Assembly: GCF_000423225.1 (NCBI RefSeq)
Contig: NZ_AUHO01000006.1
Coordinates: 806,001-870,000, forward strand
Length of the DNA stretch: 64,000 bases
Direction: 5' to 3'
Origin: Kaistia adipata DSM 17808
Lineage (GTDB): Bacteria; Pseudomonadota; Alphaproteobacteria; Rhizobiales; Kaistiaceae
Position 1 is the first letter of the stretch; every line of letters begins with the position of its first letter. Under the pieces are notes generated by a model. That model made no database searches, was not told where the DNA came from, and was given only the letters and a program-made list of their open reading frames with translations. Below, in pieces: positions 1 through 64,000 of this stretch. A program made the translations under genes and the position numbers.

Positions 1-255
1 CGCGCTGTTGACGGCGAGCGGCGCGCCGGCCGCGACCAGCGCCACGTTCAGCCAGACCGCCAGCTCATCCGAGCCGAGGAAGCCGCCGCCCAGGCCGTAG
101 CGGAGAACGACCGAGACGCTCACCACGCCGAGCAGGGCGACGAGCAGCAGGACGCAGAGCGCGCCGAGAACCGTCTCGAGCCGGCGCAACAGGCGCGCGG
201 CCACGGCCGGCCCGAAAGCGGGCGCCCGTTCCGGGAGGGCTTCGCTCTGCGGCAA
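1..255 (-). CDS. TRAP transporter small permease (DctQ-like), 3' part cut by window edge
   Basis: The first 85 residues of a minus-strand reading frame that runs out of the window. A hydrophobic helix lies at about residues 30-50 (LCVLLLVALLGVVSVSVVLR), followed by the pattern FLGSDELAVWLNVALV, which is the conserved end of the first helix pair in DctQ small permeases of tripartite ATP-independent periplasmic transporters. Such proteins sit in the inner membrane and pair with the large DctM permease for uptake of organic acids or related solutes. The frame has no ATG here: a TTG at 255 or a GTG at 204 must be the start. TTG at 255 lies 12 bases after the stop of the NIPSNAP gene, which suggests one operon. 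The substrate cannot be told. The partner genes would lie to the left, outside the window. Confidence 0.7.
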   Translation of the reverse strand, partial: MPQSEALPERAPAFGPAVAARLLRRLETVLGALCVLLLVALLGVVSVSVVLRYGLGGGFLGSDELAVWLNVALVAAGAPLAVNSA

Positions 256-266
256 GGCGCGTATCC

Positions 267-581
267 CTAGCGCAGCGGCGAGAAGGCGGTCGGCCGCAGG
301 ATGCGGCTGCGCATGCTCTGGACGAAGCCCGAGGTCTTGGCGCGGAACTTCTGCCATTCGGGATCGGCCTCCATCGCCGCGCGACGGCGCTCGCGATCGC
401 CAAGCCCCTCATAACCCCACATGTGCACGACCTCGTTCACCGTGCCGACATCGGTGGTGAACCAGCCGATCAGGTTGCCGAGATGGCTGACCTGCAGCTC
501 CATGCCTTCCCGCACATAGAGATCGAGATATTCCCGCACATGCGCCGGGTGAATGGCGTAGGTCCGCTCGTCGACGATCAT
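267..581 (-). CDS. NIPSNAP family protein
   Basis: A 104-residue cytoplasmic protein beginning MIVDERTYAI. The opening strand (DERTYAIHPAHVREYLDLY) and the later phrase NEVVHMWGYEGLGDRERRRA are hallmarks of NIPSNAP proteins, small dimeric ferredoxin-like alpha+beta barrel proteins of unknown biochemical role that often sit beside transporters or catabolic genes. An upstream in-frame ATG at 593 and a further one at 647 exist, but GGAG seven bases before 581 and the family start both favour 581. The TRAP permease gene follows at once on the same strand, so the two are probably co-transcribed and the NIPSNAP protein may act on the imported compound; that last point is inference. Confidence 0.8.
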   Translation of the reverse strand: MIVDERTYAIHPAHVREYLDLYVREGMELQVSHLGNLIGWFTTDVGTVNEVVHMWGYEGLGDRERRRAAMEADPEWQKFRAKTSGFVQSMRSRILRPTAFSPLR

Positions 582-846
582 CGGTGGCTCCATCCTGCGC
601 GTTCCGCCGGCCCGCTGCACGATCGGTGGCAGAACAGGCCAGAACATCCTGATCGGCTTGGAGAAAACTCTCGCTCGCTAACCGCCGACCGCCTCCCGCT
701 TAGGGGAAAACGGCGCGCTTGGCGACCGCATTTCCCCGCCGCGAAAGGATATTCCCGCGCCGCCGGGCCGATTGGAAAAGCGACCCGCATGGCGGAAGAC
801 CGACCGCGACGGTAAAATGATGTTCCAGCCAGCGAGGTCCGATTCC

Positions 847-1542
847 ATGCCCAAATCCCCGCGCCTGATCGAGAACCTGGTCGCCACCGACAGTCGGCTG
901 ACGAAACTTCTGGACGGCGCGACGCAACTTGCCGGCGCGCGCTTCGTCAATTGCCGCCTGATCGATTGCGACCTCGCCGGCCTCAATCTCTCGGAGGCCG
1001 TGTTCGAGCATTGCGACCTCGGCGGCAGCGACTTCCGCGGCACCGACGCCAGCAATTCCCGGTGGTCCAACACCCGCGGCCTGAAGGCCAATCTGTCCGG
1101 GGCCGAACTGTCGGAGGCGCGCTTCACCCACTGCAATTTCAGCAATGCCGAGTTTTCGCGGGCGCGCCTGACCAACACCGCCTTCGAGGACTGCAAGCTG
1201 ACTGGAGGCGATTTCCAGGGCGCGGCGCTAATCGGCATTTCGTTTCGGCGCTCGCGCCTCAACGGTGCGATGCTGCGCAACGTCTCCTTCCGCAAGGAAA
1301 CGATCGACGGCGTGGATTTTGCCGACGCGGATCTCGCGGGGTCGGATTTCCGCCATGCGATCTTCGTCGATTCGTCGATCCGCTCCGCCAATCTGCGGGC
1401 AACGAAGTTCGAAAGCGCCGACCTGCGCGGCTGCGACCTCGGGGCGATCACGCTTGCCGATGCCAGCCTTTTCCGCAAGGCGATCATCTCGAAATCGCAG
1501 GCGACGGAGCTCCTGAAGGGCATCGGCCTGATCGTGATGTAG
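847..1542 (+). CDS. pentapeptide-repeat protein
   Basis: A 231-residue protein made almost wholly of five-residue units of the A(D/N)LXX type, for example CDLAGLNLSEAVFEHCDLGG near residue 45 and ADLAGSDFRHAIFVDSSIRS near residue 165. Such units fold into a right-handed quadrilateral beta helix. No signal peptide or membrane segment is seen. The start at 847 is chosen over the in-frame start at 772 because GAGG lies nine bases upstream and the extra residues do not fit the fold. Some family members mimic DNA and bind gyrase (Qnr, MfpA), but nothing here shows that role and most family members have no assigned function. It stands alone on its strand. Confidence 0.85.
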   Translation: MPKSPRLIENLVATDSRLTKLLDGATQLAGARFVNCRLIDCDLAGLNLSEAVFEHCDLGGSDFRGTDASNSRWSNTRGLKANLSGAELSEARFTHCNFSNAEFSRARLTNTAFEDCKLTGGDFQGAALIGISFRRSRLNGAMLRNVSFRKETIDGVDFADADLAGSDFRHAIFVDSSIRSANLRATKFESADLRGCDLGAITLADASLFRKAIISKSQATELLKGIGLIVM

Positions 1543-1645
1543 CACTCGTACCGGGGGGCACCGCCGATTGCTCGAAGCGCTACCCTCACGGCAGCCGCGT
1601 GCGCTATATTGGCGACATCGGCGTCCTCGCCGGAGGAGAAGATCC

Positions 1646-1810
1646 ATGCGCGCTTTCCTGGCCATTCTTGCGATCAGTACCTCGCTCGCCGGCCTCGCCG
1701 GCTGCACGAGCAACCCGAATGCTCCCGGCATCCAGGCGATGGAACCGGTCAACGCCTGCGGACCGGGCGGCAGCTCCGACGCCGAAGACTGCCCGAGCAG
1801 CCGTCGCTGA
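1646..1810 (+). CDS. small lipoprotein, copy 1 of a tandem pair
   Basis: A 54-residue protein. A basic start (MRAF), a hydrophobic stretch and a lipobox LAGLAGC put the lipidated cysteine at residue 20, so it should be a membrane-anchored lipoprotein with a mature part of only about 35 residues. GGAGGAG lies just before the ATG. The mature part reads CTSNPNAPGIQAMEPVNACG and is nearly repeated in the gene at 1971. Two further cysteines (one in VNACGPGG, one near the C-terminus in EDCPSS) could form a disulfide. Function unknown; not a family I can name. Confidence 0.75.
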   Translation: MRAFLAILAISTSLAGLAGCTSNPNAPGIQAMEPVNACGPGGSSDAEDCPSSRR

Positions 1811-1970
1811 CACGACGAGGCGGTCGAGGGCATCGATCCGGATCGGGGCCCTGCCAAACAGAACCGCGCGCCACGACACGGATCCGGGAGATCCGCCGAT
1901 ACGGACGGCCAGGCTGGCCGTGCGGAGCTTGCGCGCTATCTGATGTCGGACAACAAGCGATCGGATCATC

Positions 1971-2132
1971 ATGCGCTATCTGGCAGTCCTCCTCTTGCTC
2001 GGCAGTGTGCTTGCCCCCGCCGGCTGCACGAGCGATCCGAACTCGCCGGCCATCCGCGCGATGGAGCCGGTCAACGCCTGCGGCCCGGGCGGCACGAAGG
2101 ACATCAACGCCTGCTCCAGCAGCCGGCGCTGA
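1971..2132 (+). CDS. small lipoprotein, copy 2 of a tandem pair
   Basis: A 53-residue protein, MRYLAVLLLLGSVLAPAGC then a mature part CTSDPNSPAIRAMEPVNACG, ending in CSSSRR. Lipobox APAGC places the lipidated cysteine at residue 19. Identity to the copy at 1646 is concentrated in the mature part while the signal peptides differ, which supports selection on the exported protein and thus that both are real genes. The ribosome site is weak (GGAT before the ATG). The last residues, with Cys at the same distance from the end, also match copy 1. Function unknown. Confidence 0.7.
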   Translation: MRYLAVLLLLGSVLAPAGCTSDPNSPAIRAMEPVNACGPGGTKDINACSSSRR

Positions 2133-2339
2133 AACCACCTTGGGTTGGCCTCGCCGCTGTCAGCGGCCGGACGGGCGCGCCGGATTCGCACGCCTGCAAT
2201 CGGCCTATTCGCCGCGCGTGAACACGGTCACAGAGGCCGTTGGCGTTCTTGCTCTCGCCATGAACTCCGTCCAGAATAATTCCCGGTCATAGCCTGGCTG
2301 AGCTGCCGGGCACATTCGATTCGTTCCTTGGAGGACATA

Positions 2340-3482
2340 ATGAACCTGTCGGTTTCCGGCTTCGCGGTGCGCAGCCTCACGCTTACCTCGGCGCTGATGC
2401 TGTCGACGGCGGCCTTCGCCGCCCCCGATGCCCAGAAGATCGCCGACGCCTTCGTCGCCGCGGCGCAGACCCGCGACGAGGCCAAGGTCACGTTCGAGGC
2501 CGCCAAGGCCGACGGCGACAACGTCACGTTGTCGAACGTGCTGATCAAGGCGAAGGACGGTGGCGACGTGACGATCCCGCTGGTCGTCATCGAGAGCCCG
2601 CTGGAGCGCACCGCCGGCGGCTTCACCGCGGCGAGCATCAGCTTCGATTCGGGCAAGATCGCCGACGAAGAGACGACCATCACCTGGGCCAAGGGCCTGG
2701 TGAAGGACGCCGTCGTTCCGGCGCCGAAGGAGATCAACTCCCAGGCCAAGATCACGCCGTTCTCCAACCTCGAAGTGTCGACGATCAGCGTCACCGCGAC
2801 CGAGACGCCCGCGCCGATCGCCATCGACAGCTTCACCGTCGCGCTCGGCAACGTCATCGAGGGCGCGCCGAACGACGGCCAGCTCAACATCAAGGGCATC
2901 AACGTGCCCGGCGAAGTGCTGAAGTCGGACGAGCAGACCAAGGACTGGGTCGAGCAGCTCGGCTACGACAAGCTGAACTTCGACGTCGCGGTCGACGGCG
3001 GCTATGACGGCGCCAACAAGACCTTCACCTTCCGCTCGATCAGCTTCGACGGCCAGGACGTCGGCAAGCTGGCGATCACCGGCACCTTCGGCGGCCTGCC
3101 GCGCGAGAAGCTGCAGGATCCGGACAAGCTCTCGGAGCTCGCCGCCACCGCCACCGTCGACGCCGCCACCATCCGCTTCGACAATGCCGGCATCGTCCAG
3201 CGCATCATCGACATGCAGGCCAAGGCCATGGGCGCGACGCCGGACCAGTTCGTCGAGCAGATCTCCGGCGCGCTGCCGCTGCTGCTCTCGGTGGTCGGCA
3301 ACCAGGGCTTCCAGGATCGCATCGCCACCGCCGCGACCGCCTTCCTGAAGGACCCGAAGTCGCTGACGATCACCGCCGCGCCGGGCAACCCGGTCCCGGT
3401 CATGCAGATCTTCGGCGCCGCCTCGACCGCGCCGCAGACGCTGCCGGACGTGCTCGCCGTCGACATCCAGGCGAACAACTGA
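2340..3482 (+). CDS. exported protein of unknown function, paralog of the next gene
   Basis: A 380-residue protein with a signal peptide (hydrophobic stretch LTLTSALMLSTAAFA, cleavage probably AFA-APDAQ). GGAGG lies five bases before the ATG at 2340; the TTG at 2328 overlaps that site and is rejected. The rest is soluble and rich in beta-type sequence. The last 110 residues (MQAKAMGATPDQFVEQISGA, then SLTITAAPGNPVPVMQI and TLPDVLAVDI) match the C-terminus of the protein encoded at 3644 position by position, so the two genes are an ancient duplication. I do not recognise a characterised family. A strong terminator follows, so the two paralogs are probably not in one simple transcript. Periplasmic location is inferred. 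Confidence 0.8.
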   Translation: MNLSVSGFAVRSLTLTSALMLSTAAFAAPDAQKIADAFVAAAQTRDEAKVTFEAAKADGDNVTLSNVLIKAKDGGDVTIPLVVIESPLERTAGGFTAASISFDSGKIADEETTITWAKGLVKDAVVPAPKEINSQAKITPFSNLEVSTISVTATETPAPIAIDSFTVALGNVIEGAPNDGQLNIKGINVPGEVLKSDEQTKDWVEQLGYDKLNFDVAVDGGYDGANKTFTFRSISFDGQDVGKLAITGTFGGLPREKLQDPDKLSELAATATVDAATIRFDNAGIVQRIIDMQAKAMGATPDQFVEQISGALPLLLSVVGNQGFQDRIATAATAFLKDPKSLTITAAPGNPVPVMQIFGAASTAPQTLPDVLAVDIQANN

Positions 3483-3531
3483 TCCGAGGCGTCACGCCTC
3501 GCGCCTGCGCCCGAAGCGCAACGATATGGAT

Positions 3532-3563
3532 CCGGGCGGTGCAGACCGCCCGGTTTTTCTTTC
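3532..3563 (+). terminator. rho-independent terminator after the first exported paralog
   Basis: A perfect 9-bp stem, CCGGGCGGT and ACCGCCCGG around the loop GCAG, followed by TTTTTCTTT. It lies 50 bases after the stop at 3482. Confidence 0.85.
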
Positions 3564-3643
3564 CCGCGTGGGACGAATGCCTCCCGCGCGGCGCAATTTC
3601 CAGGGCCGACCGCACCGTTTGCCCGACTGTCATGGAGCCATCG

Positions 3644-5614
3644 ATGAGCCGCCCCTCGCTACGCCTCCGACTTCTCGCCGCCGGCACCAGCGCCCTCGCC
3701 ATGGCTGCCGCGCTGCCCGCCCATGCCGAGGAGCCGGTCGAGACGGCGATCCGTGGCTGGGTCGCCGCTCTCGACGCCTCGCCGAACTGGGTCGCCGGCT
3801 TCGCCGAGCTCAGCTATGACGAGAGTCGTCGCGCCGCGACCCTCCGCAACCTGACCATCCGCAGCGAGACGCTTTCGACCAAGGTCGAGATCAGCTTCGG
3901 CACGCTCGGCGTCATTGGCTACGCCGAGACCGCCAATGGCGGCTTCAAGGCGCTCGAACTCAGCGCCGACGACGGCAAATTCGTCATCGGCGACCTTGGC
4001 GACGTGACGATGCGCGACATCCGCGTCGACAATCTCGCCGTGCCGAGCTTCGCCAATTTCATATTCGACCCGAACCGCGCCTTCACCTCCGGCGTGAAGG
4101 CGCTGGCGATCGCCGCCAAGACCTCGATCGACGGCATCCGCATCGGCAACATCCAGTCGACCCAGACCGCCGAGGGCCAAACGTCGCGGGCCGACTATGG
4201 CAGCTACGAACTGAAGGGCATGGCGGATGGCAGGATCGACCAGATCGCGGTTGGCCCCGTCAAGCAGGAGATGCCCTCGCCCGACGGGCTGCTGACCTTC
4301 GGCATCGACCGGATCGAGGCGCGCAAATACGACCTCGACGCGGTGATCGCCGTGTTCGACCCGGACCGCTATGTCGGCGGCGTCGGCGACGGCAAGTGGC
4401 GCGACGTGCTGGCGCTCGAGGTCTACAAGAACTTCACGATCAACATGCCCGGCGCCGTGGTCCGGATCGGCTCGTTCGAGGTCGAGAACCTGCGCATGCG
4501 CCAGCCGAAGCGCAATGTCAGCGACTTCCTCGACACGCTCATCGCCAGGCCGGACATGCCGGAAGAGGAAATGGCGCGGCTCGTCGGCGACAATCTCGCC
4601 GGCCTGTTCGGTTTCGCCGGCGTCGGCGCCATGCGCCTGAATGATCTCGACGTCACGGCGCCCGAGATCGAGCGCTTCCATCTGGGCGACTTCCACATCA
4701 ACGACCTGTCGAGCGACGGCATCGGCGAGATCGGCGTCAACGACCTCGACGCCGCCGCGCAGGACAAGTCGTCGCTGGGCGCCGAGCGACTGGCGATCGG
4801 CGACATCCGCTTCGGGGATCTCGAGCATCTGGCCAGGGCGATGCAGGCGAGCGAGACCGACACCGATTTCGATCCGCTGCCTCTGATGCCGACCCTGGGC
4901 TTCGCCGAGGCGGTCAATCTCGACGTCGTCCAGGCCGGCAAGAGGCTCGGCGCCGTCGATCGCGCTCGGCTCGACCTCGGCGCCTATATCGGCCCGGTGC
5001 CGACCAAGATCGCCACCGACATCCGCGGCCTGGATCTCGACCTGTCGCAGGTGAGCGACCGCCGCGCGCGCGAGATGCTGAAGGAGCTCGGCTATGATCG
5101 GCTGGCAGCGGATTACGGCTTTGCGGTCACCTGGCGGGAAGCGGACGAGAGCGTGAAGGTCGACGGCTTCCGCCTGGCGGTGAAGGACCTCGCCACGCTG
5201 ACCATGGACGCGACGCTGGTCGGGCTGACGCGCCAGGCGATCGAGGCGCCGGAGCAGCTGGAATCGGCGCTCGCCGCGCTGCGCTTCACCGCGGGCCAGA
5301 TCGCGATCGAGGACAAGTCCATCGTCGAGCGCGCCGTCGGCATGCAGGCGAAGAAGATGAAGGTCGAGCCGGACAAGTTCCGCCAGCAGATCGCCGGCGC
5401 GCTGCCGCTGTTCCTGATGGCGCTGAAGAACCCGGGCTTCCAGGCGAAGCTGGCCCCGGCCCTGCAGGCCTTCATCAAGGCGCCGGGCACGATGACCATC
5501 ACCGCCGCCCCGGCGACGCCGGTGCCGGTGCTGGAGCTGATCGACACGGCGGAGACGGCGCCGCAGAAGCTGCCCGACCTGCTGCAGGTCGAGGTCAAGA
5601 CGACCACCCCCTGA
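3644..5614 (+). CDS. large exported protein of unknown function, paralog of the gene at 2340
   Basis: A 656-residue protein with a signal peptide (LRLRLLAAGTSALAMAAALP, cleavage near AHA-EEP). The start at 3644 is set by GGAG seven bases upstream; earlier in-frame starts at 3539 and 3632 lie in the terminator region or in the ribosome site. The C-terminal 110 residues (MQAKKMKVEPDKFRQQIAGA, MTITAAPATPVPVLEL, KLPDLLQVEV) align with the shorter paralog. The middle carries repeated motifs of the kind NDLDVTAPEIERFHLGDFHI, suggesting a repetitive beta structure. No known catalytic motif is seen. Probably periplasmic or outer-membrane associated; the job is unknown. Confidence 0.8.
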   Translation: MSRPSLRLRLLAAGTSALAMAAALPAHAEEPVETAIRGWVAALDASPNWVAGFAELSYDESRRAATLRNLTIRSETLSTKVEISFGTLGVIGYAETANGGFKALELSADDGKFVIGDLGDVTMRDIRVDNLAVPSFANFIFDPNRAFTSGVKALAIAAKTSIDGIRIGNIQSTQTAEGQTSRADYGSYELKGMADGRIDQIAVGPVKQEMPSPDGLLTFGIDRIEARKYDLDAVIAVFDPDRYVGGVGDGKWRDVLALEVYKNFTINMPGAVVRIGSFEVENLRMRQPKRNVSDFLDTLIARPDMPEEEMARLVGDNLAGLFGFAGVGAMRLNDLDVTAPEIERFHLGDFHINDLSSDGIGEIGVNDLDAAAQDKSSLGAERLAIGDIRFGDLEHLARAMQASETDTDFDPLPLMPTLGFAEAVNLDVVQAGKRLGAVDRARLDLGAYIGPVPTKIATDIRGLDLDLSQVSDRRAREMLKELGYDRLAADYGFAVTWREADESVKVDGFRLAVKDLATLTMDATLVGLTRQAIEAPEQLESALAALRFTAGQIAIEDKSIVERAVGMQAKKMKVEPDKFRQQIAGALPLFLMALKNPGFQAKLAPALQAFIKAPGTMTITAAPATPVPVLELIDTAETAPQKLPDLLQVEVKTTTP

Positions 5615-5622
5615 AAACGGAA

Positions 5623-5648
5623 ACGGCCGGATCGCGAGATCCGGCCGT
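5623..5648. terminator. hairpin between convergent genes, likely terminator of azoR
   Basis: An 11-bp perfect stem (ACGGCCGGATC and GATCCGGCCGT, loop GCGA). Read on the minus strand it is followed by TTTCCGTTTT, so it suits azoR best; on the plus strand the trailing T-run is poor. Confidence 0.65.
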
Positions 5649-5673
5649 GCCTCTATCCGGCGTGGGCCCGAGA

Positions 5674-6312
5674 TCAGGCGGCGACCGCCTCGGACACGAC
5701 GGCGCGCACCGCCTCGGCCGCCTGCTGCTCGGCCGAGGCCAGCGCCTTCGCCGCCTGCTCCGGCCCGATGTTCACGCCCTCGACCGTGACCACCTCGACA
5801 TCGGTCAGGCCGAGGAAGGCCAGCATGTAGCGCAGATAGGGCAGCTGGAAGTCGCTCGGCTTCATCGGCCCTTCCGAGTAAATGCCGCCCTTCGACTCGA
5901 CCAGCACGACCCGCTTGCCGGTCAGCAGGCCCACCGGCTTGCCATCGACATAGGCGAAGGTCCGTCCTGCCCGCGCGACATAATCGAGCCAGGACTTCAG
6001 CGTCGAGGTGATGGTGAAGTTGATCATCGCCGAGGCGACGACGATGATGTCGGCGGCCACCAGCTCATCGACCAGCGTGTCGGACAGCGCCACCATGGCC
6101 TTCTGCGCGTCGGTGCGCGCTTCCGGCGGCGTGAACATCGCACCGAGATAGGCCTCGTCGACATGCGGCAGCGGGTTGGCGGCCAGATCGCGGCGCACCA
6201 CGGTGGCGTCCTGATGGCTGGCGACGAGATCGGCCAGCACGCGCTCGGCCACCTTGCTCGAATGCGACGCGCCACCGCGCGGGCTGGAGGTCACGAAAAG
6301 GATGTTGGTCAT
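5674..6312 (-). CDS. azoR: FMN-dependent NADH-azoreductase
   Basis: A 212-residue flavodoxin-fold protein. The N-terminus MTNILFVTSSPRGGASHSSK is the FMN phosphate-binding loop of AzoR-type quinone/azo reductases, and MINFTITSTLKSWLDYVARA and VESKGGIYSEGP are further conserved family blocks. Length is close to the usual 200 residues. Such enzymes use NADH to reduce azo dyes and quinones by two electrons and usually serve in electrophile or quinone stress. The start at 6312 follows GGAAG; the upstream GTG at 6327 adds only MKGRP and overlaps that site. It is divergent from a TetR gene, with palindromic sites between, so the regulator very likely represses it. Confidence 0.9.
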   Translation of the reverse strand: MTNILFVTSSPRGGASHSSKVAERVLADLVASHQDATVVRRDLAANPLPHVDEAYLGAMFTPPEARTDAQKAMVALSDTLVDELVAADIIVVASAMINFTITSTLKSWLDYVARAGRTFAYVDGKPVGLLTGKRVVLVESKGGIYSEGPMKPSDFQLPYLRYMLAFLGLTDVEVVTVEGVNIGPEQAAKALASAEQQAAEAVRAVVSEAVAA

Positions 6313-6329
6313 CGGTCTTCCCTTCACTA

Positions 6330-6335
6330 TGTTAC
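6330..6335. promoter_or_regulatory. TGTTAC half-site near azoR start
   Basis: TGTTAC, identical to one arm of the palindrome at 6379, lies 18 bases before the azoR start codon. It is a candidate secondary site for the TetR repressor. Confidence 0.4.
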
Positions 6336-6378
6336 GGAAACCGGCCCAAATCCGGGAGGAATGCGTCGATACCGTAGA

Positions 6379-6398
6379 GTAACATTATTAAATGTTAC
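6379..6398. promoter_or_regulatory. palindromic operator between azoR and the TetR gene
   Basis: A perfect 8-bp inverted repeat, GTAACATT and AATGTTAC, around ATTA. A further GTAACA half-site lies at 6405-6410. Position between divergent genes and the TetR neighbour make this the likely operator for both promoters; that is inference from layout. Confidence 0.7.
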
Positions 6399-6424
6399 TA
6401 CTGGGTAACATCGAGTCAAACGGG

Positions 6425-7036
6425 ATGGATGCGAAAAGCGCTGAACAGTCTGTTCACCGGAACGCAAGCGAGCGCGGCCTGCCGCCGCGCGAGCGCATCC
6501 TGCTGGCCGCCCGCGCCCTGTTCGCCCGCCATGGCGTGCATGGCATCGGCGTCGACGCGATCGCCGAAGCGGCCGGCACCAACAAGATGACGCTCTACCG
6601 CCATTTCGAATCGAAAGACCTGCTGGTCGCGGAATATCTGCGCGGCCTGACCGTCGAGACCTCGGCGATCTGGTGCGAGCTCGAGACGGCGCATCCCGAT
6701 GATCCGCTGGCCCAGATCAACGCCTGGCTCTGCCGCATCGCCCACCATGCCGAGCATGGCAACGAAAGCGGCTGCGCGCTCGCCAGCGCCTCGATGCAGA
6801 TCACCGATCCCGCCCATCCCGGCCGCAAGGTGATCGAGGCGCATACGCGCCAGCATCGCGACAAGCTGATCCAGCTCTGCCGCGCCTCCGGCCTCGCGGA
6901 GCCCGAGCAACTCGCCGATCAGCTCTTCCTGCTCGTCGAAGGCTCCCGCGCCACCTGGCAGACGGTCGGCGACGACCACCCCGGCGCCGCGCTGGCTACG
7001 CTCGCCGCCGGCATCATCGCCTCGCACCGGCGCTGA
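6425..7036 (+). CDS. TetR/AcrR family transcriptional regulator
   Basis: A 203-residue DNA-binding protein. An N-terminal TetR helix-turn-helix is clear at about residues 22-68: RERILLAARALFARHGVHGI, then VDAIAEAAGTNKMTLYRHFE and the SKDLLVAEYL helix. The remainder is a helical ligand-binding and dimer domain with one Cys in the NESGCALASAS segment, as in the YxaF/LmrA-like group. The start at 6425 (MDAKSAEQ) is chosen because the alternative at 6392 would place the start inside the operator palindrome at 6379-6398. It faces azoR and should repress it until an electrophile or dye binds; the ligand is unknown. Confidence 0.85.
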   Translation: MDAKSAEQSVHRNASERGLPPRERILLAARALFARHGVHGIGVDAIAEAAGTNKMTLYRHFESKDLLVAEYLRGLTVETSAIWCELETAHPDDPLAQINAWLCRIAHHAEHGNESGCALASASMQITDPAHPGRKVIEAHTRQHRDKLIQLCRASGLAEPEQLADQLFLLVEGSRATWQTVGDDHPGAALATLAAGIIASHRR

Positions 7037-8689
7037 TCAGCCGTTCCGGCGCAACGCCCCGTTCTCGAGCCGGTAGACCGTGTCGACAGCCCCTTCCGGC
7101 AGGGCGGCGTGGGTCGCGAGGACGACCGTACGCCCGGCCGTCACCGCCAGCAGATCGGCGAGGAAGGCCGCCTCGGTCGGCCGGTCGAGACCGGCGGTCG
7201 GCTCGTCGAGCAGCACCACTTTCGCCGGCGAGAGCAGCGTCCGCGCCAGGCAGAGGCGGCGCGCCTGGCCAGCGGAAAGCGTCTGTCCCGATTCCCCGAG
7301 CCACGTGCCGAGCCCCTGCGGCAACCCGCGCACGAACTCCGCCAGACGGGCCCGCTCGAGCGCCTGAAACAGCGCCGCATCGTCGGCGGCCGGATCGGCG
7401 ATCCTGAGATTGTCCCGGATCGTGCCGATGAAGACCGGCGCGTCCTGCGACAGCAGCGCGACATGGGCGTGCAGATCGGCCTGGCGGACATCGCGGATGT
7501 CGACGCCGCCGATCCGGATCCGGCCCTGGTCGGCATCCGCGAGCCGCAGCAGCAGGGCGAGCAGGGTCGACTTGCCGCTGCCGCTCTCGCCGATGATGGC
7601 GATGCGCTCGCCAAAGCCGATGTCGAGATCGAGGCCCGCGAGGATCGAGCGATCGCGCCCATAGGAGAAGCCGATATTCTCGAAGCGGACCGGCCCCGTC
7701 GCCGGCAGCGCCACGGGATCGGCGCGGTCCCGGATCGTCGGCTCGGTGTCGACCAGCGCCTGCACGCGCCGCGCCGCCGCGCTCGTCGCGCCGAGCCGGC
7801 CGGCGCCGCGCAGGATCGATCCCGCCACCTCGAAGATCGCGGTCACGGCCAGCAGCGCCGCCACCAGCAGCGGCCCGCTGACACCGCCGGCTTCCAGCGT
7901 GCCGAGCCCGGCCCAGAGGGTCGCGATCAGGGTCGCTCCGGCGCCGAGCACGACGAAGGCCGGGCCGCAGGCGATGCGCCAGGACTGGCGCAGCCGCGCC
8001 GTGCGCACCGAAGCCGTGGCGCGATCGATCGCCTCGATGGCCTCCCGCGTCGCGCCGAGCGTGACGAGATCCGCGTGGCCGTCGATGCCGTCCAGGACGG
8101 CGACGCGCAACTCCGCCGCCGTCCGCACGGTCTCCGCGCCGCTGCGACGGCCCGCAAGCACGATGAGAATCGGCAGCAGCAACGCGGTCAGCGCGAAGCC
8201 GACCAGCGCCGCCACGAGCGCGTCCGGCAGCACGAAGCCGAGGAACAGGCCGAGGCCGACCGCGCCGAGGATCGCGGTCGCGACCGGCGCCACCAGCTGC
8301 AGGAACATCATGTCCAGCGCCTCGACATCCGCGGTCAGGCGGGCGACGAAATCGCCGGTGCGGTGGGCCGCCGCCTTGAACGGCACGAGCGGGATCAGCC
8401 GCGAGAAGACCCGGACGCGGATATCCGACAGGATCTTGAACGTCGTGGCGTGGCCGGCGAGGCGCTCGCCATAGCGCGAGGCGATGCGCAGGAACGAGAA
8501 GCCGCGCACCATCGCCGAGGGCGCGAACAGGTCGAAGCTCATGGCCGAGACGGCCAGCGCCGCGCCGGTCAGGAACCAGCCCGAGACGCCGAACAGCGCG
8601 ACGCCGGCGACGAGCGTGAGGCAGGAGAGCGCCAGCGCCAGCAGGAGGCCGGCGGCGCGGGCGCGGTAAAGGCTGAACAGCAGACGCAT
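7037..8689 (-). CDS. cydC: thiol reductant ABC exporter, CydC subunit
   Basis: A 550-residue fused membrane/ATPase half-transporter. About six membrane helices occupy residues 1-300; the ATPase domain has Walker A GESGSGKST, signature LSAGQARRLCLAR and Walker B VVLLDEPT, then the switch His in VVLATHAA. With CydD it forms the heterodimer that exports cysteine and glutathione to the periplasm and is needed to assemble cytochrome bd. The gene begins at the ATG at 8689, whose A is also the last base of the cydD stop (TGATG), so the pair is translationally coupled. The GTG one codon earlier is less likely. cydAB lies just beyond on the other strand. Confidence 0.92.
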   Translation of the reverse strand: MRLLFSLYRARAAGLLLALALSCLTLVAGVALFGVSGWFLTGAALAVSAMSFDLFAPSAMVRGFSFLRIASRYGERLAGHATTFKILSDIRVRVFSRLIPLVPFKAAAHRTGDFVARLTADVEALDMMFLQLVAPVATAILGAVGLGLFLGFVLPDALVAALVGFALTALLLPILIVLAGRRSGAETVRTAAELRVAVLDGIDGHADLVTLGATREAIEAIDRATASVRTARLRQSWRIACGPAFVVLGAGATLIATLWAGLGTLEAGGVSGPLLVAALLAVTAIFEVAGSILRGAGRLGATSAAARRVQALVDTEPTIRDRADPVALPATGPVRFENIGFSYGRDRSILAGLDLDIGFGERIAIIGESGSGKSTLLALLLRLADADQGRIRIGGVDIRDVRQADLHAHVALLSQDAPVFIGTIRDNLRIADPAADDAALFQALERARLAEFVRGLPQGLGTWLGESGQTLSAGQARRLCLARTLLSPAKVVLLDEPTAGLDRPTEAAFLADLLAVTAGRTVVLATHAALPEGAVDTVYRLENGALRRNG

Positions 8690-10461
8690 CACGCTGCTCC
8701 GTCGAGTTCGAGCGCGGCGGCCGCCTCAAAGGGCACGATCTGGCCTGCACCATCGATGACGCAGATCCGTCCCATCTGCTCGGCCACGGCCATGGAATGA
8801 GTCGCCACCAGCAGCGAGCGGCCCCAGGCGAAGGCAAGGATCGCCTGCACGACACGCGCCTCGGTTTCGGCATCGAGATGGGCCGTCGGCTCGTCGAGCA
8901 GGATCAGGCCGGGATCCCGCAGGAAGATGCGGGCGAGCGCGACGCGCTGGGCCTCGCCGCCCGATAGGCCACTGCCCCGCTCGCCGACGGGCGTGTCCAG
9001 TCCCTCCGGCAGGCGGTCGGCGAAATCGAGCACGCAGGCGCGCTCCGCCGCCTCGCGCACTTCCCGGTCGCTCGCATGCGGGCGGCCGAGCCGGATGTTG
9101 CTCGCGATCGTGCCGTGGAACAGGCGCGGTCGCTGGCCGAGGACGGCGACCTTGCGGCGCAGCGCGCCCTCCTCGATCGCATCGAGCGCGATGCCGTCGA
9201 TCTCGACCCGGCCGGAATGGCCGCGCAGTCGGGCCAGAACCTCGATCAGCGTCGATTTGCCAATGCCGCTCGGCCCGAGCAGCGCGACGGTCTCGCCGGC
9301 GCCGATCTCGAAGGTCGCGCTGGAGAGAATCGTGCCGCGTTCCGGCGTCTCGACCGTCAGATCGACCGCCGCCACGGCGAGTGCGCGACGGCCCGCCAGC
9401 CGCGCGCCGACTGGCGCGGAGGTCGCGGGGGACGGCGCGGCCTCTGGCAGCGCGCCGAAGGCGGCCTCGATGTTGGCGACGGCCGCCTTGGCGTTGGCGC
9501 GGTCGTGATAGTGGGCGGCGAGCGTCCGCAGCGGCAGATAAACCTCGGGCGCCATCAGCAGGCAGAACAGGCCCGCCTGCAAGCCGAGCGCGCTGCCCCG
9601 GAGATCGATCATGTCGAGATAGGTGAGACCGACATAGAGCGCGACGCCGGCGACGCCGAGGGCGGCGAAGAACTCCAGCACCGCCGACGAGAGGAAGGCG
9701 ATGCGCAGCACGGCCAGGGTGCGGACGGCGAACTCGTCGCTGGCGCCGCGCACGCGGGCGATCTCGTCCTCGGCCCGGCCGAACAGTTTCAGGACGACGA
9801 GGCCGCGAATCCGGTCCGCGAACAGGCCGGACAGCCGCGCCAGCGCCGTCAGGTGCTGGCGGCTCGCCGCCTCGGCGCCCCACCCAGCCAGCGCCATGAA
9901 GACGGGAATGAGCGGCGCGGTGAGAAGCAGCAGCAGGCCGACCACCAGATCGACCGGCATCAGCACGACGGCGAAGGCGACCGGCACCAGCCCGGCGGCG
10001 ATCATCGCCGGCACGAAACGCGCGAAATAGCCGTCCAGCGCCTCGACCTGGTCCAGGATCTGGCTCGCGAGCTCGCCGGAGGCGCGCTGGCGCATCCAGT
10101 CCGGCCCTCGGCGCATCAGGTCGGCGAAGAGCTGGCGCCGCACCGCCTGCTTGACATCCTCGGCCGCCCGGATTCCCGCCGCCTCGCCGATCCAGGCCAG
10201 GACGGCGCGCGCGAGAATCATGCCGCCGAGCGCGGTGATGGCGGGGACCTGGCTCGCGGCCGGCACCTGATCGACGATCGCCCGGTGCAGGATCATCGCC
10301 AGCCAATAGGCCTGCGTGACGGTCAGACAGGCGCTGACGAGCGGGACCATCACGGCCAGCCCAAGCGCGCCGCGCCCGACGCGCCCCTGACGCCTCAGCC
10401 ACTTGATCTCGCGTGACGGCGCAGCCTTGGGCGCCGCCGGCGTGGAATCGATGATGCTCAT
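8689..10461 (-). CDS. cydD: thiol reductant ABC exporter, CydD subunit
   Basis: A 590-residue half-transporter with a cytoplasmic N-terminus, six membrane helices to about residue 320 and a C-terminal ATPase: Walker A GPSGIGKST, signature LSGGEAQRVALAR, Walker B LILLDEPTAHLD, switch region VATHS. It is the partner of CydC. It is the first gene of the cydDC unit and is divergent from cydA across a 148-base spacer that holds an FNR-like box, so both units may respond together to low oxygen. No strong ribosome site precedes the ATG at 10461, but the family N-terminus fits. Confidence 0.92.
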   Translation of the reverse strand: MSIIDSTPAAPKAAPSREIKWLRRQGRVGRGALGLAVMVPLVSACLTVTQAYWLAMILHRAIVDQVPAASQVPAITALGGMILARAVLAWIGEAAGIRAAEDVKQAVRRQLFADLMRRGPDWMRQRASGELASQILDQVEALDGYFARFVPAMIAAGLVPVAFAVVLMPVDLVVGLLLLLTAPLIPVFMALAGWGAEAASRQHLTALARLSGLFADRIRGLVVLKLFGRAEDEIARVRGASDEFAVRTLAVLRIAFLSSAVLEFFAALGVAGVALYVGLTYLDMIDLRGSALGLQAGLFCLLMAPEVYLPLRTLAAHYHDRANAKAAVANIEAAFGALPEAAPSPATSAPVGARLAGRRALAVAAVDLTVETPERGTILSSATFEIGAGETVALLGPSGIGKSTLIEVLARLRGHSGRVEIDGIALDAIEEGALRRKVAVLGQRPRLFHGTIASNIRLGRPHASDREVREAAERACVLDFADRLPEGLDTPVGERGSGLSGGEAQRVALARIFLRDPGLILLDEPTAHLDAETEARVVQAILAFAWGRSLLVATHSMAVAEQMGRICVIDGAGQIVPFEAAAALELDGAA

Positions 10462-10536
10462 GAGGTGGAATTTACCGTGTCGGAAGCAATTTGAGGGCCT
10501 CCTGTGCCAATCAACCGCACGTGTAATCTCGATGCA

Positions 10537-10550
10537 TTGATTTCGCTCAA
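10537..10550. promoter_or_regulatory. FNR/FnrL-like box upstream of cydABX
   Basis: TTGAT-TTCG-CTCAA matches the FNR consensus TTGAT-N4-ATCAA at 9 of 10 defined positions. It lies about 60 bases before the cydA start and 76 before cydD on the other strand. Known biology: bd oxidases are commonly under FNR-type control. Binding here is inference. Confidence 0.6.
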
Positions 10551-10609
10551 TGATGAGAGCCTACTGCCACCCTAGCTGTGAAAGCCTGGCGACTCAGAAG
10601 GTATAGGCC

Positions 10610-12199
10610 ATGATTGATATCGATGTCGTTACGCTGTCGAGGCTGCAATTCGCAGCCACGGCTATGTATCATTTCCTCTTCGTCCCCCTGACGCTCGGGC
10701 TCTCCTTCCTGATGGCGATCATGGAGAGCGTCTATGTTATGACCGGGCGCGAGATCTGGCGCCGCATGACGCTCTTCTGGGGCACCTGCTTCGGCATCAA
10801 TTTTGCCATGGGCGTGGCCACCGGCGTGGTCATGGAGTTCCAGTTCGGCATGAACTGGTCGTATTACAGCCATTACGTCGGCGACATCTTCGGCGCGCCG
10901 CTGGCCATCGAAGGCCTGATGGCGTTCTTCCTCGAAGCCTCTTTCATCGGCCTGTTCTTCTTCGGCTGGGACCGCATGTCCAAGGTCGGGCATCTCTGCG
11001 TCACCTGGCTGGTCGCCTTCGGCGCCAACTTCTCGGCGCTCTGGATCCTGGTCGCGAATGGCTGGATGCAGCATCCTGTCGGCGCCGTCTTCAATCCCGA
11101 CACGATGCGCATGGAGATCACCGACTTCATGTCGGTGGTGTTCAACCCGGTCGCGCAGGCGAAGTTCGTGCACACGGTCAGCGCCGGCTACGTCACGGGC
11201 GCGATGTTCGTGATGTCGGTCAGCGCCTGGTACCTGCTCCGGGGCCGCCACACCGAGTTCGCCAAGCGCTCCATGGCGGTCGCGGCGAGCTTCGGCCTCG
11301 CCGCCGCGCTGTCCGTCGTCGTGCTGGGTGACGAAAGCGGCTATGTGACGACCGAGAACCAGAAGATGAAGGTCGCCGCGATGGAAGCGATGTGGCACAC
11401 GGAGCCCGCTCCGGCCGCGCTCAACGTCATCGCCTTCCCGAACATGGAGAAGCAGGAGAACAGCTTCGCCATCAGCGTCCCCTACCTGCTCGGCATCATC
11501 GGCACGCGGTCGCTGACCACCGAACTGCCCGGCATCGTCAACCTGGTCCAGTCCGCCGAGACCCGCGTCCGTGACGGCATCGAGGCCTACAAGGCGCTGC
11601 AGGTCGTCCGGGCCAATCCCGGCGACACGGCGGCTCGCGAAGTGTTCAGCGAGAAGTGGCCCAATCTCGGCTACGGCCTGCTGGTCAAGCAGATCCGTCC
11701 CGACATCCAGAACGCGACCGAGGCCGAGATCACCCAGGCCGCGAAATCGACCATTCCGAACGTACCGGTGATCTTCTGGAGCTTCCGACTGATGGTCGGC
11801 CTCGGCTTCTACTTCATCGGCTTCTTCGCCGCCGCCTTCTGGGTCGCCTCGCGGCACAAGCTCGGCGAGCAGCGCTGGACGCTGTGGCTGGCGCTGTTCA
11901 GCCTGCCGCTGCCCTGGGTCGCGATCGAGGCAGGATGGCTTCTGGCCGAGTATGGCCGCCAGCCCTGGGCCATCGAAGGCGTGCTGCCGACCTTCTATGC
12001 GGCGTCGGGACTGACCTTCGTCGACCTCATCATCAGCCTGACGATCTTCCTCGTGATCTACAGCGTGCTGGCGGTGATCGAGGTGATCCTGATGGTCAAG
12101 ACGATCAAGAAGGGTCCGCCGGAGCACGATCCGCTCCAGCAGGCCGAAGCAGGCTCCGCTGTGCTGCCGGCCACGGCGGCCGCCGGTCCCAAGCTCTGA
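10610..12199 (+). CDS. cydA: cytochrome bd ubiquinol oxidase subunit I
   Basis: A 529-residue membrane protein. Haem ligand His21 (TAMYHFLFVP) and His188 (AKFVHTVSAGY) match His19 and His186 of the E. coli enzyme; Glu101 and Glu109 match the proton-channel glutamates, and the Met of FRLMVGLG is the third axial ligand candidate. The Q-loop (from about residue 250) is the long form: it contains the EKQENSF block and the later LGYGLLVKQIRPDI segment seen in E. coli CydA and absent from the short form. The protein oxidises ubiquinol and reduces oxygen with high affinity in the inner membrane. First gene of cydABX. Confidence 0.95.
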   Translation: MIDIDVVTLSRLQFAATAMYHFLFVPLTLGLSFLMAIMESVYVMTGREIWRRMTLFWGTCFGINFAMGVATGVVMEFQFGMNWSYYSHYVGDIFGAPLAIEGLMAFFLEASFIGLFFFGWDRMSKVGHLCVTWLVAFGANFSALWILVANGWMQHPVGAVFNPDTMRMEITDFMSVVFNPVAQAKFVHTVSAGYVTGAMFVMSVSAWYLLRGRHTEFAKRSMAVAASFGLAAALSVVVLGDESGYVTTENQKMKVAAMEAMWHTEPAPAALNVIAFPNMEKQENSFAISVPYLLGIIGTRSLTTELPGIVNLVQSAETRVRDGIEAYKALQVVRANPGDTAAREVFSEKWPNLGYGLLVKQIRPDIQNATEAEITQAAKSTIPNVPVIFWSFRLMVGLGFYFIGFFAAAFWVASRHKLGEQRWTLWLALFSLPLPWVAIEAGWLLAEYGRQPWAIEGVLPTFYAASGLTFVDLIISLTIFLVIYSVLAVIEVILMVKTIKKGPPEHDPLQQAEAGSAVLPATAAAGPKL

Positions 12200-12214
12200 T
12201 CCGCGGGGGTTCAA

Positions 12215-13366
12215 ATGGGTGACATTGTACCAGTCGACTACGAAACGCTCCGCCTGATCTGGTGGCTGCTTCTCGGCGTGCTGCTTATCGGCTTCGCCAT
12301 CATGGACGGCTTCGATCTCGGCATCGGCGCGCTCCTGCCCTTCGTCGCCAAGACGGATGAGGAACGCCGCGTCGTGATCAACGTCGTCGGCCCGGTCTGG
12401 GAAGGAAACCAGGTCTGGCTGATCCTCGGCGGCGGCGCCATCTTCGCCGCCTTCCCGATGCTCTACGCCGTGTCGTTCTCCGGGCTCTATCTGGCGATGA
12501 TGGTGATCCTCATCGCCCTGATCCTGCGCCCTGTCGGCTTCAAGTACCGCTCGAAGATCGGCGATCCCGGCTGGCGCTCCACCTGGGACATCGTGCTCTG
12601 CATCGCCGGCCTGGTGCCGGCCCTGATCCTCGGCGTCGCCGTCGGCAACGTGCTGCTCGGCCTGCCGTTCGAGCTCGACGACACGCTCCGGACGTTCTAC
12701 CGCGGCAACTTCTTCCAGCTGCTGACGCCCTATGCGCTGCTGGCCGGCCTGGTCAGCCTCGCCATGCTGGTCATGCACGGCGCCGCCGTCCTGATGTGGA
12801 AGACCGACGGCGTCATCGCCGAGCGTGCCCGTGGCTTCGGACGACAGGCCGCGATCGCCACCCTCGTCCTGTTCGCCGTCGCCGGCGCCTGGACCGCCTA
12901 CGGCATCGAGGGCCACGTGCTGACCAGCGCGGTCAACACGACCGGTCCGTCCAACCCGCTCGGCAAGACGGTGACGCTCGCCACCGGCGCCTGGCTCAAC
13001 AACTACCAGACCTACCCCTGGATGATGGCGGCCCCGATCCTCGGCTTCGCGGGCGCGCTGCTGGCGCTGGTCGGCTTCGTCATCCGCCGGCCGGCCTTCA
13101 CCTTCCTCGCCTCGGCGGTGGCCATCTTCGGCATCATCTCCACCGCCGGCGTGTCGCTGTTCCCGTTCCTGCTGCCGTCCTCGATCAATCCGGGAACCGG
13201 CCTGACGCTCTGGGACGCGTCCTCGTCGAAGCTGACGCTGTGGGTGATGCTGCTGGCGACCTGCTTCTTCCTGCCCATCGTCCTGGCCTACACGGCGTTC
13301 ATCTACCGCGTGATGCGCGGCAAGGTGACGACGGTGAGCATGGACAAGAACCCGAACGCCTATTGA
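12215..13366 (+). CDS. cydB: cytochrome bd ubiquinol oxidase subunit II
   Basis: A 383-residue membrane protein beginning near the conserved MDGFDLGIGALLPF motif, with GPVWEGNQVWLILGGGAIFA following. About eight to nine hydrophobic helices are visible. Length matches the 379-residue E. coli CydB. It packs against CydA to hold the haems and binds ubiquinone in the structural site. It starts 15 bases after cydA and is followed 15 bases later by cydX, so one transcript is expected. Confidence 0.95.
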   Translation: MGDIVPVDYETLRLIWWLLLGVLLIGFAIMDGFDLGIGALLPFVAKTDEERRVVINVVGPVWEGNQVWLILGGGAIFAAFPMLYAVSFSGLYLAMMVILIALILRPVGFKYRSKIGDPGWRSTWDIVLCIAGLVPALILGVAVGNVLLGLPFELDDTLRTFYRGNFFQLLTPYALLAGLVSLAMLVMHGAAVLMWKTDGVIAERARGFGRQAAIATLVLFAVAGAWTAYGIEGHVLTSAVNTTGPSNPLGKTVTLATGAWLNNYQTYPWMMAAPILGFAGALLALVGFVIRRPAFTFLASAVAIFGIISTAGVSLFPFLLPSSINPGTGLTLWDASSSKLTLWVMLLATCFFLPIVLAYTAFIYRVMRGKVTTVSMDKNPNAY

Positions 13367-13381
13367 GCGGAGGAACTCGCG

Positions 13382-13513
13382 ATGTGGTATTTCTCCTGGA
13401 TCCTCGGCCTCAGCCTCGCCTGCGCCTTCGGCATCCTCAACGCCATGTGGTACGAGCTGCGTGACGACCGGCTGAAGGGCCGGACGGGGATCACCCCCGC
13501 CAAGGATCGCTGA
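13382..13513 (+). CDS. cydX: cytochrome bd small subunit CydX/YbgT
   Basis: A 43-residue single-helix protein, MWYFSWILGLSLACAFGILN followed by AMWYELRDDR. The N-terminal MWYF-W-LG pattern and the aromatic-acidic run after the helix are diagnostic for CydX, a small subunit that stabilises the haem site of cytochrome bd. GGAGG lies ten bases before the ATG, and the position directly after cydB confirms the call. At 43 residues it is slightly longer than the 37-residue E. coli protein. Confidence 0.92.
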   Translation: MWYFSWILGLSLACAFGILNAMWYELRDDRLKGRTGITPAKDR

Positions 13514-13544
13514 TCCCGGCACCGCGCCCCGGCGCCAAGACCAG

Positions 13545-13588
13545 AACGACCGCCCGACGAATCCGTCCGGGCGGTCGTTTCATTTTGG
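13545..13588 (+). terminator. terminator of cydABX
   Basis: A perfect 12-bp stem (AACGACCGCCCG at 13545-13556, CGGGCGGTCGTT at 13568-13579) followed by TCATTTT. It sits between the convergent cydX and metal-transporter genes. Confidence 0.85.
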
Positions 13589-13595
13589 GCGACCG

Positions 13596-14630
13596 TCAGT
13601 CGAAGAAGCCGAGTCGGCGCAGCAGGAGCAGGGTCGCGCCGGACGCGGCCCCGCCGATCACGGTGGCGCCGATCCAGCCATGCACGCCCTCGAGAAAGGG
13701 CAGGCCGCCCGTGTTCATGCCGAAGAAGCCGGTGACCAGCGTCGGCGGCATCAGCAGCGCCGTCATGATCGACAGCACATAGAGATGGCGGTTGCTGATG
13801 TTGGCGAGCTTGGCGGCGATCTCGTCCTGCAGGAAGCGCGCCCGGTCCTGCACTTCCTGAACCTCCTGGTCGAGCGTCTCGATGCGGCGCAGCAGCCGCT
13901 CGGCAGCGGCGCAGGACGCCGCATGGGCGCTGTCGGCCGCGTCGTCGTCATCCTCCGGGAACTCACGCAGGATGCTGCGAAAGCCGGCCAGCTGGCGGTG
14001 CAGCTTCACCGCCGTGCGCCGCAGCGGGCCGAGCCGCCGCGCCTCGTCGCTGAGCCTTTCGTCGAGCACGCGGTCCTCGATCGAATCCGCCTCCGTCCGG
14101 AGCGCCCGCAGCGTCTCGGCGATCGCCCGCAACACCTGCTCGATCATCAGTTCGAACAGCGCGACCGGAGTTCCGACGCCCTGCCCCGCCTCGATGCGGC
14201 TGCGCACCAGCGCGGCGGCGCGGACGGGATGGCGGCGGCCCGAGACGAGATAGCCGGGACCGAAGGCGAAGCGCATCGGCACCATCCGGTCGGTATCCTC
14301 GCCGGGATGATCCTGCAGCGTGTCGGAAAAACGGCCCCAGACCGCCGTGGCGTCGAAATCGAGCGTCGGGTAGTCGTCGGCGGAGAGAAGAAGGCGGCGC
14401 GCCTCGCCGCAAAGCCATGGCAGGCCGGCCACCCAGTCGCGCGCGAGGCGATCGACGAAGTCGATATGCACCCAGACGAAGCCGGCGCCGGGCGGGTTGG
14501 GAACGAGCGGCGCGTCGAGCGCGATGGCCTCGGGTCGGCTGCCATCCCCGAAGCGATAGGCCCAGATCAGGCCCGAGGCCGGCCTCGCCGGCGGCCCCCA
14601 TTCAGACTGCATGGCCGGATCGATCCCCAT
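13596..14630 (-). CDS. CorA-family metal transporter, ZntB-like
   Basis: A 344-residue protein. The N-terminal 270 residues are soluble and rich in charged helices; the last 60 carry two membrane helices with the signature GMN (VTGFFGMNTGG) between them, and a short cytoplasmic tail. The opening phrase GLIWAYRFG and the order of blocks resemble ZntB, which moves zinc, rather than classic CorA, but GMN alone cannot tell the ion. The start at 14630 (MGIDPAMQ) is preferred to the longer frame back to 14978, which would run across the divergent gene; MQSEWG at 14612 is another option. Divergent from the oxidase gene at 14838. Confidence 0.8.
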   Translation of the reverse strand: MGIDPAMQSEWGPPARPASGLIWAYRFGDGSRPEAIALDAPLVPNPPGAGFVWVHIDFVDRLARDWVAGLPWLCGEARRLLLSADDYPTLDFDATAVWGRFSDTLQDHPGEDTDRMVPMRFAFGPGYLVSGRRHPVRAAALVRSRIEAGQGVGTPVALFELMIEQVLRAIAETLRALRTEADSIEDRVLDERLSDEARRLGPLRRTAVKLHRQLAGFRSILREFPEDDDDAADSAHAASCAAAERLLRRIETLDQEVQEVQDRARFLQDEIAAKLANISNRHLYVLSIMTALLMPPTLVTGFFGMNTGGLPFLEGVHGWIGATVIGGAASGATLLLLRRLGFFD

Positions 14631-14837
14631 CAGCTGCCGGTCGAGACGACCTTCCACATGCCGGCACGCGGCCCGATCACTTGCGACACAGCACATGACA
14701 GAACGATGACACCGCAGCGACGAGCCTCCGCGGACGACGAAATCCATTGTCGGAAACGCCCTTCCCGGCCATGATCGCAGCCGCCCTCGACATGACCGGA
14801 CACAAGATCCGGCACGCGGGGCAGAGGTGGACAGGAC

Positions 14838-16121
14838 ATGCAGAACGACCCGCGATCGCACGGGCTCTGGGAGCGGACGGCGCCGTCCGCGCCGCCGACG
14901 CAACCCTTGGCCGGCGACATCAAGGCCGACGTCGTCGTGATCGGCGGCGGCTTCACCGGACTCTCGACCGCGCTGCACGCAGCCCGCGACGGCATGAACG
15001 TCGCCGTGCTCGAGGGCGTCGAGATCGGCTTCGGCGGCTCGGGCCGCAATGTCGGGCTGGTCAATGCCGGCATGTGGGTCATGCCAGACGCCGTGCCCGC
15101 GGCGCTCGGCGCCGATTATGGCGAGCGATTGCTAGCGCTCCTCGGCGAGGCGCCGCGCGCGGTGTTCGAGCTCGTCCGGGAACACGCGATCGCCTGCGAG
15201 CCGGAGACCCAGGGCACGCTGCATTGCGCGGTCGGCGCGGCCGGCCTCGACGAGATCGCGCGGCGGGCGGCGCAGTGGCAGGCGCGCGGCGCCGATGTCC
15301 ACCTGCTCGACGCCGAGGAGACCGCCGCGAAGGTCGGAAGCCGCGCCTATGCCGGCGCCCTGCTCGACCGCCGCGCCGGCACCATCCAGCCGCTCGCCTA
15401 TGTCCGCGGCCTCGCACAGGCCGCGCTCCGCCACGGCGCCCGCATCCACACGCGGAGCCCTGCTCTGGCGACCGAACGAGCCGGCGCCGGCTGGCGCGTC
15501 GCGACGGCGGGCGGCGCCGTGACCGCCGACTGGGTCGTGGTCTCGACCGACGCCTATGGCAGCACGCCCTGGCCGGAGATCCGGGCGGAGCAGGTTCACC
15601 TGCCCTACTTCAATTTCGCCACCGCGCCGCTCGGCGACGACCTCCGGCGCTCCATCCTGCCGGAGCGCCAGGGTGCCTGGGACACGCGCGAGATCCTGAG
15701 TTCGTTCCGCTTCGACCGGGCCGGGCGGCTCGTCTTCGGCAGCGTCGGCGCGCTGCGCGGCACCGGCGCGCCGATCCATCGCGCCTGGGCGCGCCGGGCG
15801 CTGGCGCGGATCTTCCCGGAGATCGGCGACGTCGCCTTCGAGGCCGAATGGTATGGCCAAATCGGCATGACCGACGACAGCCTGCCGCGCTTCCACAAGC
15901 TGGCGCCGAACGTCATCGCCTTCTCCGGCTACAATGGGCGCGGCATCGCGCCGGGCACCGTGTTCGGCCGCCAGCTCGCGGCGCATGTCGCCGGAAGGAT
16001 CCGAGAGGCCGACCTGCCGTTGCCGCTGACGCCGCCGGTCGAGGCCCGCTTGCGCCGGCTCAAGGAGGCCTATTACGAATGGGGCGCGCAGTTCGCCCAC
16101 TTCGCCGATGCGCGGCTCTGA
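14838..16121 (+). CDS. FAD-dependent oxidoreductase (DAO family), L-pipecolate-oxidase-like
   Basis: A 427-residue flavoprotein. The Rossmann loop ADVVVIGGGFTGLSTALHAA at about residues 30-49 binds FAD, GFGGSGRNVGLVNAG follows as in glycine/D-amino-acid oxidase family members, and FSGYNGRGIAPGTVFGRQLA near residue 385 is the C-terminal FAD-contact block. The family oxidises amines and amino acids. The next gene is an antiquitin-type aldehyde dehydrogenase. In Pseudomonas putida AmaA (L-pipecolate oxidase) and AmaB (piperideine-6-carboxylate dehydrogenase) form just such a pair, so lysine/pipecolate breakdown is the best guess; gamma-glutamylputrescine oxidase is a close alternative. The spacing to the dehydrogenase is 39 bases. 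Confidence 0.75.
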   Translation: MQNDPRSHGLWERTAPSAPPTQPLAGDIKADVVVIGGGFTGLSTALHAARDGMNVAVLEGVEIGFGGSGRNVGLVNAGMWVMPDAVPAALGADYGERLLALLGEAPRAVFELVREHAIACEPETQGTLHCAVGAAGLDEIARRAAQWQARGADVHLLDAEETAAKVGSRAYAGALLDRRAGTIQPLAYVRGLAQAALRHGARIHTRSPALATERAGAGWRVATAGGAVTADWVVVSTDAYGSTPWPEIRAEQVHLPYFNFATAPLGDDLRRSILPERQGAWDTREILSSFRFDRAGRLVFGSVGALRGTGAPIHRAWARRALARIFPEIGDVAFEAEWYGQIGMTDDSLPRFHKLAPNVIAFSGYNGRGIAPGTVFGRQLAAHVAGRIREADLPLPLTPPVEARLRRLKEAYYEWGAQFAHFADARL

Positions 16122-16160
16122 CGGGCCGCAGCCAAGCCGGGTTCATTGAGGACAGATGTC

Positions 16161-17702
16161 ATGACGATCGCCATCAAGAGCAGCCTCGCCGCCGAGGTCG
16201 ACACCCTTCTCGCCGGAATGGGCGTGCCCGCGGCGGCCCGGACCGGCGGCACGCTCGCCGTCCATTCGCCGATCACCGGCGAGGAACTGGCGCGTCTCGT
16301 CGAGGCGGACGAAGCCGGTGCCAAACGCACGGTCGAAGCCGCGCATGAGGCGTTTCTCGCCTGGCGCAACGTGCCGGCGCCGAAGCGAGGCGAGCTGATC
16401 CGGCTGCTCGGCGAGGAATTGCGCGCCAACAAGAATGCGCTGGGCCGCCTCGTCTCGATCGAGGCGGGCAAGATCGTCTCCGAGGGCCTCGGCGAGGTGC
16501 AGGAGATGATCGACATCTGCGACTTCGCCGTCGGCCTGTCGCGCCAGCTCTATGGCCTGACCATCGCCACCGAGCGCGGCGATCACCGCATGATGGAGAG
16601 CTGGCACCCGCTCGGCGTCACCGGCGTGATCTCGGCTTTCAACTTCCCCGTCGCGGTGTGGTCGTGGAACGCCGCTCTGGCGCTCGTCTGCGGCAACAGC
16701 GTGGTGTGGAAACCGTCGGAGAAGACGCCGCTGACAGCCCTGGCGACCGCGGCCCTGTTCGACCGCGCCGCTGCGCGCTTCGCCGCCGCCGGCGGTGCGC
16801 TGCCGGCCCATCTCGCCACCGTGCTGATCGGCGGCCGCGCCATCGGCGAGGTGCTCGTCGACCATCCGCGCGTGCCGCTGGTCTCGGCGACCGGCTCGAC
16901 CGCCATGGGTCGAGCCGTCGGCCCTCGCCTCGCCGGCCGCTTCGCCCGGGCGATCCTGGAGCTCGGCGGCAACAACGCCGCGATCGTATGTCCCTCGGCC
17001 GATCTCGACCTGACGCTCCGGGGCGTCGCCTTCGCCGCCATGGGCACGGCCGGCCAGCGCTGCACCTCGCTGCGCCGCCTGTTCGTGCATGACAGCGTCT
17101 ACGACACCCTGGTGCCCCGCCTGAAGCAGGCCTATGGCTCGGTGACGATCGGCAATCCGCTCGAGAGCGGCACGCTGGTCGGGCCGCTGATCGACGCCCG
17201 CGCCTATGACGGCATGCAGAAGGCGCTCGCCAGCGCCAAGGCGGCCGGCGGCACGGTGACGGGCGGCGAGCGCGTCGAGACGGCCGCGAGCGCCGCCTAC
17301 TACGTCCGCCCGGCCATCGTCGAGATGCCGGAGCAGAACGGCCCGGTCGAGCAGGAAACCTTCGCGCCGATCCTCTACATCATGCGCTACAGCGATTTCG
17401 ACGAGGCCATCCGCCTGCACAACGCCGTGCCGCAGGGGCTTTCCTCCTCGATCTTCACCAACGACCTGCGCGAGGCGGAAACTTTCCTGTCGGCGCGCGG
17501 CTCGGATTGCGGCATCGCCAACGTCAATATCGGCCCGTCCGGCGCCGAGATCGGCGGCGCGTTCGGCGGCGAGAAGGAAACCGGCGGCGGCCGGGAATCC
17601 GGCTCCGACTCCTGGAAGGCCTATATGCGCCGCGCGACCAACACCATCAATTACGGCAAGACCCTGCCGCTGGCCCAGGGCGTCAAGTTCGACGTCGCCT
17701 GA
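16161..17702 (+). CDS. aldehyde dehydrogenase, family 7 (antiquitin/AmaB-like)
   Basis: A 513-residue NAD-dependent dehydrogenase. The family blocks are all present: VISAFNFPVAVWSWNAALAL, WKPSEKTPL, the general base Glu in ILELGGNNAAIV and the catalytic Cys in GTAGQRCTSLRR. The latter form, with GQRCTS rather than GQVCTA, and the C-terminal EIGGAFGGEKETGGGRESGS block mark ALDH7/antiquitin, which oxidises alpha-aminoadipate semialdehyde in lysine breakdown. The start at 16161 follows GAGGACA by eight bases; the TTG at 16146 overlaps that site. It is the second gene of an oxidase-dehydrogenase operon ending in a large hairpin at 17728. Confidence 0.85.
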   Translation: MTIAIKSSLAAEVDTLLAGMGVPAAARTGGTLAVHSPITGEELARLVEADEAGAKRTVEAAHEAFLAWRNVPAPKRGELIRLLGEELRANKNALGRLVSIEAGKIVSEGLGEVQEMIDICDFAVGLSRQLYGLTIATERGDHRMMESWHPLGVTGVISAFNFPVAVWSWNAALALVCGNSVVWKPSEKTPLTALATAALFDRAAARFAAAGGALPAHLATVLIGGRAIGEVLVDHPRVPLVSATGSTAMGRAVGPRLAGRFARAILELGGNNAAIVCPSADLDLTLRGVAFAAMGTAGQRCTSLRRLFVHDSVYDTLVPRLKQAYGSVTIGNPLESGTLVGPLIDARAYDGMQKALASAKAAGGTVTGGERVETAASAAYYVRPAIVEMPEQNGPVEQETFAPILYIMRYSDFDEAIRLHNAVPQGLSSSIFTNDLREAETFLSARGSDCGIANVNIGPSGAEIGGAFGGEKETGGGRESGSDSWKAYMRRATNTINYGKTLPLAQGVKFDVA

Positions 17703-17727
17703 CGGCGCTGGCAAGGCGACATTCAGG

Positions 17728-17763
17728 CCAGGACGCAGCCGGACTCGACCGGCTGCGTCCTGG
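17728..17763 (+). terminator. large hairpin after the aldehyde dehydrogenase gene
   Basis: A perfect 15-bp stem (CCAGGACGCAGCCGG and its complement, loop ACTCGA). It lies 25 bases after the stop codon. No T-run follows on the plus strand, so the role as a terminator is likely but not typical. Confidence 0.6.
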
Positions 17764-17817
17764 GTCGCACTGCCTTGATGCTCCCCTCGGCTCCGACGCC
17801 AAGACCGCATCCTCGAC

Positions 17818-17834
17818 TGTAGATACATTCTACA
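17818..17834. promoter_or_regulatory. inverted repeat upstream of livK-type gene
   Basis: TGTAGA-TACAT-TCTACA, a perfect 6-bp dyad. The inner TAG...CTA spacing is near, but not equal to, the Lrp consensus, and TGTA-GA-TACA is itself a small palindrome as in some GntR sites. Both an Lrp and a GntR gene lie nearby. Which protein binds, if any, is not shown. Confidence 0.4.
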
Positions 17835-17920
17835 AGCCGTTGATATTGTACGTCTCTTCATGCTGGATCGACACGATGCAACGCGCCTGCTTCCGCGCTC
17901 CAAGGCGCTGAAGATCCTCG

Positions 17921-17938
17921 CTATATTTCCCTTGCTAG
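17921..17938. promoter_or_regulatory. candidate F420-island regulon operator, site 1
   Basis: CTATATTTCCCTTGCTAG, three mismatches to the consensus CTATCWTNCTANTNNTAG drawn from the sites at 25505, 28718, 34598, 40325 and 44197. Its centre is 24 bases from that of site 2. It lies about 180 bases before the binding-protein gene at 18111. Confidence 0.4.
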
Positions 17939-17944
17939 AACATC

Positions 17945-17962
17945 CTAAAAATAGCACCATAG
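17945..17962. promoter_or_regulatory. candidate F420-island regulon operator, site 2
   Basis: On the minus strand CTATGGTGCTATTTTTAG, two mismatches to the shared consensus. With site 1 it forms a tandem pair upstream of the LivK-type gene. Confidence 0.5.
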
Positions 17963-18110
17963 TATCAATGCGTCAGGCCGCGAACTGAGCGAAGACGAAG
18001 CGCGTCCTGTTCCAACGACGATGAAGAGCGCCATCCACGACCGCCTCCGGTCGCACGGCGTCGTCGTGGGCACGCAGATACTTGCGGCCCATCCAGACCA
18101 GAGGAGAACG

Positions 18111-19265
18111 ATGCCGATGAGCAAGATTTCGATCCCGACGCTGGCCGTGGCGCTACTCATGGCGACCACCGGCCTTTCGACCGCCGACACGATCAAGATC
18201 GGCGTGAACCAGCCCCTGACGGGCCCGTTCGCCGCTTCGGGCACCTATATCGTCGACGGCGCCAAGATCGCGGCCGAGCAGATCAACGCCGCCGGCGGCG
18301 TGCTCGGCAACCAGATCGAGCTGGTGATCGAGGACAACAAGAGCAATCCGACCGAAGCCGCTGCCGTCGCCGAAAAGCTGATCGAGCGCGACAAGGTGCC
18401 GGTGATGATGGGCGCCTGGGGCTCGAGCCTGACGCTCGCCGCGATGCCGAAGCTGATGCAGTACGAGGTGCCGATGCTGGTCGAGACCTCCTCGTCGAGC
18501 AAGATCACCAAGCAGGGCAACCCCTACATCTTCCGCATCTCGCCGCCCTCCTTCGTCGAGGCAGCGCTGTTCAAGACGCTGCTGCCGGATCTCGGCATCA
18601 AGAAGGTCGACTTCCTGGCGATCAACAACGACTGGGGCCGTGGCACGATCACCGACTTCACCGCCATGTTCAAGGAGAACGGCGTCGAGGTCGGACTGTC
18701 GGAGATCATGGACCAGGCGGCGCAGGACATGAGCGCCCAGCTCGCCAAGATCAAGGCGTCCGATTCCGACACGATCATCGTCACCACCGCCGTCGAGCAG
18801 CTGACGCTGGTGCTGAAGCAGGCGGCGGCCCTCGGCATCAACAAGCGCATCATCACGACGGGCGGCTCGCAGAATCCGGACCAGCTGATCGAGCAGGCCG
18901 GCTCCGCCGCCAACAACACCATGCACATGGTGTTCTTCGCGCCGTGGGAACCGGAAAAGACGCCGCATCCGGACCAGGCCAAGGCCTTCATCGACGCCTG
19001 GGCGAAGGAAGGCCATGGCAGCGCCGGCCTGACGGAGAGCTATCGCGGCTATGACGGCATCTACGTCATCAAGGCAGCGATCGAGAAGGCCGGCGTCGCC
19101 GAGCCGAAGGCGATCCGCGACGCGTTCTGGCAGATTTCCGTGCCGACGCTGAACGGCACCGTCACCTTCGTCAAGGACGGCCCGGAAGGCCGCGAGAGCG
19201 GCCAATACATGGCCAACGGCACGCTGATCAAGATCGTCGACGGCAAGGTCACGCTGGCGCACTGA
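18111..19265 (+). CDS. ABC transporter periplasmic substrate-binding protein, LivK-type
   Basis: A 384-residue exported protein: signal peptide IPTLAVALLMATTGLSTA, then DTIKIGVNQPLTGPFAASGT, the classic start of Peripla_BP_6 (leucine/amide-type) binding proteins, and INAAGGVLGNQIELVIEDNK. The start at 18111 is set by GGAGA three bases before; the frame back to 18021 is not needed. No permease gene adjoins it: a LivHMGF set without its own binding protein lies at 40466-43887, in the same putative regulon, so this is its likely partner. The ligand is probably an amino acid or amide. A strong terminator follows, so the gene is transcribed alone. Confidence 0.85.
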   Translation: MPMSKISIPTLAVALLMATTGLSTADTIKIGVNQPLTGPFAASGTYIVDGAKIAAEQINAAGGVLGNQIELVIEDNKSNPTEAAAVAEKLIERDKVPVMMGAWGSSLTLAAMPKLMQYEVPMLVETSSSSKITKQGNPYIFRISPPSFVEAALFKTLLPDLGIKKVDFLAINNDWGRGTITDFTAMFKENGVEVGLSEIMDQAAQDMSAQLAKIKASDSDTIIVTTAVEQLTLVLKQAAALGINKRIITTGGSQNPDQLIEQAGSAANNTMHMVFFAPWEPEKTPHPDQAKAFIDAWAKEGHGSAGLTESYRGYDGIYVIKAAIEKAGVAEPKAIRDAFWQISVPTLNGTVTFVKDGPEGRESGQYMANGTLIKIVDGKVTLAH

Positions 19266-19285
19266 CCGATCGGATCGGAAGATGG

Positions 19286-19315
19286 AAAGCCCCGGACAAG
19301 CTCCGGGGCTTTTCT
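19286..19315 (+). terminator. terminator after the LivK-type gene
   Basis: An 11-bp stem, AAAGCCCCGGA and TCCGGGGCTTT around CAAGC, followed by TC. The A-run on the 5' arm lets it also serve the convergent Lrp gene. Confidence 0.85.
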
Positions 19316-19818
19316 CATGCCGGGCGCCCGGTCCCGGTCGGAACCGCTAGGCCTGCCTTGATCCGGTCCATGACGACCAGCGTGCGGAACCGCTTCACAT
19401 TGTGGTTCTGGAAGAACAGGCGGCGGGTCAGCGCCTCATACTCGCCCATGCTCGCGACCGTGATGATCAGGACGAAATCCGCGTCGCCGGTGACGTAGTA
19501 GCACTGCTGCACCTCGGGCGCCTCCGCGAAGGCCTTCTTCGCGTCGTCGAGCAGCCCCATGCGCTCGCTCTCGACATGCACCTCCACCACGATCGTGATC
19601 GGCCGGCCGACCCGCGCCGGGTCGACGCTGGCGATGTTGGCCGCGATGACGCCATCGGCCTCCATGCGGCGAATGCGGCGATGCACGGCCGCGGCGGAGA
19701 GGTGCACCTGCTCGCCGATCAGTCGCTGCGGCGTCGTGTTGTCCTTCTGCAGGATCTCGAGGATGGCGCGGTCGAAGCGGTCGAGGCCGGAATGGCCGTC
19801 GGTGGACTCTTCGTACAA
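19315..19818 (-). CDS. Lrp/AsnC family transcriptional regulator
   Basis: A 167-residue regulator. Residues 12-60 form the winged helix-turn-helix (LDRFDRAILEILQKDNTTPQ, then LSAAAVHRRIRRMEADGVI), and the rest is the RAM ligand-binding domain (ITIVVEVHVESE, CYYVTGDADFVLIITVASM). The start is a TTG at 19818: GGGGGAG lies seven bases upstream and no ATG gives a full first helix. Lrp-type proteins sense amino acids. It is convergent to the LivK-type gene and close to the pipecolate-type oxidase and dehydrogenase, so it may control those genes; this is inference. Confidence 0.85.
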   Translation of the reverse strand: MYEESTDGHSGLDRFDRAILEILQKDNTTPQRLIGEQVHLSAAAVHRRIRRMEADGVIAANIASVDPARVGRPITIVVEVHVESERMGLLDDAKKAFAEAPEVQQCYYVTGDADFVLIITVASMGEYEALTRRLFFQNHNVKRFRTLVVMDRIKAGLAVPTGTGRPA

Positions 19819-20011
19819 GGTCCAACTCCCCCGGGATTCTTTCAGGCAATGGTGAGATTAGATCGCAGAACCCGCCGCATCTGCAACGATATTGCGTCAG
19901 GGCAGGCGAATGGCCCCGCACAATCGGCTCGCGCTGCAGAAACTTTCGCGAGGCGGCGCCACGAGATGTACCGCGAGGCGCCGCGCCGGCCCGTCGACGA
20001 TGGAACGACGC

Positions 20012-20776
20012 CTAGGCGCCGCCACCCCGGTGCGGGCCGCTGCGCTCGAGGAGGTCGATCCGGAGCGCGAAACAGCTCTTGTGGTAGTGGATGTCGGCCA
20101 CGTAGATCGCGACGTCCTTGTCGTCGACCAGCACGAGCCGGCAATCCGCCGTCGGTTCGCCGAGGCCGATTCCGAGCAGATCGGCGGTCTCCGGGCTGGC
20201 GACGCCGATCGTCAGCGTCTGATGCGCGTGATTGATGGTCACGTCCGGCATCTCGACGATCCTGGGCAGGGCCGCCGCATGCATGAACTTCTTGCCGCCC
20301 TTGTCGAAGATGTGCCGGGCCAGGTGCAGGTTGACGACGGAGAACGGCTCGCCGCCATTGTACTGCACGCTGCGCAGGAACACGTAGCCCTCGGCCGGAC
20401 TGCCCTCGCCTTCGCTAAGATCCGGGCTCGGCGCGTCTTCCTCGATGTGGACGCGCTTTAGCACGTTGTCCTTGATCGAGGAGACCATCGCATCGAAGTC
20501 GTTGGCGAGGTTCAGCCAGCGATTGTGCTTGGGCTTGCCGGACACGAAGGTGCCGCGACCCTGCTGTGCGTTGAGAAGCCCTTCCTCGCGCAGAAGCTCG
20601 ATCGCCTGGCGAATGGTCACGCGGGCGACGGCGAACTCCTGCTCCAGTTCCTCCAGCGTCGAGATCTTGTCGCCTTCGACCCAATGGCCCGAATCGATGC
20701 GCTGGCGCATGACGGAGGCCACCTGGATGTAGAGCGGAACACGGCTGCGGTCGTAGATGGATGTCAGTTTATTCAT
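20012..20776 (-). CDS. GntR family regulator with UTRA domain (HutC-like)
   Basis: A 254-residue regulator. The N-terminal GntR winged helix spans about residues 10-78 (VPLYIQVASVMRQRIDSGHW, EQEFAVARVTIRQAIELLRE, NAQQGRGTFVSGKPK); a UTRA ligand-binding domain fills residues 95-245 with YVFLRSVQYNGGEPFSVVNL and the final VADIHYHKSCFALRIDLLER. The start at 20776 (MNKLTSIYDRS) gives the normal N-terminus; the longer frame to 20929 is not homologous. UTRA regulators sense small molecules such as urocanate or sugar phosphates. It is the only pathway-specific regulator inside the F420 island, so it is the first candidate to bind the shared 18-bp dyads. No good copy of the dyad lies before its own start. 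Confidence 0.85.
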   Translation of the reverse strand: MNKLTSIYDRSRVPLYIQVASVMRQRIDSGHWVEGDKISTLEELEQEFAVARVTIRQAIELLREEGLLNAQQGRGTFVSGKPKHNRWLNLANDFDAMVSSIKDNVLKRVHIEEDAPSPDLSEGEGSPAEGYVFLRSVQYNGGEPFSVVNLHLARHIFDKGGKKFMHAAALPRIVEMPDVTINHAHQTLTIGVASPETADLLGIGLGEPTADCRLVLVDDKDVAIYVADIHYHKSCFALRIDLLERSGPHRGGGA

Positions 20777-20860
20777 AATACCAACATACAGCAGATGAGC
20801 CCAATTTACCAGCATGCGCGCCTGCCCCCCGGAACGGACGACGTCCGCACCGAGGAACTG

Positions 20861-20886
20861 CCGGTTCGCACTTTGACGCGAACCGG
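20861..20886 (-). terminator. hairpin downstream of the Cox-type operon
   Basis: A 9-bp stem (CCGGTTCGC and GCGAACCGG) 80 bases after the last Cox-type gene on the minus strand. No T-run, so only a possible terminator. Confidence 0.35.
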
Positions 20887-20965
20887 GGCGCATCTGCAAC
20901 TCGCTGCAGCAAGCCCACCGCTGCGGCAACCCGCCCGACCAGCGGTCCGACGGGCTTCCAGCCGC

Positions 20966-22213
20966 CTAGCGGCGGCCGAACAATGCCGCAAAGAAGCGCT
21001 TGATACGCCCGAACACTACGGAGGAAACCAGCGACCCGGCATCGAGTTCCGTAACCACCGGCGGCGCCGAGGCTCCCGGCTCCCCCCCGCCGGCCTGGTG
21101 CGCCAGCTTCGCTTCCAGATTCTGGACGAAGGCCGCGATCAAGCGCCCGGCGACATCCTGCACCAGGCCCGAGCGGCCGAACTGCGCGAGAACGCCGGTC
21201 AGCGTATAGCCGATGCTGACGTCAACTCGCGTCTCGCCCGGCTTGTCGCCCGGCTTCACGGCATAGCCGATCAGGCCGCGTGTCGCGGAGTTGCTGCGTT
21301 TGTCCTTGCCGGCCCCGTTGATGGTGCCGGTCTTGGTCGCGTCGTCACGGCTGACGTCGGCGACGCCCTGGAACTCGGCCGAGATCGGGCCGACCTTGAT
21401 GCGGATCTGGCCCTCGACATGGCCGTCGACGGGTTCGCCGGCGAGCGAGGCACCGGGCAAGCAGGACGCGACCTCGCCGATGCGGTCGAAGAACGCCCAG
21501 ACTTCATCGACCGGATGGCCGACCGTGAAGCTTTCGGTGAAGGTGGTCTGCGGCTTCCAGTCGGCATCCTGCCGCGCCGGCGCGGCCGCCTTCGCGTCCG
21601 GCCTTGAGTCGGATTTCGCGACCGTCAGGGTCGGCTTCCTGGCGCCCGACGAGGCGGTGCCAAACTGCGTCGCCGCGACGGCATGGCCGGAACCCGCCGG
21701 CCCCAGCGCGGTGCGGTGCTCGCCGCCCGGAATCGCCGCGATGCCGCGGGCGCGGCGGGCCGCGATGACGCCCTGGATGGCGCGGACGATGCCGACATAG
21801 CCGGTGCAGCGGCAGAGATTGCCGCTCATCGCGACGCGGATCTCATGCTCGGACGGGTCGTCCATGCGCAGCACGACGTCGCGCGCCGAGACGATCATGC
21901 CCGGCGTGCAATAGCCGCATTGCAGCCCGTGCTCGCTGGTGAAGGCGGCGCGGAGCTCCGTCGCGACTTCGTCGTTGTCGAGCCCTTCGACGGTGGTGAC
22001 GTCGGCCTGCTCGCAGGCGACCGCGAAGGTGATGCAGGAGCGCGTCGGCACGCCGTCCACGAGAATGGTGCAGGCGCCGCAGACGCCGTGCTCGCAGCCG
22101 ATATGCGTGCCGGTGAGGTTCTGGGTATCGCGCAGGAAGTCCGCGAGATGCGTGCGCGGCTCGATGTCGGCGCGCGCCGGCTTGCCGTTTACCGTGAGCG
22201 TGACCGTATTCAT
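20966..22213 (-). CDS. xanthine-dehydrogenase-family 2Fe-2S small subunit fused to a CoxG/SRPBCC domain
   Basis: A 415-residue two-part protein. Residues 1-155 are a complete CoxS/XdhC-type small subunit with two iron-sulfur clusters: CEHGVCGACTILVDG in the plant-ferredoxin fold and GLQCGYCTPGM with NLCRCTGYVGI in the helical domain. A linker rich in Ala, Gly and Pro covers about 155-225. Residues 225-385 are a CoxG (SRPBCC) domain, as in VDEVWAFFDRIGEVASCLPG and GVADVSRDDATKTGTI, with a C-terminal hydrophobic stretch (VVFGRIKRFFAALFG) that may touch the membrane. CoxG helps recruit CO dehydrogenase to the membrane in Oligotropha. The start overlaps the medium-subunit stop by four bases (ATGA). 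Confidence 0.88.
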   Translation of the reverse strand: MNTVTLTVNGKPARADIEPRTHLADFLRDTQNLTGTHIGCEHGVCGACTILVDGVPTRSCITFAVACEQADVTTVEGLDNDEVATELRAAFTSEHGLQCGYCTPGMIVSARDVVLRMDDPSEHEIRVAMSGNLCRCTGYVGIVRAIQGVIAARRARGIAAIPGGEHRTALGPAGSGHAVAATQFGTASSGARKPTLTVAKSDSRPDAKAAAPARQDADWKPQTTFTESFTVGHPVDEVWAFFDRIGEVASCLPGASLAGEPVDGHVEGQIRIKVGPISAEFQGVADVSRDDATKTGTINGAGKDKRSNSATRGLIGYAVKPGDKPGETRVDVSIGYTLTGVLAQFGRSGLVQDVAGRLIAAFVQNLEAKLAHQAGGGEPGASAPPVVTELDAGSLVSSVVFGRIKRFFAALFGRR

Positions 22214-23049
22214 GCTGAGTGGGCTCGTTCGATGGCGCGACGGAGCGCGACGACATGGGTCTGGCGGTCGAGCGGGTCTTCCATGCCGGCGGCGGCGACG
22301 ATTTCGTCGGCGGCGGCGCTGTCAAAGACCTGTTCGAGCCTGGCGGCGGTGCCGTCGCCGAGAAGCCGGCTTGCGTCGGCCACGACGATGGGCCGGCTTT
22401 CCGTGGCGCCGATGACGACACGACAGACGCCCCGGTCGGGATCGGCCAGGAAGGCGCCGATCGCATGGGCGAACTCTCCCGTCTTGCGGCAGCTCTTGTA
22501 GTAGCCCCAGCGCGCCGAGCGCCCGAGCTTCGGGACCGTCGCCGAGACCAGCATCTCGCCGGGCCGGAGGTCGGCCTCCAACGCGCCGAGCATGTAGTCC
22601 TCGACGGCGATGGTGCGCTCGCCGGACGGGCCGCGCAGCGTGACGCGGGCGCCGACCGCCGAGAGCATCGAGATCCAGTCGGCGGAAGGATCCGCATGGG
22701 TCAGGCTGCCGCCGACCGTGCCGCGATTGCGCACGGCACGATAGGCGATGCCGTTGGCGACGCGGGGCAGCGCGCCGTGCGTCACGTCGGGCACGCGCCT
22801 GTCCTCGATATCGGCGTGCGTGATGCAGGCGCCGAAGACGATCGCGTCGCCCTTGTCGGTGACCTGCTTCAATTCGTCGATCGCCGCGATGTCGACGAGG
22901 AGGTCCGGCTGCACCAGCCGCATGTTGAGCATCGGGCCGAGCGACTGGCCGCCCGCCATCAGCTTCACGCTCGGCCCGTCCTCGGCCAGAAGCGCGAGCA
23001 CCGCGCCGACATCGGCCGGCCGCGCATAGTCGAAATTGACCGGCTTCAC
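22210..23049 (-). CDS. xanthine-dehydrogenase-family FAD-binding medium subunit (CoxM-like)
   Basis: A 279-residue protein beginning MKPVNFDYARPADVGAVLAL. The two FAD-contact motifs are clear: MAGGQSLGPMLNMRL near residue 32 and RNRGTVGGSLTHADPSADW near residue 107. It carries electrons from the iron-sulfur subunit through FAD to an acceptor. It overlaps the large subunit by four bases upstream and the fused small subunit by four bases downstream, so the three are made in step. Length matches CoxM and its relatives. Confidence 0.92.
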   Translation of the reverse strand: MKPVNFDYARPADVGAVLALLAEDGPSVKLMAGGQSLGPMLNMRLVQPDLLVDIAAIDELKQVTDKGDAIVFGACITHADIEDRRVPDVTHGALPRVANGIAYRAVRNRGTVGGSLTHADPSADWISMLSAVGARVTLRGPSGERTIAVEDYMLGALEADLRPGEMLVSATVPKLGRSARWGYYKSCRKTGEFAHAIGAFLADPDRGVCRVVIGATESRPIVVADASRLLGDGTAARLEQVFDSAAADEIVAAAGMEDPLDRQTHVVALRRAIERAHSA

Positions 23050-25412
23050 GCGAATTCCCCCTGCTTGACCTGGCTCGCCGCACTGGCCGTCTTCGCCGCC
23101 TGGATCGCCTCGAGCACGCGGCGCGGCGTCATCGGCGAATGCAGCAGTTCGGCACCGAACCGGCGGAGCGCGTCATTGACGGCGTTGCCGATCGCGGCCG
23201 GCGGCGCGATCGCGCCGCCCTCGCCGATGCCCTTGACGCCGAACTCGGTATAGGGCGCGAGCGTCTCCATGTGATCGACCCGCGGCGCCGGCACCTCGGT
23301 CGGCCCCGGCAACAGATAGTCGGCGAAGGTCGAGGCGAGCGGCTGGCCGGAGGCGTCGAAATTCATCTCCTCGTAGAGCGCCGTGCCGATGCCCTGCGCC
23401 AAGCCGCCATAGATCTGGCCGTCGACGACCATCGGGTTGATCAGCTTGCCGCCGTCCTCGACGATGACGTAGTCGAGGATCTCGATGTCGCCCATCTCGG
23501 GATCGACGGCGACGACCACGGCATGCGCGGCATAGCTGAACGTGCCGGAATCGCGCACCGGCTTGTAGCCGATGGTCGATTCGAGCCCGCGGGGATCGAC
23601 CGAGGCCGGAAGATCCTGCGGACGGCGATACCAGGTGAAGGCCACCGTCTCGAGGCTGACGCTGCCATGGGGACCGACGACGTGGCCGTCGACCAGCTTC
23701 ACGTCGGCGACGTCGGCCTGCAACAGATGCGCGCCGATGCCCTTGGCGAGGCCGGCGACCTCGCGGGCGGCGGTCGCGACCGCGCCGCCGGCCATCACCG
23801 CGCAACGCGAGCCCCAGCTTCCCGTCGAGTACGGCGTGTATTCGGTGTCGCCATGCACGAGCTTGATCTTGGCGGTGTCAATGCCGAGGATCTCGTTCGC
23901 GACCTGCGGCAGCGTCGTCTCCATGCTCTGGCCGTGCGAATGCACGCCGACGCGGATCTCGAGGCCGCCGTCCGGCGTCATCCGCGCCGTCGCCTGCTCG
24001 TGGCCCGGCACCATGGGGATGCCCCAGCCGGCATAGACCGAGGTTCCGTGCGCGCCCTGCTCGCAATAGATCGAGTGGCCGATGCCGATCAGGCGACCGT
24101 CCGGCTCACCCTGCTGCTGGCGCGCGCGGATGCCGGCGAGGTCGATCGCCGCCATGGCGCGATGCAGCGCCTCGGGATAGTCGCCGGAGTCGAAATGCTT
24201 GCGGGTGATGTTGTCGAACGGCATCTGCTCGGGCTGGACGAGGTTCTTCAGCCGCACCTCGTGCGGCTCTATCCCCGCCTCGCGGGCAATGGCGTCGAGC
24301 ACCAGTTCGAGCGCGTAGCAGACGCCCGTCCGCGCCACGCCGCGATAGGGCAGGATCGGGCATTTGTTGGTCGAGACCGACCAGGTCCGGCAGCGATAGG
24401 ACGGGAAATCATAGGGCCCCGGCAGGATGCTGGCGATCTGCGCCGCCTCCAGGCACGCCGAGAACGGATAGGAGGAGTAGGCGCCGGAATCGACGGTCGC
24501 CTCGCACTCGATGCCGCGCAGCTTGCCGTCGCGATCGGCATAGCCGGTGATGATGTAGTGGTGCTCGCGGCAGTTCGCGCCGGCCGTCAGATGCTCGCGG
24601 CGATCCTCGATCCAGCGCACGGGATGGTCGAGCTTCATGGCGAGGAAGGCGAGGCAAATGTCCTCGGGCAGCAGGATGCCCTTGTAGCCGAAGCCGCCGC
24701 CGACATCCGGCGAGACGATGCGGACCTGCTCCTGGCCAAGGCCGAGGCATTCGGCGAGGCCGGTGCGGACGATGTGCGGCATCTGGCTGCCGGTATGGAG
24801 CACCAGCTGCTCAAGCCGCTTGTCCCAATAGGCGACGGTGCCGCGCCCTTCCATCGGCGCCATCGACTGGCGAGCGGTCGAGATCTCGCGCGTCACCTTG
24901 ATCGGGGCGTCGTAGGCCGCCTCCATGTTGACGTCGACGAAGGTCTCGAGAAAGACGTTGTCGCCCCAGTGCTCATGCACCAGCGCGGCGCCCGGCTTCC
25001 GGGCCTCGATCATGTCGTGCAGGGCCGGCAGTTCGTCGAGGTCGAGTTCGACGGTCGCGGCAATATCCTCCGCCTCGGCCCGGCTGGTGCCGACACAGAC
25101 GGCGATCAGCTCGCCGACCTGGCGCACCTTCTCGAAGGCGAGGACGGGCTGCTCGGAAACCTTGAAACCGGCGAGGCCTGACACGGCGACGATCGGCTTC
25201 ACGCCCTTGAGGTCGCCCGCGACATAGACCCGGTCGCGCATCTCGTCCGGGATGCGGACGCCCGCGATACGGGCATGAGCGAGCGGCGAGCGGACGAAGG
25301 CGACGTCCTTCATTCCCGGCAGCCGAAGGTCGGCGACATACTGGCCGCGCCCGCGGAGGAAACGGTCGTCCTCCTTGCGGAGCATGGACGCGCCGACACC
25401 CTGATTCTTCAT
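23046..25412 (-). CDS. xanthine-dehydrogenase-family molybdopterin large subunit, form-II CoxL-like hydroxylase
   Basis: A 788-residue molybdenum enzyme subunit. It starts with the family phrase VGASMLRKEDDRFLRGRGQY, contains VSPDVGGGFGYKG for the cofactor and ends in VKGIGEGGAIAPPAAIGNAV, whose Glu731 is the conserved base at the Mo site. At residues 355-361 it reads PYRGVAR where true (form I) CO dehydrogenases have the Cys-containing AYxCSFR loop; this matches form II (AYRGAGR), so oxidation of CO is unlikely and hydroxylation of an aromatic or N-heterocycle, or oxidation of an aldehyde, is more likely. First gene of the L-M-S order. Accessory CoxDEF genes are not present. A candidate regulon operator lies 93 bases upstream. 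Confidence 0.88.
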   Translation of the reverse strand: MKNQGVGASMLRKEDDRFLRGRGQYVADLRLPGMKDVAFVRSPLAHARIAGVRIPDEMRDRVYVAGDLKGVKPIVAVSGLAGFKVSEQPVLAFEKVRQVGELIAVCVGTSRAEAEDIAATVELDLDELPALHDMIEARKPGAALVHEHWGDNVFLETFVDVNMEAAYDAPIKVTREISTARQSMAPMEGRGTVAYWDKRLEQLVLHTGSQMPHIVRTGLAECLGLGQEQVRIVSPDVGGGFGYKGILLPEDICLAFLAMKLDHPVRWIEDRREHLTAGANCREHHYIITGYADRDGKLRGIECEATVDSGAYSSYPFSACLEAAQIASILPGPYDFPSYRCRTWSVSTNKCPILPYRGVARTGVCYALELVLDAIAREAGIEPHEVRLKNLVQPEQMPFDNITRKHFDSGDYPEALHRAMAAIDLAGIRARQQQGEPDGRLIGIGHSIYCEQGAHGTSVYAGWGIPMVPGHEQATARMTPDGGLEIRVGVHSHGQSMETTLPQVANEILGIDTAKIKLVHGDTEYTPYSTGSWGSRCAVMAGGAVATAAREVAGLAKGIGAHLLQADVADVKLVDGHVVGPHGSVSLETVAFTWYRRPQDLPASVDPRGLESTIGYKPVRDSGTFSYAAHAVVVAVDPEMGDIEILDYVIVEDGGKLINPMVVDGQIYGGLAQGIGTALYEEMNFDASGQPLASTFADYLLPGPTEVPAPRVDHMETLAPYTEFGVKGIGEGGAIAPPAAIGNAVNDALRRFGAELLHSPMTPRRVLEAIQAAKTASAASQVKQGEFA

Positions 25413-25504
25413 CTCGATCCTCCCGATGCAGGGACTTTCGGCACCGGCGGTTCCCTCTTCCGCCGAAACGCCTCCCTGCAGCCTTCTGCAATCGCTAGAT
25501 CATC

Positions 25505-25522
25505 TTATTTTTGGAATGATAG
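25505..25522. promoter_or_regulatory. candidate F420-island regulon operator, site 3 (Cox-type operon)
   Basis: On the minus strand CTATCATTCCAAAAATAA, three mismatches to CTATCWTNCTANTNNTAG. It lies 93-110 bases before the large-subunit start at 25412. Confidence 0.5.
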
Positions 25523-25579
25523 CAAGAATATTGTGCCCACACCGGTCGACCGGCATCCCCGGCAACCCAGGCATGGGAA

Positions 25580-25608
25580 GCCCCGGCGCGGTCGGGCCGC
25601 GCCGGGGC
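25580..25608 (-). terminator. terminator of the pnt operon
   Basis: A 12-bp GC stem (GCCCCGGCGCGG and CCGCGCCGGGGC) seven bases after the pntB stop on the minus strand. Followed by TTCCC, so the T-run is weak. Confidence 0.6.
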
Positions 25609-25614
25609 GACGCA

Positions 25615-26999
<1,385 letters not shown>

Positions 27000-27003
<4 letters not shown>

Positions 27004-27323
27004 TGGACCTTAGCGCTCGCGCGCTCCTCCTGCTTGGCGGCCTTGGCCTTGTCGAACATGGCGAGCATGCGATCGGTGATCAGGAAGCCGCCGACGACGT
27101 TGGCCATGGCGCAGCCGACAGCGATGGTGCCGAGCACCGTGCTGAGCACGCTCTGGTTGGCGCCGGCGAGCACGATCGAGGCGACGAGCGAGATGCCGGA
27201 AATGGCATTGGTCGCGGCCATCAGCGGCGTGTGCAGCAGCGGCGGCACGCGGGTGATGGCCTGGAAGCCGACAAAGCCGGCCAGGACGAAAACGAAAAGC
27301 TGGATGACGGCCGTGGACGTCAT
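27000..27323 (-). CDS. pntAB: NAD(P) transhydrogenase alpha subunit, membrane part
   Basis: A 107-residue protein with three to four helices, for example LFVFVLAGFVGFQAITRVPP and VLGTIAVGCAMANVVGGFLI, and the conserved PLLHTPLMAATNAISGI block. It corresponds to the C-terminal membrane segment of E. coli PntA, which is a separate small protein in alphaproteobacteria. It lies 148 bases after pntAA and overlaps pntB by four bases. Confidence 0.93.
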
Positions 27324-27471
27324 GATGATCCTCCGGAGAGACGGCTCGCCGTCGGCGACAGCGGCGCAAGGGCAGGCATTCCCCCGCGGCGAACCGCGAG
27401 GGTTGCGCCGGGCGATGACGCCCGGAGCGGGATGAAGAAAGATCGGCTAGATGACAGCGCCGCGCGGCGCG

Positions 27472-28611
27472 TCAGCTCGCCAGCGCGTTGGCGAAGGCCG
27501 GATGAACGATCTGCCCTCCCCGCGTCAGGTTGGTGCTCTTGATCAGGTCGTCTTCCCAGTTGACCGCGAGATCGGCGGTACGCTGGTCAACCAGCGTCGA
27601 GACGAACGAATAGAGGTTTCGCGCATAGAGGTTGGACGCGGTGGCCGCGACCTTCAGGACGCTGGAATTGCCGAGGATCTTGACGCCGTTCGCCGTGGTG
27701 ACGACCTCGCCCGCCCTGGCGCCCTCGACATTGCCGCCGCGCTCGACGGCGAGATCGACGATCACCGATCCGGCGCGCATGGGCTCGATCATCGCCGAGG
27801 TGATCAGGATCGGCGCGGTGCGGCCGGGGATCAGCGCCGTGGTGATGACGATGTCCTGGCGACGCAGATGCTCGCTGACGAGCTCCGCCTGCTTGGCCTG
27901 GTAGGCCTTCGACATCTCCTTGGCGTAGCCGCCCGCGGCCTCCGCCTTCTTGAACTCCTCGTCCTCGACGGCGATGAACTTGGCGCCGAGCGACTCGACC
28001 TGCTCGCGCGCGGCCGGACGGACGTCGGTCGCCGTGACCACGGCGCCGAGACGGCGCGCCGTCGCGATCGCCTGAAGACCGGCGACGCCGGCGCCCATGA
28101 CGAAGATCTGCGCGGCCGGGACGGTGCCCGCCGCCGTCATCATCATCGGCAGCGATCGCGTATAGGCGGCCGAGGCGTCGATCACGGCGCGGTAGCCGGC
28201 GAGATTGGCCTGGCTCGACAGCACATCCATGCTCTGCGCGCGGGTGATGCGCGGCATCAGCTCCATGGCGAAGGCGGAGACGCCGGCGCTCGCCATGATG
28301 TCGAGCGAATCGGCCGGACGATGCGGATCCATGGTGGCGATGACGATGGCGCCCGGCTTGCAGGCGCGGATCACCTCGGCCGAAGGCCGGTTGACCGACA
28401 GCACGATGTCGGCGTGACGGACCGTCGTGGCGGCGTCGGGCGCGACGCGGGCGCCAGCGCGCTCAAACTCCTGGTCGGAGAAGCCGGCGCCGTCCCCGGC
28501 GCCGCCCTGGACCAGGACCTTTCCGCCCAGAGTCTCGTATTTCTTGACCGTCTCCGGGGTGGCTGCCACCCGCGTGTCGGTCATCGTGTCGGACAGAACC
28601 GCAATATGCAT
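27472..28611 (-). CDS. pntAA: NAD(P) transhydrogenase alpha subunit, NAD-binding part
   Basis: A 379-residue soluble subunit with the alanine-dehydrogenase-like fold. The N-terminus MHIAVLSDTMTDTRVAATPE and the NAD loop VMGAGVAGLQAIATARRLGA are clear, and VVTATDVRPAAREQVESLGA follows. It binds NAD(H) on the cytoplasmic face of the transhydrogenase. The start at 28611 follows AGGAGA by seven bases; the longer frame to 28689 is not homologous. First gene of pntAA-AB-B; a near-perfect copy of the regulon dyad lies 107 bases upstream. A housekeeping copy may exist elsewhere in the genome, as the regulated context is unusual for this enzyme. Confidence 0.93.
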   Translation of the reverse strand: MHIAVLSDTMTDTRVAATPETVKKYETLGGKVLVQGGAGDGAGFSDQEFERAGARVAPDAATTVRHADIVLSVNRPSAEVIRACKPGAIVIATMDPHRPADSLDIMASAGVSAFAMELMPRITRAQSMDVLSSQANLAGYRAVIDASAAYTRSLPMMMTAAGTVPAAQIFVMGAGVAGLQAIATARRLGAVVTATDVRPAAREQVESLGAKFIAVEDEEFKKAEAAGGYAKEMSKAYQAKQAELVSEHLRRQDIVITTALIPGRTAPILITSAMIEPMRAGSVIVDLAVERGGNVEGARAGEVVTTANGVKILGNSSVLKVAATASNLYARNLYSFVSTLVDQRTADLAVNWEDDLIKSTNLTRGGQIVHPAFANALAS

Positions 28612-28717
28612 GACCACATCTCCTGAAAGCGATGGACCGCAAGGCCAGTGGCTCCCCCCTGTGGTCGCCCGCCCTGACGTCGCGTTCACATTGCGCCCAA
28701 GGCGTCGCTAAATCAAC

Positions 28718-28735
28718 CTATTTATAGTAAGATAG
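28718..28735. promoter_or_regulatory. candidate F420-island regulon operator, site 4 (pnt operon)
   Basis: On the minus strand CTATCTTACTATAAATAG, one mismatch to CTATCWTNCTANTNNTAG. It lies 107-124 bases before the pntAA start, much the same distance as sites 3 and 6 from their genes. Confidence 0.6.
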
Positions 28736-28812
28736 AAACTATTGAGGGTGAATTAAATCGCCGATTTCTGCGGAAAACCGGGTCTGGCGCAGCCTCGCGA
28801 AAAGCAGACATG

Positions 28813-28844
28813 AAAAAAGGGAGGCATCGCGGGCGATGCCTCCC
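28813..28844 (-). terminator. terminator of the lyase/CoA-transferase/LLM/M20 operon
   Basis: On the minus strand an 11-bp stem (GGGAGGCATCG and CGATGCCTCCC) followed by six Ts. It lies about 55 bases after the M20 stop. Confidence 0.88.
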
Positions 28845-28897
28845 TCCCCTCCGTCCGGCCGCTTGCGGCCACGGCCGGATGTTTCTGTCGACCGGGC

Positions 28898-30181
28898 CTA
28901 GCTCTTGGCGATCGGCTCGGCGTTGCACCAGTCGTAGATGCTGAGCGCCATCACCTTGATCGAGGTCATGTAGTCGTCGATCGAGACATACTCGTCATTG
29001 GCGTGCATGACGGCGGTCGAGCCCGGTCCGAAGATCACGGTCGGGGTATGGCCGTATTCGTTCAGGAAGCGCGTGTCCGCCGCGCCCTGGCGGCCGCTGA
29101 TCACCGGCGTCTTGCCCGTAATCTCGGTATAGGTCCGGCACACCGTCTCGACGATGCCGTGGTCGCGCGGGATCTCGGACGCCTGCGCGTCGTAGCCGAC
29201 GAAGCGCACGACCGGCGGATGATCCTTCATCCAGGGGTCGTTCTTCGCCATCTCGGCGATCTTGTCGACCAGGCTCTGCTTGACGCCCTCGTGGTCCTCG
29301 CCCGGCACGGTGCCGATGCTGCCCTTCAGAACGGCGCTCGCCGGGAAGGCGCTCGGATAATTGCCGGCCTGGAAGGAGCCGATGATGCAGGGGAGCGAGT
29401 CGAGCGCGTTCGGATAGAGCGGATGCTTGACCGTCGCGACGCGGTGGTCCTCCAGCTCCTGCACGGCCTTGACGACCTTGTTGCCGAGCTCGATGGCGCT
29501 GATGCCCATGTAGCGCTGCTGGATGCCGGCCGGCTTCCCCTGCACGTCGATCTGGAACCAGATGCGGCCGATGCAGGCCGGCTGCACGGCGAGATCGCTG
29601 GTCTCGCCCGAGATGCCGGCGTCGGCGGTGTAGCCGCGGATCACCGTGTCGAGCGTGCCGTGGCCGGAGACCTCCTCGTCGATGACGACGTTGATGTAGA
29701 CGTCGCCCTTCAGGTCGATGCCGGCTTCCTTGAGGTACTGCACCGCAAGGATGTGGCTGGCGACGCCGCTCTTCATGTCGCAGGAGCCGCGGCCATAGAT
29801 GCGGCCGTCCTTGATCGCCGCCGACCACGGATTGTCGCTCCAGCCCTCGCCATTACCGACCGGGATGACGTCCGTGTGACCATTCAGGAGCAGCGAACGG
29901 CCGCCGCCGGAACCCTTGCGGGTGGCGACGATGTTCGGCCGGCCCTCATAGCCGCGATCGACGGGACGATAGCCCGGATGCTTCTTCAGCTCCTCCCAGT
30001 CCGTCTCCCACATGTCGACGTCCAGGCCGATGCCGGTCATGTAGCCGGAAACGAATTCCTGGATCGCGGCCTCGTCGCCGGTGACGCTCGGAATGGCGAC
30101 CATGTCCTGCAGGAAGCGGATCGCCTGGTCGCGGTTGGCGTCGATCGCATCGATGATTTTCTGGCGGTTGGGATCGGTCAT
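28898..30181 (-). CDS. M20 family metallohydrolase (ArgE/DapE type)
   Basis: A 427-residue di-zinc amidohydrolase. The metal ligands are all visible: His in LLLNGHTDVIPVG, Asp in YGRGSCDMKSGVA, the Glu-Glu pair in VIDEEVSGHGT, a ligand in GISGETSD and the last His in AVMHANDEYVS. A lid/dimer domain fills the middle. The family removes acyl or formyl groups from amino acids or splits related amides (acetylornithine deacetylase, succinyl-diaminopimelate desuccinylase). No arginine or lysine synthesis gene is close. It is the last gene of the operon headed by the PLP lyase, so it probably cleaves an N-acyl or ring-opened intermediate of the pathway. Confidence 0.85.
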   Translation of the reverse strand: MTDPNRQKIIDAIDANRDQAIRFLQDMVAIPSVTGDEAAIQEFVSGYMTGIGLDVDMWETDWEELKKHPGYRPVDRGYEGRPNIVATRKGSGGGRSLLLNGHTDVIPVGNGEGWSDNPWSAAIKDGRIYGRGSCDMKSGVASHILAVQYLKEAGIDLKGDVYINVVIDEEVSGHGTLDTVIRGYTADAGISGETSDLAVQPACIGRIWFQIDVQGKPAGIQQRYMGISAIELGNKVVKAVQELEDHRVATVKHPLYPNALDSLPCIIGSFQAGNYPSAFPASAVLKGSIGTVPGEDHEGVKQSLVDKIAEMAKNDPWMKDHPPVVRFVGYDAQASEIPRDHGIVETVCRTYTEITGKTPVISGRQGAADTRFLNEYGHTPTVIFGPGSTAVMHANDEYVSIDDYMTSIKVMALSIYDWCNAEPIAKS

Positions 30182-30224
30182 GAGACGTTCCGGATTGCTT
30201 CTGGATGGTGTTTTGGCGGCGAGA

Positions 30225-30261
30225 GGCCGCGCCGCCTCCCCCTCCGGGAGACGGCGCGGCC
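30225..30261. other. hairpin between the M20 and LLM genes
   Basis: A 10-bp GC stem (GGCCGCGCCG and CGGCGCGGCC) in the 93-base gap inside the operon. No T-run on the minus strand; may adjust downstream expression or mRNA stability. Confidence 0.35.
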
Positions 30262-30274
30262 CAGGCTCAGTGGC

Positions 30275-31258
30275 TCAGAGCGCCTTCAGACGGGGGATGA
30301 TCTCGCGAGCGATCGTCTCGATCTGATCCGTCTGGTACTTGTAGGGAACGAAGATGATCTTCTGGACGCCGGCGTCGATGTGCTCGCGCAGCTGCTCGAC
30401 GCACTCGTCGACCGAGCCCATGATGGCGCTTTCGCGGGTGCAGTCGCTATGCTCCGGGAAGTCCCATTCCTTGTTGAGCCAGTCCATCATGTCGTCGCGC
30501 ACCGCGTCCTTGGACGGGCCGACCATGATCGGCAGCTGCGAGGCGTTCATGACCTTCGACGGGTCCTTGCCGGCTTCCTTGGCGAAACCGAGCACCTTGT
30601 CCCACGACTTCTTGAAGTCCTCGGCGCGGTAGAAATAGGTCAGCCAGCCATCGCCGGTGGTGCCGGCGCGCTTCAGCGCCGCGTCGGCATAGCCGCCGAT
30701 CAGGATCGGAAGCTGCGGCTGCGCCGGCTTCGGATACATCACCGCCTTCGACAGCTTGTAGTTCAGCTGCACGCCGGTGGCCTCGTCGTCGATCTTGTAG
30801 TCGCCGGTGACGAGATCCTCGGTCCACAGGCGGCGCATGATCTCGAGGTTCTGATCCATGATCTTGCCGCGCTTGGTGAACGGCAGGCTCATGGCGTCGA
30901 ACTCGCGCTTGTACCAGCCGGCGGCCATGCCCATGACCATGCGGCCGTTCGACAGCTGGTCCATCGACGAGAGCTGCTTGGCGAGCGCCACCGGGTTGCG
31001 CAGCGGCAGCACCAGGATGCCGGTGCCCATCTTGATGCGGGTCGTGCGGGCGGCGATGCCGGTCAGCGCGGTCAGCGAGTCGATGATCGGGAAGTTCGGG
31101 TCGACGCCGAGCAGCATGTGGTCCCAGACCCACACCGAGTCGTAGCCGAGCTCCTCGACGCGGACGCCATAGTCAACCAGAGCGCGGGCATCGGGCATAT
31201 TCGGATACGCGACGAAGTTGCGCGCGGCGATGCCGAACGTCTTGGACAGCATAGTCAT
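30275..31258 (-). CDS. LLM-class (luciferase-like) oxidoreductase, probably F420-dependent
   Basis: A 327-residue TIM-barrel protein of the bacterial-luciferase superfamily. VRVEELGYDSVWVWDHMLLG near residue 33, IKMGTGILVLPLRNPVALAK near 75 and SNGRMVMGMAAGWYKREFDA near 103 are the usual cofactor-side blocks. Family members use F420 or FMN. Here F420 is strongly favoured because F420 synthesis genes and NpdG lie in the next operon, with no flavin reductase nearby. The start at 31258 follows GGGAGGA. It may reduce an unsaturated or heteroaromatic intermediate with F420H2; the substrate is not known. It follows the CoA-transferase genes in one operon. Confidence 0.82.
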   Translation of the reverse strand: MTMLSKTFGIAARNFVAYPNMPDARALVDYGVRVEELGYDSVWVWDHMLLGVDPNFPIIDSLTALTGIAARTTRIKMGTGILVLPLRNPVALAKQLSSMDQLSNGRMVMGMAAGWYKREFDAMSLPFTKRGKIMDQNLEIMRRLWTEDLVTGDYKIDDEATGVQLNYKLSKAVMYPKPAQPQLPILIGGYADAALKRAGTTGDGWLTYFYRAEDFKKSWDKVLGFAKEAGKDPSKVMNASQLPIMVGPSKDAVRDDMMDWLNKEWDFPEHSDCTRESAIMGSVDECVEQLREHIDAGVQKIIFVPYKYQTDQIETIAREIIPRLKAL

Positions 31259-31279
31259 AGAATTCCTCCCAATGAAAAA

Positions 31280-32047
31280 TCAGATGAACATCCGCTCAGG
31301 GTCGATGGACCGGAGCGTTTCCAGTTCATGCTCGGTCGGCGGCTCGGTGATCGCGATCTGCTCGTCGAAGACGAGGTCGAAGCCGGTATTGTCCTGCACG
31401 TTCTCGCGGCTGACGCCGGGATTGAGCGCCAGCACCTTCATGCGGCGGGTCTTCTCGTCGAAGCCGAAGATGGCAAGCTCGGTGATGACCCGGAACATGC
31501 CGCCGGCCGGCAGGCCGCTCTCGGCGCGGCTGGTGCCGCCCCGGATGAAGCCCGGGCTGGTGATGAAGTCGACCTTCTCGACGAAGCGGCGCTTCTCGTG
31601 CTTCATCGCCACGATCATGTTGGTGAGGCTCGAGATGTCGTTGCCGCCGCCGGTTCCCGGGAGGCGCGTCTTCGGCGCGGCCGGATCGCCGATGAAGGAC
31701 GAGTTCAGGTTGCCGAACTGGTCGATCTGGGCGCCGCCCATGAAGCCGATGTCGACATAGCCGCGCTGCAGGAGCAGCAGCACGTCGGCGCTGCCGAGCA
31801 CCATGTTGGCGCGCTTGGTGCAGCGCTGGTCGTTGGTCGAGGGCGGCAGCTTGCCCGGCTCGACGAAGGCGCCGACGACGCCGCCCTCGAACAGGATGGT
31901 GAGACCCGGGCAGCGCAGGCGCTGGGCCAGCGTCGCGGCGAGCAGCGGCGTGCCGACGCCGGCGAAGACGACCTGCCCGTCCTTCAGCTGCCGGGCACTG
32001 AGGATCGCCAGGATCTCGGCGGCGGTGTAGCGCGTCGTGTCAGTCAT
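31280..32047 (-). CDS. CoA-transferase subunit beta
   Basis: A 255-residue protein of the class I CoA-transferase family (glutaconate CoA-transferase/IpdB-like). The block LTILFEGGVVGAFVEPGKLP holds a Glu at the place of the catalytic residue, and VDIGFMGGAQIDQFGNLNSS and SPGFIRGGTSRAESGLPAGG are family features. The family either moves CoA between acids or, in IpdAB, hydrolyses a ring. It overlaps the alpha gene by eight bases and precedes the LLM gene by 21. The likely role is activation of a carboxylic acid produced by the pathway. Confidence 0.85.
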   Translation of the reverse strand: MTDTTRYTAAEILAILSARQLKDGQVVFAGVGTPLLAATLAQRLRCPGLTILFEGGVVGAFVEPGKLPPSTNDQRCTKRANMVLGSADVLLLLQRGYVDIGFMGGAQIDQFGNLNSSFIGDPAAPKTRLPGTGGGNDISSLTNMIVAMKHEKRRFVEKVDFITSPGFIRGGTSRAESGLPAGGMFRVITELAIFGFDEKTRRMKVLALNPGVSRENVQDNTGFDLVFDEQIAITEPPTEHELETLRSIDPERMFI

Positions 32048-33005
32048 TGTAGATGCTCCGCCCCTTCTGGCTCGCGTCCAGAACTTCCTCCATGCCGATC
32101 AGGGCGAGGTATTCGTTCCAGGATTTCGGCTCGTAGAAGTAGCGCTCGAGATATTCGCGCATGCCCTCGACCGGGTCCGAATTGACCTTGGCGACATAGG
32201 CTTCCATGTGGTTCAGCATCGGCTCGTAGATGCCGAAGCACTCATGCGGCGCGGAGCCGTAGGGAACCTCGACGACCGCATCGACACAGAAGAACGGGAT
32301 CTTGGTCTGGTCGGGCGCGCGGCGGATCTGGTCGTTGGAGACGATCCGCTCCGTCGTCAGGATCACGCGGTTGGCGGCGAGCGCCAGGTCGATGTCCATG
32401 AACTGCAGGCCGTCGATCTGGGCGTTGCCATAGGCATCGCAGCGCTGGACGTGGATCAGCGCAACGTCGGGGTTCAGGGCCGGCACCAGCAGCAGCTTCT
32501 CGCCCGTGAACGGGCAATCGATCTGCTTGGCCTCCGGCCGCTGGTCCATGACGTCAGAGCCGAGCATCGAGCGGATCGGCAGGAACGGTACGCCCATGCC
32601 ACCGGCGCGGAAGCGCATGCCGACCGCCATGTGGCTCCATTCCTCGTAGCGGGCGAGGCCCTGCTCGACGTGGCGGCGCATGACCTTCGACAGGCCCCAG
32701 AGGATCCCCTGCGCGAACCAGCTGGTGATGATGTGGTCGGAGACGCCGGATCCGAACAGGATGTCGCCATCCGTCGAGGTGATGGCCCGCGAGCAGGACA
32801 GGTTCTTGCGGCGCTGGCGCACCAGCTCCCAGATCATCGCCATCGGCGTGCGCGACATGGTGGAGCCGCCGATGCCGACCTTCATGCCGTCCTGCACGAA
32901 GGAGGCGGCCTCCTCCAAGGTCATGACCTTCTCGCGCAGACTGCGGTCGCGCTGGGACAGATTCTCCCTGAGCCTCTGATAGGGCTCTACCTGGGCGTTC
33001 AGCAC
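32040..33005 (-). CDS. CoA-transferase subunit alpha
   Basis: A 321-residue protein with EKVMTLEEAASFVQDGMKVG followed by IGGSTMSRTPMAMIWELVRQ, the CoA-binding start of the family, and later ALNPDVALIHVQRCDAYGNA. It is the partner of the beta subunit at 31280. The start is GTG at 33005, set by AAGGAGG five to seven bases upstream. It follows the PLP lyase by 37 bases. Confidence 0.85.
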   Translation of the reverse strand: MLNAQVEPYQRLRENLSQRDRSLREKVMTLEEAASFVQDGMKVGIGGSTMSRTPMAMIWELVRQRRKNLSCSRAITSTDGDILFGSGVSDHIITSWFAQGILWGLSKVMRRHVEQGLARYEEWSHMAVGMRFRAGGMGVPFLPIRSMLGSDVMDQRPEAKQIDCPFTGEKLLLVPALNPDVALIHVQRCDAYGNAQIDGLQFMDIDLALAANRVILTTERIVSNDQIRRAPDQTKIPFFCVDAVVEVPYGSAPHECFGIYEPMLNHMEAYVAKVNSDPVEGMREYLERYFYEPKSWNEYLALIGMEEVLDASQKGRSIYND

Positions 33006-33042
33006 ACGCTCCTCCTTAGGCTGGCGGCAAACGCCGCTTCTG

Positions 33043-34545
<1,503 letters not shown>

Positions 34546-34597
34546 TTCCGAAAGCTCCCGTCCCCGTTTCACCGTCATGCCCGACGGTTAAAAGAGG

Positions 34598-34615
34598 CTA
34601 TCATACTAATGTTAG
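34598..34615. promoter_or_regulatory. candidate F420-island regulon operator, site 5 (lyase operon)
   Basis: CTATCATACTAATGTTAG, no mismatch to CTATCWTNCTANTNNTAG. The core TACTAA-TG-TTAGTA is a perfect 6-bp dyad. It lies 53-70 bases before the lyase start. Confidence 0.65.
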
Positions 34616-34638
34616 TACTACTATCCCATGACGTGAAT

Positions 34639-34667
34639 ATTCCACCGCGCGGGAAGCGCGGTGGAAT
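34639..34667 (-). terminator. terminator of the npdG-cofEDC-fbiC operon
   Basis: An 11-bp stem (ATTCCACCGCG and CGCGGTGGAAT) ten bases after the fbiC stop on the minus strand. It separates the F420 operon from the lyase operon. Confidence 0.65.
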
Positions 34668-34676
34668 GGCGGCGTT

Positions 34677-37088
34677 TCAGCCGGCGTAGGCGGGCTGCGG
34701 AGCGTCCTGGGCCGGCTGGCAGGCGGCGAAAGAGCGTTCCAGCAATGTCGCCGGCGCGTTGCCGTAGAGGGTCGTGCGCTGGCGCGGCAGGCGCCCGGCG
34801 GCGCGGATGATCTCTTCCATCCGCTGCGGCGTCATCTCCTGGCCATGGCTGGCGCCGGCCGAGCGCGAGATGCTCTCGTCCATCAGCGTGCCGCCGAGGT
34901 CGTTGACGCCGGCGTTGAGGACATGGCGCGCCCCCTCCGGACCCAGCTTCACCCAGGAGGTCTGGATGTTGGTGATGTGGGGATGCAGCGCGAGCCGGGC
35001 GACGGCGTGCATCAGCACGGTCTCGCGGAAGGTCGGTCCCGGCCGGGACTTGCCCTTCAGGTAGATCGGCGCCTCCATGTGGACGAAGGGCAGCGGCACG
35101 AACTCGGTGAAACCACCGGTCTCGGCCTGCAGGTCGCGGACGCGGATTAGGTGGCGGGCCCAATGCTCGTAGCGCTCGATGTGGCCGAACATGATCGTCG
35201 CGGTCGAGCGGAAGCCGAGGCCGTGCGCGGTGCGCATGACGTCGAGCCACTCGTCGGTCTTGACCTTGTCGGCGCAGAGCAGCGCCCGCACCTCGTCGTC
35301 GAGGATCTCGGCGGCCGTGCCCGGCAGCGTGTTGAGACCCGCCTCCTTCAGCCGCTGCAGGAACTCGCCGACCGGGACGCCGAGCGTCTTGGCGCCCTGC
35401 GAAACCTCGAGCGGCGAGAAGGCGTGCATGTGCATGTTCGGCACGGCTGATTTCACGGTGGCGCAGAGATCGAGATATTTCTGGCCCGTATAGGACGGGT
35501 GGATGCCGCCCTGCATGCAGACCTCGGAGGCGCCGCGTTCGGCCGCCTCACGCACCCGCTGCGCCACTTCCGCCATCTCCAGATCATAGGGGCGTCCGCG
35601 CAGGTTCTCGCTCATCTTCCCCTTCGAGAAGGCGCAGAACTGGCACTTGTAGTAGCAGACATTGGTGTAGTTGATGTTGCGCGTGACGACATAGCTGACG
35701 ATGTCGCCGTTGACGCGACGGCGGAGATCGTCGGCCGCCTGGCAGACCGCCGTGAAGGCGTCGCCCCGCGCCCGGAACAGCCGCACGATCTCGCTTTCCG
35801 ACAGTCTCTGCGCGGCCATCGCCTTGTCGAGGATGATCTCGAGGCCGACATCGATCCGCGCCGGAGCGCCCGCGGTGAGCAGAGAAACGTCGCGAGCCGG
35901 CAGCGGATCGGCGCGACCGGGGCACCAGCTGTCGGCACGCGGCCAGCCGTCGCCATCGACCAGATTGAACAGCGCGGTGCGGAGCGCCGGATCGACCCAG
36001 CGATAGGGATTGCGGGCGTGCGCCGGATAGATGGCGAGGCGCTCGGTCAGCTCCTTGCCGGCTTCGGCGGTTGCAGCGGCGAGCTCGCGCACATGCGGCC
36101 AGGGTGCCTCGGGATTGACGTGATCCGGCGTCACCGGCGACACGCCGCCCCAGTCGTTGATGCCGGCGGCGACCAGCTGTGTCAGCGCGCCGGGGCTCAG
36201 ATTGGGCGGCGCCTGGATGTTCATCTCCGGCTCGAACAGCAGCCGGGCGATGGCGATGGTCCAGAGATGGTCTTCCTCAGACGGCGCCTCGATATCCGCC
36301 ATCTTGGTGCCGGGCTTCGGCCGGAAGTTCTGGACGATGATCTCCTGGATATGGCCGTGCGCATCGTTCAGCTCGCGCAGCGCCAGCAGCGAGTCGATCC
36401 GTTCCTCGCGCGTCTCGCCGATGCCGATCAGGATGCCCGACGTAAACGGCACGGCACGCTCGCCGGCGCGGCGGATGGTGTCGAGGCGGGCCGCCGGCAG
36501 CTTGTCCGGCGAACCGTAATGCGCGCCGCCCTTGGCGCAGAGCCGCTCCGACGTGCTCTCGACCATGATGCCCTGCGAGATCGAGACCCCACGCAGGGCG
36601 TCGAGATCGGCGTCGGTCAGCAGGCCGGGATTGGCGTGCGGCAGCAGGCCGGTCTCCTTCAGCACCATTGCCGCCATTTCGACAAGATAGGAAATCGTCG
36701 TCTCGTGGCCGAGCGCCGCCAGTTCATCGCGGGCCGCCTTGTAGCGAAGCTCCGGCTTGTCGCCGAGGGTGAACAGCGCCTCCTTGCAGCCCGCCTTCTT
36801 GCCGGCCTCGGCGATCGCCAGAACCTCCTCGCGCGTCAGGAAGGCGCGCTCCCCCTTCCGGGGCGGATGGGCGAAGGTGCAGTAGTGGCAGACGTCGCGG
36901 CAGAGCTGCGTCAGCGGAATGAAGACTTTTCGCGAATACGAGACCTGGTCGCCATGCGCGAAGTCGCGCCGCGCCGAGGCGGCGCCAAGCAGCGGCGACA
37001 GGTCGTCCATATCGACGAGGCCGAGGGCCTCGGCGCGCGTCAGCCGGCGGTCATGGGCAAAGTCGGCGAGAAGCGTCTGGATGCTCAT
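34677..37088 (-). CDS. fbiC: F420 biosynthesis FO synthase, CofG-CofH fusion
   Basis: An 803-residue two-domain radical SAM enzyme. The N-terminal CofG half has LTQLCRDVCHYCTFAHPPRK and the C-terminal CofH half NYTNVCYYKCQFCAFSKG; both hold the CxxxCxxC motif for a 4Fe-4S cluster. Together they make FO, the deazaflavin core of coenzyme F420, from 5-amino-6-ribitylaminouracil and tyrosine. The fused form is called FbiC in actinobacteria; methanogens use separate proteins. The ATG at 37088 overlaps the cofC stop (ATGA) and follows AAGGAGG; a much longer frame to 37499 is an artefact. It is the last gene of npdG-cofE-cofD-cofC-fbiC. Confidence 0.95.
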   Translation of the reverse strand: MSIQTLLADFAHDRRLTRAEALGLVDMDDLSPLLGAASARRDFAHGDQVSYSRKVFIPLTQLCRDVCHYCTFAHPPRKGERAFLTREEVLAIAEAGKKAGCKEALFTLGDKPELRYKAARDELAALGHETTISYLVEMAAMVLKETGLLPHANPGLLTDADLDALRGVSISQGIMVESTSERLCAKGGAHYGSPDKLPAARLDTIRRAGERAVPFTSGILIGIGETREERIDSLLALRELNDAHGHIQEIIVQNFRPKPGTKMADIEAPSEEDHLWTIAIARLLFEPEMNIQAPPNLSPGALTQLVAAGINDWGGVSPVTPDHVNPEAPWPHVRELAAATAEAGKELTERLAIYPAHARNPYRWVDPALRTALFNLVDGDGWPRADSWCPGRADPLPARDVSLLTAGAPARIDVGLEIILDKAMAAQRLSESEIVRLFRARGDAFTAVCQAADDLRRRVNGDIVSYVVTRNINYTNVCYYKCQFCAFSKGKMSENLRGRPYDLEMAEVAQRVREAAERGASEVCMQGGIHPSYTGQKYLDLCATVKSAVPNMHMHAFSPLEVSQGAKTLGVPVGEFLQRLKEAGLNTLPGTAAEILDDEVRALLCADKVKTDEWLDVMRTAHGLGFRSTATIMFGHIERYEHWARHLIRVRDLQAETGGFTEFVPLPFVHMEAPIYLKGKSRPGPTFRETVLMHAVARLALHPHITNIQTSWVKLGPEGARHVLNAGVNDLGGTLMDESISRSAGASHGQEMTPQRMEEIIRAAGRLPRQRTTLYGNAPATLLERSFAACQPAQDAPQPAYAG

Positions 37089-37789
37089 GGTGAAACTGCC
37101 TCCTTGAAGGAACCGGCGACGGCGGGAACGGGGGAGCCGCGAAGCTGACGGATGAGCGCGCGCGTGCATGGCGCGGCGTTGCTTCCGGCATCGATGAACA
37201 GATCGGCCGCAACGTCGATGTCGTGGCCGGCGCCCTCGAGCCGCAGGATCTGCGGCGTGATGCCGAGCGCATGCGCGGCGGCGACGTGGCGCGCGAAGCT
37301 GTCGGGCCCGAAGGCCGGCGGCATCAGCAGCGGCGGCGCGACCGCCAGCATGTTGGTGCCGCCGTCGCGCGTCGCGGGGACCACGACGATCGGGCTGCGG
37401 CGGGTCGCGTCGAGCACGGCCTCGAATTCCGGCACGGTGACGAAGGGAATGTCGCCGGGGACCACGACGGCGCCCGCATGATAGCGGTCGTCGAGCCAAT
37501 GCATGCCGTGCAGCACGGCTTCGTTGAAGCCGGTCTCCGGCGGGTCGGCCAGCACAGCGGCCTCGAACTCGGTCGCGAGCGCGGCGACCTCGACGTCGCT
37601 GGTGACGACGAGGATACCCCCGAGGCCTTCGACACGGGACAATGTCCCGAGCACGTCGGACAGCATAGCCTTGGCCAGCTGCTGGCGATCGGCCGGATCG
37701 AGAACATCGGCCAGGCGCGACTTGGCACGATCGAGCCGCTTGACGGGAACCAGCGCCCAGATATCCGGACCAGCCAGGATCGGTGTCAT
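37085..37789 (-). CDS. cofC: 2-phospholactate (or 3-phosphoglycerate) guanylyltransferase CofC
   Basis: A 234-residue nucleotidyltransferase. The N-terminus IWALVPVKRLDRAKSRLADV carries the GTP-binding loop of CofC/FbiD, and GAVVVPGDIPFVTVPEFEAV the metal-binding Asp. It activates a three-carbon phospho-acid with GTP to give the donor for CofD. In different bacteria this acid is 2-phospholactate, phosphoenolpyruvate or 3-phosphoglycerate; the sequence here does not let me choose. It overlaps cofD and fbiC by four bases each. Confidence 0.92.
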   Translation of the reverse strand: MTPILAGPDIWALVPVKRLDRAKSRLADVLDPADRQQLAKAMLSDVLGTLSRVEGLGGILVVTSDVEVAALATEFEAAVLADPPETGFNEAVLHGMHWLDDRYHAGAVVVPGDIPFVTVPEFEAVLDATRRSPIVVVPATRDGGTNMLAVAPPLLMPPAFGPDSFARHVAAAHALGITPQILRLEGAGHDIDVAADLFIDAGSNAAPCTRALIRQLRGSPVPAVAGSFKEAVSP

Positions 37790-38781
37790 CGCGCTGCCAC
37801 CCGGGCTGGAGCAGCGATTGTGCGCGCGAGCGTGTCAGCGAAGGCGAGCACCGCGGCGGCGAGATGCTCGCGGTCGGCGTCGCTCTTCATCAGCGTCGGG
37901 GTGACATGGACCGGCAGGCCGATCTCGTCGCGCTCGCCGGCGTCGACCGTGTCGATGACGAGGCCGTCGAGCAGGCCGTCATAATGCTGCGCGATGGCGC
38001 GCGACGTGGCGGGAACGCCGAGCTCGGCCATGATCTTCGCCGTCGGCCCCTTCACCGCTTTCCCGCCGATGATCGGCGACACTGCGACAACCGGCGCCTT
38101 GGCCTGCTCCAGAAGCGTGCGGATACCCGGCGCCGCGAGGATCGGATCGATGCTGAGGAAAGGATTGGAGGGGCAGATGACGATGGCGCGCAGGTCCGGA
38201 TCGGAGAGCGCGGCGGCAACCGGCCCCGACGGACGCGCGCTGGCGGCGCCCTCGAAGGCGATGCCGAATACCTCAGGCGCGCAGCGGCGCTCGACGAAAT
38301 AGCGCTGGAACGGCAGCTGGCCCTCGGAGGTGGCGAGCGTCGTGCGGATCGGATCGTCCGACATCGGCAGGAGCGTTGCCTCGATGCCGTGCGACCGCGC
38401 CGCCTTGGCCATGAAATCCGTCAGGGACTGGCCGGCGCGAAGCTGGTGCGTGCGCTCGACATGCAGAGCGAGGTCCCGGTCACCGAGCTGGAACCAGGCC
38501 TCGCCGCCGAGATGGCCGAGCGCCTGCATGAAGTTCCAGCTCTCGTCGGCGCGCCCCCAGCCAAGCTCCTTGTTGGCGATGCCGCCGAGCGTATAGAGGA
38601 CGGTATCGAGATCCGGCGAGATGGCGAGGCCGAGATGCTCGAAATCGTCGCCCGTATTCACGACGAGCGTCAGGTCGGAACCGACCTGACGGGCAAGGCC
38701 CAGCGCCAGCTTGGCGCCGCCGACACCGCCGCAGAGCGCGACGACACGGCCGCTGCCCGATCCTGAAGACTGGCCACTCAT
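37786..38781 (-). CDS. cofD: 2-phospho-L-lactate transferase CofD
   Basis: A 331-residue enzyme starting with VVALCGGVGGAKLALGLARQ, the FO/GTP-side glycine loop of CofD. AIVICPSNPFLSIDPILAAP and VVAVSPIIGGKAVKGPTAKI are further diagnostic blocks. It moves the phospho-acid unit from the GDP-activated donor to FO, giving F420-0 or its analogue. The ATG overlaps the cofE stop by four bases. Confidence 0.95.
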   Translation of the reverse strand: MSGQSSGSGSGRVVALCGGVGGAKLALGLARQVGSDLTLVVNTGDDFEHLGLAISPDLDTVLYTLGGIANKELGWGRADESWNFMQALGHLGGEAWFQLGDRDLALHVERTHQLRAGQSLTDFMAKAARSHGIEATLLPMSDDPIRTTLATSEGQLPFQRYFVERRCAPEVFGIAFEGAASARPSGPVAAALSDPDLRAIVICPSNPFLSIDPILAAPGIRTLLEQAKAPVVAVSPIIGGKAVKGPTAKIMAELGVPATSRAIAQHYDGLLDGLVIDTVDAGERDEIGLPVHVTPTLMKSDADREHLAAAVLAFADTLARTIAAPARVAAR

Positions 38782-39545
38782 CGGAACATATCCCTCTCGC
38801 GACTGCGGATCAGAGACTTGGCCGGCGTTTCCGGCGCCGGCGAACGGACGCCGCGGACGAGCACGGCGGGGATGCCTTCGTCGCCCTGCCCCATCAGCAG
38901 TGAGGCGGCGGAGGCCAGTTCGTCGGCCATGGCGATCTCGGTGACCTTCAGCTTGCGGCCGAACAGATCGGAGCCGCCGACGCGATCGACCAGCGATGAG
39001 ACACCGGCCGCGCCGATCGCGACGCCGACGACGCCGTTGCGCCAGGGTCGGCCGAAGCTGTCGTTGATGACGACGCCGACCTTCGCGCCGAAGGCCGTGT
39101 CGAGGCGCTGCTTCAAGAGCGCCGCCGAACCGTCGGGATCGCGCGGCAGGAGCAGCACGCGGCTGCCCCTGTCATGGCTGATGTTCGACTCGTCGATGCC
39201 CGAATTGGCCATGACAAAGCCGAGGCGATGCGCGGTGACGATCACATGCGGACCGACCTTGACGATCTCGTCCGATTCCCGGAGCACCACTTCGACATGA
39301 CGCGGGTCCTTGCCGACCTTTTCCGCCAGCGCCCGCGCCTCGTCCGAGGGCTCGACGCTGTCGAGATCGACATAGAGGCCGTCCGCCTTCGAGACGATCT
39401 TCTGGGCGACGACGAGGATGTCGCCGTCGACCAGCTCGAGGCCGTTGTCGCGGAGCACCCCGATCAGGATCTCCGCCAGATCGTCGCCCGGCTCGACGAG
39501 CGGAACGCCCGCGAGCGGATGAAGGGAAACGGACGCCGCGCACAT
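38778..39545 (-). CDS. cofE: coenzyme F420:L-glutamate ligase CofE
   Basis: A 255-residue protein. GLELVDGDILVVAQKIVSKA near residue 35 and VGVVINDSFGRPWRNGVVGV near 155 are the CofE signatures. It adds one or more glutamates to F420-0 with GTP. It is of the short archaeal type and lacks the C-terminal nitroreductase domain of actinobacterial FbiB, which in mycobacteria reduces dehydro-F420. No separate nitroreductase is present nearby, so the phosphoenolpyruvate route would lack a reductase here. It starts five bases after npdG. Confidence 0.94.
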   Translation of the reverse strand: MCAASVSLHPLAGVPLVEPGDDLAEILIGVLRDNGLELVDGDILVVAQKIVSKADGLYVDLDSVEPSDEARALAEKVGKDPRHVEVVLRESDEIVKVGPHVIVTAHRLGFVMANSGIDESNISHDRGSRVLLLPRDPDGSAALLKQRLDTAFGAKVGVVINDSFGRPWRNGVVGVAIGAAGVSSLVDRVGGSDLFGRKLKVTEIAMADELASAASLLMGQGDEGIPAVLVRGVRSPAPETPAKSLIRSRERDMFR

Positions 39546-39550
39546 GGGGA

Positions 39551-40216
39551 TCAGGCCCGGACGGCGTCTTCGAGACCGGTGATGGCGATGCCGGCGCCCG
39601 GCACCTTGTAGGTGCGGTTGATGAAGATGAGCACCGAGGTCAGCGCCTCGGCCGCCGCGGAATTCGCGAGCACGCCGCCGCCGACACCACGATTGGCGAC
39701 CGCGCCGGCCAGCTCGATCACGGCGTTGCGGGCTTCCTTGTCGTCGCTGAACACCAGCACGTCGCAGTCGATCTTGCCGCCGGCATGCAGCTTGGTGGCG
39801 CCGACATTGTGGAAGGCAGAGACGACGCGGACGTTCTCGCCGAGGATCTTCTGCGCGATCTGGGCAGCCGAACCTTCGGCCGGCAGCTGCACGGTCGACA
39901 CCTTGGGCGGCACCAGCGGCACGGCGGCGTCGACGACGATCTTGCCCTGCACGACGTCGCGGATCTCGTTCAGCGTGGCGTCATGGCTGGCGAACGGCAC
40001 GGCGAGGATGACGATATCGGCCTCGCGCGCGGCGCCGACATTGTCCTGGCCCTCGACGCCGGCGCCGAGTTCGGGCGCCATCGCCACGGCCTTGTCGCGC
40101 GAGCGCGAACCGATCAGCACCCGATAGCCGGCGGTGGCCCAGCACTTGGCCAGCCCCGAACCGAGGTCGCCGGTTCCCCCGATGATGCCAATGACCGGCT
40201 TCGACGTATCGGACAT
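39551..40216 (-). CDS. npdG: F420-dependent NADP oxidoreductase
   Basis: A 221-residue protein opening PVIGIIGGTGDLGSGLAKCW, the NADP-binding loop of F420:NADP oxidoreductases (Fno/NpdG), with IVILAVPFASHDATLNEI and VVSAFHNVGATKLHAGGKI following. It passes a hydride between NADPH and F420. In picrate-degrading actinobacteria NpdG makes F420H2 for ring reduction, and the same direction is likely here because transhydrogenase genes lie in the same regulon. It is the first gene of the F420 operon; a regulon dyad lies 109 bases upstream. Confidence 0.9.
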   Translation of the reverse strand: MSDTSKPVIGIIGGTGDLGSGLAKCWATAGYRVLIGSRSRDKAVAMAPELGAGVEGQDNVGAAREADIVILAVPFASHDATLNEIRDVVQGKIVVDAAVPLVPPKVSTVQLPAEGSAAQIAQKILGENVRVVSAFHNVGATKLHAGGKIDCDVLVFSDDKEARNAVIELAGAVANRGVGGGVLANSAAAEALTSVLIFINRTYKVPGAGIAITGLEDAVRA

Positions 40217-40324
40217 GTGATCCCTGCCTGAATTGCTCGTGTTGAGGCTGCCTGCGGAGTCTGACCGGCTCGCTCACGAGCCCCTCACCCACCCCCGTTT
40301 GGCTTTCACCATGAGAGAGTCATA

Positions 40325-40342
40325 CTATCAATAGAAAGATAA
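40325..40342. promoter_or_regulatory. candidate F420-island regulon operator, site 6 (F420 operon)
   Basis: On the minus strand TTATCTTTCTATTGATAG, one mismatch to CTATCWTNCTANTNNTAG; it lies 109-126 bases before npdG. A further half-site ATATCATTC is at 40347-40355. Confidence 0.6.
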
Positions 40343-40402
40343 GACAATATCATTCGCGCGCGCCCGCAGCCGGGCAAAAGTGCCAGCCGAAGCCGAAAAC
40401 GA

Positions 40403-40435
40403 CGAAGCCGGCCGCGCTAGGCGCGACCGGCTTCG
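40403..40435 (-). terminator. terminator of the livHMGF operon
   Basis: A stem of about 15 bp with one mismatch (CGAAGCCGG-C-CGCGC and GCGCG-A-CCGGCTTCG, loop TAG), followed on the minus strand by TCGTTTT. It lies 31 bases after the livF stop. Confidence 0.8.
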
Positions 40436-40465
40436 GGATTAAGCAAAACGGCAAGCGGCCGCGCG

Positions 40466-41185
40466 TCAGGCGTGAGCAAGGCCCGCGCCGAGATAGGCCT
40501 CGCGCACATGCGGATCGTTGATCAGCTTCTCGCCCGGCCCTTCCAGCGCCATCGTGCCGGCCTCGAGCAGATAGGCGTAGTTGCACATGTCGAGCGCGGC
40601 ATAGGCGTTCTGCTCCACCATCAGCACGGTGGTGCCGGATTCGCGGATGCCCTGGATGATGTCGAAGGTCTGCGCGACGATGTTCGGCGCGAGGCCGAGC
40701 GACGGTTCGTCGAACATGATCAGCTTCGGCCTCGACATCATGGCACGGCCAATGGCCAGCATCTGCTGCTCGCCGCCCGACAGCGTGCCCGCGACCTGCC
40801 GGCGCCGCTCCGCCAGACGTGGAAACAGGCTGAAGATGTGGTCGAGGTCGGAGGCGATCCCCTTGCTGTCGGAGCGCAGGTAGCAGCCCATCTCGAGGTT
40901 TTCGAGCACGGTCATCTGGCTGAAGACGCGCCGCCCCTCGGGACAGTGGGCGATGCCAAGCGAGAGGATGCGCCCCGCCGACATGCCAGTGATGTCCTCG
41001 CCGTCGAAGGTGATCTTGCCGCTCGCCGCCGGCACGAGGCCGGAGATCGCGCGCAGGGTCGTGCTCTTGCCGGCGCCGTTCGCACCGACCAGCACCACCA
41101 ACTGCTTGGCCGGAACCTTCAGCGAAATGCCCTTGAGCGCGGTGACCTTGCCGTATCGGCAGACCAGGTTCGAGATCTCAAGCAT
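40466..41185 (-). CDS. livF: branched-chain amino acid/amide-type ABC transporter ATPase (LivF)
   Basis: A 239-residue ATPase with Walker A GANGAGKSTT, signature LSGGEQQMLAIGRAMM, Walker B KLIMFDEPSLGLAP and the switch His region replaced by the LivF form LMVEQNAYAALDM. The start overlaps livG by eight bases. It is the last gene of the livH-livM-livG-livF operon, which has no binding-protein gene. The LivK-type protein at 18111 is the likely partner. Confidence 0.92.
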   Translation of the reverse strand: MLEISNLVCRYGKVTALKGISLKVPAKQLVVLVGANGAGKSTTLRAISGLVPAASGKITFDGEDITGMSAGRILSLGIAHCPEGRRVFSQMTVLENLEMGCYLRSDSKGIASDLDHIFSLFPRLAERRRQVAGTLSGGEQQMLAIGRAMMSRPKLIMFDEPSLGLAPNIVAQTFDIIQGIRESGTTVLMVEQNAYAALDMCNYAYLLEAGTMALEGPGEKLINDPHVREAYLGAGLAHA

Positions 41186-41975
41186 GCTTCACTCCCTGCC
41201 CCAGATAAGCCTGGATGACGTCCGGATCGTTCTGGATCTCCTTCGGCGTGCCGTTGGCGATGATGCGGCCGTAGTTCAGCACCACGATGCGATCGGAGAT
41301 GCCCATCACCATCGGCATGTCGTGCTCGACGAGCAGGATCGTCTTGCCGTTGGCCCGCAGCTTGTTGAGCAGGGCGACGAAGCGCCCCGTCTCGGACGCG
41401 TTCATGCCCGAAACCGGCTCGTCCAGGAGCAGAGCCGATGGATTGGCGGCAAGCGCCAGCGCCACGCCGAGCAGGCGCTGGTCACCATAGGGCAGGCTGC
41501 CGCCGAGCTCGTCGGCCTGGTGCTCGATGCCGACGAGGCGCAGGATTTCCCAGGCCTCCTCGCGCAGCGCCTTCTCCTGCCTGCGCTCGCGCGGCAGGCC
41601 GAAGATCGTACCGAAGAGGCTGGCGCTGGTGCGCCGATGCAGGCCGATCAGCACGTTGTCGAAGACCGAGATCTTCTCGAACACGCTGGTGCGCTGGAAG
41701 GTGCGGACCAGGCCGAGCGAGGTGACCTCGTGCGGCTTCAGCCCATTCAGCGACTGCCCCTTGAAGGTCACCTGCCCCTTTGTCGGCTTCAGGAAGCCGG
41801 TGATGACGTTGAACGCCGTGGTCTTGCCGGCGCCGTTCGGCCCGATGAGGCTGACCAGCTCGCCCTCGTTGACGACGAAGTTCATGTCGGAGATGGCGAT
41901 CAGGCCGCCGAAATGCACCGCGACGTGCTCGATGGCGAGGATCGGCCGCGGCGCCCCCGTTGCAGCGACGGTCAT
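41178..41975 (-). CDS. livG: branched-chain amino acid/amide-type ABC transporter ATPase (LivG)
   Basis: A 265-residue ATPase: Walker A GPNGAGKTT, Walker B ALLLDEPVSGMN, switch VEHDM. The signature is LPYGDQRLLGVALAL, as is usual in LivG proteins. The start at 41975 overlaps the livM stop by four bases (ATGA) and gives a normal LivG N-terminus; the longer frame to 42542 lies inside livM and is an artefact. Confidence 0.92.
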   Translation of the reverse strand: MTVAATGAPRPILAIEHVAVHFGGLIAISDMNFVVNEGELVSLIGPNGAGKTTAFNVITGFLKPTKGQVTFKGQSLNGLKPHEVTSLGLVRTFQRTSVFEKISVFDNVLIGLHRRTSASLFGTIFGLPRERRQEKALREEAWEILRLVGIEHQADELGGSLPYGDQRLLGVALALAANPSALLLDEPVSGMNASETGRFVALLNKLRANGKTILLVEHDMPMVMGISDRIVVLNYGRIIANGTPKEIQNDPDVIQAYLGQGVKHA

Positions 41976-43018
41976 GAACGCGCTCCCTTGCTCGATTCGA
42001 GGACGAGGCCGGCCGGCTTGCTGGCCGAGGCGCTGCCGCCCTTGCGGGTGAACCAGCGCTCGATCGCCGGAACGATGCCCTGCGGCAGGACGAAGACGAT
42101 CAGGATCATCAGGAGGCCGTAGAGGATCCACTGCACCTCGGGACCGACATAGGAGCGCAGGACCACCGGCGCGATGCCGAAGATCAGGCCGCCGACCAGC
42201 GGTCCGGCGAGCGTGCCCTTGCCGCCGGTGATGACCATGATCACCATCGTGACGGTGTTCAGGAACATGAAGATCATCGGGTCGATGATCTGGATGTAGT
42301 GGGCATAGAGGCCGCCCGCGACACCTGCCATGGCGCCCGACAGAACGGCGGCCAGCACCAGATACTTGGTCACGCTGATGCCGACCGAGACGGCGAGCGT
42401 CTCGTTCTCGCGCAGCGCGATCATCGCCCGGCCATAGGGCGAATTGACCAGCCGCTTGATCAGGATGTAGGCGAGCACGATCGTCGCCAGCACGACATAG
42501 TAGTTCTGCGCCTTGCCCCAGAGGGTGGCATAGCCGGTCCACTCGAAGCCGAGCGTCAGCGGCGGGATGCCGGGCAGAGCCAGCGGGCCGTTGGTGAGCT
42601 CGACCCAGTTCAGCGAGACGAGACGCACCACCTCGGCGAACGAGATCGTGACGATCACGAAATAGGCGCCGCGGACGCGGAAGGCGAGCTTGCCGATCAC
42701 ATAGCCACAGAGGCCGGCCACGATCGTTCCGAACAGGACGCCGATCACCGCCGGCCAGGGCTCATGCGTGATCTGGAGACCGAAGATCTCGACGCTGAAG
42801 CCAAGCGAGGTCAGCGCGCTGACATAGGCGCCGATGCCGAAGAAGGCGACATGGCCGAGGCTGAGCTGCCCGGTATAGCCGAGCAGCAGGTTGAGGCTCA
42901 TGGCGGCGATCACGAAGATGCCGGTCACGACCAGGGTGTGCAGGAAATACTGGTCCTGCAGCCAAAGCGGCACCGAGGCAAAGAACGCAACGGCGATGTA
43001 GGGAAGCAGTCGTTTCAT
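41972..43018 (-). CDS. livM: branched-chain amino acid/amide-type ABC transporter permease (LivM)
   Basis: A 348-residue membrane protein with about nine helices. It has the LivM phrase LNLLLGYTGQLSLGHVAFFG near residue 42 and GRAMIALRENETLAVSVGIS, the coupling loop that meets the ATPase. The start at 43018 overlaps the livH stop by four bases; the frame back to 43975 is not real. The C-terminal 25 residues are Ser/Lys-rich and not conserved. Confidence 0.92.
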   Translation of the reverse strand: MKRLLPYIAVAFFASVPLWLQDQYFLHTLVVTGIFVIAAMSLNLLLGYTGQLSLGHVAFFGIGAYVSALTSLGFSVEIFGLQITHEPWPAVIGVLFGTIVAGLCGYVIGKLAFRVRGAYFVIVTISFAEVVRLVSLNWVELTNGPLALPGIPPLTLGFEWTGYATLWGKAQNYYVVLATIVLAYILIKRLVNSPYGRAMIALRENETLAVSVGISVTKYLVLAAVLSGAMAGVAGGLYAHYIQIIDPMIFMFLNTVTMVIMVITGGKGTLAGPLVGGLIFGIAPVVLRSYVGPEVQWILYGLLMILIVFVLPQGIVPAIERWFTRKGGSASASKPAGLVLESSKGARS

Positions 43019-43887
43019 CCGATGCGCTCCGAACGTGCGAACAGGCCCGTGGGCTTGAAGAGAAGAACGATGATGATGATCAGGAAGCCCATGGCGTCGC
43101 GGTAGCCCGACGAGATGTAGCCAGCACCGATCTCCTCCGCGACGGCGAGCATGAAGCCACCGATCGCCGCGCCCGTGATGTTGCCGAGACCGCCGAGGAT
43201 GACGATCGCGAAGGCCTTCAGCGAGGCGAGATCGCCCATCGTCGGCGTGACGACGAACACCGGTCCGAGCAGTGCGCCGGCCGCGGCGCCGAGGCCGGAA
43301 CCGAGCGCGAAGGTGGTGGTGTAGATGGCGTTGACGTTGACGCCCATCAGCGCGGCGGTGCCGCCGTCCTGGAAGGTCGCCCGCATCGCCTTGCCGAGCT
43401 TGGTGCGGTTGATGAGGAAGTAGGTAGCGGCGATCAGCACGACGGAGACGACGAGCACCATCACGCGCAGCCAGGAGATCGAGACCGGCCCGATGACGAG
43501 CGGCGCCTCCGGCAGCGGCGAGGGAATGGATTTGGCGATGCCGCCCCAGATCAGGTGCTCGGCATTCTGCATCACGATCCAGGCGCCGATCATCAGCAGC
43601 ATGGTCGTGTCGATGTCGGCGCCGCGCTTCGGCCTGAGCAGGGTGAATTCGATCACCGAGCCCATGGCCATGCCGGCCACGATCGCGAAGGCGATCGCGA
43701 CGAAGAAGTTCAACCCGAGCACGGTCGCGAAGAAATACATCATGTACGCGCCAAGCGCATACAACTCGCCATGCGTGAAATTGACGATCCGCATGATGCC
43801 GAAGATCAGGGTCAGCCCTATGCCCAACAAGGCATAGGTGCCACCCATGATGAGCGCATTGACGAGATGCTGAAATAGCTGATCCAA
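43015..43887 (-). CDS. livH: branched-chain amino acid/amide-type ABC transporter permease (LivH)
   Basis: A 290-residue membrane protein starting MDQLFQHLVNALIMGGTYAL, with GIGLTLIFGIMRIVNFTHGE, the LivH hallmark, and GKAMRATFQDGGTAALMGVN as the coupling loop. First gene of the permease operon. The nearest regulon dyad is 310 bases upstream at 44197, so a long leader would be needed. Confidence 0.92.
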   Translation of the reverse strand: MDQLFQHLVNALIMGGTYALLGIGLTLIFGIMRIVNFTHGELYALGAYMMYFFATVLGLNFFVAIAFAIVAGMAMGSVIEFTLLRPKRGADIDTTMLLMIGAWIVMQNAEHLIWGGIAKSIPSPLPEAPLVIGPVSISWLRVMVLVVSVVLIAATYFLINRTKLGKAMRATFQDGGTAALMGVNVNAIYTTTFALGSGLGAAAGALLGPVFVVTPTMGDLASLKAFAIVILGGLGNITGAAIGGFMLAVAEEIGAGYISSGYRDAMGFLIIIIVLLFKPTGLFARSERIG

Positions 43888-44196
43888 GACTGGTCCTCAC
43901 CCTAATGGCAATCAGATCATGGCTTCCGATGCGGGCCCGCCGGCGCCCTCGCCAGGAGGATCGACAAGACAACACAACGGGTTCCCGGCCCGCGCATCGC
44001 GCACCGGGTTGAAATGACGATCTAGCCGCGCCGTCTCGGCGCCATCGCCCTACGTAAAGTCAGCCATTACCATCGCCCTCCACTGCTGCCTGGCAGCACA
44101 CCTGGACGACGCCCTGAAGCCGTTCCCCAACGCTTCCCGGCGACATCTTGAGATTGGAAGGAAGCCCCACGCTCTCCCTGCGATCGGCAACTCTTC

Positions 44197-44214
44197 CTAT
44201 CATCTCATTATTAG
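44197..44214. promoter_or_regulatory. candidate F420-island regulon operator, site 7 (liv operon side)
   Basis: CTATCATCTCATTATTAG, two mismatches to CTATCWTNCTANTNNTAG. The flanking TCATACTAAT on the minus strand matches the same stretch at site 5. It could serve livHMGF (310 bases away) or the lyase gene at 44658 (443 bases away). Confidence 0.5.
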
Positions 44215-44609
44215 TATGACATTGAGGCTGGCCTCAGTCTAGCGGCCGTTTCGACAGCGGATGCTGCGCCGCCACGCTCGCCCATCGCCGCAATCAGGCA
44301 ACGAATAGGCCCGACGAAGGCTTGCCCCCGCCCCGCTCGCCTGCCAGCTCGACCACAACGGCCTCGATGACGCCCGGCCCCGAAACGCCGAGCTTTTTCA
44401 AGCCGAAAGCGCTCGTCCGCCTTTCCGAGGGAGCAGGCCCGACCGGCATGGAGAGCGCCCGCCGAAACAGATCTTCAGCACCGATGCCACCCCGCGCCCC
44501 GACTGGGTCGCAACAAGGAATCGTTGCATCCACACCTGACCAGATGAAACAAAATTGCATCGACAGGCGCAAGATCGCGGAATTAACTCGGCCCCAATAA
44601 GATATTCTC

Positions 44610-44627
44610 AATCTCGAGCTTGAGATT
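44610..44627. promoter_or_regulatory. 18-bp inverted repeat before the ammonia-lyase gene
   Basis: AATCTC-GAGCTT-GAGATT, a dyad with one mispaired position on each side. It lies 30 bases before the start codon, so it could be an operator or shape the leader RNA. It does not match the shared regulon motif. Confidence 0.4.
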
Positions 44628-44657
44628 TCATCATGCCTTCAGCTTCGGGAGTAACCC

Positions 44658-45863
44658 TTGCTCATTCTGAACGCGCATCCCGACTACAAGAAGCCGCTCG
44701 ATCCCGTCGACGCGGAGACGCTGGGCGTCCCCGCAGCCCGGGAAGTCGAGCGCTACCTCTCCTTCCGCGATGGCCATCGGCCGACGCCGCTGGTGGGCCT
44801 GCCGGCCCTGGCGCGCGAACTCGGGGTCGGCGCCATCCACATCAAGGATGAGGGGCACCGGCTCGGCCTCGGCAGCTTCAAGGCCCTCGGCGGCTCCTAT
44901 GCCGTGATCCGGCTCGTGCTGGAGGAAGCGTCGCGCCGCCTGGGCCGGACCGTCGATGTCGCCGAACTGCAGAGCCCCGAGGTTCGCGCGGTTACCGCGA
45001 CCATGACGGTCGCCTGCGCCACGGATGGCAATCACGGCCGCTCCGTTGCCCAGGGCGCGCAGCTGGTCGGCGCCAAGGCGGCGATCTTCGTGCATGCCGG
45101 GGTGAGCGACGAGCGCATCGCGGCCATCGCGCGTTTCGGCGCCGAGATGATCCGGGTCGACGGCAATTACGACGACTCGGTCGCCGAGGCGACCCGCACG
45201 GCGGAGCGGAACGGCTGGACCGTCGTCTCCGACACGTCGTGGCCAGGCTACGAGCGCATCCCCGGCCTCGTCATGCAGGGCTATACCGCGCTGTTCCGCG
45301 AGGCGCTGCGGGAACTGCCGGAGCCGCCAACCCACGTCTTCATCCAGGCCGGAGTCGGCGGCATCGCGGCTGCGATCGCCGGCTATTTCGCGGCGGAGCT
45401 CGGCGCGGAACGCCCGTTCATCACGGTAGTTGACCCTGCCCGCGCCGCCTGCCTGTTCGAAAGCGCGCGCGCCGGCCACATCGTCAAGGTCGCGCATGAT
45501 GAGCCGACCGTGATGGCGATGCTGGAGTGCTACGAGCCGTCCATGGTCGCCTGGCGCATCCTGTCGCGCCTCGGCGATGCCTTCATGACCGTTTCGGAAG
45601 ACGAAGCCATATCCGTCATGAACCGCCTCGCGAGACCGGCCGGCGACGATCCCGCCATCGTCGCGGGCGAGAGCGGCGGCGCCGGCCTCGCGGGCCTGAT
45701 CAGCGCTGCGTCCGACCCGGATGTCCGCGCCAAGATCGCTCTCGGGCCCGACGCGCGCGTGTTCCTCATCAACACCGAGGGTGCGACCGATCCGGCGCTT
45801 TACGAGAAACTCGTCGGCCTTGCGCCGCGGCAGGTGGCCGAGCGCAACGCCGTTCCGGCTTGA
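44658..45863 (+). CDS. diaminopropionate ammonia-lyase-like PLP enzyme
   Basis: A 401-residue fold-II PLP enzyme. The PLP lysine is in LGLGSFKALGGSYAVIRL, the same arrangement as in 2,3-diaminopropionate ammonia-lyase (DpaL/YgeX); CATDGNHGRSVAQGAQLVGA and FIQAGVGGIAAAIAGYF follow as substrate and phosphate loops. Length matches DpaL (about 400). That enzyme turns diaminopropionate into pyruvate and ammonia, and relatives act on other beta-substituted alanines. The start is TTG at 44658 with GGGAG six bases upstream; no ATG would keep the N-terminal LNAHPDYKKPLDP block. It stands alone with its own terminator at the edge of the F420 island. Confidence 0.8.
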   Translation: MLILNAHPDYKKPLDPVDAETLGVPAAREVERYLSFRDGHRPTPLVGLPALARELGVGAIHIKDEGHRLGLGSFKALGGSYAVIRLVLEEASRRLGRTVDVAELQSPEVRAVTATMTVACATDGNHGRSVAQGAQLVGAKAAIFVHAGVSDERIAAIARFGAEMIRVDGNYDDSVAEATRTAERNGWTVVSDTSWPGYERIPGLVMQGYTALFREALRELPEPPTHVFIQAGVGGIAAAIAGYFAAELGAERPFITVVDPARAACLFESARAGHIVKVAHDEPTVMAMLECYEPSMVAWRILSRLGDAFMTVSEDEAISVMNRLARPAGDDPAIVAGESGGAGLAGLISAASDPDVRAKIALGPDARVFLINTEGATDPALYEKLVGLAPRQVAERNAVPA

Positions 45864-45884
45864 ACCCCATCTCCGTGCAAACAG

Positions 45885-45914
45885 AAACAGCCCCGGCATT
45901 GCCGGGGCTGTTTT
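45885..45914. terminator. bidirectional terminator
   Basis: A 13-bp stem (AAACAGCCCCGGC and GCCGGGGCTGTTT, loop ATT) with an A-run before and a T-run after. It lies between the lyase gene and the convergent CsbD gene. Confidence 0.88.
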
Positions 45915-45933
45915 GCATCAGGGCCAGATGAAG

Positions 45934-46125
45934 CTAGGCCTTGTCGACGATATTCTTCACGGCATCCTTGGCCTTGCCGACCGCCTGCTGCGCTTCGCCC
46001 TTGATTTCCTGGGCCTTTCCTTCGGCACGAAGGCGATCATTGTCCGTCGCCTTGCCGATGCCCTGCTTGACGTTGCCGATGGCCTCGTTGGCGACACCCT
46101 TGATCTTGTCGGTCGTGCTGCTCAT
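45934..46125 (-). CDS. CsbD family stress protein
   Basis: A 63-residue, highly charged helical protein: [20 protein letters not shown] and [20 protein letters not shown] are the standard CsbD repeats. The start at 46125 follows AGGAAGGAA by six bases; the longer frame to 46209 is not homologous. CsbD proteins are abundant under general stress in many bacteria but their biochemical role is unknown. In alphaproteobacteria they are often under the EcfG general stress sigma factor; no promoter of that type was confirmed here. Confidence 0.9.
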
Positions 46126-46320
46126 CGTATTTTCCTTCCTGTTGAACTCGCACGGATCAACTGGCGAACCCGCTGATGGTTCCGATCCAGCGCCATGAAA
46201 CGCAGCCACCCAATCATCCTGCGTCCGAACGTCAAAGTTGACAGCAAGGGGCCGCCCACTACCTAGTGGGGATCACGACTTGCCTTTTCGCATCGCCAGC
46301 CCGATCGTCAGAGAGGCTCC

Positions 46321-47088
46321 ATGCCGACAGCGAACCCCTTCCGCCTCGATGGCGATGTCGCCATCGTGACAGGCGCCGCCGCCGGCATCGGCCGCGGCAT
46401 CGCCGAGACTTTCGCCAAAGCGGGCGCCTCGGTCGTCGTCACCGATCTGAAGCAGGCCGGCGCCGACGAAGTCGCGCGTGGCATCGCGGCCTCCGGCGGC
46501 AAGGCGATCGGGCTCGAGTGCAATGTCACGGATGAGAAGCACCGCGAGGCGGTGATCGACGCGGCGCTCAAGTCGTTCGGCAGGATCACCATCCTGGTCA
46601 ACAATGCCGGCGGCGGCGGACCCAAGCCCTTCGACATGCCGATGCGCGACTTCGAATGGGCCTTCGACCTCAACGTTTTCGCCCTGTTCCGCCTGACGCA
46701 GCTCGCCGCGCCGCACATGCGGGACGCCGGCGGCGGCGCCGTTCTGAACATCTCGTCGATGGCCGGCGAGAACAAGAATGTCCGCATGGCGTCCTATGGC
46801 TCGTCGAAGGCGGCGGTCAATCACCTCACCCGCAACATCGCCTTCGACCTCGGTCCGATGGGCATTCGCGTCAATGCCATCGCGCCGGGAGCCACCAAGA
46901 CCGACGCCCTGATGAAGGTCCTGACGCCCGATATCGAGAAGACCATGCTGAAGCACACCCCGCTCGGCCGTCTGGGCGAAGTCCAGGACATTGCCAACGC
47001 CGCGCTGTTTCTCTGCTCGCCGGCAGCCGCCTGGGTCAGCGGCCAGATCCTGACCGTGTCCGGCGGCGGCGTTCAGGAACTCGACTAG
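46321..47088 (+). CDS. short-chain dehydrogenase/reductase (SDR), HdhA-like
   Basis: A 255-residue Rossmann enzyme. Cofactor loop VTGAAAGIGRGIAETFAKAG near residue 16, NNAGGGGP near 92, catalytic Ser in LNISSMAGE and the YxxxK pair in ASYGSSKAAVNH. The acidic residue after the second strand (VVVTDLKQ) suggests NAD rather than NADP. The HdhA-like (7-alpha-hydroxysteroid dehydrogenase) group covers many substrates, so the true one is open. GAGAGG lies before the ATG. It is a single gene. Confidence 0.88.
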   Translation: MPTANPFRLDGDVAIVTGAAAGIGRGIAETFAKAGASVVVTDLKQAGADEVARGIAASGGKAIGLECNVTDEKHREAVIDAALKSFGRITILVNNAGGGGPKPFDMPMRDFEWAFDLNVFALFRLTQLAAPHMRDAGGGAVLNISSMAGENKNVRMASYGSSKAAVNHLTRNIAFDLGPMGIRVNAIAPGATKTDALMKVLTPDIEKTMLKHTPLGRLGEVQDIANAALFLCSPAAAWVSGQILTVSGGGVQELD

Positions 47089-47187
47089 CGGCAGGACCCG
47101 GCCCACGGCGCGAGAGGCCCCCAACGCGCCGACGATCGCCCGCTCGAAGACGGGAAACCGCTTTCGCCCCAGAGTTGCCACTCCGGC

Positions 47188-47960
47188 ATGGACAACCGAA
47201 CGAGCCTGCCCCTAGGATTGTCGCGGCAGACGCAGATCGTGAATTGGACGCGCCGGAGCTCCCACTCCGCCCCTGCCCGTTTCGGTCGACATCCAGCCGC
47301 GTGGCTGGGGGCTCGGGTGGTGCAAGATCATTCTGGCAGCATCGATCTGATCTATGAGGCGGCGTTCGTTCCGGAGAACTGGAGCAAGGTCCTCGACCCG
47401 ATGGCCCGGGACATCGGCGCCGAAGGCACCGTGCTCTTCAATTCGAGGGCCGCCTCCACGCGCTGGCTGGCATCGGACGGTATCATGGATCTGATCGACC
47501 GCATCGTCGCGGAAGACTGGACCAGTCGCAATCCACGGGCTGCGCGCCTGCTGGCTACGCAGCACCATGGCTTCCAGGACGAGGCCGAGGAGTTCAGCGA
47601 CGAGGAATACAACAGCCTCCCGATCTATACGGAGCTGATGCAGCCCTGCGGCTATGGATTTGGCGCGGCGACCGCGATCCTGGCGCCAAGCGGCGACAAT
47701 CTCGTTTTCTCGGTCGAGAAGAAGCGAGCGAGGGGGCCCGTCGGCCGGGCTGATCGCCGGACTGTTTCGACCTGTCTCCCGCCGAAGCGCGGATTGCCCG
47801 CGCCCTCGCCGCCGGCGCGACCATCGCGGGAGTCGCCACGCGGCTGGGACTGAGCCCGGAGACGGTGCGCGCCCAGATCAAGGCGGTCTTCGCCAAGACG
47901 GGCCTGTCACGACAGGCCGATCTGCTCGCCCTGTTCGCCCGCGCCCCCTCGCTCCCCTAG
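47188..47960 (+). pseudogene. decayed LuxR-type regulator with frameshift and internal deletion
   Basis: The first frame (47188 or GTG at 47317 onward) encodes a sensor-like N-terminal part: IDLIYEAAFVPENWSKVLDP, then DNLVFSVEKKRARGPVGRAD. The LuxR/GerE helix-turn-helix follows in another frame: FDLSPAEARIARALAAGATI, VATRLGLSPETVRAQIKAVF, AKTGLSRQADLLALFAR, ending at the TAG at 47958-47960. Intact relatives have about 100 more residues between these parts, so both a deletion and a frame change have occurred. The product cannot be a working regulator unless a sequencing error explains the shift, which would not explain the missing segment. Confidence 0.75.
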
Positions 47961-47993
47961 CACAGACGGAGTGGCGTGCCGTCGGCCTTGGCC

Positions 47994-49331
47994 TCAGAGC
48001 GCCACGAGCGCCTCTGCCACCTCCGAATCGCTCTCATATCGACGAGCCGCCACCTGCGCCGCCATGGCGATTTCGACGAGTGTGTCGATGTGGCTCGCCG
48101 TGTGCTGAGCCATCACCTGCAGCCGCCAGCGGCAGCTGTTCCGCGAGACGGCGGGATACTCGACCAGGTTCACGATGGCGCCGTTTTCGAGTGCGTAGCG
48201 GGTGGCGAGGCGGGAGACGGGGCTGCCGCCGAGCACCACCGGCACGATCGCGCTCGGCTGCCCGAGCACCTGGAAGCCATTCGCATCGAGCCCGGCCCGC
48301 AGCCGCAGAACGTTGTTCATCAATCGGGCTCGGAGCGCGGCCCCTTCCTCGCCATCCACGATGTCCAGCGCCGCCAGCACGATCGCCGCCTGTACGGGCG
48401 AAAGGGCATTGGTGAAGGTCAACGGCCCGCAATTGTAACGCAATGCCGGCTTGAGAGCGGGCTCGTTGGTCGCCACGAATCCCCCATTCGACGCGAAGGC
48501 CTTGGAGAAGCTCCCCATGACGAGGTCGACCTTGCCGGCCATGTCCTGCAACTCGAGCACGCCCCGCCCCGTCGCCCCCAGCGCGCCGAGATCATGCGCA
48601 ACATCGACCATCAGCGTCGCATCGTGACGCCGGCAGATCGCCTGCAGCTCGGCGAGATCGGGCACGTCGCTATCCATCGAGAAGACGCCCTCGGTGACGA
48701 CGAGGATGCCGCAGCGGGCGTCGCCGGCGCGAATGCGCTCCAACCGACGCTCCACCGCGATGTTGGAACAGTGCGGGACACTGTGCACGTTGAGCGTCGC
48801 ATTGCGCGCCCCTTCCTGCAGGCAGGCATGGGCCAGCACGTCGATCACGACATGATCGCCGCGACGCACCAGCGTCTTGACCACGCCGTAGCCGGCGCCC
48901 CAGCCAGTCGGGAAAACCGTGCAGTCGCGATAGCCCAGAAATGTCGCGAGGCGGCCTTCGAGCGCAATCGAAAGCTCCGTGCTGCCCATCAGCGCCACTG
49001 AGCCGGCGCTATGCACCCCATAGGCGTCGATCGCCTCCTTGGCGGCGGCATGCACCGAGGGATGCGCCGACAGATTGAGGTAGTCCTGTGAGGCGAAGTT
49101 GACGCCGGAGTAGCTAGCTCCGTTGCGAAGAAGCGTTCTGGCATCCGGACTGATCCGTCCGACGGTCGCTCGCCCATAGGATTCGACATTGTTCGCGAGG
49201 CGACGCTCAGTCCAGCCGTAGTGTTGCCCCCACCGCGCGAGAAGGTCCGGACCACCTTCGACGAAATCGGCCGTGATGCCGTCGAGGCTGCTTCTGTCTA
49301 TGGAATCCGCTGCGAAATAGCTGGCTTTCAT
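47994..49331 (-). CDS. alpha-oxoamine synthase (AONS/ALAS/CqsA-like PLP enzyme)
   Basis: A 445-residue fold-I PLP enzyme. GVNFASQDYLNLSAHPSVHA, SAGSVALMGSTELSIALEGR, LMVDVAHDLGALGATGRGV and the PLP lysine in LVMGSFSKAFASNGGFVA are the family blocks. These enzymes join an amino acid to an acyl-CoA with loss of CO2 (8-amino-7-oxononanoate synthase, 5-aminolevulinate synthase, glycine C-acetyltransferase, serine palmitoyltransferase, CqsA). An N-terminal extension of about 70 residues is unlike BioF or Kbl. No biotin, haem or threonine gene adjoins it, so the product is open; an autoinducer or sphingoid-type product is possible. Confidence 0.82.
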   Translation of the reverse strand: MKASYFAADSIDRSSLDGITADFVEGGPDLLARWGQHYGWTERRLANNVESYGRATVGRISPDARTLLRNGASYSGVNFASQDYLNLSAHPSVHAAAKEAIDAYGVHSAGSVALMGSTELSIALEGRLATFLGYRDCTVFPTGWGAGYGVVKTLVRRGDHVVIDVLAHACLQEGARNATLNVHSVPHCSNIAVERRLERIRAGDARCGILVVTEGVFSMDSDVPDLAELQAICRRHDATLMVDVAHDLGALGATGRGVLELQDMAGKVDLVMGSFSKAFASNGGFVATNEPALKPALRYNCGPLTFTNALSPVQAAIVLAALDIVDGEEGAALRARLMNNVLRLRAGLDANGFQVLGQPSAIVPVVLGGSPVSRLATRYALENGAIVNLVEYPAVSRNSCRWRLQVMAQHTASHIDTLVEIAMAAQVAARRYESDSEVAEALVAL

Positions 49332-49622
49332 GGGCTCGTTCCGGATTGGCGGGCCGATGGAACAGACGTGGCAGCACAGGCGCGGCTACACGTCCACACC
49401 TAGGCTCGCCCAAACCTGGAGCCAGAACTTACCCATGCAGCGACACGCCACATCACCCGAACGGGTGATGCGCGCCGCGGCTCGACGCGCCGCGCGGACG
49501 GATCAACGGGCCAGCACATCCTCCAAACCGGCAGGCGGCGCTTGACCTCGATCGCGTTCTCACTGTCGGGATCGGAAGACCCAAACGAAAAGAGCCCGCT
49601 CGAAAGCGGGCTCTTCGTCGAT
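49332..49622. other. 291-base intergenic stretch
   Basis: Between the oxoamine synthase start and the tRNA. It holds only the tRNA terminator at 49590 and no supported gene. A GC-rich inverted element near 49480 has no clear role. Confidence 0.5.
49590..49615 (-). terminator. terminator of the first tRNA-fMet gene
   Basis: An 11-bp stem (AAGAGCCCGCT and AGCGGGCTCTT, loop CGAA), just after the tRNA on the minus strand, followed by TTCGTTTG. Confidence 0.8.
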
Positions 49623-49699
<77 letters not shown>

Positions 49700-49904
49700 T
49701 CAAGCGCGATGGCCATCGCCGTCGCGCAGTGGTCATATAGGAGGTCTCTCCGCCGTTTGGAACCCCACCCGGCGAATTAAATGCGGGTTATGCACCGCCC
49801 TCGCCGAAGACTCCGCGGCCGCATCCCACCACGCGCAGCGCGCAGCCCCCTCCCGCCACCCCCGTGCTAGGATCGACGAGAACGCCATTGCATCAGGGAG
49901 CCTC

Positions 49905-50579
49905 ATGACCAGACCTTTCACCCTGCTCGCCCTGCTTATGCTGGCGACGACGCTGCTATTCCCGCCGACCGCATTCGGACAGACCATGACCGACACTCCC
50001 CTGCATCAGGCAGCCGCCAAGGGCGACGCCGCCGCCATCAAGGCTCTCCTCGCCGAGGGCGCCCCGATCGACGCCCGTGACGCGAAGGGGCAAACGGCGC
50101 TGCTGGTCGCGACCCATGCCGACCATGTCGCGGCCGCGCGCGCCCTGATCGAGGCTGGCGCGGATGTCAACGCCAAGGACCGGATCAACGACAGCCCCTA
50201 TCTCTATGCCGGCGCGCGCGGCCATCTCGAGATCCTGAAGATGACGCTGGCGCATGGCGCCGATCTGAAGAGCACCAACCGCTTCGGCGGCACGGCGCTC
50301 ATTCCGGCCGCCGAGCGGGGCCATGTCGAGACGGTCAAGACGCTGATCGCGGCCGGCGTCGACGTCGACCATGTCAATGATCTCGGCTGGACCGCGCTGA
50401 TCGAGGCCGTCATCCTCGGTGACGGTGGCGAGCGGCACCAGCGCATTGTCCAGATCCTCGTCGACGCCGGGGCGGACACAGACCTGGCCGATCGCGACGG
50501 CGTCACGCCGCTCCAGCATGCACGCAAGCGCGGCTACACGGAGATCGAGACGATCCTGACGCGAGCCGGCGCGAAGTAG
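49905..50579 (+). CDS. exported ankyrin-repeat protein
   Basis: A 224-residue protein with a signal peptide (LLALLMLATTLLFPPTAFG, cleavage near FGQ-TMT) and about five ankyrin repeats, for example TPLHQAAAKGDAAAIKALLA, GQTALLVATHADHVAAARAL and GGTALIPAAERGHVETVKTL. Ankyrin units form stacked helix pairs that bind proteins. GGGAG lies before the ATG. The exported form is common in proteobacteria, where some protect against peroxide with a catalase partner (AnkB) but most are unassigned. The deaminase gene follows after ten bases and may share the transcript. Confidence 0.88.
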   Translation: MTRPFTLLALLMLATTLLFPPTAFGQTMTDTPLHQAAAKGDAAAIKALLAEGAPIDARDAKGQTALLVATHADHVAAARALIEAGADVNAKDRINDSPYLYAGARGHLEILKMTLAHGADLKSTNRFGGTALIPAAERGHVETVKTLIAAGVDVDHVNDLGWTALIEAVILGDGGERHQRIVQILVDAGADTDLADRDGVTPLQHARKRGYTEIETILTRAGAK

Positions 50580-50589
50580 GAGGCAGACC

Positions 50590-51063
50590 ATGGACGATAC
50601 CGAGCGCTACCTCGGCGAGGCCGTTGCCCTCGCCCGCGCCAATATGGAACAGGGCGGCCGCCCCTTCGGCGCCGTCGTCGTCAAGGACGGCACCGTGATC
50701 GCCACGGGCGTCAACGAGATCCTCGCCAGCAACGACCCGACGGCCCATGCCGAGCTCACGGCGCTTCGTGTCGCGAGCCAGAAGCTCGCCTCTCCCAATC
50801 TCGCCGGCTGCGTCGTCTATGCGAGCGGCCACCCCTGCCCCATGTGCCTGGCCGCGATGCGGCTCGCCGGCGTCAGCCAGGTGTTCTACGCCCAGTCCAA
50901 CGAGGATGGGGAACCCTACGGCCTCTCCACGGCCGCACTCTATGCGGAGCTGGCAAAGCCGCTGGCGGAACAGTCGATGCCGATCCGGCACGTCCGGCTC
51001 GCCACGACCGGACCGGGCCTCTATTCCGAATGGAAGCAACGGCAGTCGCGATCCGGCGCCTGA
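50590..51063 (+). CDS. nucleoside/guanine-type deaminase (cytidine deaminase-like family)
   Basis: A 157-residue zinc enzyme. The HAE motif in PTAHAELTALRVA and PCxxC in ASGHPCPMCLAAMRLAGV bind zinc, with Glu as the proton shuttle. Length and the C-terminal half resemble guanine deaminase GuaD of Bacillus and plant-type nucleoside deaminases more than tRNA adenosine deaminase TadA. It likely acts on a purine base or nucleoside in the cytoplasm. The ABC operon downstream is separated by 457 bases with its own promoter. Confidence 0.82.
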   Translation: MDDTERYLGEAVALARANMEQGGRPFGAVVVKDGTVIATGVNEILASNDPTAHAELTALRVASQKLASPNLAGCVVYASGHPCPMCLAAMRLAGVSQVFYAQSNEDGEPYGLSTAALYAELAKPLAEQSMPIRHVRLATTGPGLYSEWKQRQSRSGA

Positions 51064-51382
51064 ACCGCGCACACGGCGAGACCTGTAGCGGCTTGGCGCA
51101 GAACCCTTGGCCGCCGCTCGCGCCCCGCCCCCCTCTAAGCCCCTGCGGGAGGCAAATCCGAGGCGCCGCCCGTCCAGCGCCGGACGAATCACGCCCACCC
51201 AATGCAGCCTCTTTTAACAGCAGCCGGATTGACCGCAGACCGACCTCCCGATGCGGACTGGGCCGACCCAGTACGTCAAGCGGAGCGGAAAAGTCATATG
51301 ATGAGCAACGATATTTCGGCGCCACCTGACGACACTCCGCTTGTGTCATCCGGCTGATTTTTCCCTTCGGACTCCTAATTTT

Positions 51383-51395
51383 AGTCAGCCTGACT
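51383..51395. promoter_or_regulatory. inverted repeat upstream of the second Liv-type operon
   Basis: AGTCAG-C-CTGACT, a perfect 6-bp dyad about 130 bases before the binding-protein gene. Candidate operator; the regulator is unknown. Confidence 0.4.
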
Positions 51396-51437
51396 GTTGG
51401 TTAGGCACAATCCACGGCACACTGTTCTCAAAATGTA

Positions 51438-51466
51438 TTGACTGTTTGTAGACATATGAAATTATC
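51438..51466 (+). promoter_or_regulatory. possible promoter of the second Liv-type operon
   Basis: TTGACT, then 17 bases, then ATTATC. The -35 part is good and the -10 part weak. It lies 55 bases before the start codon. Confidence 0.35.
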
Positions 51467-51520
51467 CGCTCAGCTTTGCCGGGTCCAAATTGGCCAAGGC
51501 GTATAAAAAGTGAGGGGAAC

Positions 51521-52720
51521 ATGACGAAACGCGACAACAACAAAATCCTCGGCGGCCGCCTGAGCCGTCGTAGCTTCCTGGCTGGCTCCGCGGCGCTGAC
51601 GCTGCCGCTGGGAATGCCGAGCCTGGCGCGTGCCCAGGCCGAGCCGTTCAAGCTTGGCGTGCTGCTGCCCTTCTCGGGCGGCCTCGAGCTCTTCGCCCAG
51701 CAGGGCATCCAGGGCGTGAAGATGGCCGTCGACGAGGCCAATGCCGCCGGCGGCGTGCTCGGTCGCCAGATCGAGATCGTCCAGGCCGACGACAAGACCG
51801 ATCCGCGCACCGCCGTGGAACGCGCGACCCAGCTGATCCGCCGCGATGCCGTCAACGCGATCGTCGGTCCCGTCACCAGCGCCAACCGCGATGCGATCAA
51901 GTCGACTATCGAGCGCGGCAAGACCCCGCTGCTCTACGCCACCGACTATGAAGGCGGCGTCTGCAGCCCGTGGATGGCCTGCTACAGCCCGGTTCCGGCG
52001 CATTTCGTCGAGCCGCTGATCCCGTTCCTCGCAGGCCGCGGCGCCAAGAGCTTCTACCTGTTCGGCGCCGACTACACCTGGCCGCAGAAGATGAATGCCG
52101 CCATCCGCGCCAAGGCCGAGGCTAGCGGCGCCAAGATCGCCGGCGAGGAATACACGCCGTTCGGCATGAAGGACTTCGCGCCGACGCTGCGCAAGATCGA
52201 GGAATCCGGCGCCGACTTCGTCATCCTGACGCTGCCGGGCGCCGACGGTGTCACCTTCGTCAAGCAGTTCGCCGCCTCCGGCCTCAAGGGCAAGGTCGGC
52301 ATCTCGTTCCTCGGCTTCAACGAGAACTACCTGCCGGGCTTCAGCGGCGAAGAGGCCGAAGGCATCATCGCCCCCCTGCCGTTCATGCAGTCGCTCGACC
52401 GGCCCGAGGCCAAGGACTTCGTCGCGCGCCAGCGCAAGATGTTCGGCGACGACGCCGTCGTGACCTACTACGCCGACTCCCACTACGGGCTGACTAAGTT
52501 CTATATCAACGCGGTCCGCAAGGCCGACACGGACGACAAGGCCGCCATCATGGCCGCCCTGCCCAACCAGTCGATCCTGTCCGGAAACGGAGAAGTCACG
52601 CTCCGCCCGTCCGATCGTCACGTCGACCTGAACATCCTGATCGCTTCGGTCAAGGGTGGCCAGCTCGCCATGGAAGAGTACATCGGCAAGGTCAACGCAC
52701 CGGATCAGTGCAGCCTCTGA
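51521..52720 (+). CDS. ABC transporter substrate-binding protein, amide/urea type, Tat-exported
   Basis: A 399-residue binding protein of the Peripla_BP_6 type. The N-terminus has a twin-arginine motif (LSRRSFLAGSAALTLPLG) instead of a normal Sec signal, with cleavage near ARA-QAE. FKLGVLLPFSGGLELFAQQG and VGFNENYL-like later blocks match the group that binds amides, urea or short-chain derivatives. The start at 51521 follows GAGGGGAA; the frame to 51476 is not needed. First gene of a complete five-gene operon. The TGA overlaps the next ATG by one base. Confidence 0.88.
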   Translation: MTKRDNNKILGGRLSRRSFLAGSAALTLPLGMPSLARAQAEPFKLGVLLPFSGGLELFAQQGIQGVKMAVDEANAAGGVLGRQIEIVQADDKTDPRTAVERATQLIRRDAVNAIVGPVTSANRDAIKSTIERGKTPLLYATDYEGGVCSPWMACYSPVPAHFVEPLIPFLAGRGAKSFYLFGADYTWPQKMNAAIRAKAEASGAKIAGEEYTPFGMKDFAPTLRKIEESGADFVILTLPGADGVTFVKQFAASGLKGKVGISFLGFNENYLPGFSGEEAEGIIAPLPFMQSLDRPEAKDFVARQRKMFGDDAVVTYYADSHYGLTKFYINAVRKADTDDKAAIMAALPNQSILSGNGEVTLRPSDRHVDLNILIASVKGGQLAMEEYIGKVNAPDQCSL

Positions 52721-53484
52721 TGGTTTCGTCCGTGACCGCCGACTTCCTGAAAATTGACGATATACGCAAGAGCTTTGGCGGCATCCATGCCCTGCGAGGG
52801 GTGAGCTTTTCGCTCGATGCCGCCGGGATCAAGTGCATCGTCGGGCCGAACGGTTGCGGAAAGAGCACCCTGTTCAACATCCTCACGGGCGTCCTGCCCC
52901 CGAGCGCCGGCACGGCGACTCTGGCAGGACGCCGGATCTCCGGGCTCGCCGCCCACAAGGTCAGCCGCATGGGCGTCGGGCGCAAGTTCCAGGTGCCCGG
53001 CGTGCTCTCGGACCTCACGGTCATGGAGCACATGGAGATCGCCCTTGCCGCCCGCGCCACGGGCGGCAAGGTCCTGAAGACGTTGCTCTGGCGCGGCAAT
53101 CGCGCCGAAGCGATCCGCATGCTTGAGGAGGCCGGTCTCGCCGAATATGGCGACAAGGTCGCCTCGCAGCTGCCACACGGCATCAAGCAGCGCCTCGAGA
53201 TCCTGATGCTGGTCGCGCGCGGCATGAAGCTGCTGCTGCTCGACGAGCCGACGGCCGGCATGACCGCGACCGAGACGCAGGCCACCATCGAGCTGATCCG
53301 CCGGATCAACGAGACGACCGACACGGCCATCCTCGTGATCGAACACGACATGACCTTCGTCCGCGACCTCGCCTGCCCGCTGATCGTGATGATGCGCGGC
53401 GAAGTGCTGCGCGAGGGAAGCTACGACGAAGTGCGCGCCGACCCGCAGGTCCGGGCCGCCTATCTCGGAGACCGCCATGCTTGA
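52720..53484 (+). CDS. ABC transporter ATPase, LivG-type
   Basis: A 254-residue ATPase: Walker A GPNGCGKST, signature LPHGIKQRLEILMLV, Walker B LLLLDEPTAGMT, switch VIEHDM. The start at 52720 overlaps the binding-protein stop (TGATG). The GTG at 52708 would overlap that gene further. Partner of the LivF-type ATPase at 53477, which it overlaps by eight bases. Confidence 0.9.
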   Translation: MVSSVTADFLKIDDIRKSFGGIHALRGVSFSLDAAGIKCIVGPNGCGKSTLFNILTGVLPPSAGTATLAGRRISGLAAHKVSRMGVGRKFQVPGVLSDLTVMEHMEIALAARATGGKVLKTLLWRGNRAEAIRMLEEAGLAEYGDKVASQLPHGIKQRLEILMLVARGMKLLLLDEPTAGMTATETQATIELIRRINETTDTAILVIEHDMTFVRDLACPLIVMMRGEVLREGSYDEVRADPQVRAAYLGDRHA

Positions 53485-54181
53485 GATCAAAGCGCTCCGG
53501 TCCGGCTATGCCCGCGGCGCCGACGTGCTCAAAGGCATCGACCTCAAGGTTTCGGCCGGCGAACGCCTCGCGATCATGGGCCGCAACGGCATGGGCAAGA
53601 CCCTGCTGGCGAAGACCCTGATCGGCCTTATCAAGCCCTCCGCCGGCGAGATCCGGCTGGAAGGCAAGCCGATCGGCGGCCTGCCCGCGCACCGGATCAG
53701 CAATCTGGGCGTCGCCTATGTCCCGCAGGGACGCGAGATCTTCGGTGATTTCACCATCCTCGAGAACCTGCGCATGGGCGTGATCGGCAAGCCGGGGCTC
53801 GGGATGGAGCGTCTCGACCAGATCTACGACTGGTTCCCGATCCTGCGCGAACGCCACGCCCAACGCGCCGGCACACTGTCGGGCGGCCAGATGCAGCAGC
53901 TCGCCATCGCGCGCGCCCTGATCGGCCGGCCGAAGCTCTTGCTGCTCGACGAGCCGTCCGAGGGCATCCAGCCCAACATCGTGCACGAGATCGCCGAGAA
54001 ACTCGCCGCGATCAGCGCCACCGAGGGGCTGACCGTGATCGTCATCGAGCAGAACTTCGAAATGGTCGAGATCCTCGCCGAGCGCGTGGCCTTCCTCGAG
54101 AACGGCCTGATCACCGGCGAGAGCCCGACGGCACGGCTGATCGCCGAGCCCGAGCTCATCACGCAGAACATGGGACTTTGA
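53477..54181 (+). CDS. ABC transporter ATPase, LivF-type
   Basis: A 234-residue ATPase: Walker A GRNGMGKTLL, where Leu replaces the usual final Thr/Ser of the GKT(T/S) run; signature LSGGQMQQLAIARALI; Walker B LLLLDEPSEGIQP; switch VIEQNFEMVE. The QP-containing Walker B extension is also seen in UrtE-type proteins, which fits an amide or urea substrate. Confidence 0.9.
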   Translation: MLEIKALRSGYARGADVLKGIDLKVSAGERLAIMGRNGMGKTLLAKTLIGLIKPSAGEIRLEGKPIGGLPAHRISNLGVAYVPQGREIFGDFTILENLRMGVIGKPGLGMERLDQIYDWFPILRERHAQRAGTLSGGQMQQLAIARALIGRPKLLLLDEPSEGIQPNIVHEIAEKLAAISATEGLTVIVIEQNFEMVEILAERVAFLENGLITGESPTARLIAEPELITQNMGL

Positions 54182-54185
54182 GGCG

Positions 54186-55043
54186 ATGGTGTCCTTCTTC
54201 GGACTGGCCCTGGATGCCCTGAACTACACCTCCGTCCTGCTGCTGGTATGCGTGGGACTGGTCGTCATCTTCGGCCTGATGCAGGTCATCAACCTCGCCC
54301 ATGGCGAGTTCTTCCTGCTCGGCGCCTATACGGTACTGGTTGCGCAGGGTGTCGGCGTGCCGTTCTGGCTCTGCGTGCCGCTCGCCTTCGTCACGGTCGG
54401 CCTGGTCGGCCTCCTCTGCGACGCGGCGATCCTGCGCTTCATCTATGACAGGCCGGTCGACACGATCCTCGCCACCTGGGGCCTGTCGCTCGCCATCCGG
54501 CAGGCGATCGTCATCGTCTTCGGCCCGCAGTCGCAGCAGGTCGCCGCGCCGTTGACGGAGCCGGTGCAGCTGTTTGGCGTCGCCTATTCGTCCTATCGCC
54601 TGGTCGTGATCCTGATCGCCATCCTGGTGGCGCTCGCGGTCTTCCTGGTGCTCTACCGCACCTCCATCGGCCTTGCGGCCCGCGCCGCGATGGCCAACCG
54701 CCAGATGGCGCAGTGCCTCGGCATCAACATGCGCCGGCTCGACCGCTCCACCTTCAGCGTCGGCGCCGGCCTCGCCGGCCTCTCCGGCGCGGTGATGGCG
54801 CCGCTGATGAGCGTCGATCCGCAGATGGGCATGGGCTTCGTCCTGCCCGCCTTCCTGTCGATCCTGGTCGGCGGCGTCGGCAGCCCGGCCGGCGCCATCT
54901 GGGGCTCCGTCGTCATCGGCAGCTCGACCACGCTGGTCTCCGCCTGGTGGACGCCCGTGATCGCGCAGATCGTCGTGTTCCTGCTAGCGATCGTGACCAT
55001 CCGCTTCCTTCCTTCCGGCCTGTCGGGACTGCGCAGCAAATGA
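54186..55043 (+). CDS. ABC transporter permease, LivH-type
   Basis: A 285-residue membrane protein. VGLVVIFGLMQVINLAHGEF is the LivH hallmark and ARAAMANRQMAQCLGINMRR the coupling loop. Some eight helices are visible. It begins four bases after the ATPase gene and its stop overlaps the LivM-type start. Confidence 0.92.
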   Translation: MVSFFGLALDALNYTSVLLLVCVGLVVIFGLMQVINLAHGEFFLLGAYTVLVAQGVGVPFWLCVPLAFVTVGLVGLLCDAAILRFIYDRPVDTILATWGLSLAIRQAIVIVFGPQSQQVAAPLTEPVQLFGVAYSSYRLVVILIAILVALAVFLVLYRTSIGLAARAAMANRQMAQCLGINMRRLDRSTFSVGAGLAGLSGAVMAPLMSVDPQMGMGFVLPAFLSILVGGVGSPAGAIWGSVVIGSSTTLVSAWWTPVIAQIVVFLLAIVTIRFLPSGLSGLRSK

Positions 55044-56005
55044 CCCTTCGTCTTCTTCCGACCCTGGCGGTCTGGGCCGTTCTCGCCGTCCTGCCGATGC
55101 TGCTCGGCCCGTGGGAACTGGCCATGTTCGGCCAGCTGCTGATCTACGGCATCGCCGCGATGAGCCTGGCTTTCATCTGGGGCCAGGGCGGCCTCGTCAG
55201 CTTCGGCCAGGCGCTGTTCTTCGGTGCCGGCGCCTATGCGATGTCGCTGACCTCCAAAGGCATGCTGCCGGGCATCCCGGATTCGCCCTGGCTCGGCCTG
55301 CTGCTCGCGGTCGTCGCCGGCGCCGTGTTCGGCGGGCTCATCGGCGCGGCGCTGTTCTTCGGCAAGGGACTGCGCACCGCCTATTTCGGCATCATCACCA
55401 TCGCCGCCGCCGTCATCGCCGAACGCGTGACGACCAACTGGCGCTATATCGGCGGCTTCAACGGCCTTCTCGACGTGCCGCCGCTGCCGCTGCCCGGCGG
55501 CCTCGACAGCGCCGATCCTTTCGCCGGCTACCTGCTGGTGCTCGGCTTCGCGCTCCTCGCCTTCCTGTTCCTGCTCGCCGTGGAGCGGTCGCCCTACGGC
55601 ACCGTGCTGCGCGGGATCCGCTGCGACGAACGCCGCATCATGAGCCTCGGCTTCTTCGTCCCGCTCTGGAAAGTGCTGGCGCTCGCCATCTCGGGCGGCG
55701 TCGCCGGTCTCGCCGGCGGCCTGTTCGCGACCCAATTCAGCTTCGTCTCGCCGGCCGTGATCGGCCTGGCGCTCTCGACCGAGATCCTGATCTGGGCGGC
55801 GGTGGGCGGCAAGGCCGTGCTGCTGGCGGCCTTCGTCGGCGCCATCATCGTCAAGTACATGGAAAGCTACCTGTCGGAGACGATCGGCAATTACTGGCTG
55901 CTGGTGACGGGCATCGCCTTCATCGCCGTCGTCGTCCTGTTCCCGCAGGGCCTGCTCGGCCGCTTCTTCGCCCTGCCGCAGCCGCGTCGCCTGCGCCGCG
56001 ACTGA
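55040..56005 (+). CDS. ABC transporter permease, LivM-type
   Basis: A 321-residue membrane protein with LAFIWGQGGLVSFGQALFFG near residue 45 and GTVLRGIRCDERRIMSLGFF as the coupling loop. The start at 55040 overlaps the LivH stop by four bases (ATGA); the frame back to 54713 lies inside LivH. Last gene of the operon; a convergent phosphatase-like gene follows after 30 bases. Confidence 0.92.
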   Translation: MTLRLLPTLAVWAVLAVLPMLLGPWELAMFGQLLIYGIAAMSLAFIWGQGGLVSFGQALFFGAGAYAMSLTSKGMLPGIPDSPWLGLLLAVVAGAVFGGLIGAALFFGKGLRTAYFGIITIAAAVIAERVTTNWRYIGGFNGLLDVPPLPLPGGLDSADPFAGYLLVLGFALLAFLFLLAVERSPYGTVLRGIRCDERRIMSLGFFVPLWKVLALAISGGVAGLAGGLFATQFSFVSPAVIGLALSTEILIWAAVGGKAVLLAAFVGAIIVKYMESYLSETIGNYWLLVTGIAFIAVVVLFPQGLLGRFFALPQPRRLRRD

Positions 56006-56035
56006 AAACCACCCGATCCGGCACGCCTGCCGCGC

Positions 56036-56719
56036 CTAGATGGCGGTTCCAAGCGGCAGGATGCGCTCGAGCGCCGCGCGAATGGCCGGCGTGCCGGCGA
56101 GGACCGCATTGCCGCTGAGGATGCCGCCTCCGGCGGCGAAGTCGCTCACCCATCCCCCCGCCTCCTCGACCAGCAGCAGGCCGGCGAGCACATCCCAGCT
56201 GTGCAGGAAGAGCTCGCAATAGCCGTCGATCCGGCCGCAGGCGACATGGGCGAGCCCGATCGCGGCAGAGCCGTTCTGAACGAAGGCGAAATCGCTGTCG
56301 AGCAGCCGGCCGACCAATGCGACATAGTCGGCGACCGGGCGCTTCAACGAATAGCCGGCGTCGACGACCGCGTCGGTCGCGCCTCGGGTCGGCCGCACCC
56401 GGATCGGTTGCCCATTGCAGGTGGCGCCGAAACCGCGCCGGGCGGCGAACATCTCGTCGCGAACCGGATTGTAGACGACGCCGCTTTCGGTGCGCCCCTT
56501 GGCGTGGAAAGCGATCGAGATGGCGAAATGCGGGATCCGGCGCGCGAAGTTCGTCGTCCCGTCGATCGGATCGATCACCCAGAGACTGTCCGCGCCATCG
56601 CCGCCGGACTCTTCGGTCAGGATGCCGTCGTCCGGAAAGGCTTGTCGCAACCGCTCGACGAGGAAGCGGTCGATTTCGAGATCGGCCTGCGTGACCAGAT
56701 CGTGCGTGCCCTTCTCCAT
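56036..56719 (-). CDS. inositol-monophosphatase family protein, 5'-truncated
   Basis: The frame holds an intact catalytic core: Glu in ILTEESGGDG, the metal motif VIDPIDGTTNFARRIP and the second motif LHSWDVLAGLLLVEEAGG. The first ATG in frame is at 56719 (MEKGTHDLVTQADLEID), giving 227 residues. The usual N-terminal helix (AREAGAIARRYFDAG) is still encoded upstream in frame but has no start codon, because the DNA before it is a piece of another gene (relic at 56768). The full-length family is about 260-270 residues. It may still be translated from the internal ATG, or be a dead gene. Substrate would be inositol phosphate or a related sugar phosphate. Confidence 0.7.
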   Translation of the reverse strand: MEKGTHDLVTQADLEIDRFLVERLRQAFPDDGILTEESGGDGADSLWVIDPIDGTTNFARRIPHFAISIAFHAKGRTESGVVYNPVRDEMFAARRGFGATCNGQPIRVRPTRGATDAVVDAGYSLKRPVADYVALVGRLLDSDFAFVQNGSAAIGLAHVACGRIDGYCELFLHSWDVLAGLLLVEEAGGWVSDFAAGGGILSGNAVLAGTPAIRAALERILPLGTAI

Positions 56720-56767
56720 GGCGCGGATGCTGTCGCCGGCATCGAAGTAGCGCCGCGCGATCGCGCC

Positions 56768-56892
56768 AGCCTCGCGGGCGCCGGCTCGATCGCCCGGCGC
56801 AGCTCGAACAGGGAGCGCGCCTCTTCGGCGGTCGTCCGCGCGCCGAAGCGCCAGAGCAGCACGTCGGGGTCGGGGAAGTTCCACTCCTTCAC
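56768..56892 (-). pseudogene. relic of a GntR/FadR-type regulator (FCD domain)
   Basis: In a frame different from the phosphatase, the minus strand reads VKEWNFPDPDVLLWRFGA and then ARSLFELRRAIEPAPARLA, the start of the FCD ligand domain in FadR/DgoR-type regulators. Both the DNA-binding part before it and the rest of the FCD domain are missing. It runs straight into the phosphatase codons, so a deletion probably joined two genes. Confidence 0.65.
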
Positions 56893-56978
56893 CGCCGCGC
56901 GCGCGTGTCGGTGCGCGGACGCCCGCCCTCCCCGCCGGCGGCCAGCCGCTGGCGGGGCCCTGCGGCGCCACGACAAAG

Positions 56979-57012
56979 AAAAAGCCCCGGATCTTGCGAT
57001 CCGGGGCTTTTT
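56979..57012 (-). terminator. terminator of the second tRNA-fMet gene
   Basis: A 15-bp stem (AAAAAGCCCCGGATC and its complement, loop of four) ending in a T-run on the minus strand. Confidence 0.88.
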
Positions 57013-57018
57013 CCATGC

Positions 57019-57095
<77 letters not shown>

Positions 57096-57218
57096 TCAAG
57101 CGCGTCGCCTGTCGACGTCGCGCAGTGGTGATATAGACGGTACCCCTCGCGATGAGAAGCCCGGCTAAGCACTTTCCGCCCGTCGTCCACAGCCATCGGC
57201 CGGGACCGGACGCACGCC

Positions 57219-59000
<1,782 letters not shown>

Positions 59001-59449
59001 GGTGCTGGATCCGGATTAGGTCTGGCGTCAACTGGACGAACGAACAGGTCCCCGCACGGGCAAGGACATGATCTACGCGCGCGGAAGAGCGCATGGGGGT
59101 CCATCTTTGTCAAGGACGAGGCCGAATGGCGAGGCCTTGAAATGGCAAGATTGGTCCCTATCTAGGGTTCATCCCAGCCATTCCATACGGACGGCGCGCC
59201 GAAAGGCGCAGCGGTTCGAACGATCGGGTCAGGACGGATGTACTCCGGCCCGTTCGGATGGTGGGCGACTGACTAGTCGTCGCGCACCACTGGCGGGACC
59301 ATCGGATTGCCCAGGCCCGCAGTCGACACATGAGGCGCTATTCTCCTGGCGCCCGGCGTCGCCGGAGCCTGGGCTTCCTTTATTTTGCCGGGCCAGCGCC
59401 GCCGCACTCCCCCGCGACAAGCCGCGCCGCCTGCGCTATTAGAAGCTTC
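59001..59449. other. 449-base intergenic region between aspS and rnd
   Basis: Divergent promoter region for aspS and rnd. I see no supported gene, RNA or strong repeat in it. Confidence 0.5.
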
Positions 59450-60628
59450 ATGACCGATATCATTACGACAACTGAAGACCTCGCCGCCGCCTGCGATCGC
59501 CTCTCCCGGTTCGAATTCGTCACTGTCGACACCGAGTTCATGCGCGAAACCACCTATTGGCCGAAGCTCTGCATCATCCAGGTCGCGAGCACGGACGAAG
59601 CGGTGATCATCGACGCCGAGGTCCCCGGGCTCGATCTCGCTCCCTTCTTCGCGCTGATGGCGAACGAGAAGGTCGTGAAGGTCTTCCACGCAGCCCGCCA
59701 GGACATCGAGATCGTCTGGCATCTCGGTGGCATCATCCCCCATCCGATCTTCGATACCCAGGTCGCGGCCATGGTCTGCGGCTTCGGCGAATCGATCAGC
59801 TATGACCAGCTGGTGGGACGCATCACCGGCCACTCGATCGACAAGTCGTCGCGCTTCACCGACTGGAGCCGCCGGCCGCTGACGCCGCAGCAGGTCGACT
59901 ATGCGATCGCCGACGTCACGCATCTGCGTGACGTCTACAAGGCGCTGAAGCAGAAGCTCGACAAGGGCAATCGGCATGAGTGGGTCGCCGAGGAGATGAG
60001 CGTGCTCACCTCGGTCGATACCTACCAGATCGATCCGGCGAATGTCTGGAAGCGGCTCAAGATGCGGATCAAGAAGCCGCTGCAGCTCGCCGTCCTGATG
60101 GAAATCGCCGCCTGGCGCGAGCGCGAGGCGCAGGCCCGCGACGTGCCGCGCGGCCGCATCCTGAAGGATGACGCGATCTACGAGATCGCCGAACAGCATC
60201 CCACGACCGCCGAGGCGCTCGCCCGGCTGCGTACCATTCCGCGCGGTTTCGAGCGCTCGCGCACGGCCGAGGACATCCTCGCCGCCGTCAAGCGCGCGGT
60301 CGACCTGCCGAAGGACAAGCTGCCCAAGGTGCCGAAGGTGAAGCCCGCCTCCGATGGCAACGGCGCCGCCGTCGACCTGCTCAAGGTCCTGCTGAAGATG
60401 ACCAGCGAGGAGCATGGCGTCGCCGCCCGCGTGATCGCGACGGTCGACGACCTCGAGGCGATCGCAGGCGACAGCAATGCCGACGTCCCGCCGCTGCATG
60501 GCTGGCGGCGCGACCTGTTCGGCGAGCAGGCACTGAAGCTGAAGAGCGGCGACATCTCGCTGCGGCTCGACGGCCGGCGCGTCACGATCGTCGACAACGC
60601 ACCGAAGCCAGCCATCGAAGCGGCCTGA
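59450..60628 (+). CDS. rnd: ribonuclease D
   Basis: A 392-residue 3'-5' exonuclease. The DEDD residues are in FVTVDTEFMRETTYWP (Asp, Glu), VFHAARQDIEIVW (Asp) and DYAIADVTHLRDVY (Tyr, Asp). An HRDC domain covers about residues 210-290 (LMEIAAWREREAQARDVPRG). It trims tRNA 3' ends. The start at 59450 gives the normal MTDIITTTEDL N-terminus; the frame to 59330 adds 40 residues that do not match. A terminator lies 29 bases after the stop. Confidence 0.95.
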   Translation: MTDIITTTEDLAAACDRLSRFEFVTVDTEFMRETTYWPKLCIIQVASTDEAVIIDAEVPGLDLAPFFALMANEKVVKVFHAARQDIEIVWHLGGIIPHPIFDTQVAAMVCGFGESISYDQLVGRITGHSIDKSSRFTDWSRRPLTPQQVDYAIADVTHLRDVYKALKQKLDKGNRHEWVAEEMSVLTSVDTYQIDPANVWKRLKMRIKKPLQLAVLMEIAAWREREAQARDVPRGRILKDDAIYEIAEQHPTTAEALARLRTIPRGFERSRTAEDILAAVKRAVDLPKDKLPKVPKVKPASDGNGAAVDLLKVLLKMTSEEHGVAARVIATVDDLEAIAGDSNADVPPLHGWRRDLFGEQALKLKSGDISLRLDGRRVTIVDNAPKPAIEAA

Positions 60629-60656
60629 TCGGTTCGCGATCGGATTGGAAGTCGAG

Positions 60657-60684
60657 GCGCCGGCCTGAGGCCGGCGCTTTTTTT
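60657..60684 (+). terminator. terminator of rnd
   Basis: A perfect 9-bp stem (GCGCCGGCC and GGCCGGCGC, loop TGA) followed by seven Ts. Confidence 0.92.
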
Positions 60685-60689
60685 GTGCC

Positions 60690-62300
60690 TCAGTCGATGT
60701 CTTCGACGACGATCGCCGGCCTGAACCCGCCGAGCTTGGCGAGCTGCGCGACGCGCCGCTGCAGGCGGCTGCCGGCCAGCATGCCGCGATCCGGCGGCAG
60801 GACCAGCGTCAGCTGGTCGCCGCGCGCCTCGATCCGCGTGCGCGGAATGACCCCAGCCATGGATCCGGAGACGAGATAGGCGACCCGCAGCGCCGCCCCC
60901 AGAGCGCGGGAGCGCTCGATCAGACGGGTCGTCACCAACTCGCGAATGCGCGACGACAAATGCTCGTCGACCAGTCCCTCGTGGCGATAGTAGTTGGCGA
61001 GCGCGAGATAGGCGCGGCCGGGATGATCGATGCCGACGAAGGAGCCATGCGCAATCAGGTTGAGGCTCTGCTCGCCGCGATAGTCCGGATGCGCGCGCCA
61101 GCCGACATCGGCCAGCAGGCAGGCGGCCGTGCGCAGGCGGGCCTCTTCCGGCGTCTCGTCGATGCCGATCGCGGCCAGCGCCTGCCCGGTCCAGGGTCCG
61201 AGCTCGCGCACATGGCCCGGCGAGCGCGAGCGCAGCACCGCCAGTTCGTCGGCGGCGGCGATCAGCGGATCGAGCGCCTGGGTCTCGGGATCGAGCAGGT
61301 CGTAGAGCAAGCCCTCGCGCACGCCGAGCGCCGAGAGGATGATCACAGACGGCTTCATGGCGCGGATGACCTGCTCCAACACGATGGCGCCATAGGGGAG
61401 CAGGAGACGCCGGCTCTTCGACACCGCCTCGATCGAATCGAGCGATTCCGCGTCGCGCCGCGCCACCATGCGGCAGAAGTCGAGCGCTTCGTCCGCCGGT
61501 ATCGCATATTCATGCATGATGTGGAGCGGATAGCCCTTCTGGCGCATGTGCAGGCGCGCCAGGGACCGCCAGGTGCCGCCGATGGCGTAGAAGGGTTTGC
61601 CCTGCCCCTTGGCGAGAACCGCCGACCGGGAAAGCGCGTCGGCGGCGATCTTCTCGGCCTTCTTCAGCGTCTTGTCCGAGGTTTCCTCGAGACGCAGGCC
61701 GCCGAGCGGAAACGTTTCGCCGGTGCCGATCTCGCGGCCCCGGATATCGACGACCTCGAGGCTGCCGCCGCCCAGGTCGCCGGAAATGCCGTCCGGCTCA
61801 TGGATGCCCGAGATCACGCCCATGGCGGACAGGCGCGCCTCTTCCGGACCGCTCAGAAGCGAAACCTCGACGCCGGTGATCTCCTCGACCTCGGACAGGA
61901 AGTCGGCCCCGTTCGAGGCTTCACGCGCCGCGGCGGTAGCCAGCACGTGCACGGAGCGGACCTGCATCTGCTGGCAGAGCCCCATGAAGCGGCGGATCGC
62001 GGCGAGGGACGCCTCCACGGCCTGTTCGTTGAGCCGCCCGGTTCCGGCGATGCCGCGCCCGAGCCCGGCCAGCTCCTTCTCGTTGAACAGCGCCATCGGC
62101 GACCGGCTCAGGCGCTCATAGACCACGAGGCGCACCGAGTTGGAGCCGATGTCGATGATCGCGACGGGACCGACGCCGCTCAGCCGTCCCGGCGCATACT
62201 CATGCGTCTCTCCATCCTCCGCAAGGCATGCTTCGGCCTCAATGCTTGGCAGGTCGATTCCCGATCGATCGGGGCGAGCTGTTCTTGAGCGATTTTCCAC
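60690..62300 (-). CDS. ppx: exopolyphosphatase (Ppx/GppA family)
   Basis: A 536-residue enzyme of the actin-like ATPase superfamily. [20 protein letters not shown] near residue 47 and [18 protein letters not shown] near residue 172 are the phosphate loops; the C-terminal part is the helical HD-like domain. It cuts phosphate from the ends of polyphosphate or from pppGpp. The start is GTG at 62300, because the frame has no ATG before the conserved core; this makes a 62-base overlap with ppk. The 45-residue N-terminal leader is poorly conserved, so a different start is possible. Confidence 0.9.
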
Positions 62301-64000
62301 GGCCAGAGAGACTCGGGTTTGTCATGAAATAGGACTGGGCGTTGAAGATCTCTTCGCCCTTCCGCGGCACGATCCTTTGCGACGATCCATCCGGCTGGAT
62401 CTCCCAGCTCTGCTGGTTGTCCTTCAGGTTGGCAACCATGATCTGATCGAGCACCTGCTCGTGCACGGTCGGATTCAGCATCGGGATCATCGCTTCCACG
62501 CGACGATCGAGGTTACGAGGCATCATGTCGGCTGACCCGATATAAACGATCGCTTCCGGCGAGGGCAACCCGTGGCCATTGCCGAAGCAGAGAATCCGGG
62601 CATGCTCCAGGAAGCGGCCGACGATCGACCGGGCGCGGATGCGGTCCGAAAGACCCGGCACGCCCGGCCGCAGGCAGCAGATGCCGCGGATCACCAGCTC
62701 GACATCGACGCCAGCACGGCTGGCGTCGTAGAGCGCGTCGATGATCTGTGGATCGACGAGCGAGTTCATCTTCATCCAGATCGCGCCCGGCTTGCCGGCC
62801 TTCACATGGTCGATCTCGGCGTAGATCAGGTCGAGGATGCGCTTGCGCAGGAAATGCGGCGAGGTCGACAGGCGCTCGATCTCGACCGGCTCCGTGTAGC
62901 CGGTGATGTAGTTGAAGATGCGGGCGACGTCGCGGGCGATCGCCGGATCGTCCGAGAAATAGGACAGGTCCGTGTAAACGCGCGCCGTGATCGGATGATA
63001 GTTGCCCGTCCCGATATGGACGTAGCTGACGAGCTGGCCATTCTCGCGGCGCACGACCAGCGACAGCTTGGCGTGGGTCTTCAGCTCGATGAAGCCGTAG
63101 ACCACCTGCACGCCGGCGCGCTCGAGATCGCGCGCCCACTTGATGTTCGCCTCCTCGTCGAAGCGCGCCTTCAGCTCGACCAGCGCGGTCACGGACTTGC
63201 CGGCCTCGGCGGCCTCGGTCAGCGCCTTGACGATCGGGCTGTCCTTCGAGGTACGGTAGAGGGTCTGTTTGATGGCGACGACATCCGGATCGAGCGCCGC
63301 CTGGCGCAGATACTGCACCACGACGTCGAACGACTCGTAGGGGTGATGGACGATGAGGTCCTTGGCCCGGATCGCGGCGAAGCAGTCGCCGCCATTCTCG
63401 CGGATCCGCTCCGGGAACCGTGCCTGGTAGGGCGGGAACTTCAGGTTCGGGCGATCGATGCCGACGAGCTGCGACAGGTCGTTCAGCGCCAGCATGCCGT
63501 CGACCAGGAATATCTCGTCCGGCAGCACGGCAAGCGCGCCGGCGACGAAGTTGCGCAGCGCGTCGGGCGTCGCCGACTCGATCTCCAGGCGGATCACCGA
63601 ACCGCGTCGCCGGCGCTTCAGCGCTGATTCGAAGAAGCGAACGAGATCCTCGGCCTCTTCCTCGACCTCGATGTCGGAGTCACGGATGATGCGGAAGGCG
63701 CCGACGCCCTCGATCGCGTAGCTCGGGAACAGGCGCTGCGTGAACAGCGACACCGCGTTCTCGAGGCTGATGTAGCGGTCGACGCCGGGCTCGGTGGACG
63801 GCAGCTTGATGAAGCGATCGAGTGTCATCGGCACGCGCAGCAGCGCCGTCATCCGGCTGCCCGTCGCCGGACGGACCAGTTGCATGACCAGCGAGAAGCC
63901 GAGATTGGGGATGAACGGGAACGGATGCGCGGGATCGATGGCGAGCGGCGTCAGGACCGGAAAGACCGAATCCATGAAATAGCCCTCGAGCCAGGACCGC
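62239..64000 (-). CDS. ppk: polyphosphate kinase, 5' end beyond window
   Basis: The C-terminal 586 residues of PPK1, reading on through the window edge. [20 protein letters not shown] lies near the edge; [34 protein letters not shown] with the phosphorylated-type His, and [17 protein letters not shown] with the second His follow. It makes polyphosphate from ATP. ppk then ppx is the usual order in this bacterial order. The C-terminal tail ([17 protein letters not shown]) overlaps the start of ppx. The ATG at 63975 is internal, not the real start. Confidence 0.95.

Follow-up and report, generated by a model that had tools for sequence, protein, structure and literature searches.

In Oligotropha carboxidovorans, coxS and coxG are separate genes of the coxBCMSLDEFGHIK cluster, which also includes the maturation genes coxDEF, and CoxG is proposed to recruit the hydroxylase to the membrane so that electrons can pass to quinone, much as we propose below for a fused protein; a coxG mutant grows slowly on CO, with a generation time of 149 h versus 21 h, and its enzyme is catalytically active (available sections of PMC4240915). 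The CO dehydrogenase of M. smegmatis (PDB 8uem and 8uds) resembles the system studied here in its CoxG fold and its CoxS domain (47% identity), but its CoxG is a separate chain (8uds) and its large subunit is that of a CO dehydrogenase. CoxG is described as menaquinone-binding in the available part of PMC13240472, which cites Kropp 2025. CoxG homologues bring glycerol-3-phosphate dehydrogenase (G3PDH) to the membrane in Sulfolobus acidocaldarius, again tethering a quinone-reducing enzyme, although these are separate archaeal proteins, the dehydrogenase is unrelated, and the authors assign CoxG no electron-transfer role (PMC11962113, in the portion available). The same portion has a CoxG homologue proposed as the membrane anchor of HpdA, the 3-hydroxypyridine dehydrogenase of Ensifer adhaerens HP1, a likeness by description; the title says four components, so the homologue is presumably unfused.

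Two further hydroxylases resemble the enzyme encoded here in other respects. Caffeine dehydrogenase (Cdh) has molybdopterin, FAD, and iron-sulfur subunits, acts on an N-heterocycle, and has coenzyme Q0 as its best acceptor, but its third subunit is described as iron-sulfur only, unlike the fused subunit reported below (compared by description, from the accessible text of PMC10380055). Quinoline 2-oxidoreductase of Pseudomonas putida 86 (1t3q) is the best solved match to both our large subunit, L (477 bits), and our small subunit, S (170 bits); its small subunit has 168 residues and therefore lacks a CoxG domain, unlike ours. As far as the excerpts available to us go, the literature is divided between CoxG as a passive anchor and CoxG as a quinone carrier.

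The window, by which we mean the whole 64,000-nucleotide stretch of Kaistia adipata DSM 17808 DNA analyzed here, encodes a fused form. The original prediction had placed a CoxS-CoxG protein at 20966–22213 without giving a strand, and we confirmed it: on the minus strand, these positions exactly span a 415-residue frame running from ATG to TAG that contains the Pfam domains Fer2 (aa 7–59), Fer2_2 (aa 74–147, 95.4 bits), and COXG (PF06240, aa 228–370, 59.5 bits against a curated cut-off of 22.2). Over this interval, the plus strand holds only overlapping open reading frames, and its first reading frame contains a stop. The protein comprises a CoxS-type domain with two [2Fe-2S] clusters (aa 1–153; 21755–22213), identified by Pfam, alignment, and fold match; an unconserved, disordered linker (aa 154–224; 21542–21754); a CoxG/SRPBCC domain (aa 225–373; 21095–21541); and a C-terminal basic amphipathic helix that is a predicted membrane-surface anchor (aa 392–412; 20978–21040), all on the minus strand. 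The eight cysteines of the two clusters (C40, C45, C48, and C60; C99, C102, C134, and C136) are invariant in 22 of 22 aligned fusions. Because one polypeptide bears both domains, the 1:1 ratio of CoxS to CoxG that had been predicted is supported. In the annotation records that we saw, the fused subunit appears only as a "2Fe-2S iron-sulfur cluster-binding protein."

An AlphaFold model of the protein (22 rows; mean pLDDT 80.5, pTM 0.64) consists of two mostly confident domains joined by a disordered linker (pLDDT below 50 at aa 169–212) and followed by a helix at aa 392–412. Foldseek and VIA-align place aa ≈1–157 on iron-sulfur subunits and aa 223–372 on M. smegmatis CoxG (8uds), the latter with a Z score of 21.3 and an rmsd of 1.5 over 146 aligned residues. 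The two CoxG sequences also match directly (E 5e-19) and have PG, GP, and LAQF motifs in common. Between domain envelopes, the linker measures 47 to 102 residues in 53 proteobacterial fusions (median 60) and 52 to 57 in five actinobacterial ones (median 55).

The C terminus had been described as hydrophobic, and here we correct the original prediction: in the model it forms a basic, moderately amphipathic helix that is not transmembrane and is predicted to bind the membrane. PDB entry 8uds itself bears the phrase "minus lipid anchoring C-terminus" in its title. CoxG tails are of two kinds. Taking a 19-residue window with a mean Eisenberg hydrophobicity of at least 0.68 as transmembrane-like, and excluding L002 and L177 (both repeats of our own locus), L054 (at a contig end), and four tails that were too short, we found such tails in none of 53 proteobacterial and none of five actinobacterial fusions. 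Among stand-alone CoxG proteins ranked by a fusion-derived profile, transmembrane-like tails occur in 0 of 15 scoring at least 130 bits, in 1 of 17 with intermediate scores, and in 18 of 20 scoring below 62 bits, the classical proteins. The most amphipathic 18-residue tail window carries a median charge of +3 in proteobacterial and +5 in actinobacterial fusions; a hydrophobic moment (μH) of at least 0.4 combined with a charge of at least +1 is reached in only 33 of 53 fusions, and the helix in the window has a modest μH of 0.39. The same genome also carries a second, stand-alone CoxG (L001, G000:C4:234953-235372) upstream of a separate CoxS and with a transmembrane-like tail, a contrast within one genome.

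The frame is intact in relatives. Matches to the full length (aa 1–415) without stops occur in two congeners, at 93% and 89% identity, and also in S. meliloti, on symbiotic plasmids, at ≈72% identity. The fusion is scattered in the genus, where 3 of 14 genomes carry it (28 genomes of the family were examined; both counts include our own); of the 1279 records with matches in a plasmid collection, 22 have one place that spans 80% or more of the query. Compared with congeners G023 and G019 and with S. meliloti, respectively, dN/dS is 0.11, 0.10, and 0.15 for the CoxS domain; 0.25, 0.25, and 0.46 for the linker; and 0.04, 0.04, and 0.17 for the CoxG domain. For the end helix, which has only 26 codons, it is 0.05 and 0.03 within the genus, and in the S. 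meliloti comparison synonymous sites are saturated. The low values for CoxS and CoxG mean that each domain is translated in this frame and required, with the linker drifting more freely.

To gauge how common the fusion is, we surveyed several genome sets. A scan of named genomes, from which the 80 loci most like the query were taken, yielded 23 fused loci; together with three from the genus (our own included) and five plasmid loci, these make 31 distinct fusions, with L002, our own locus again, left out. Their hosts are Alpha-, Beta-, and Gammaproteobacteria and Actinomycetota, including Actinomycetospora, Pseudonocardia, Streptomyces, and Klenkia. For a less biased count, we ran a CoxG profile of this group against 297 genomes of the order and obtained 56 matches in 47 genomes at E ≤ 1e-20, of which 29 places are fused and 27 unfused. 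Open frames span at least 394 residues at the fused places and at most 291 at the unfused ones. Among the latter, a CoxS gene lies within 150 nt in four and farther off in eight, and 15 have no S in the stretch, some of these being cut by contig ends. The 29 fusions come from as many different genomes with 15 family codes, our own included, and the figure of 29 in 297 is a minimum, as at most 11 candidates were scored per genome. Across the phylum, a frame of fused size scoring above 150 bits occurs in 12 of 398 genomes (our own included; classed by size alone, and leaving out a long frame in G325 at 75.6 bits); nine of the 12 belong to the same order, and one has a stop inside the match. The pooled counts are not all independent, and species may recur across genome sets. 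At G480:C22:72073-72606 we noted a match of fusion size with one in-frame TGA, either a pseudogene or a sequencing error.

The fusion is thus real and widespread, and generic annotation hides it in the records that we saw. A literature search returned no paper describing a CoxS-CoxG fusion in its title or the start of its abstract, which does not prove absence from print. Pfam may list the architecture.

Trees of the two domains bear on how often the fusion arose. A CoxS tree of 108 rows puts the proteobacterial fusions in a 38-row group (support 82) that comprises 26 fused members, five with a separate neighboring G, and seven without CoxG seen beside S, one of which (L060) is cut by a contig end; the five actinobacterial fusions form another group (support 98). 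In a CoxG tree of 60 rows, the 25 proteobacterial fusions group with six unfused relatives (100/100), and the actinobacterial group stands apart (100/99). In the proteobacterial group, fused members are interspersed with unfused ones, and on the quick CoxS tree the fused label changes seven times, three of them forced by starred branches. Repeated loss or splitting within this group is likely, though not shown, as the root was not inferred.

Placing all fused rows in one clade is rejected both for CoxS (p-AU 4.5e-6) and for CoxG (p-AU 0.0008), tests in which nested unfused genes also count. Joining the actinobacterial fusions with the whole proteobacterial group is only weakly rejected, with a p-AU of 0.046 for CoxG and 0.107 for CoxS. 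In a careful CoxS tree of 67 rows, the proteobacterial group (36 rows) does not form one side of a branch, though its grouping is not rejected (p-AU 0.395). Two origins, one proteobacterial and one actinobacterial, are likely but not proven. The near-constant linker length noted above belongs to actinobacterial fusions L059, L061, L064, L065, and L067, perhaps a second origin. Their CoxL matches are weak: those of L059, L061, and L065 lie ≈1.6 kb upstream and score 283, 296, and 290 bits; L064 has a 125-bit CoxL match in an overlapping frame, and L067 has no CoxL match at the locus.

Three overlapping minus-strand genes in the window follow the order L-M-SG and end with the fused gene. It overlaps by 4 nt a gene for a CoxM-type FAD subunit of 279 residues (22210–23049; PF00941), which in turn overlaps by 4 nt a gene for a CoxL-type molybdopterin subunit of 788 residues (23046–25412; Pfam). 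By small margins, the nearest solved relative of both L and S is quinoline 2-oxidoreductase 1t3q, at 477 bits versus 442 for M. smegmatis CoxL and at 170 bits versus 162 for the best CO dehydrogenase. None of the 13 NCBIfam models listed for L reaches its cut-off. Elsewhere, a 2,5-dihydroxypyridine 5,6-dioxygenase gene lies near the fusion in Variovorax and a maleate isomerase gene near that in Paracoccus. Because of these solved relatives, the pyridine-catabolism neighbors, and the coenzyme Q0 preference of caffeine dehydrogenase, a quinone-linked N-heterocycle hydroxylase is the natural guess from sequence for the enzyme encoded here. Three relatives that share the active-site motif of this enzyme (L063, L069, and L070) have no CoxG within ≈8 kb, so that enzymes of this class may be able to do without the CoxG domain.

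The operon is part of a cluster of ≈26 kb that also holds F420 biosynthesis genes. Directly downstream of the fused gene lies a GntR/UTRA regulator (20012–20929, minus strand; start codon uncertain), recognized by Pfam and by matches in S. meliloti and the congeners. Upstream of the operon, all on the minus strand, are the NAD(P) transhydrogenase genes pntB, pntAB, and pntAA (25615–28689), named after their S. meliloti matches; an ArgE/DapE-type deacylase, an F420-dependent-type LLM oxidoreductase, and two CoA-transferase subunits (28898–33005); and the F420 genes for CofGH/FbiC, CofC, CofD, CofE, and an NADPH-F420 reductase (34677–40216). The upstream genes also include a branched-chain-type ABC transporter, and a substrate-binding protein of this type is encoded near the operon (18021–19265, plus strand). 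In this proteobacterium, an F420 set and an F420 reductase are neighbors of a molybdenum hydroxylase.

Much of this neighborhood is conserved in S. meliloti. Twenty of the 24 window genes compared between 14838 and 43975 have matches of 53 to 89% identity in a stretch of S. meliloti GR4, the four without a match there being those at 14838, 16146, 19315, and 33043, and the same gene set occurs on the symbiotic plasmids of both GR4 and R28. Congeners G023 and G019 match 23 of the 24, the fetched stretch ending before the last. A Pseudolabrys contig matches the deacylase and, partially, the F420 reductase; the stretches compared from Bradyrhizobium, Methylobacterium, and Geminicoccaceae hold matches to the hydroxylase and transporter but to none of the F420 genes. 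A PLP-type enzyme gene of the window (33043–34578, minus strand) recurs in both congeners but is unmatched in the stretches from S. meliloti. At 14838–17702 on the plus strand lie genes for an L-pipecolate oxidase-like protein (below cut-off) and an L-piperidine-6-carboxylate dehydrogenase (above cut-off), both matched in the congeners. A diaminopropionate ammonia-lyase gene (44658–45863, plus strand; 514.7 bits against a cut-off of 276) hints at a substrate that yields diaminopropionate, and this function is also among those tagged by k-mers in the available text of PMC8407117.

According to that text, from an association study, k-mers linked to nodule competitiveness in S. meliloti, chiefly in strains GR4, KH35c, and KH46, tag F420 biosynthesis, branched-chain-type transport, and PntA/PntB, as well as the molybdenum subunit of a "putative caffeine dehydrogenase," CoA-transferase, deacylase, and GntR (PMC8407117). 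Compared by function, the tagged list is much the same as that of our cluster, which GR4 carries. A full reductive ring-degradation pathway could not be drawn, as a dihydroorotase-like gene of S. meliloti has no match in the window.

On balance, we favor the view that the fused gene encodes the Fe-S subunit of an N-heterocycle-type L-M-S molybdenum hydroxylase of the xanthine oxidase family with a built-in quinone-delivery module. The basic amphipathic helix would dock on the inner membrane, the cavity of the CoxG domain would take up (ubi)quinone, and the linker would let the domain swing to the FAD/iron-sulfur exit of its own enzyme, where the quinone would be reduced, and then back; the fusion would in this way swap a diffusing CoxG for a tethered one. 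From the gene content, the hydroxylase may open an F420-linked catabolic pathway in which transhydrogenase would supply NADPH and the F420 reductase F420H2; the hydroxylated ring would be reduced by the LLM enzyme and its product then processed by the deacylase and CoA-transferase. We hold only tentatively the broader idea of a tethered quinone shuttle that has arisen at least twice and here drives F420-dependent catabolism tied to rhizobial competitiveness.

Several other explanations deserve weighing. In favor of a sequencing or assembly error that joined two genes, S and G are separate adjacent genes in Azospirillum and Caballeronia. A split by frameshift was set aside for two Azospirillum loci, where S closes at a normal stop codon and a potential start for G lies a few bases on, without a linker. 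The worry about such an error is not borne out: a single open frame holds S and G in all 31 distinct loci (our own included), independent genomes refute it with 29 fusions in one order alone (again counting our own), the frame is intact in the congeners and S. meliloti, and selection acts in frame on either side of the S/G junction, so that we give an artefact practically no credence. The original prediction had also framed the protein by comparison with CO dehydrogenase loci. AYXCSFR is the CoxL active-site loop of form I Mo-Cu CO dehydrogenase. The large subunit here is related to CoxL and belongs to the same enzyme family, and TIGR02416, the CO dehydrogenase model, matches it at 454.8 bits, but this is far under the model's cut-off of 991.15, and the motif reads PYRGVAR instead of AYRCSFR. 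[PA]YRGVAR is present in every one of the 22 proteobacterial fusion loci in which CoxL extends as far as the motif (four further loci, our own included, are without readable CoxL), and none of the five AYRCSFR loci of the set is fused. No coxDEF gene is found among the window genes scanned, and the one CoxE-type match in the genome, CoxE being the only one of the three for which the genome was searched, lies on contig C1, not on contig C2 with the window. By active-site motif and TIGR02416 score, the CO dehydrogenase frame is not supported, and a true Mo-Cu enzyme with a fused coxG is very improbable.

What the CoxG domain does is a closer question, as the fusion fits both the anchor and the quinone-delivery readings. 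It would be rather unlikely, in our estimate, for the domain to be a membrane anchor only, with the FAD subunit reducing quinone itself, although the anchoring without electron transfer concluded for the S. acidocaldarius homologues (PMC11962113, as available) and the FAD-to-quinone route proposed for CO dehydrogenase recruited by Oligotropha CoxG (PMC4240915, in part) are in keeping with it, as is the recurrence of one tail type among fusions. Against it, a helix alone could presumably anchor the enzyme, yet strong selection (dN/dS 0.04) spans the whole ligand-binding fold, which is why we lean toward quinone delivery, and CoxG is described as menaquinone-binding (PMC13240472, available part). 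It is less probable still that the CoxG/SRPBCC domain, instead of binding quinone, aids assembly or has a hydrophobic substrate or product as its ligand. SRPBCC-type folds do take varied ligands, and our model has further matches among polyketide cyclases and plant hormone receptors, but the best match of the domain is M. smegmatis CoxG itself, and its placement on the iron-sulfur subunit points weakly in the same direction. The two functional parts of the original prediction are plausible by analogy: membrane tethering from the reports of CoxG recruitment (PMC4240915 and PMC11962113, as far as accessible), with a tail that is itself only predicted to bind, and electron flow to the respiratory chain because CoxG is described as menaquinone-binding in the available text of PMC13240472.

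A natural fusion fixes the stoichiometry and names the subunit that CoxG serves, and mutants with a cut linker or an altered pocket would therefore provide a clean test of the role of CoxG. Our findings suggest that hand-off by CoxG extends beyond CO oxidation, to hydroxylases that are annotated only generically in the records that we saw, and the surrounding cluster suggests a role for F420 in rhizobia that can be put to the test.
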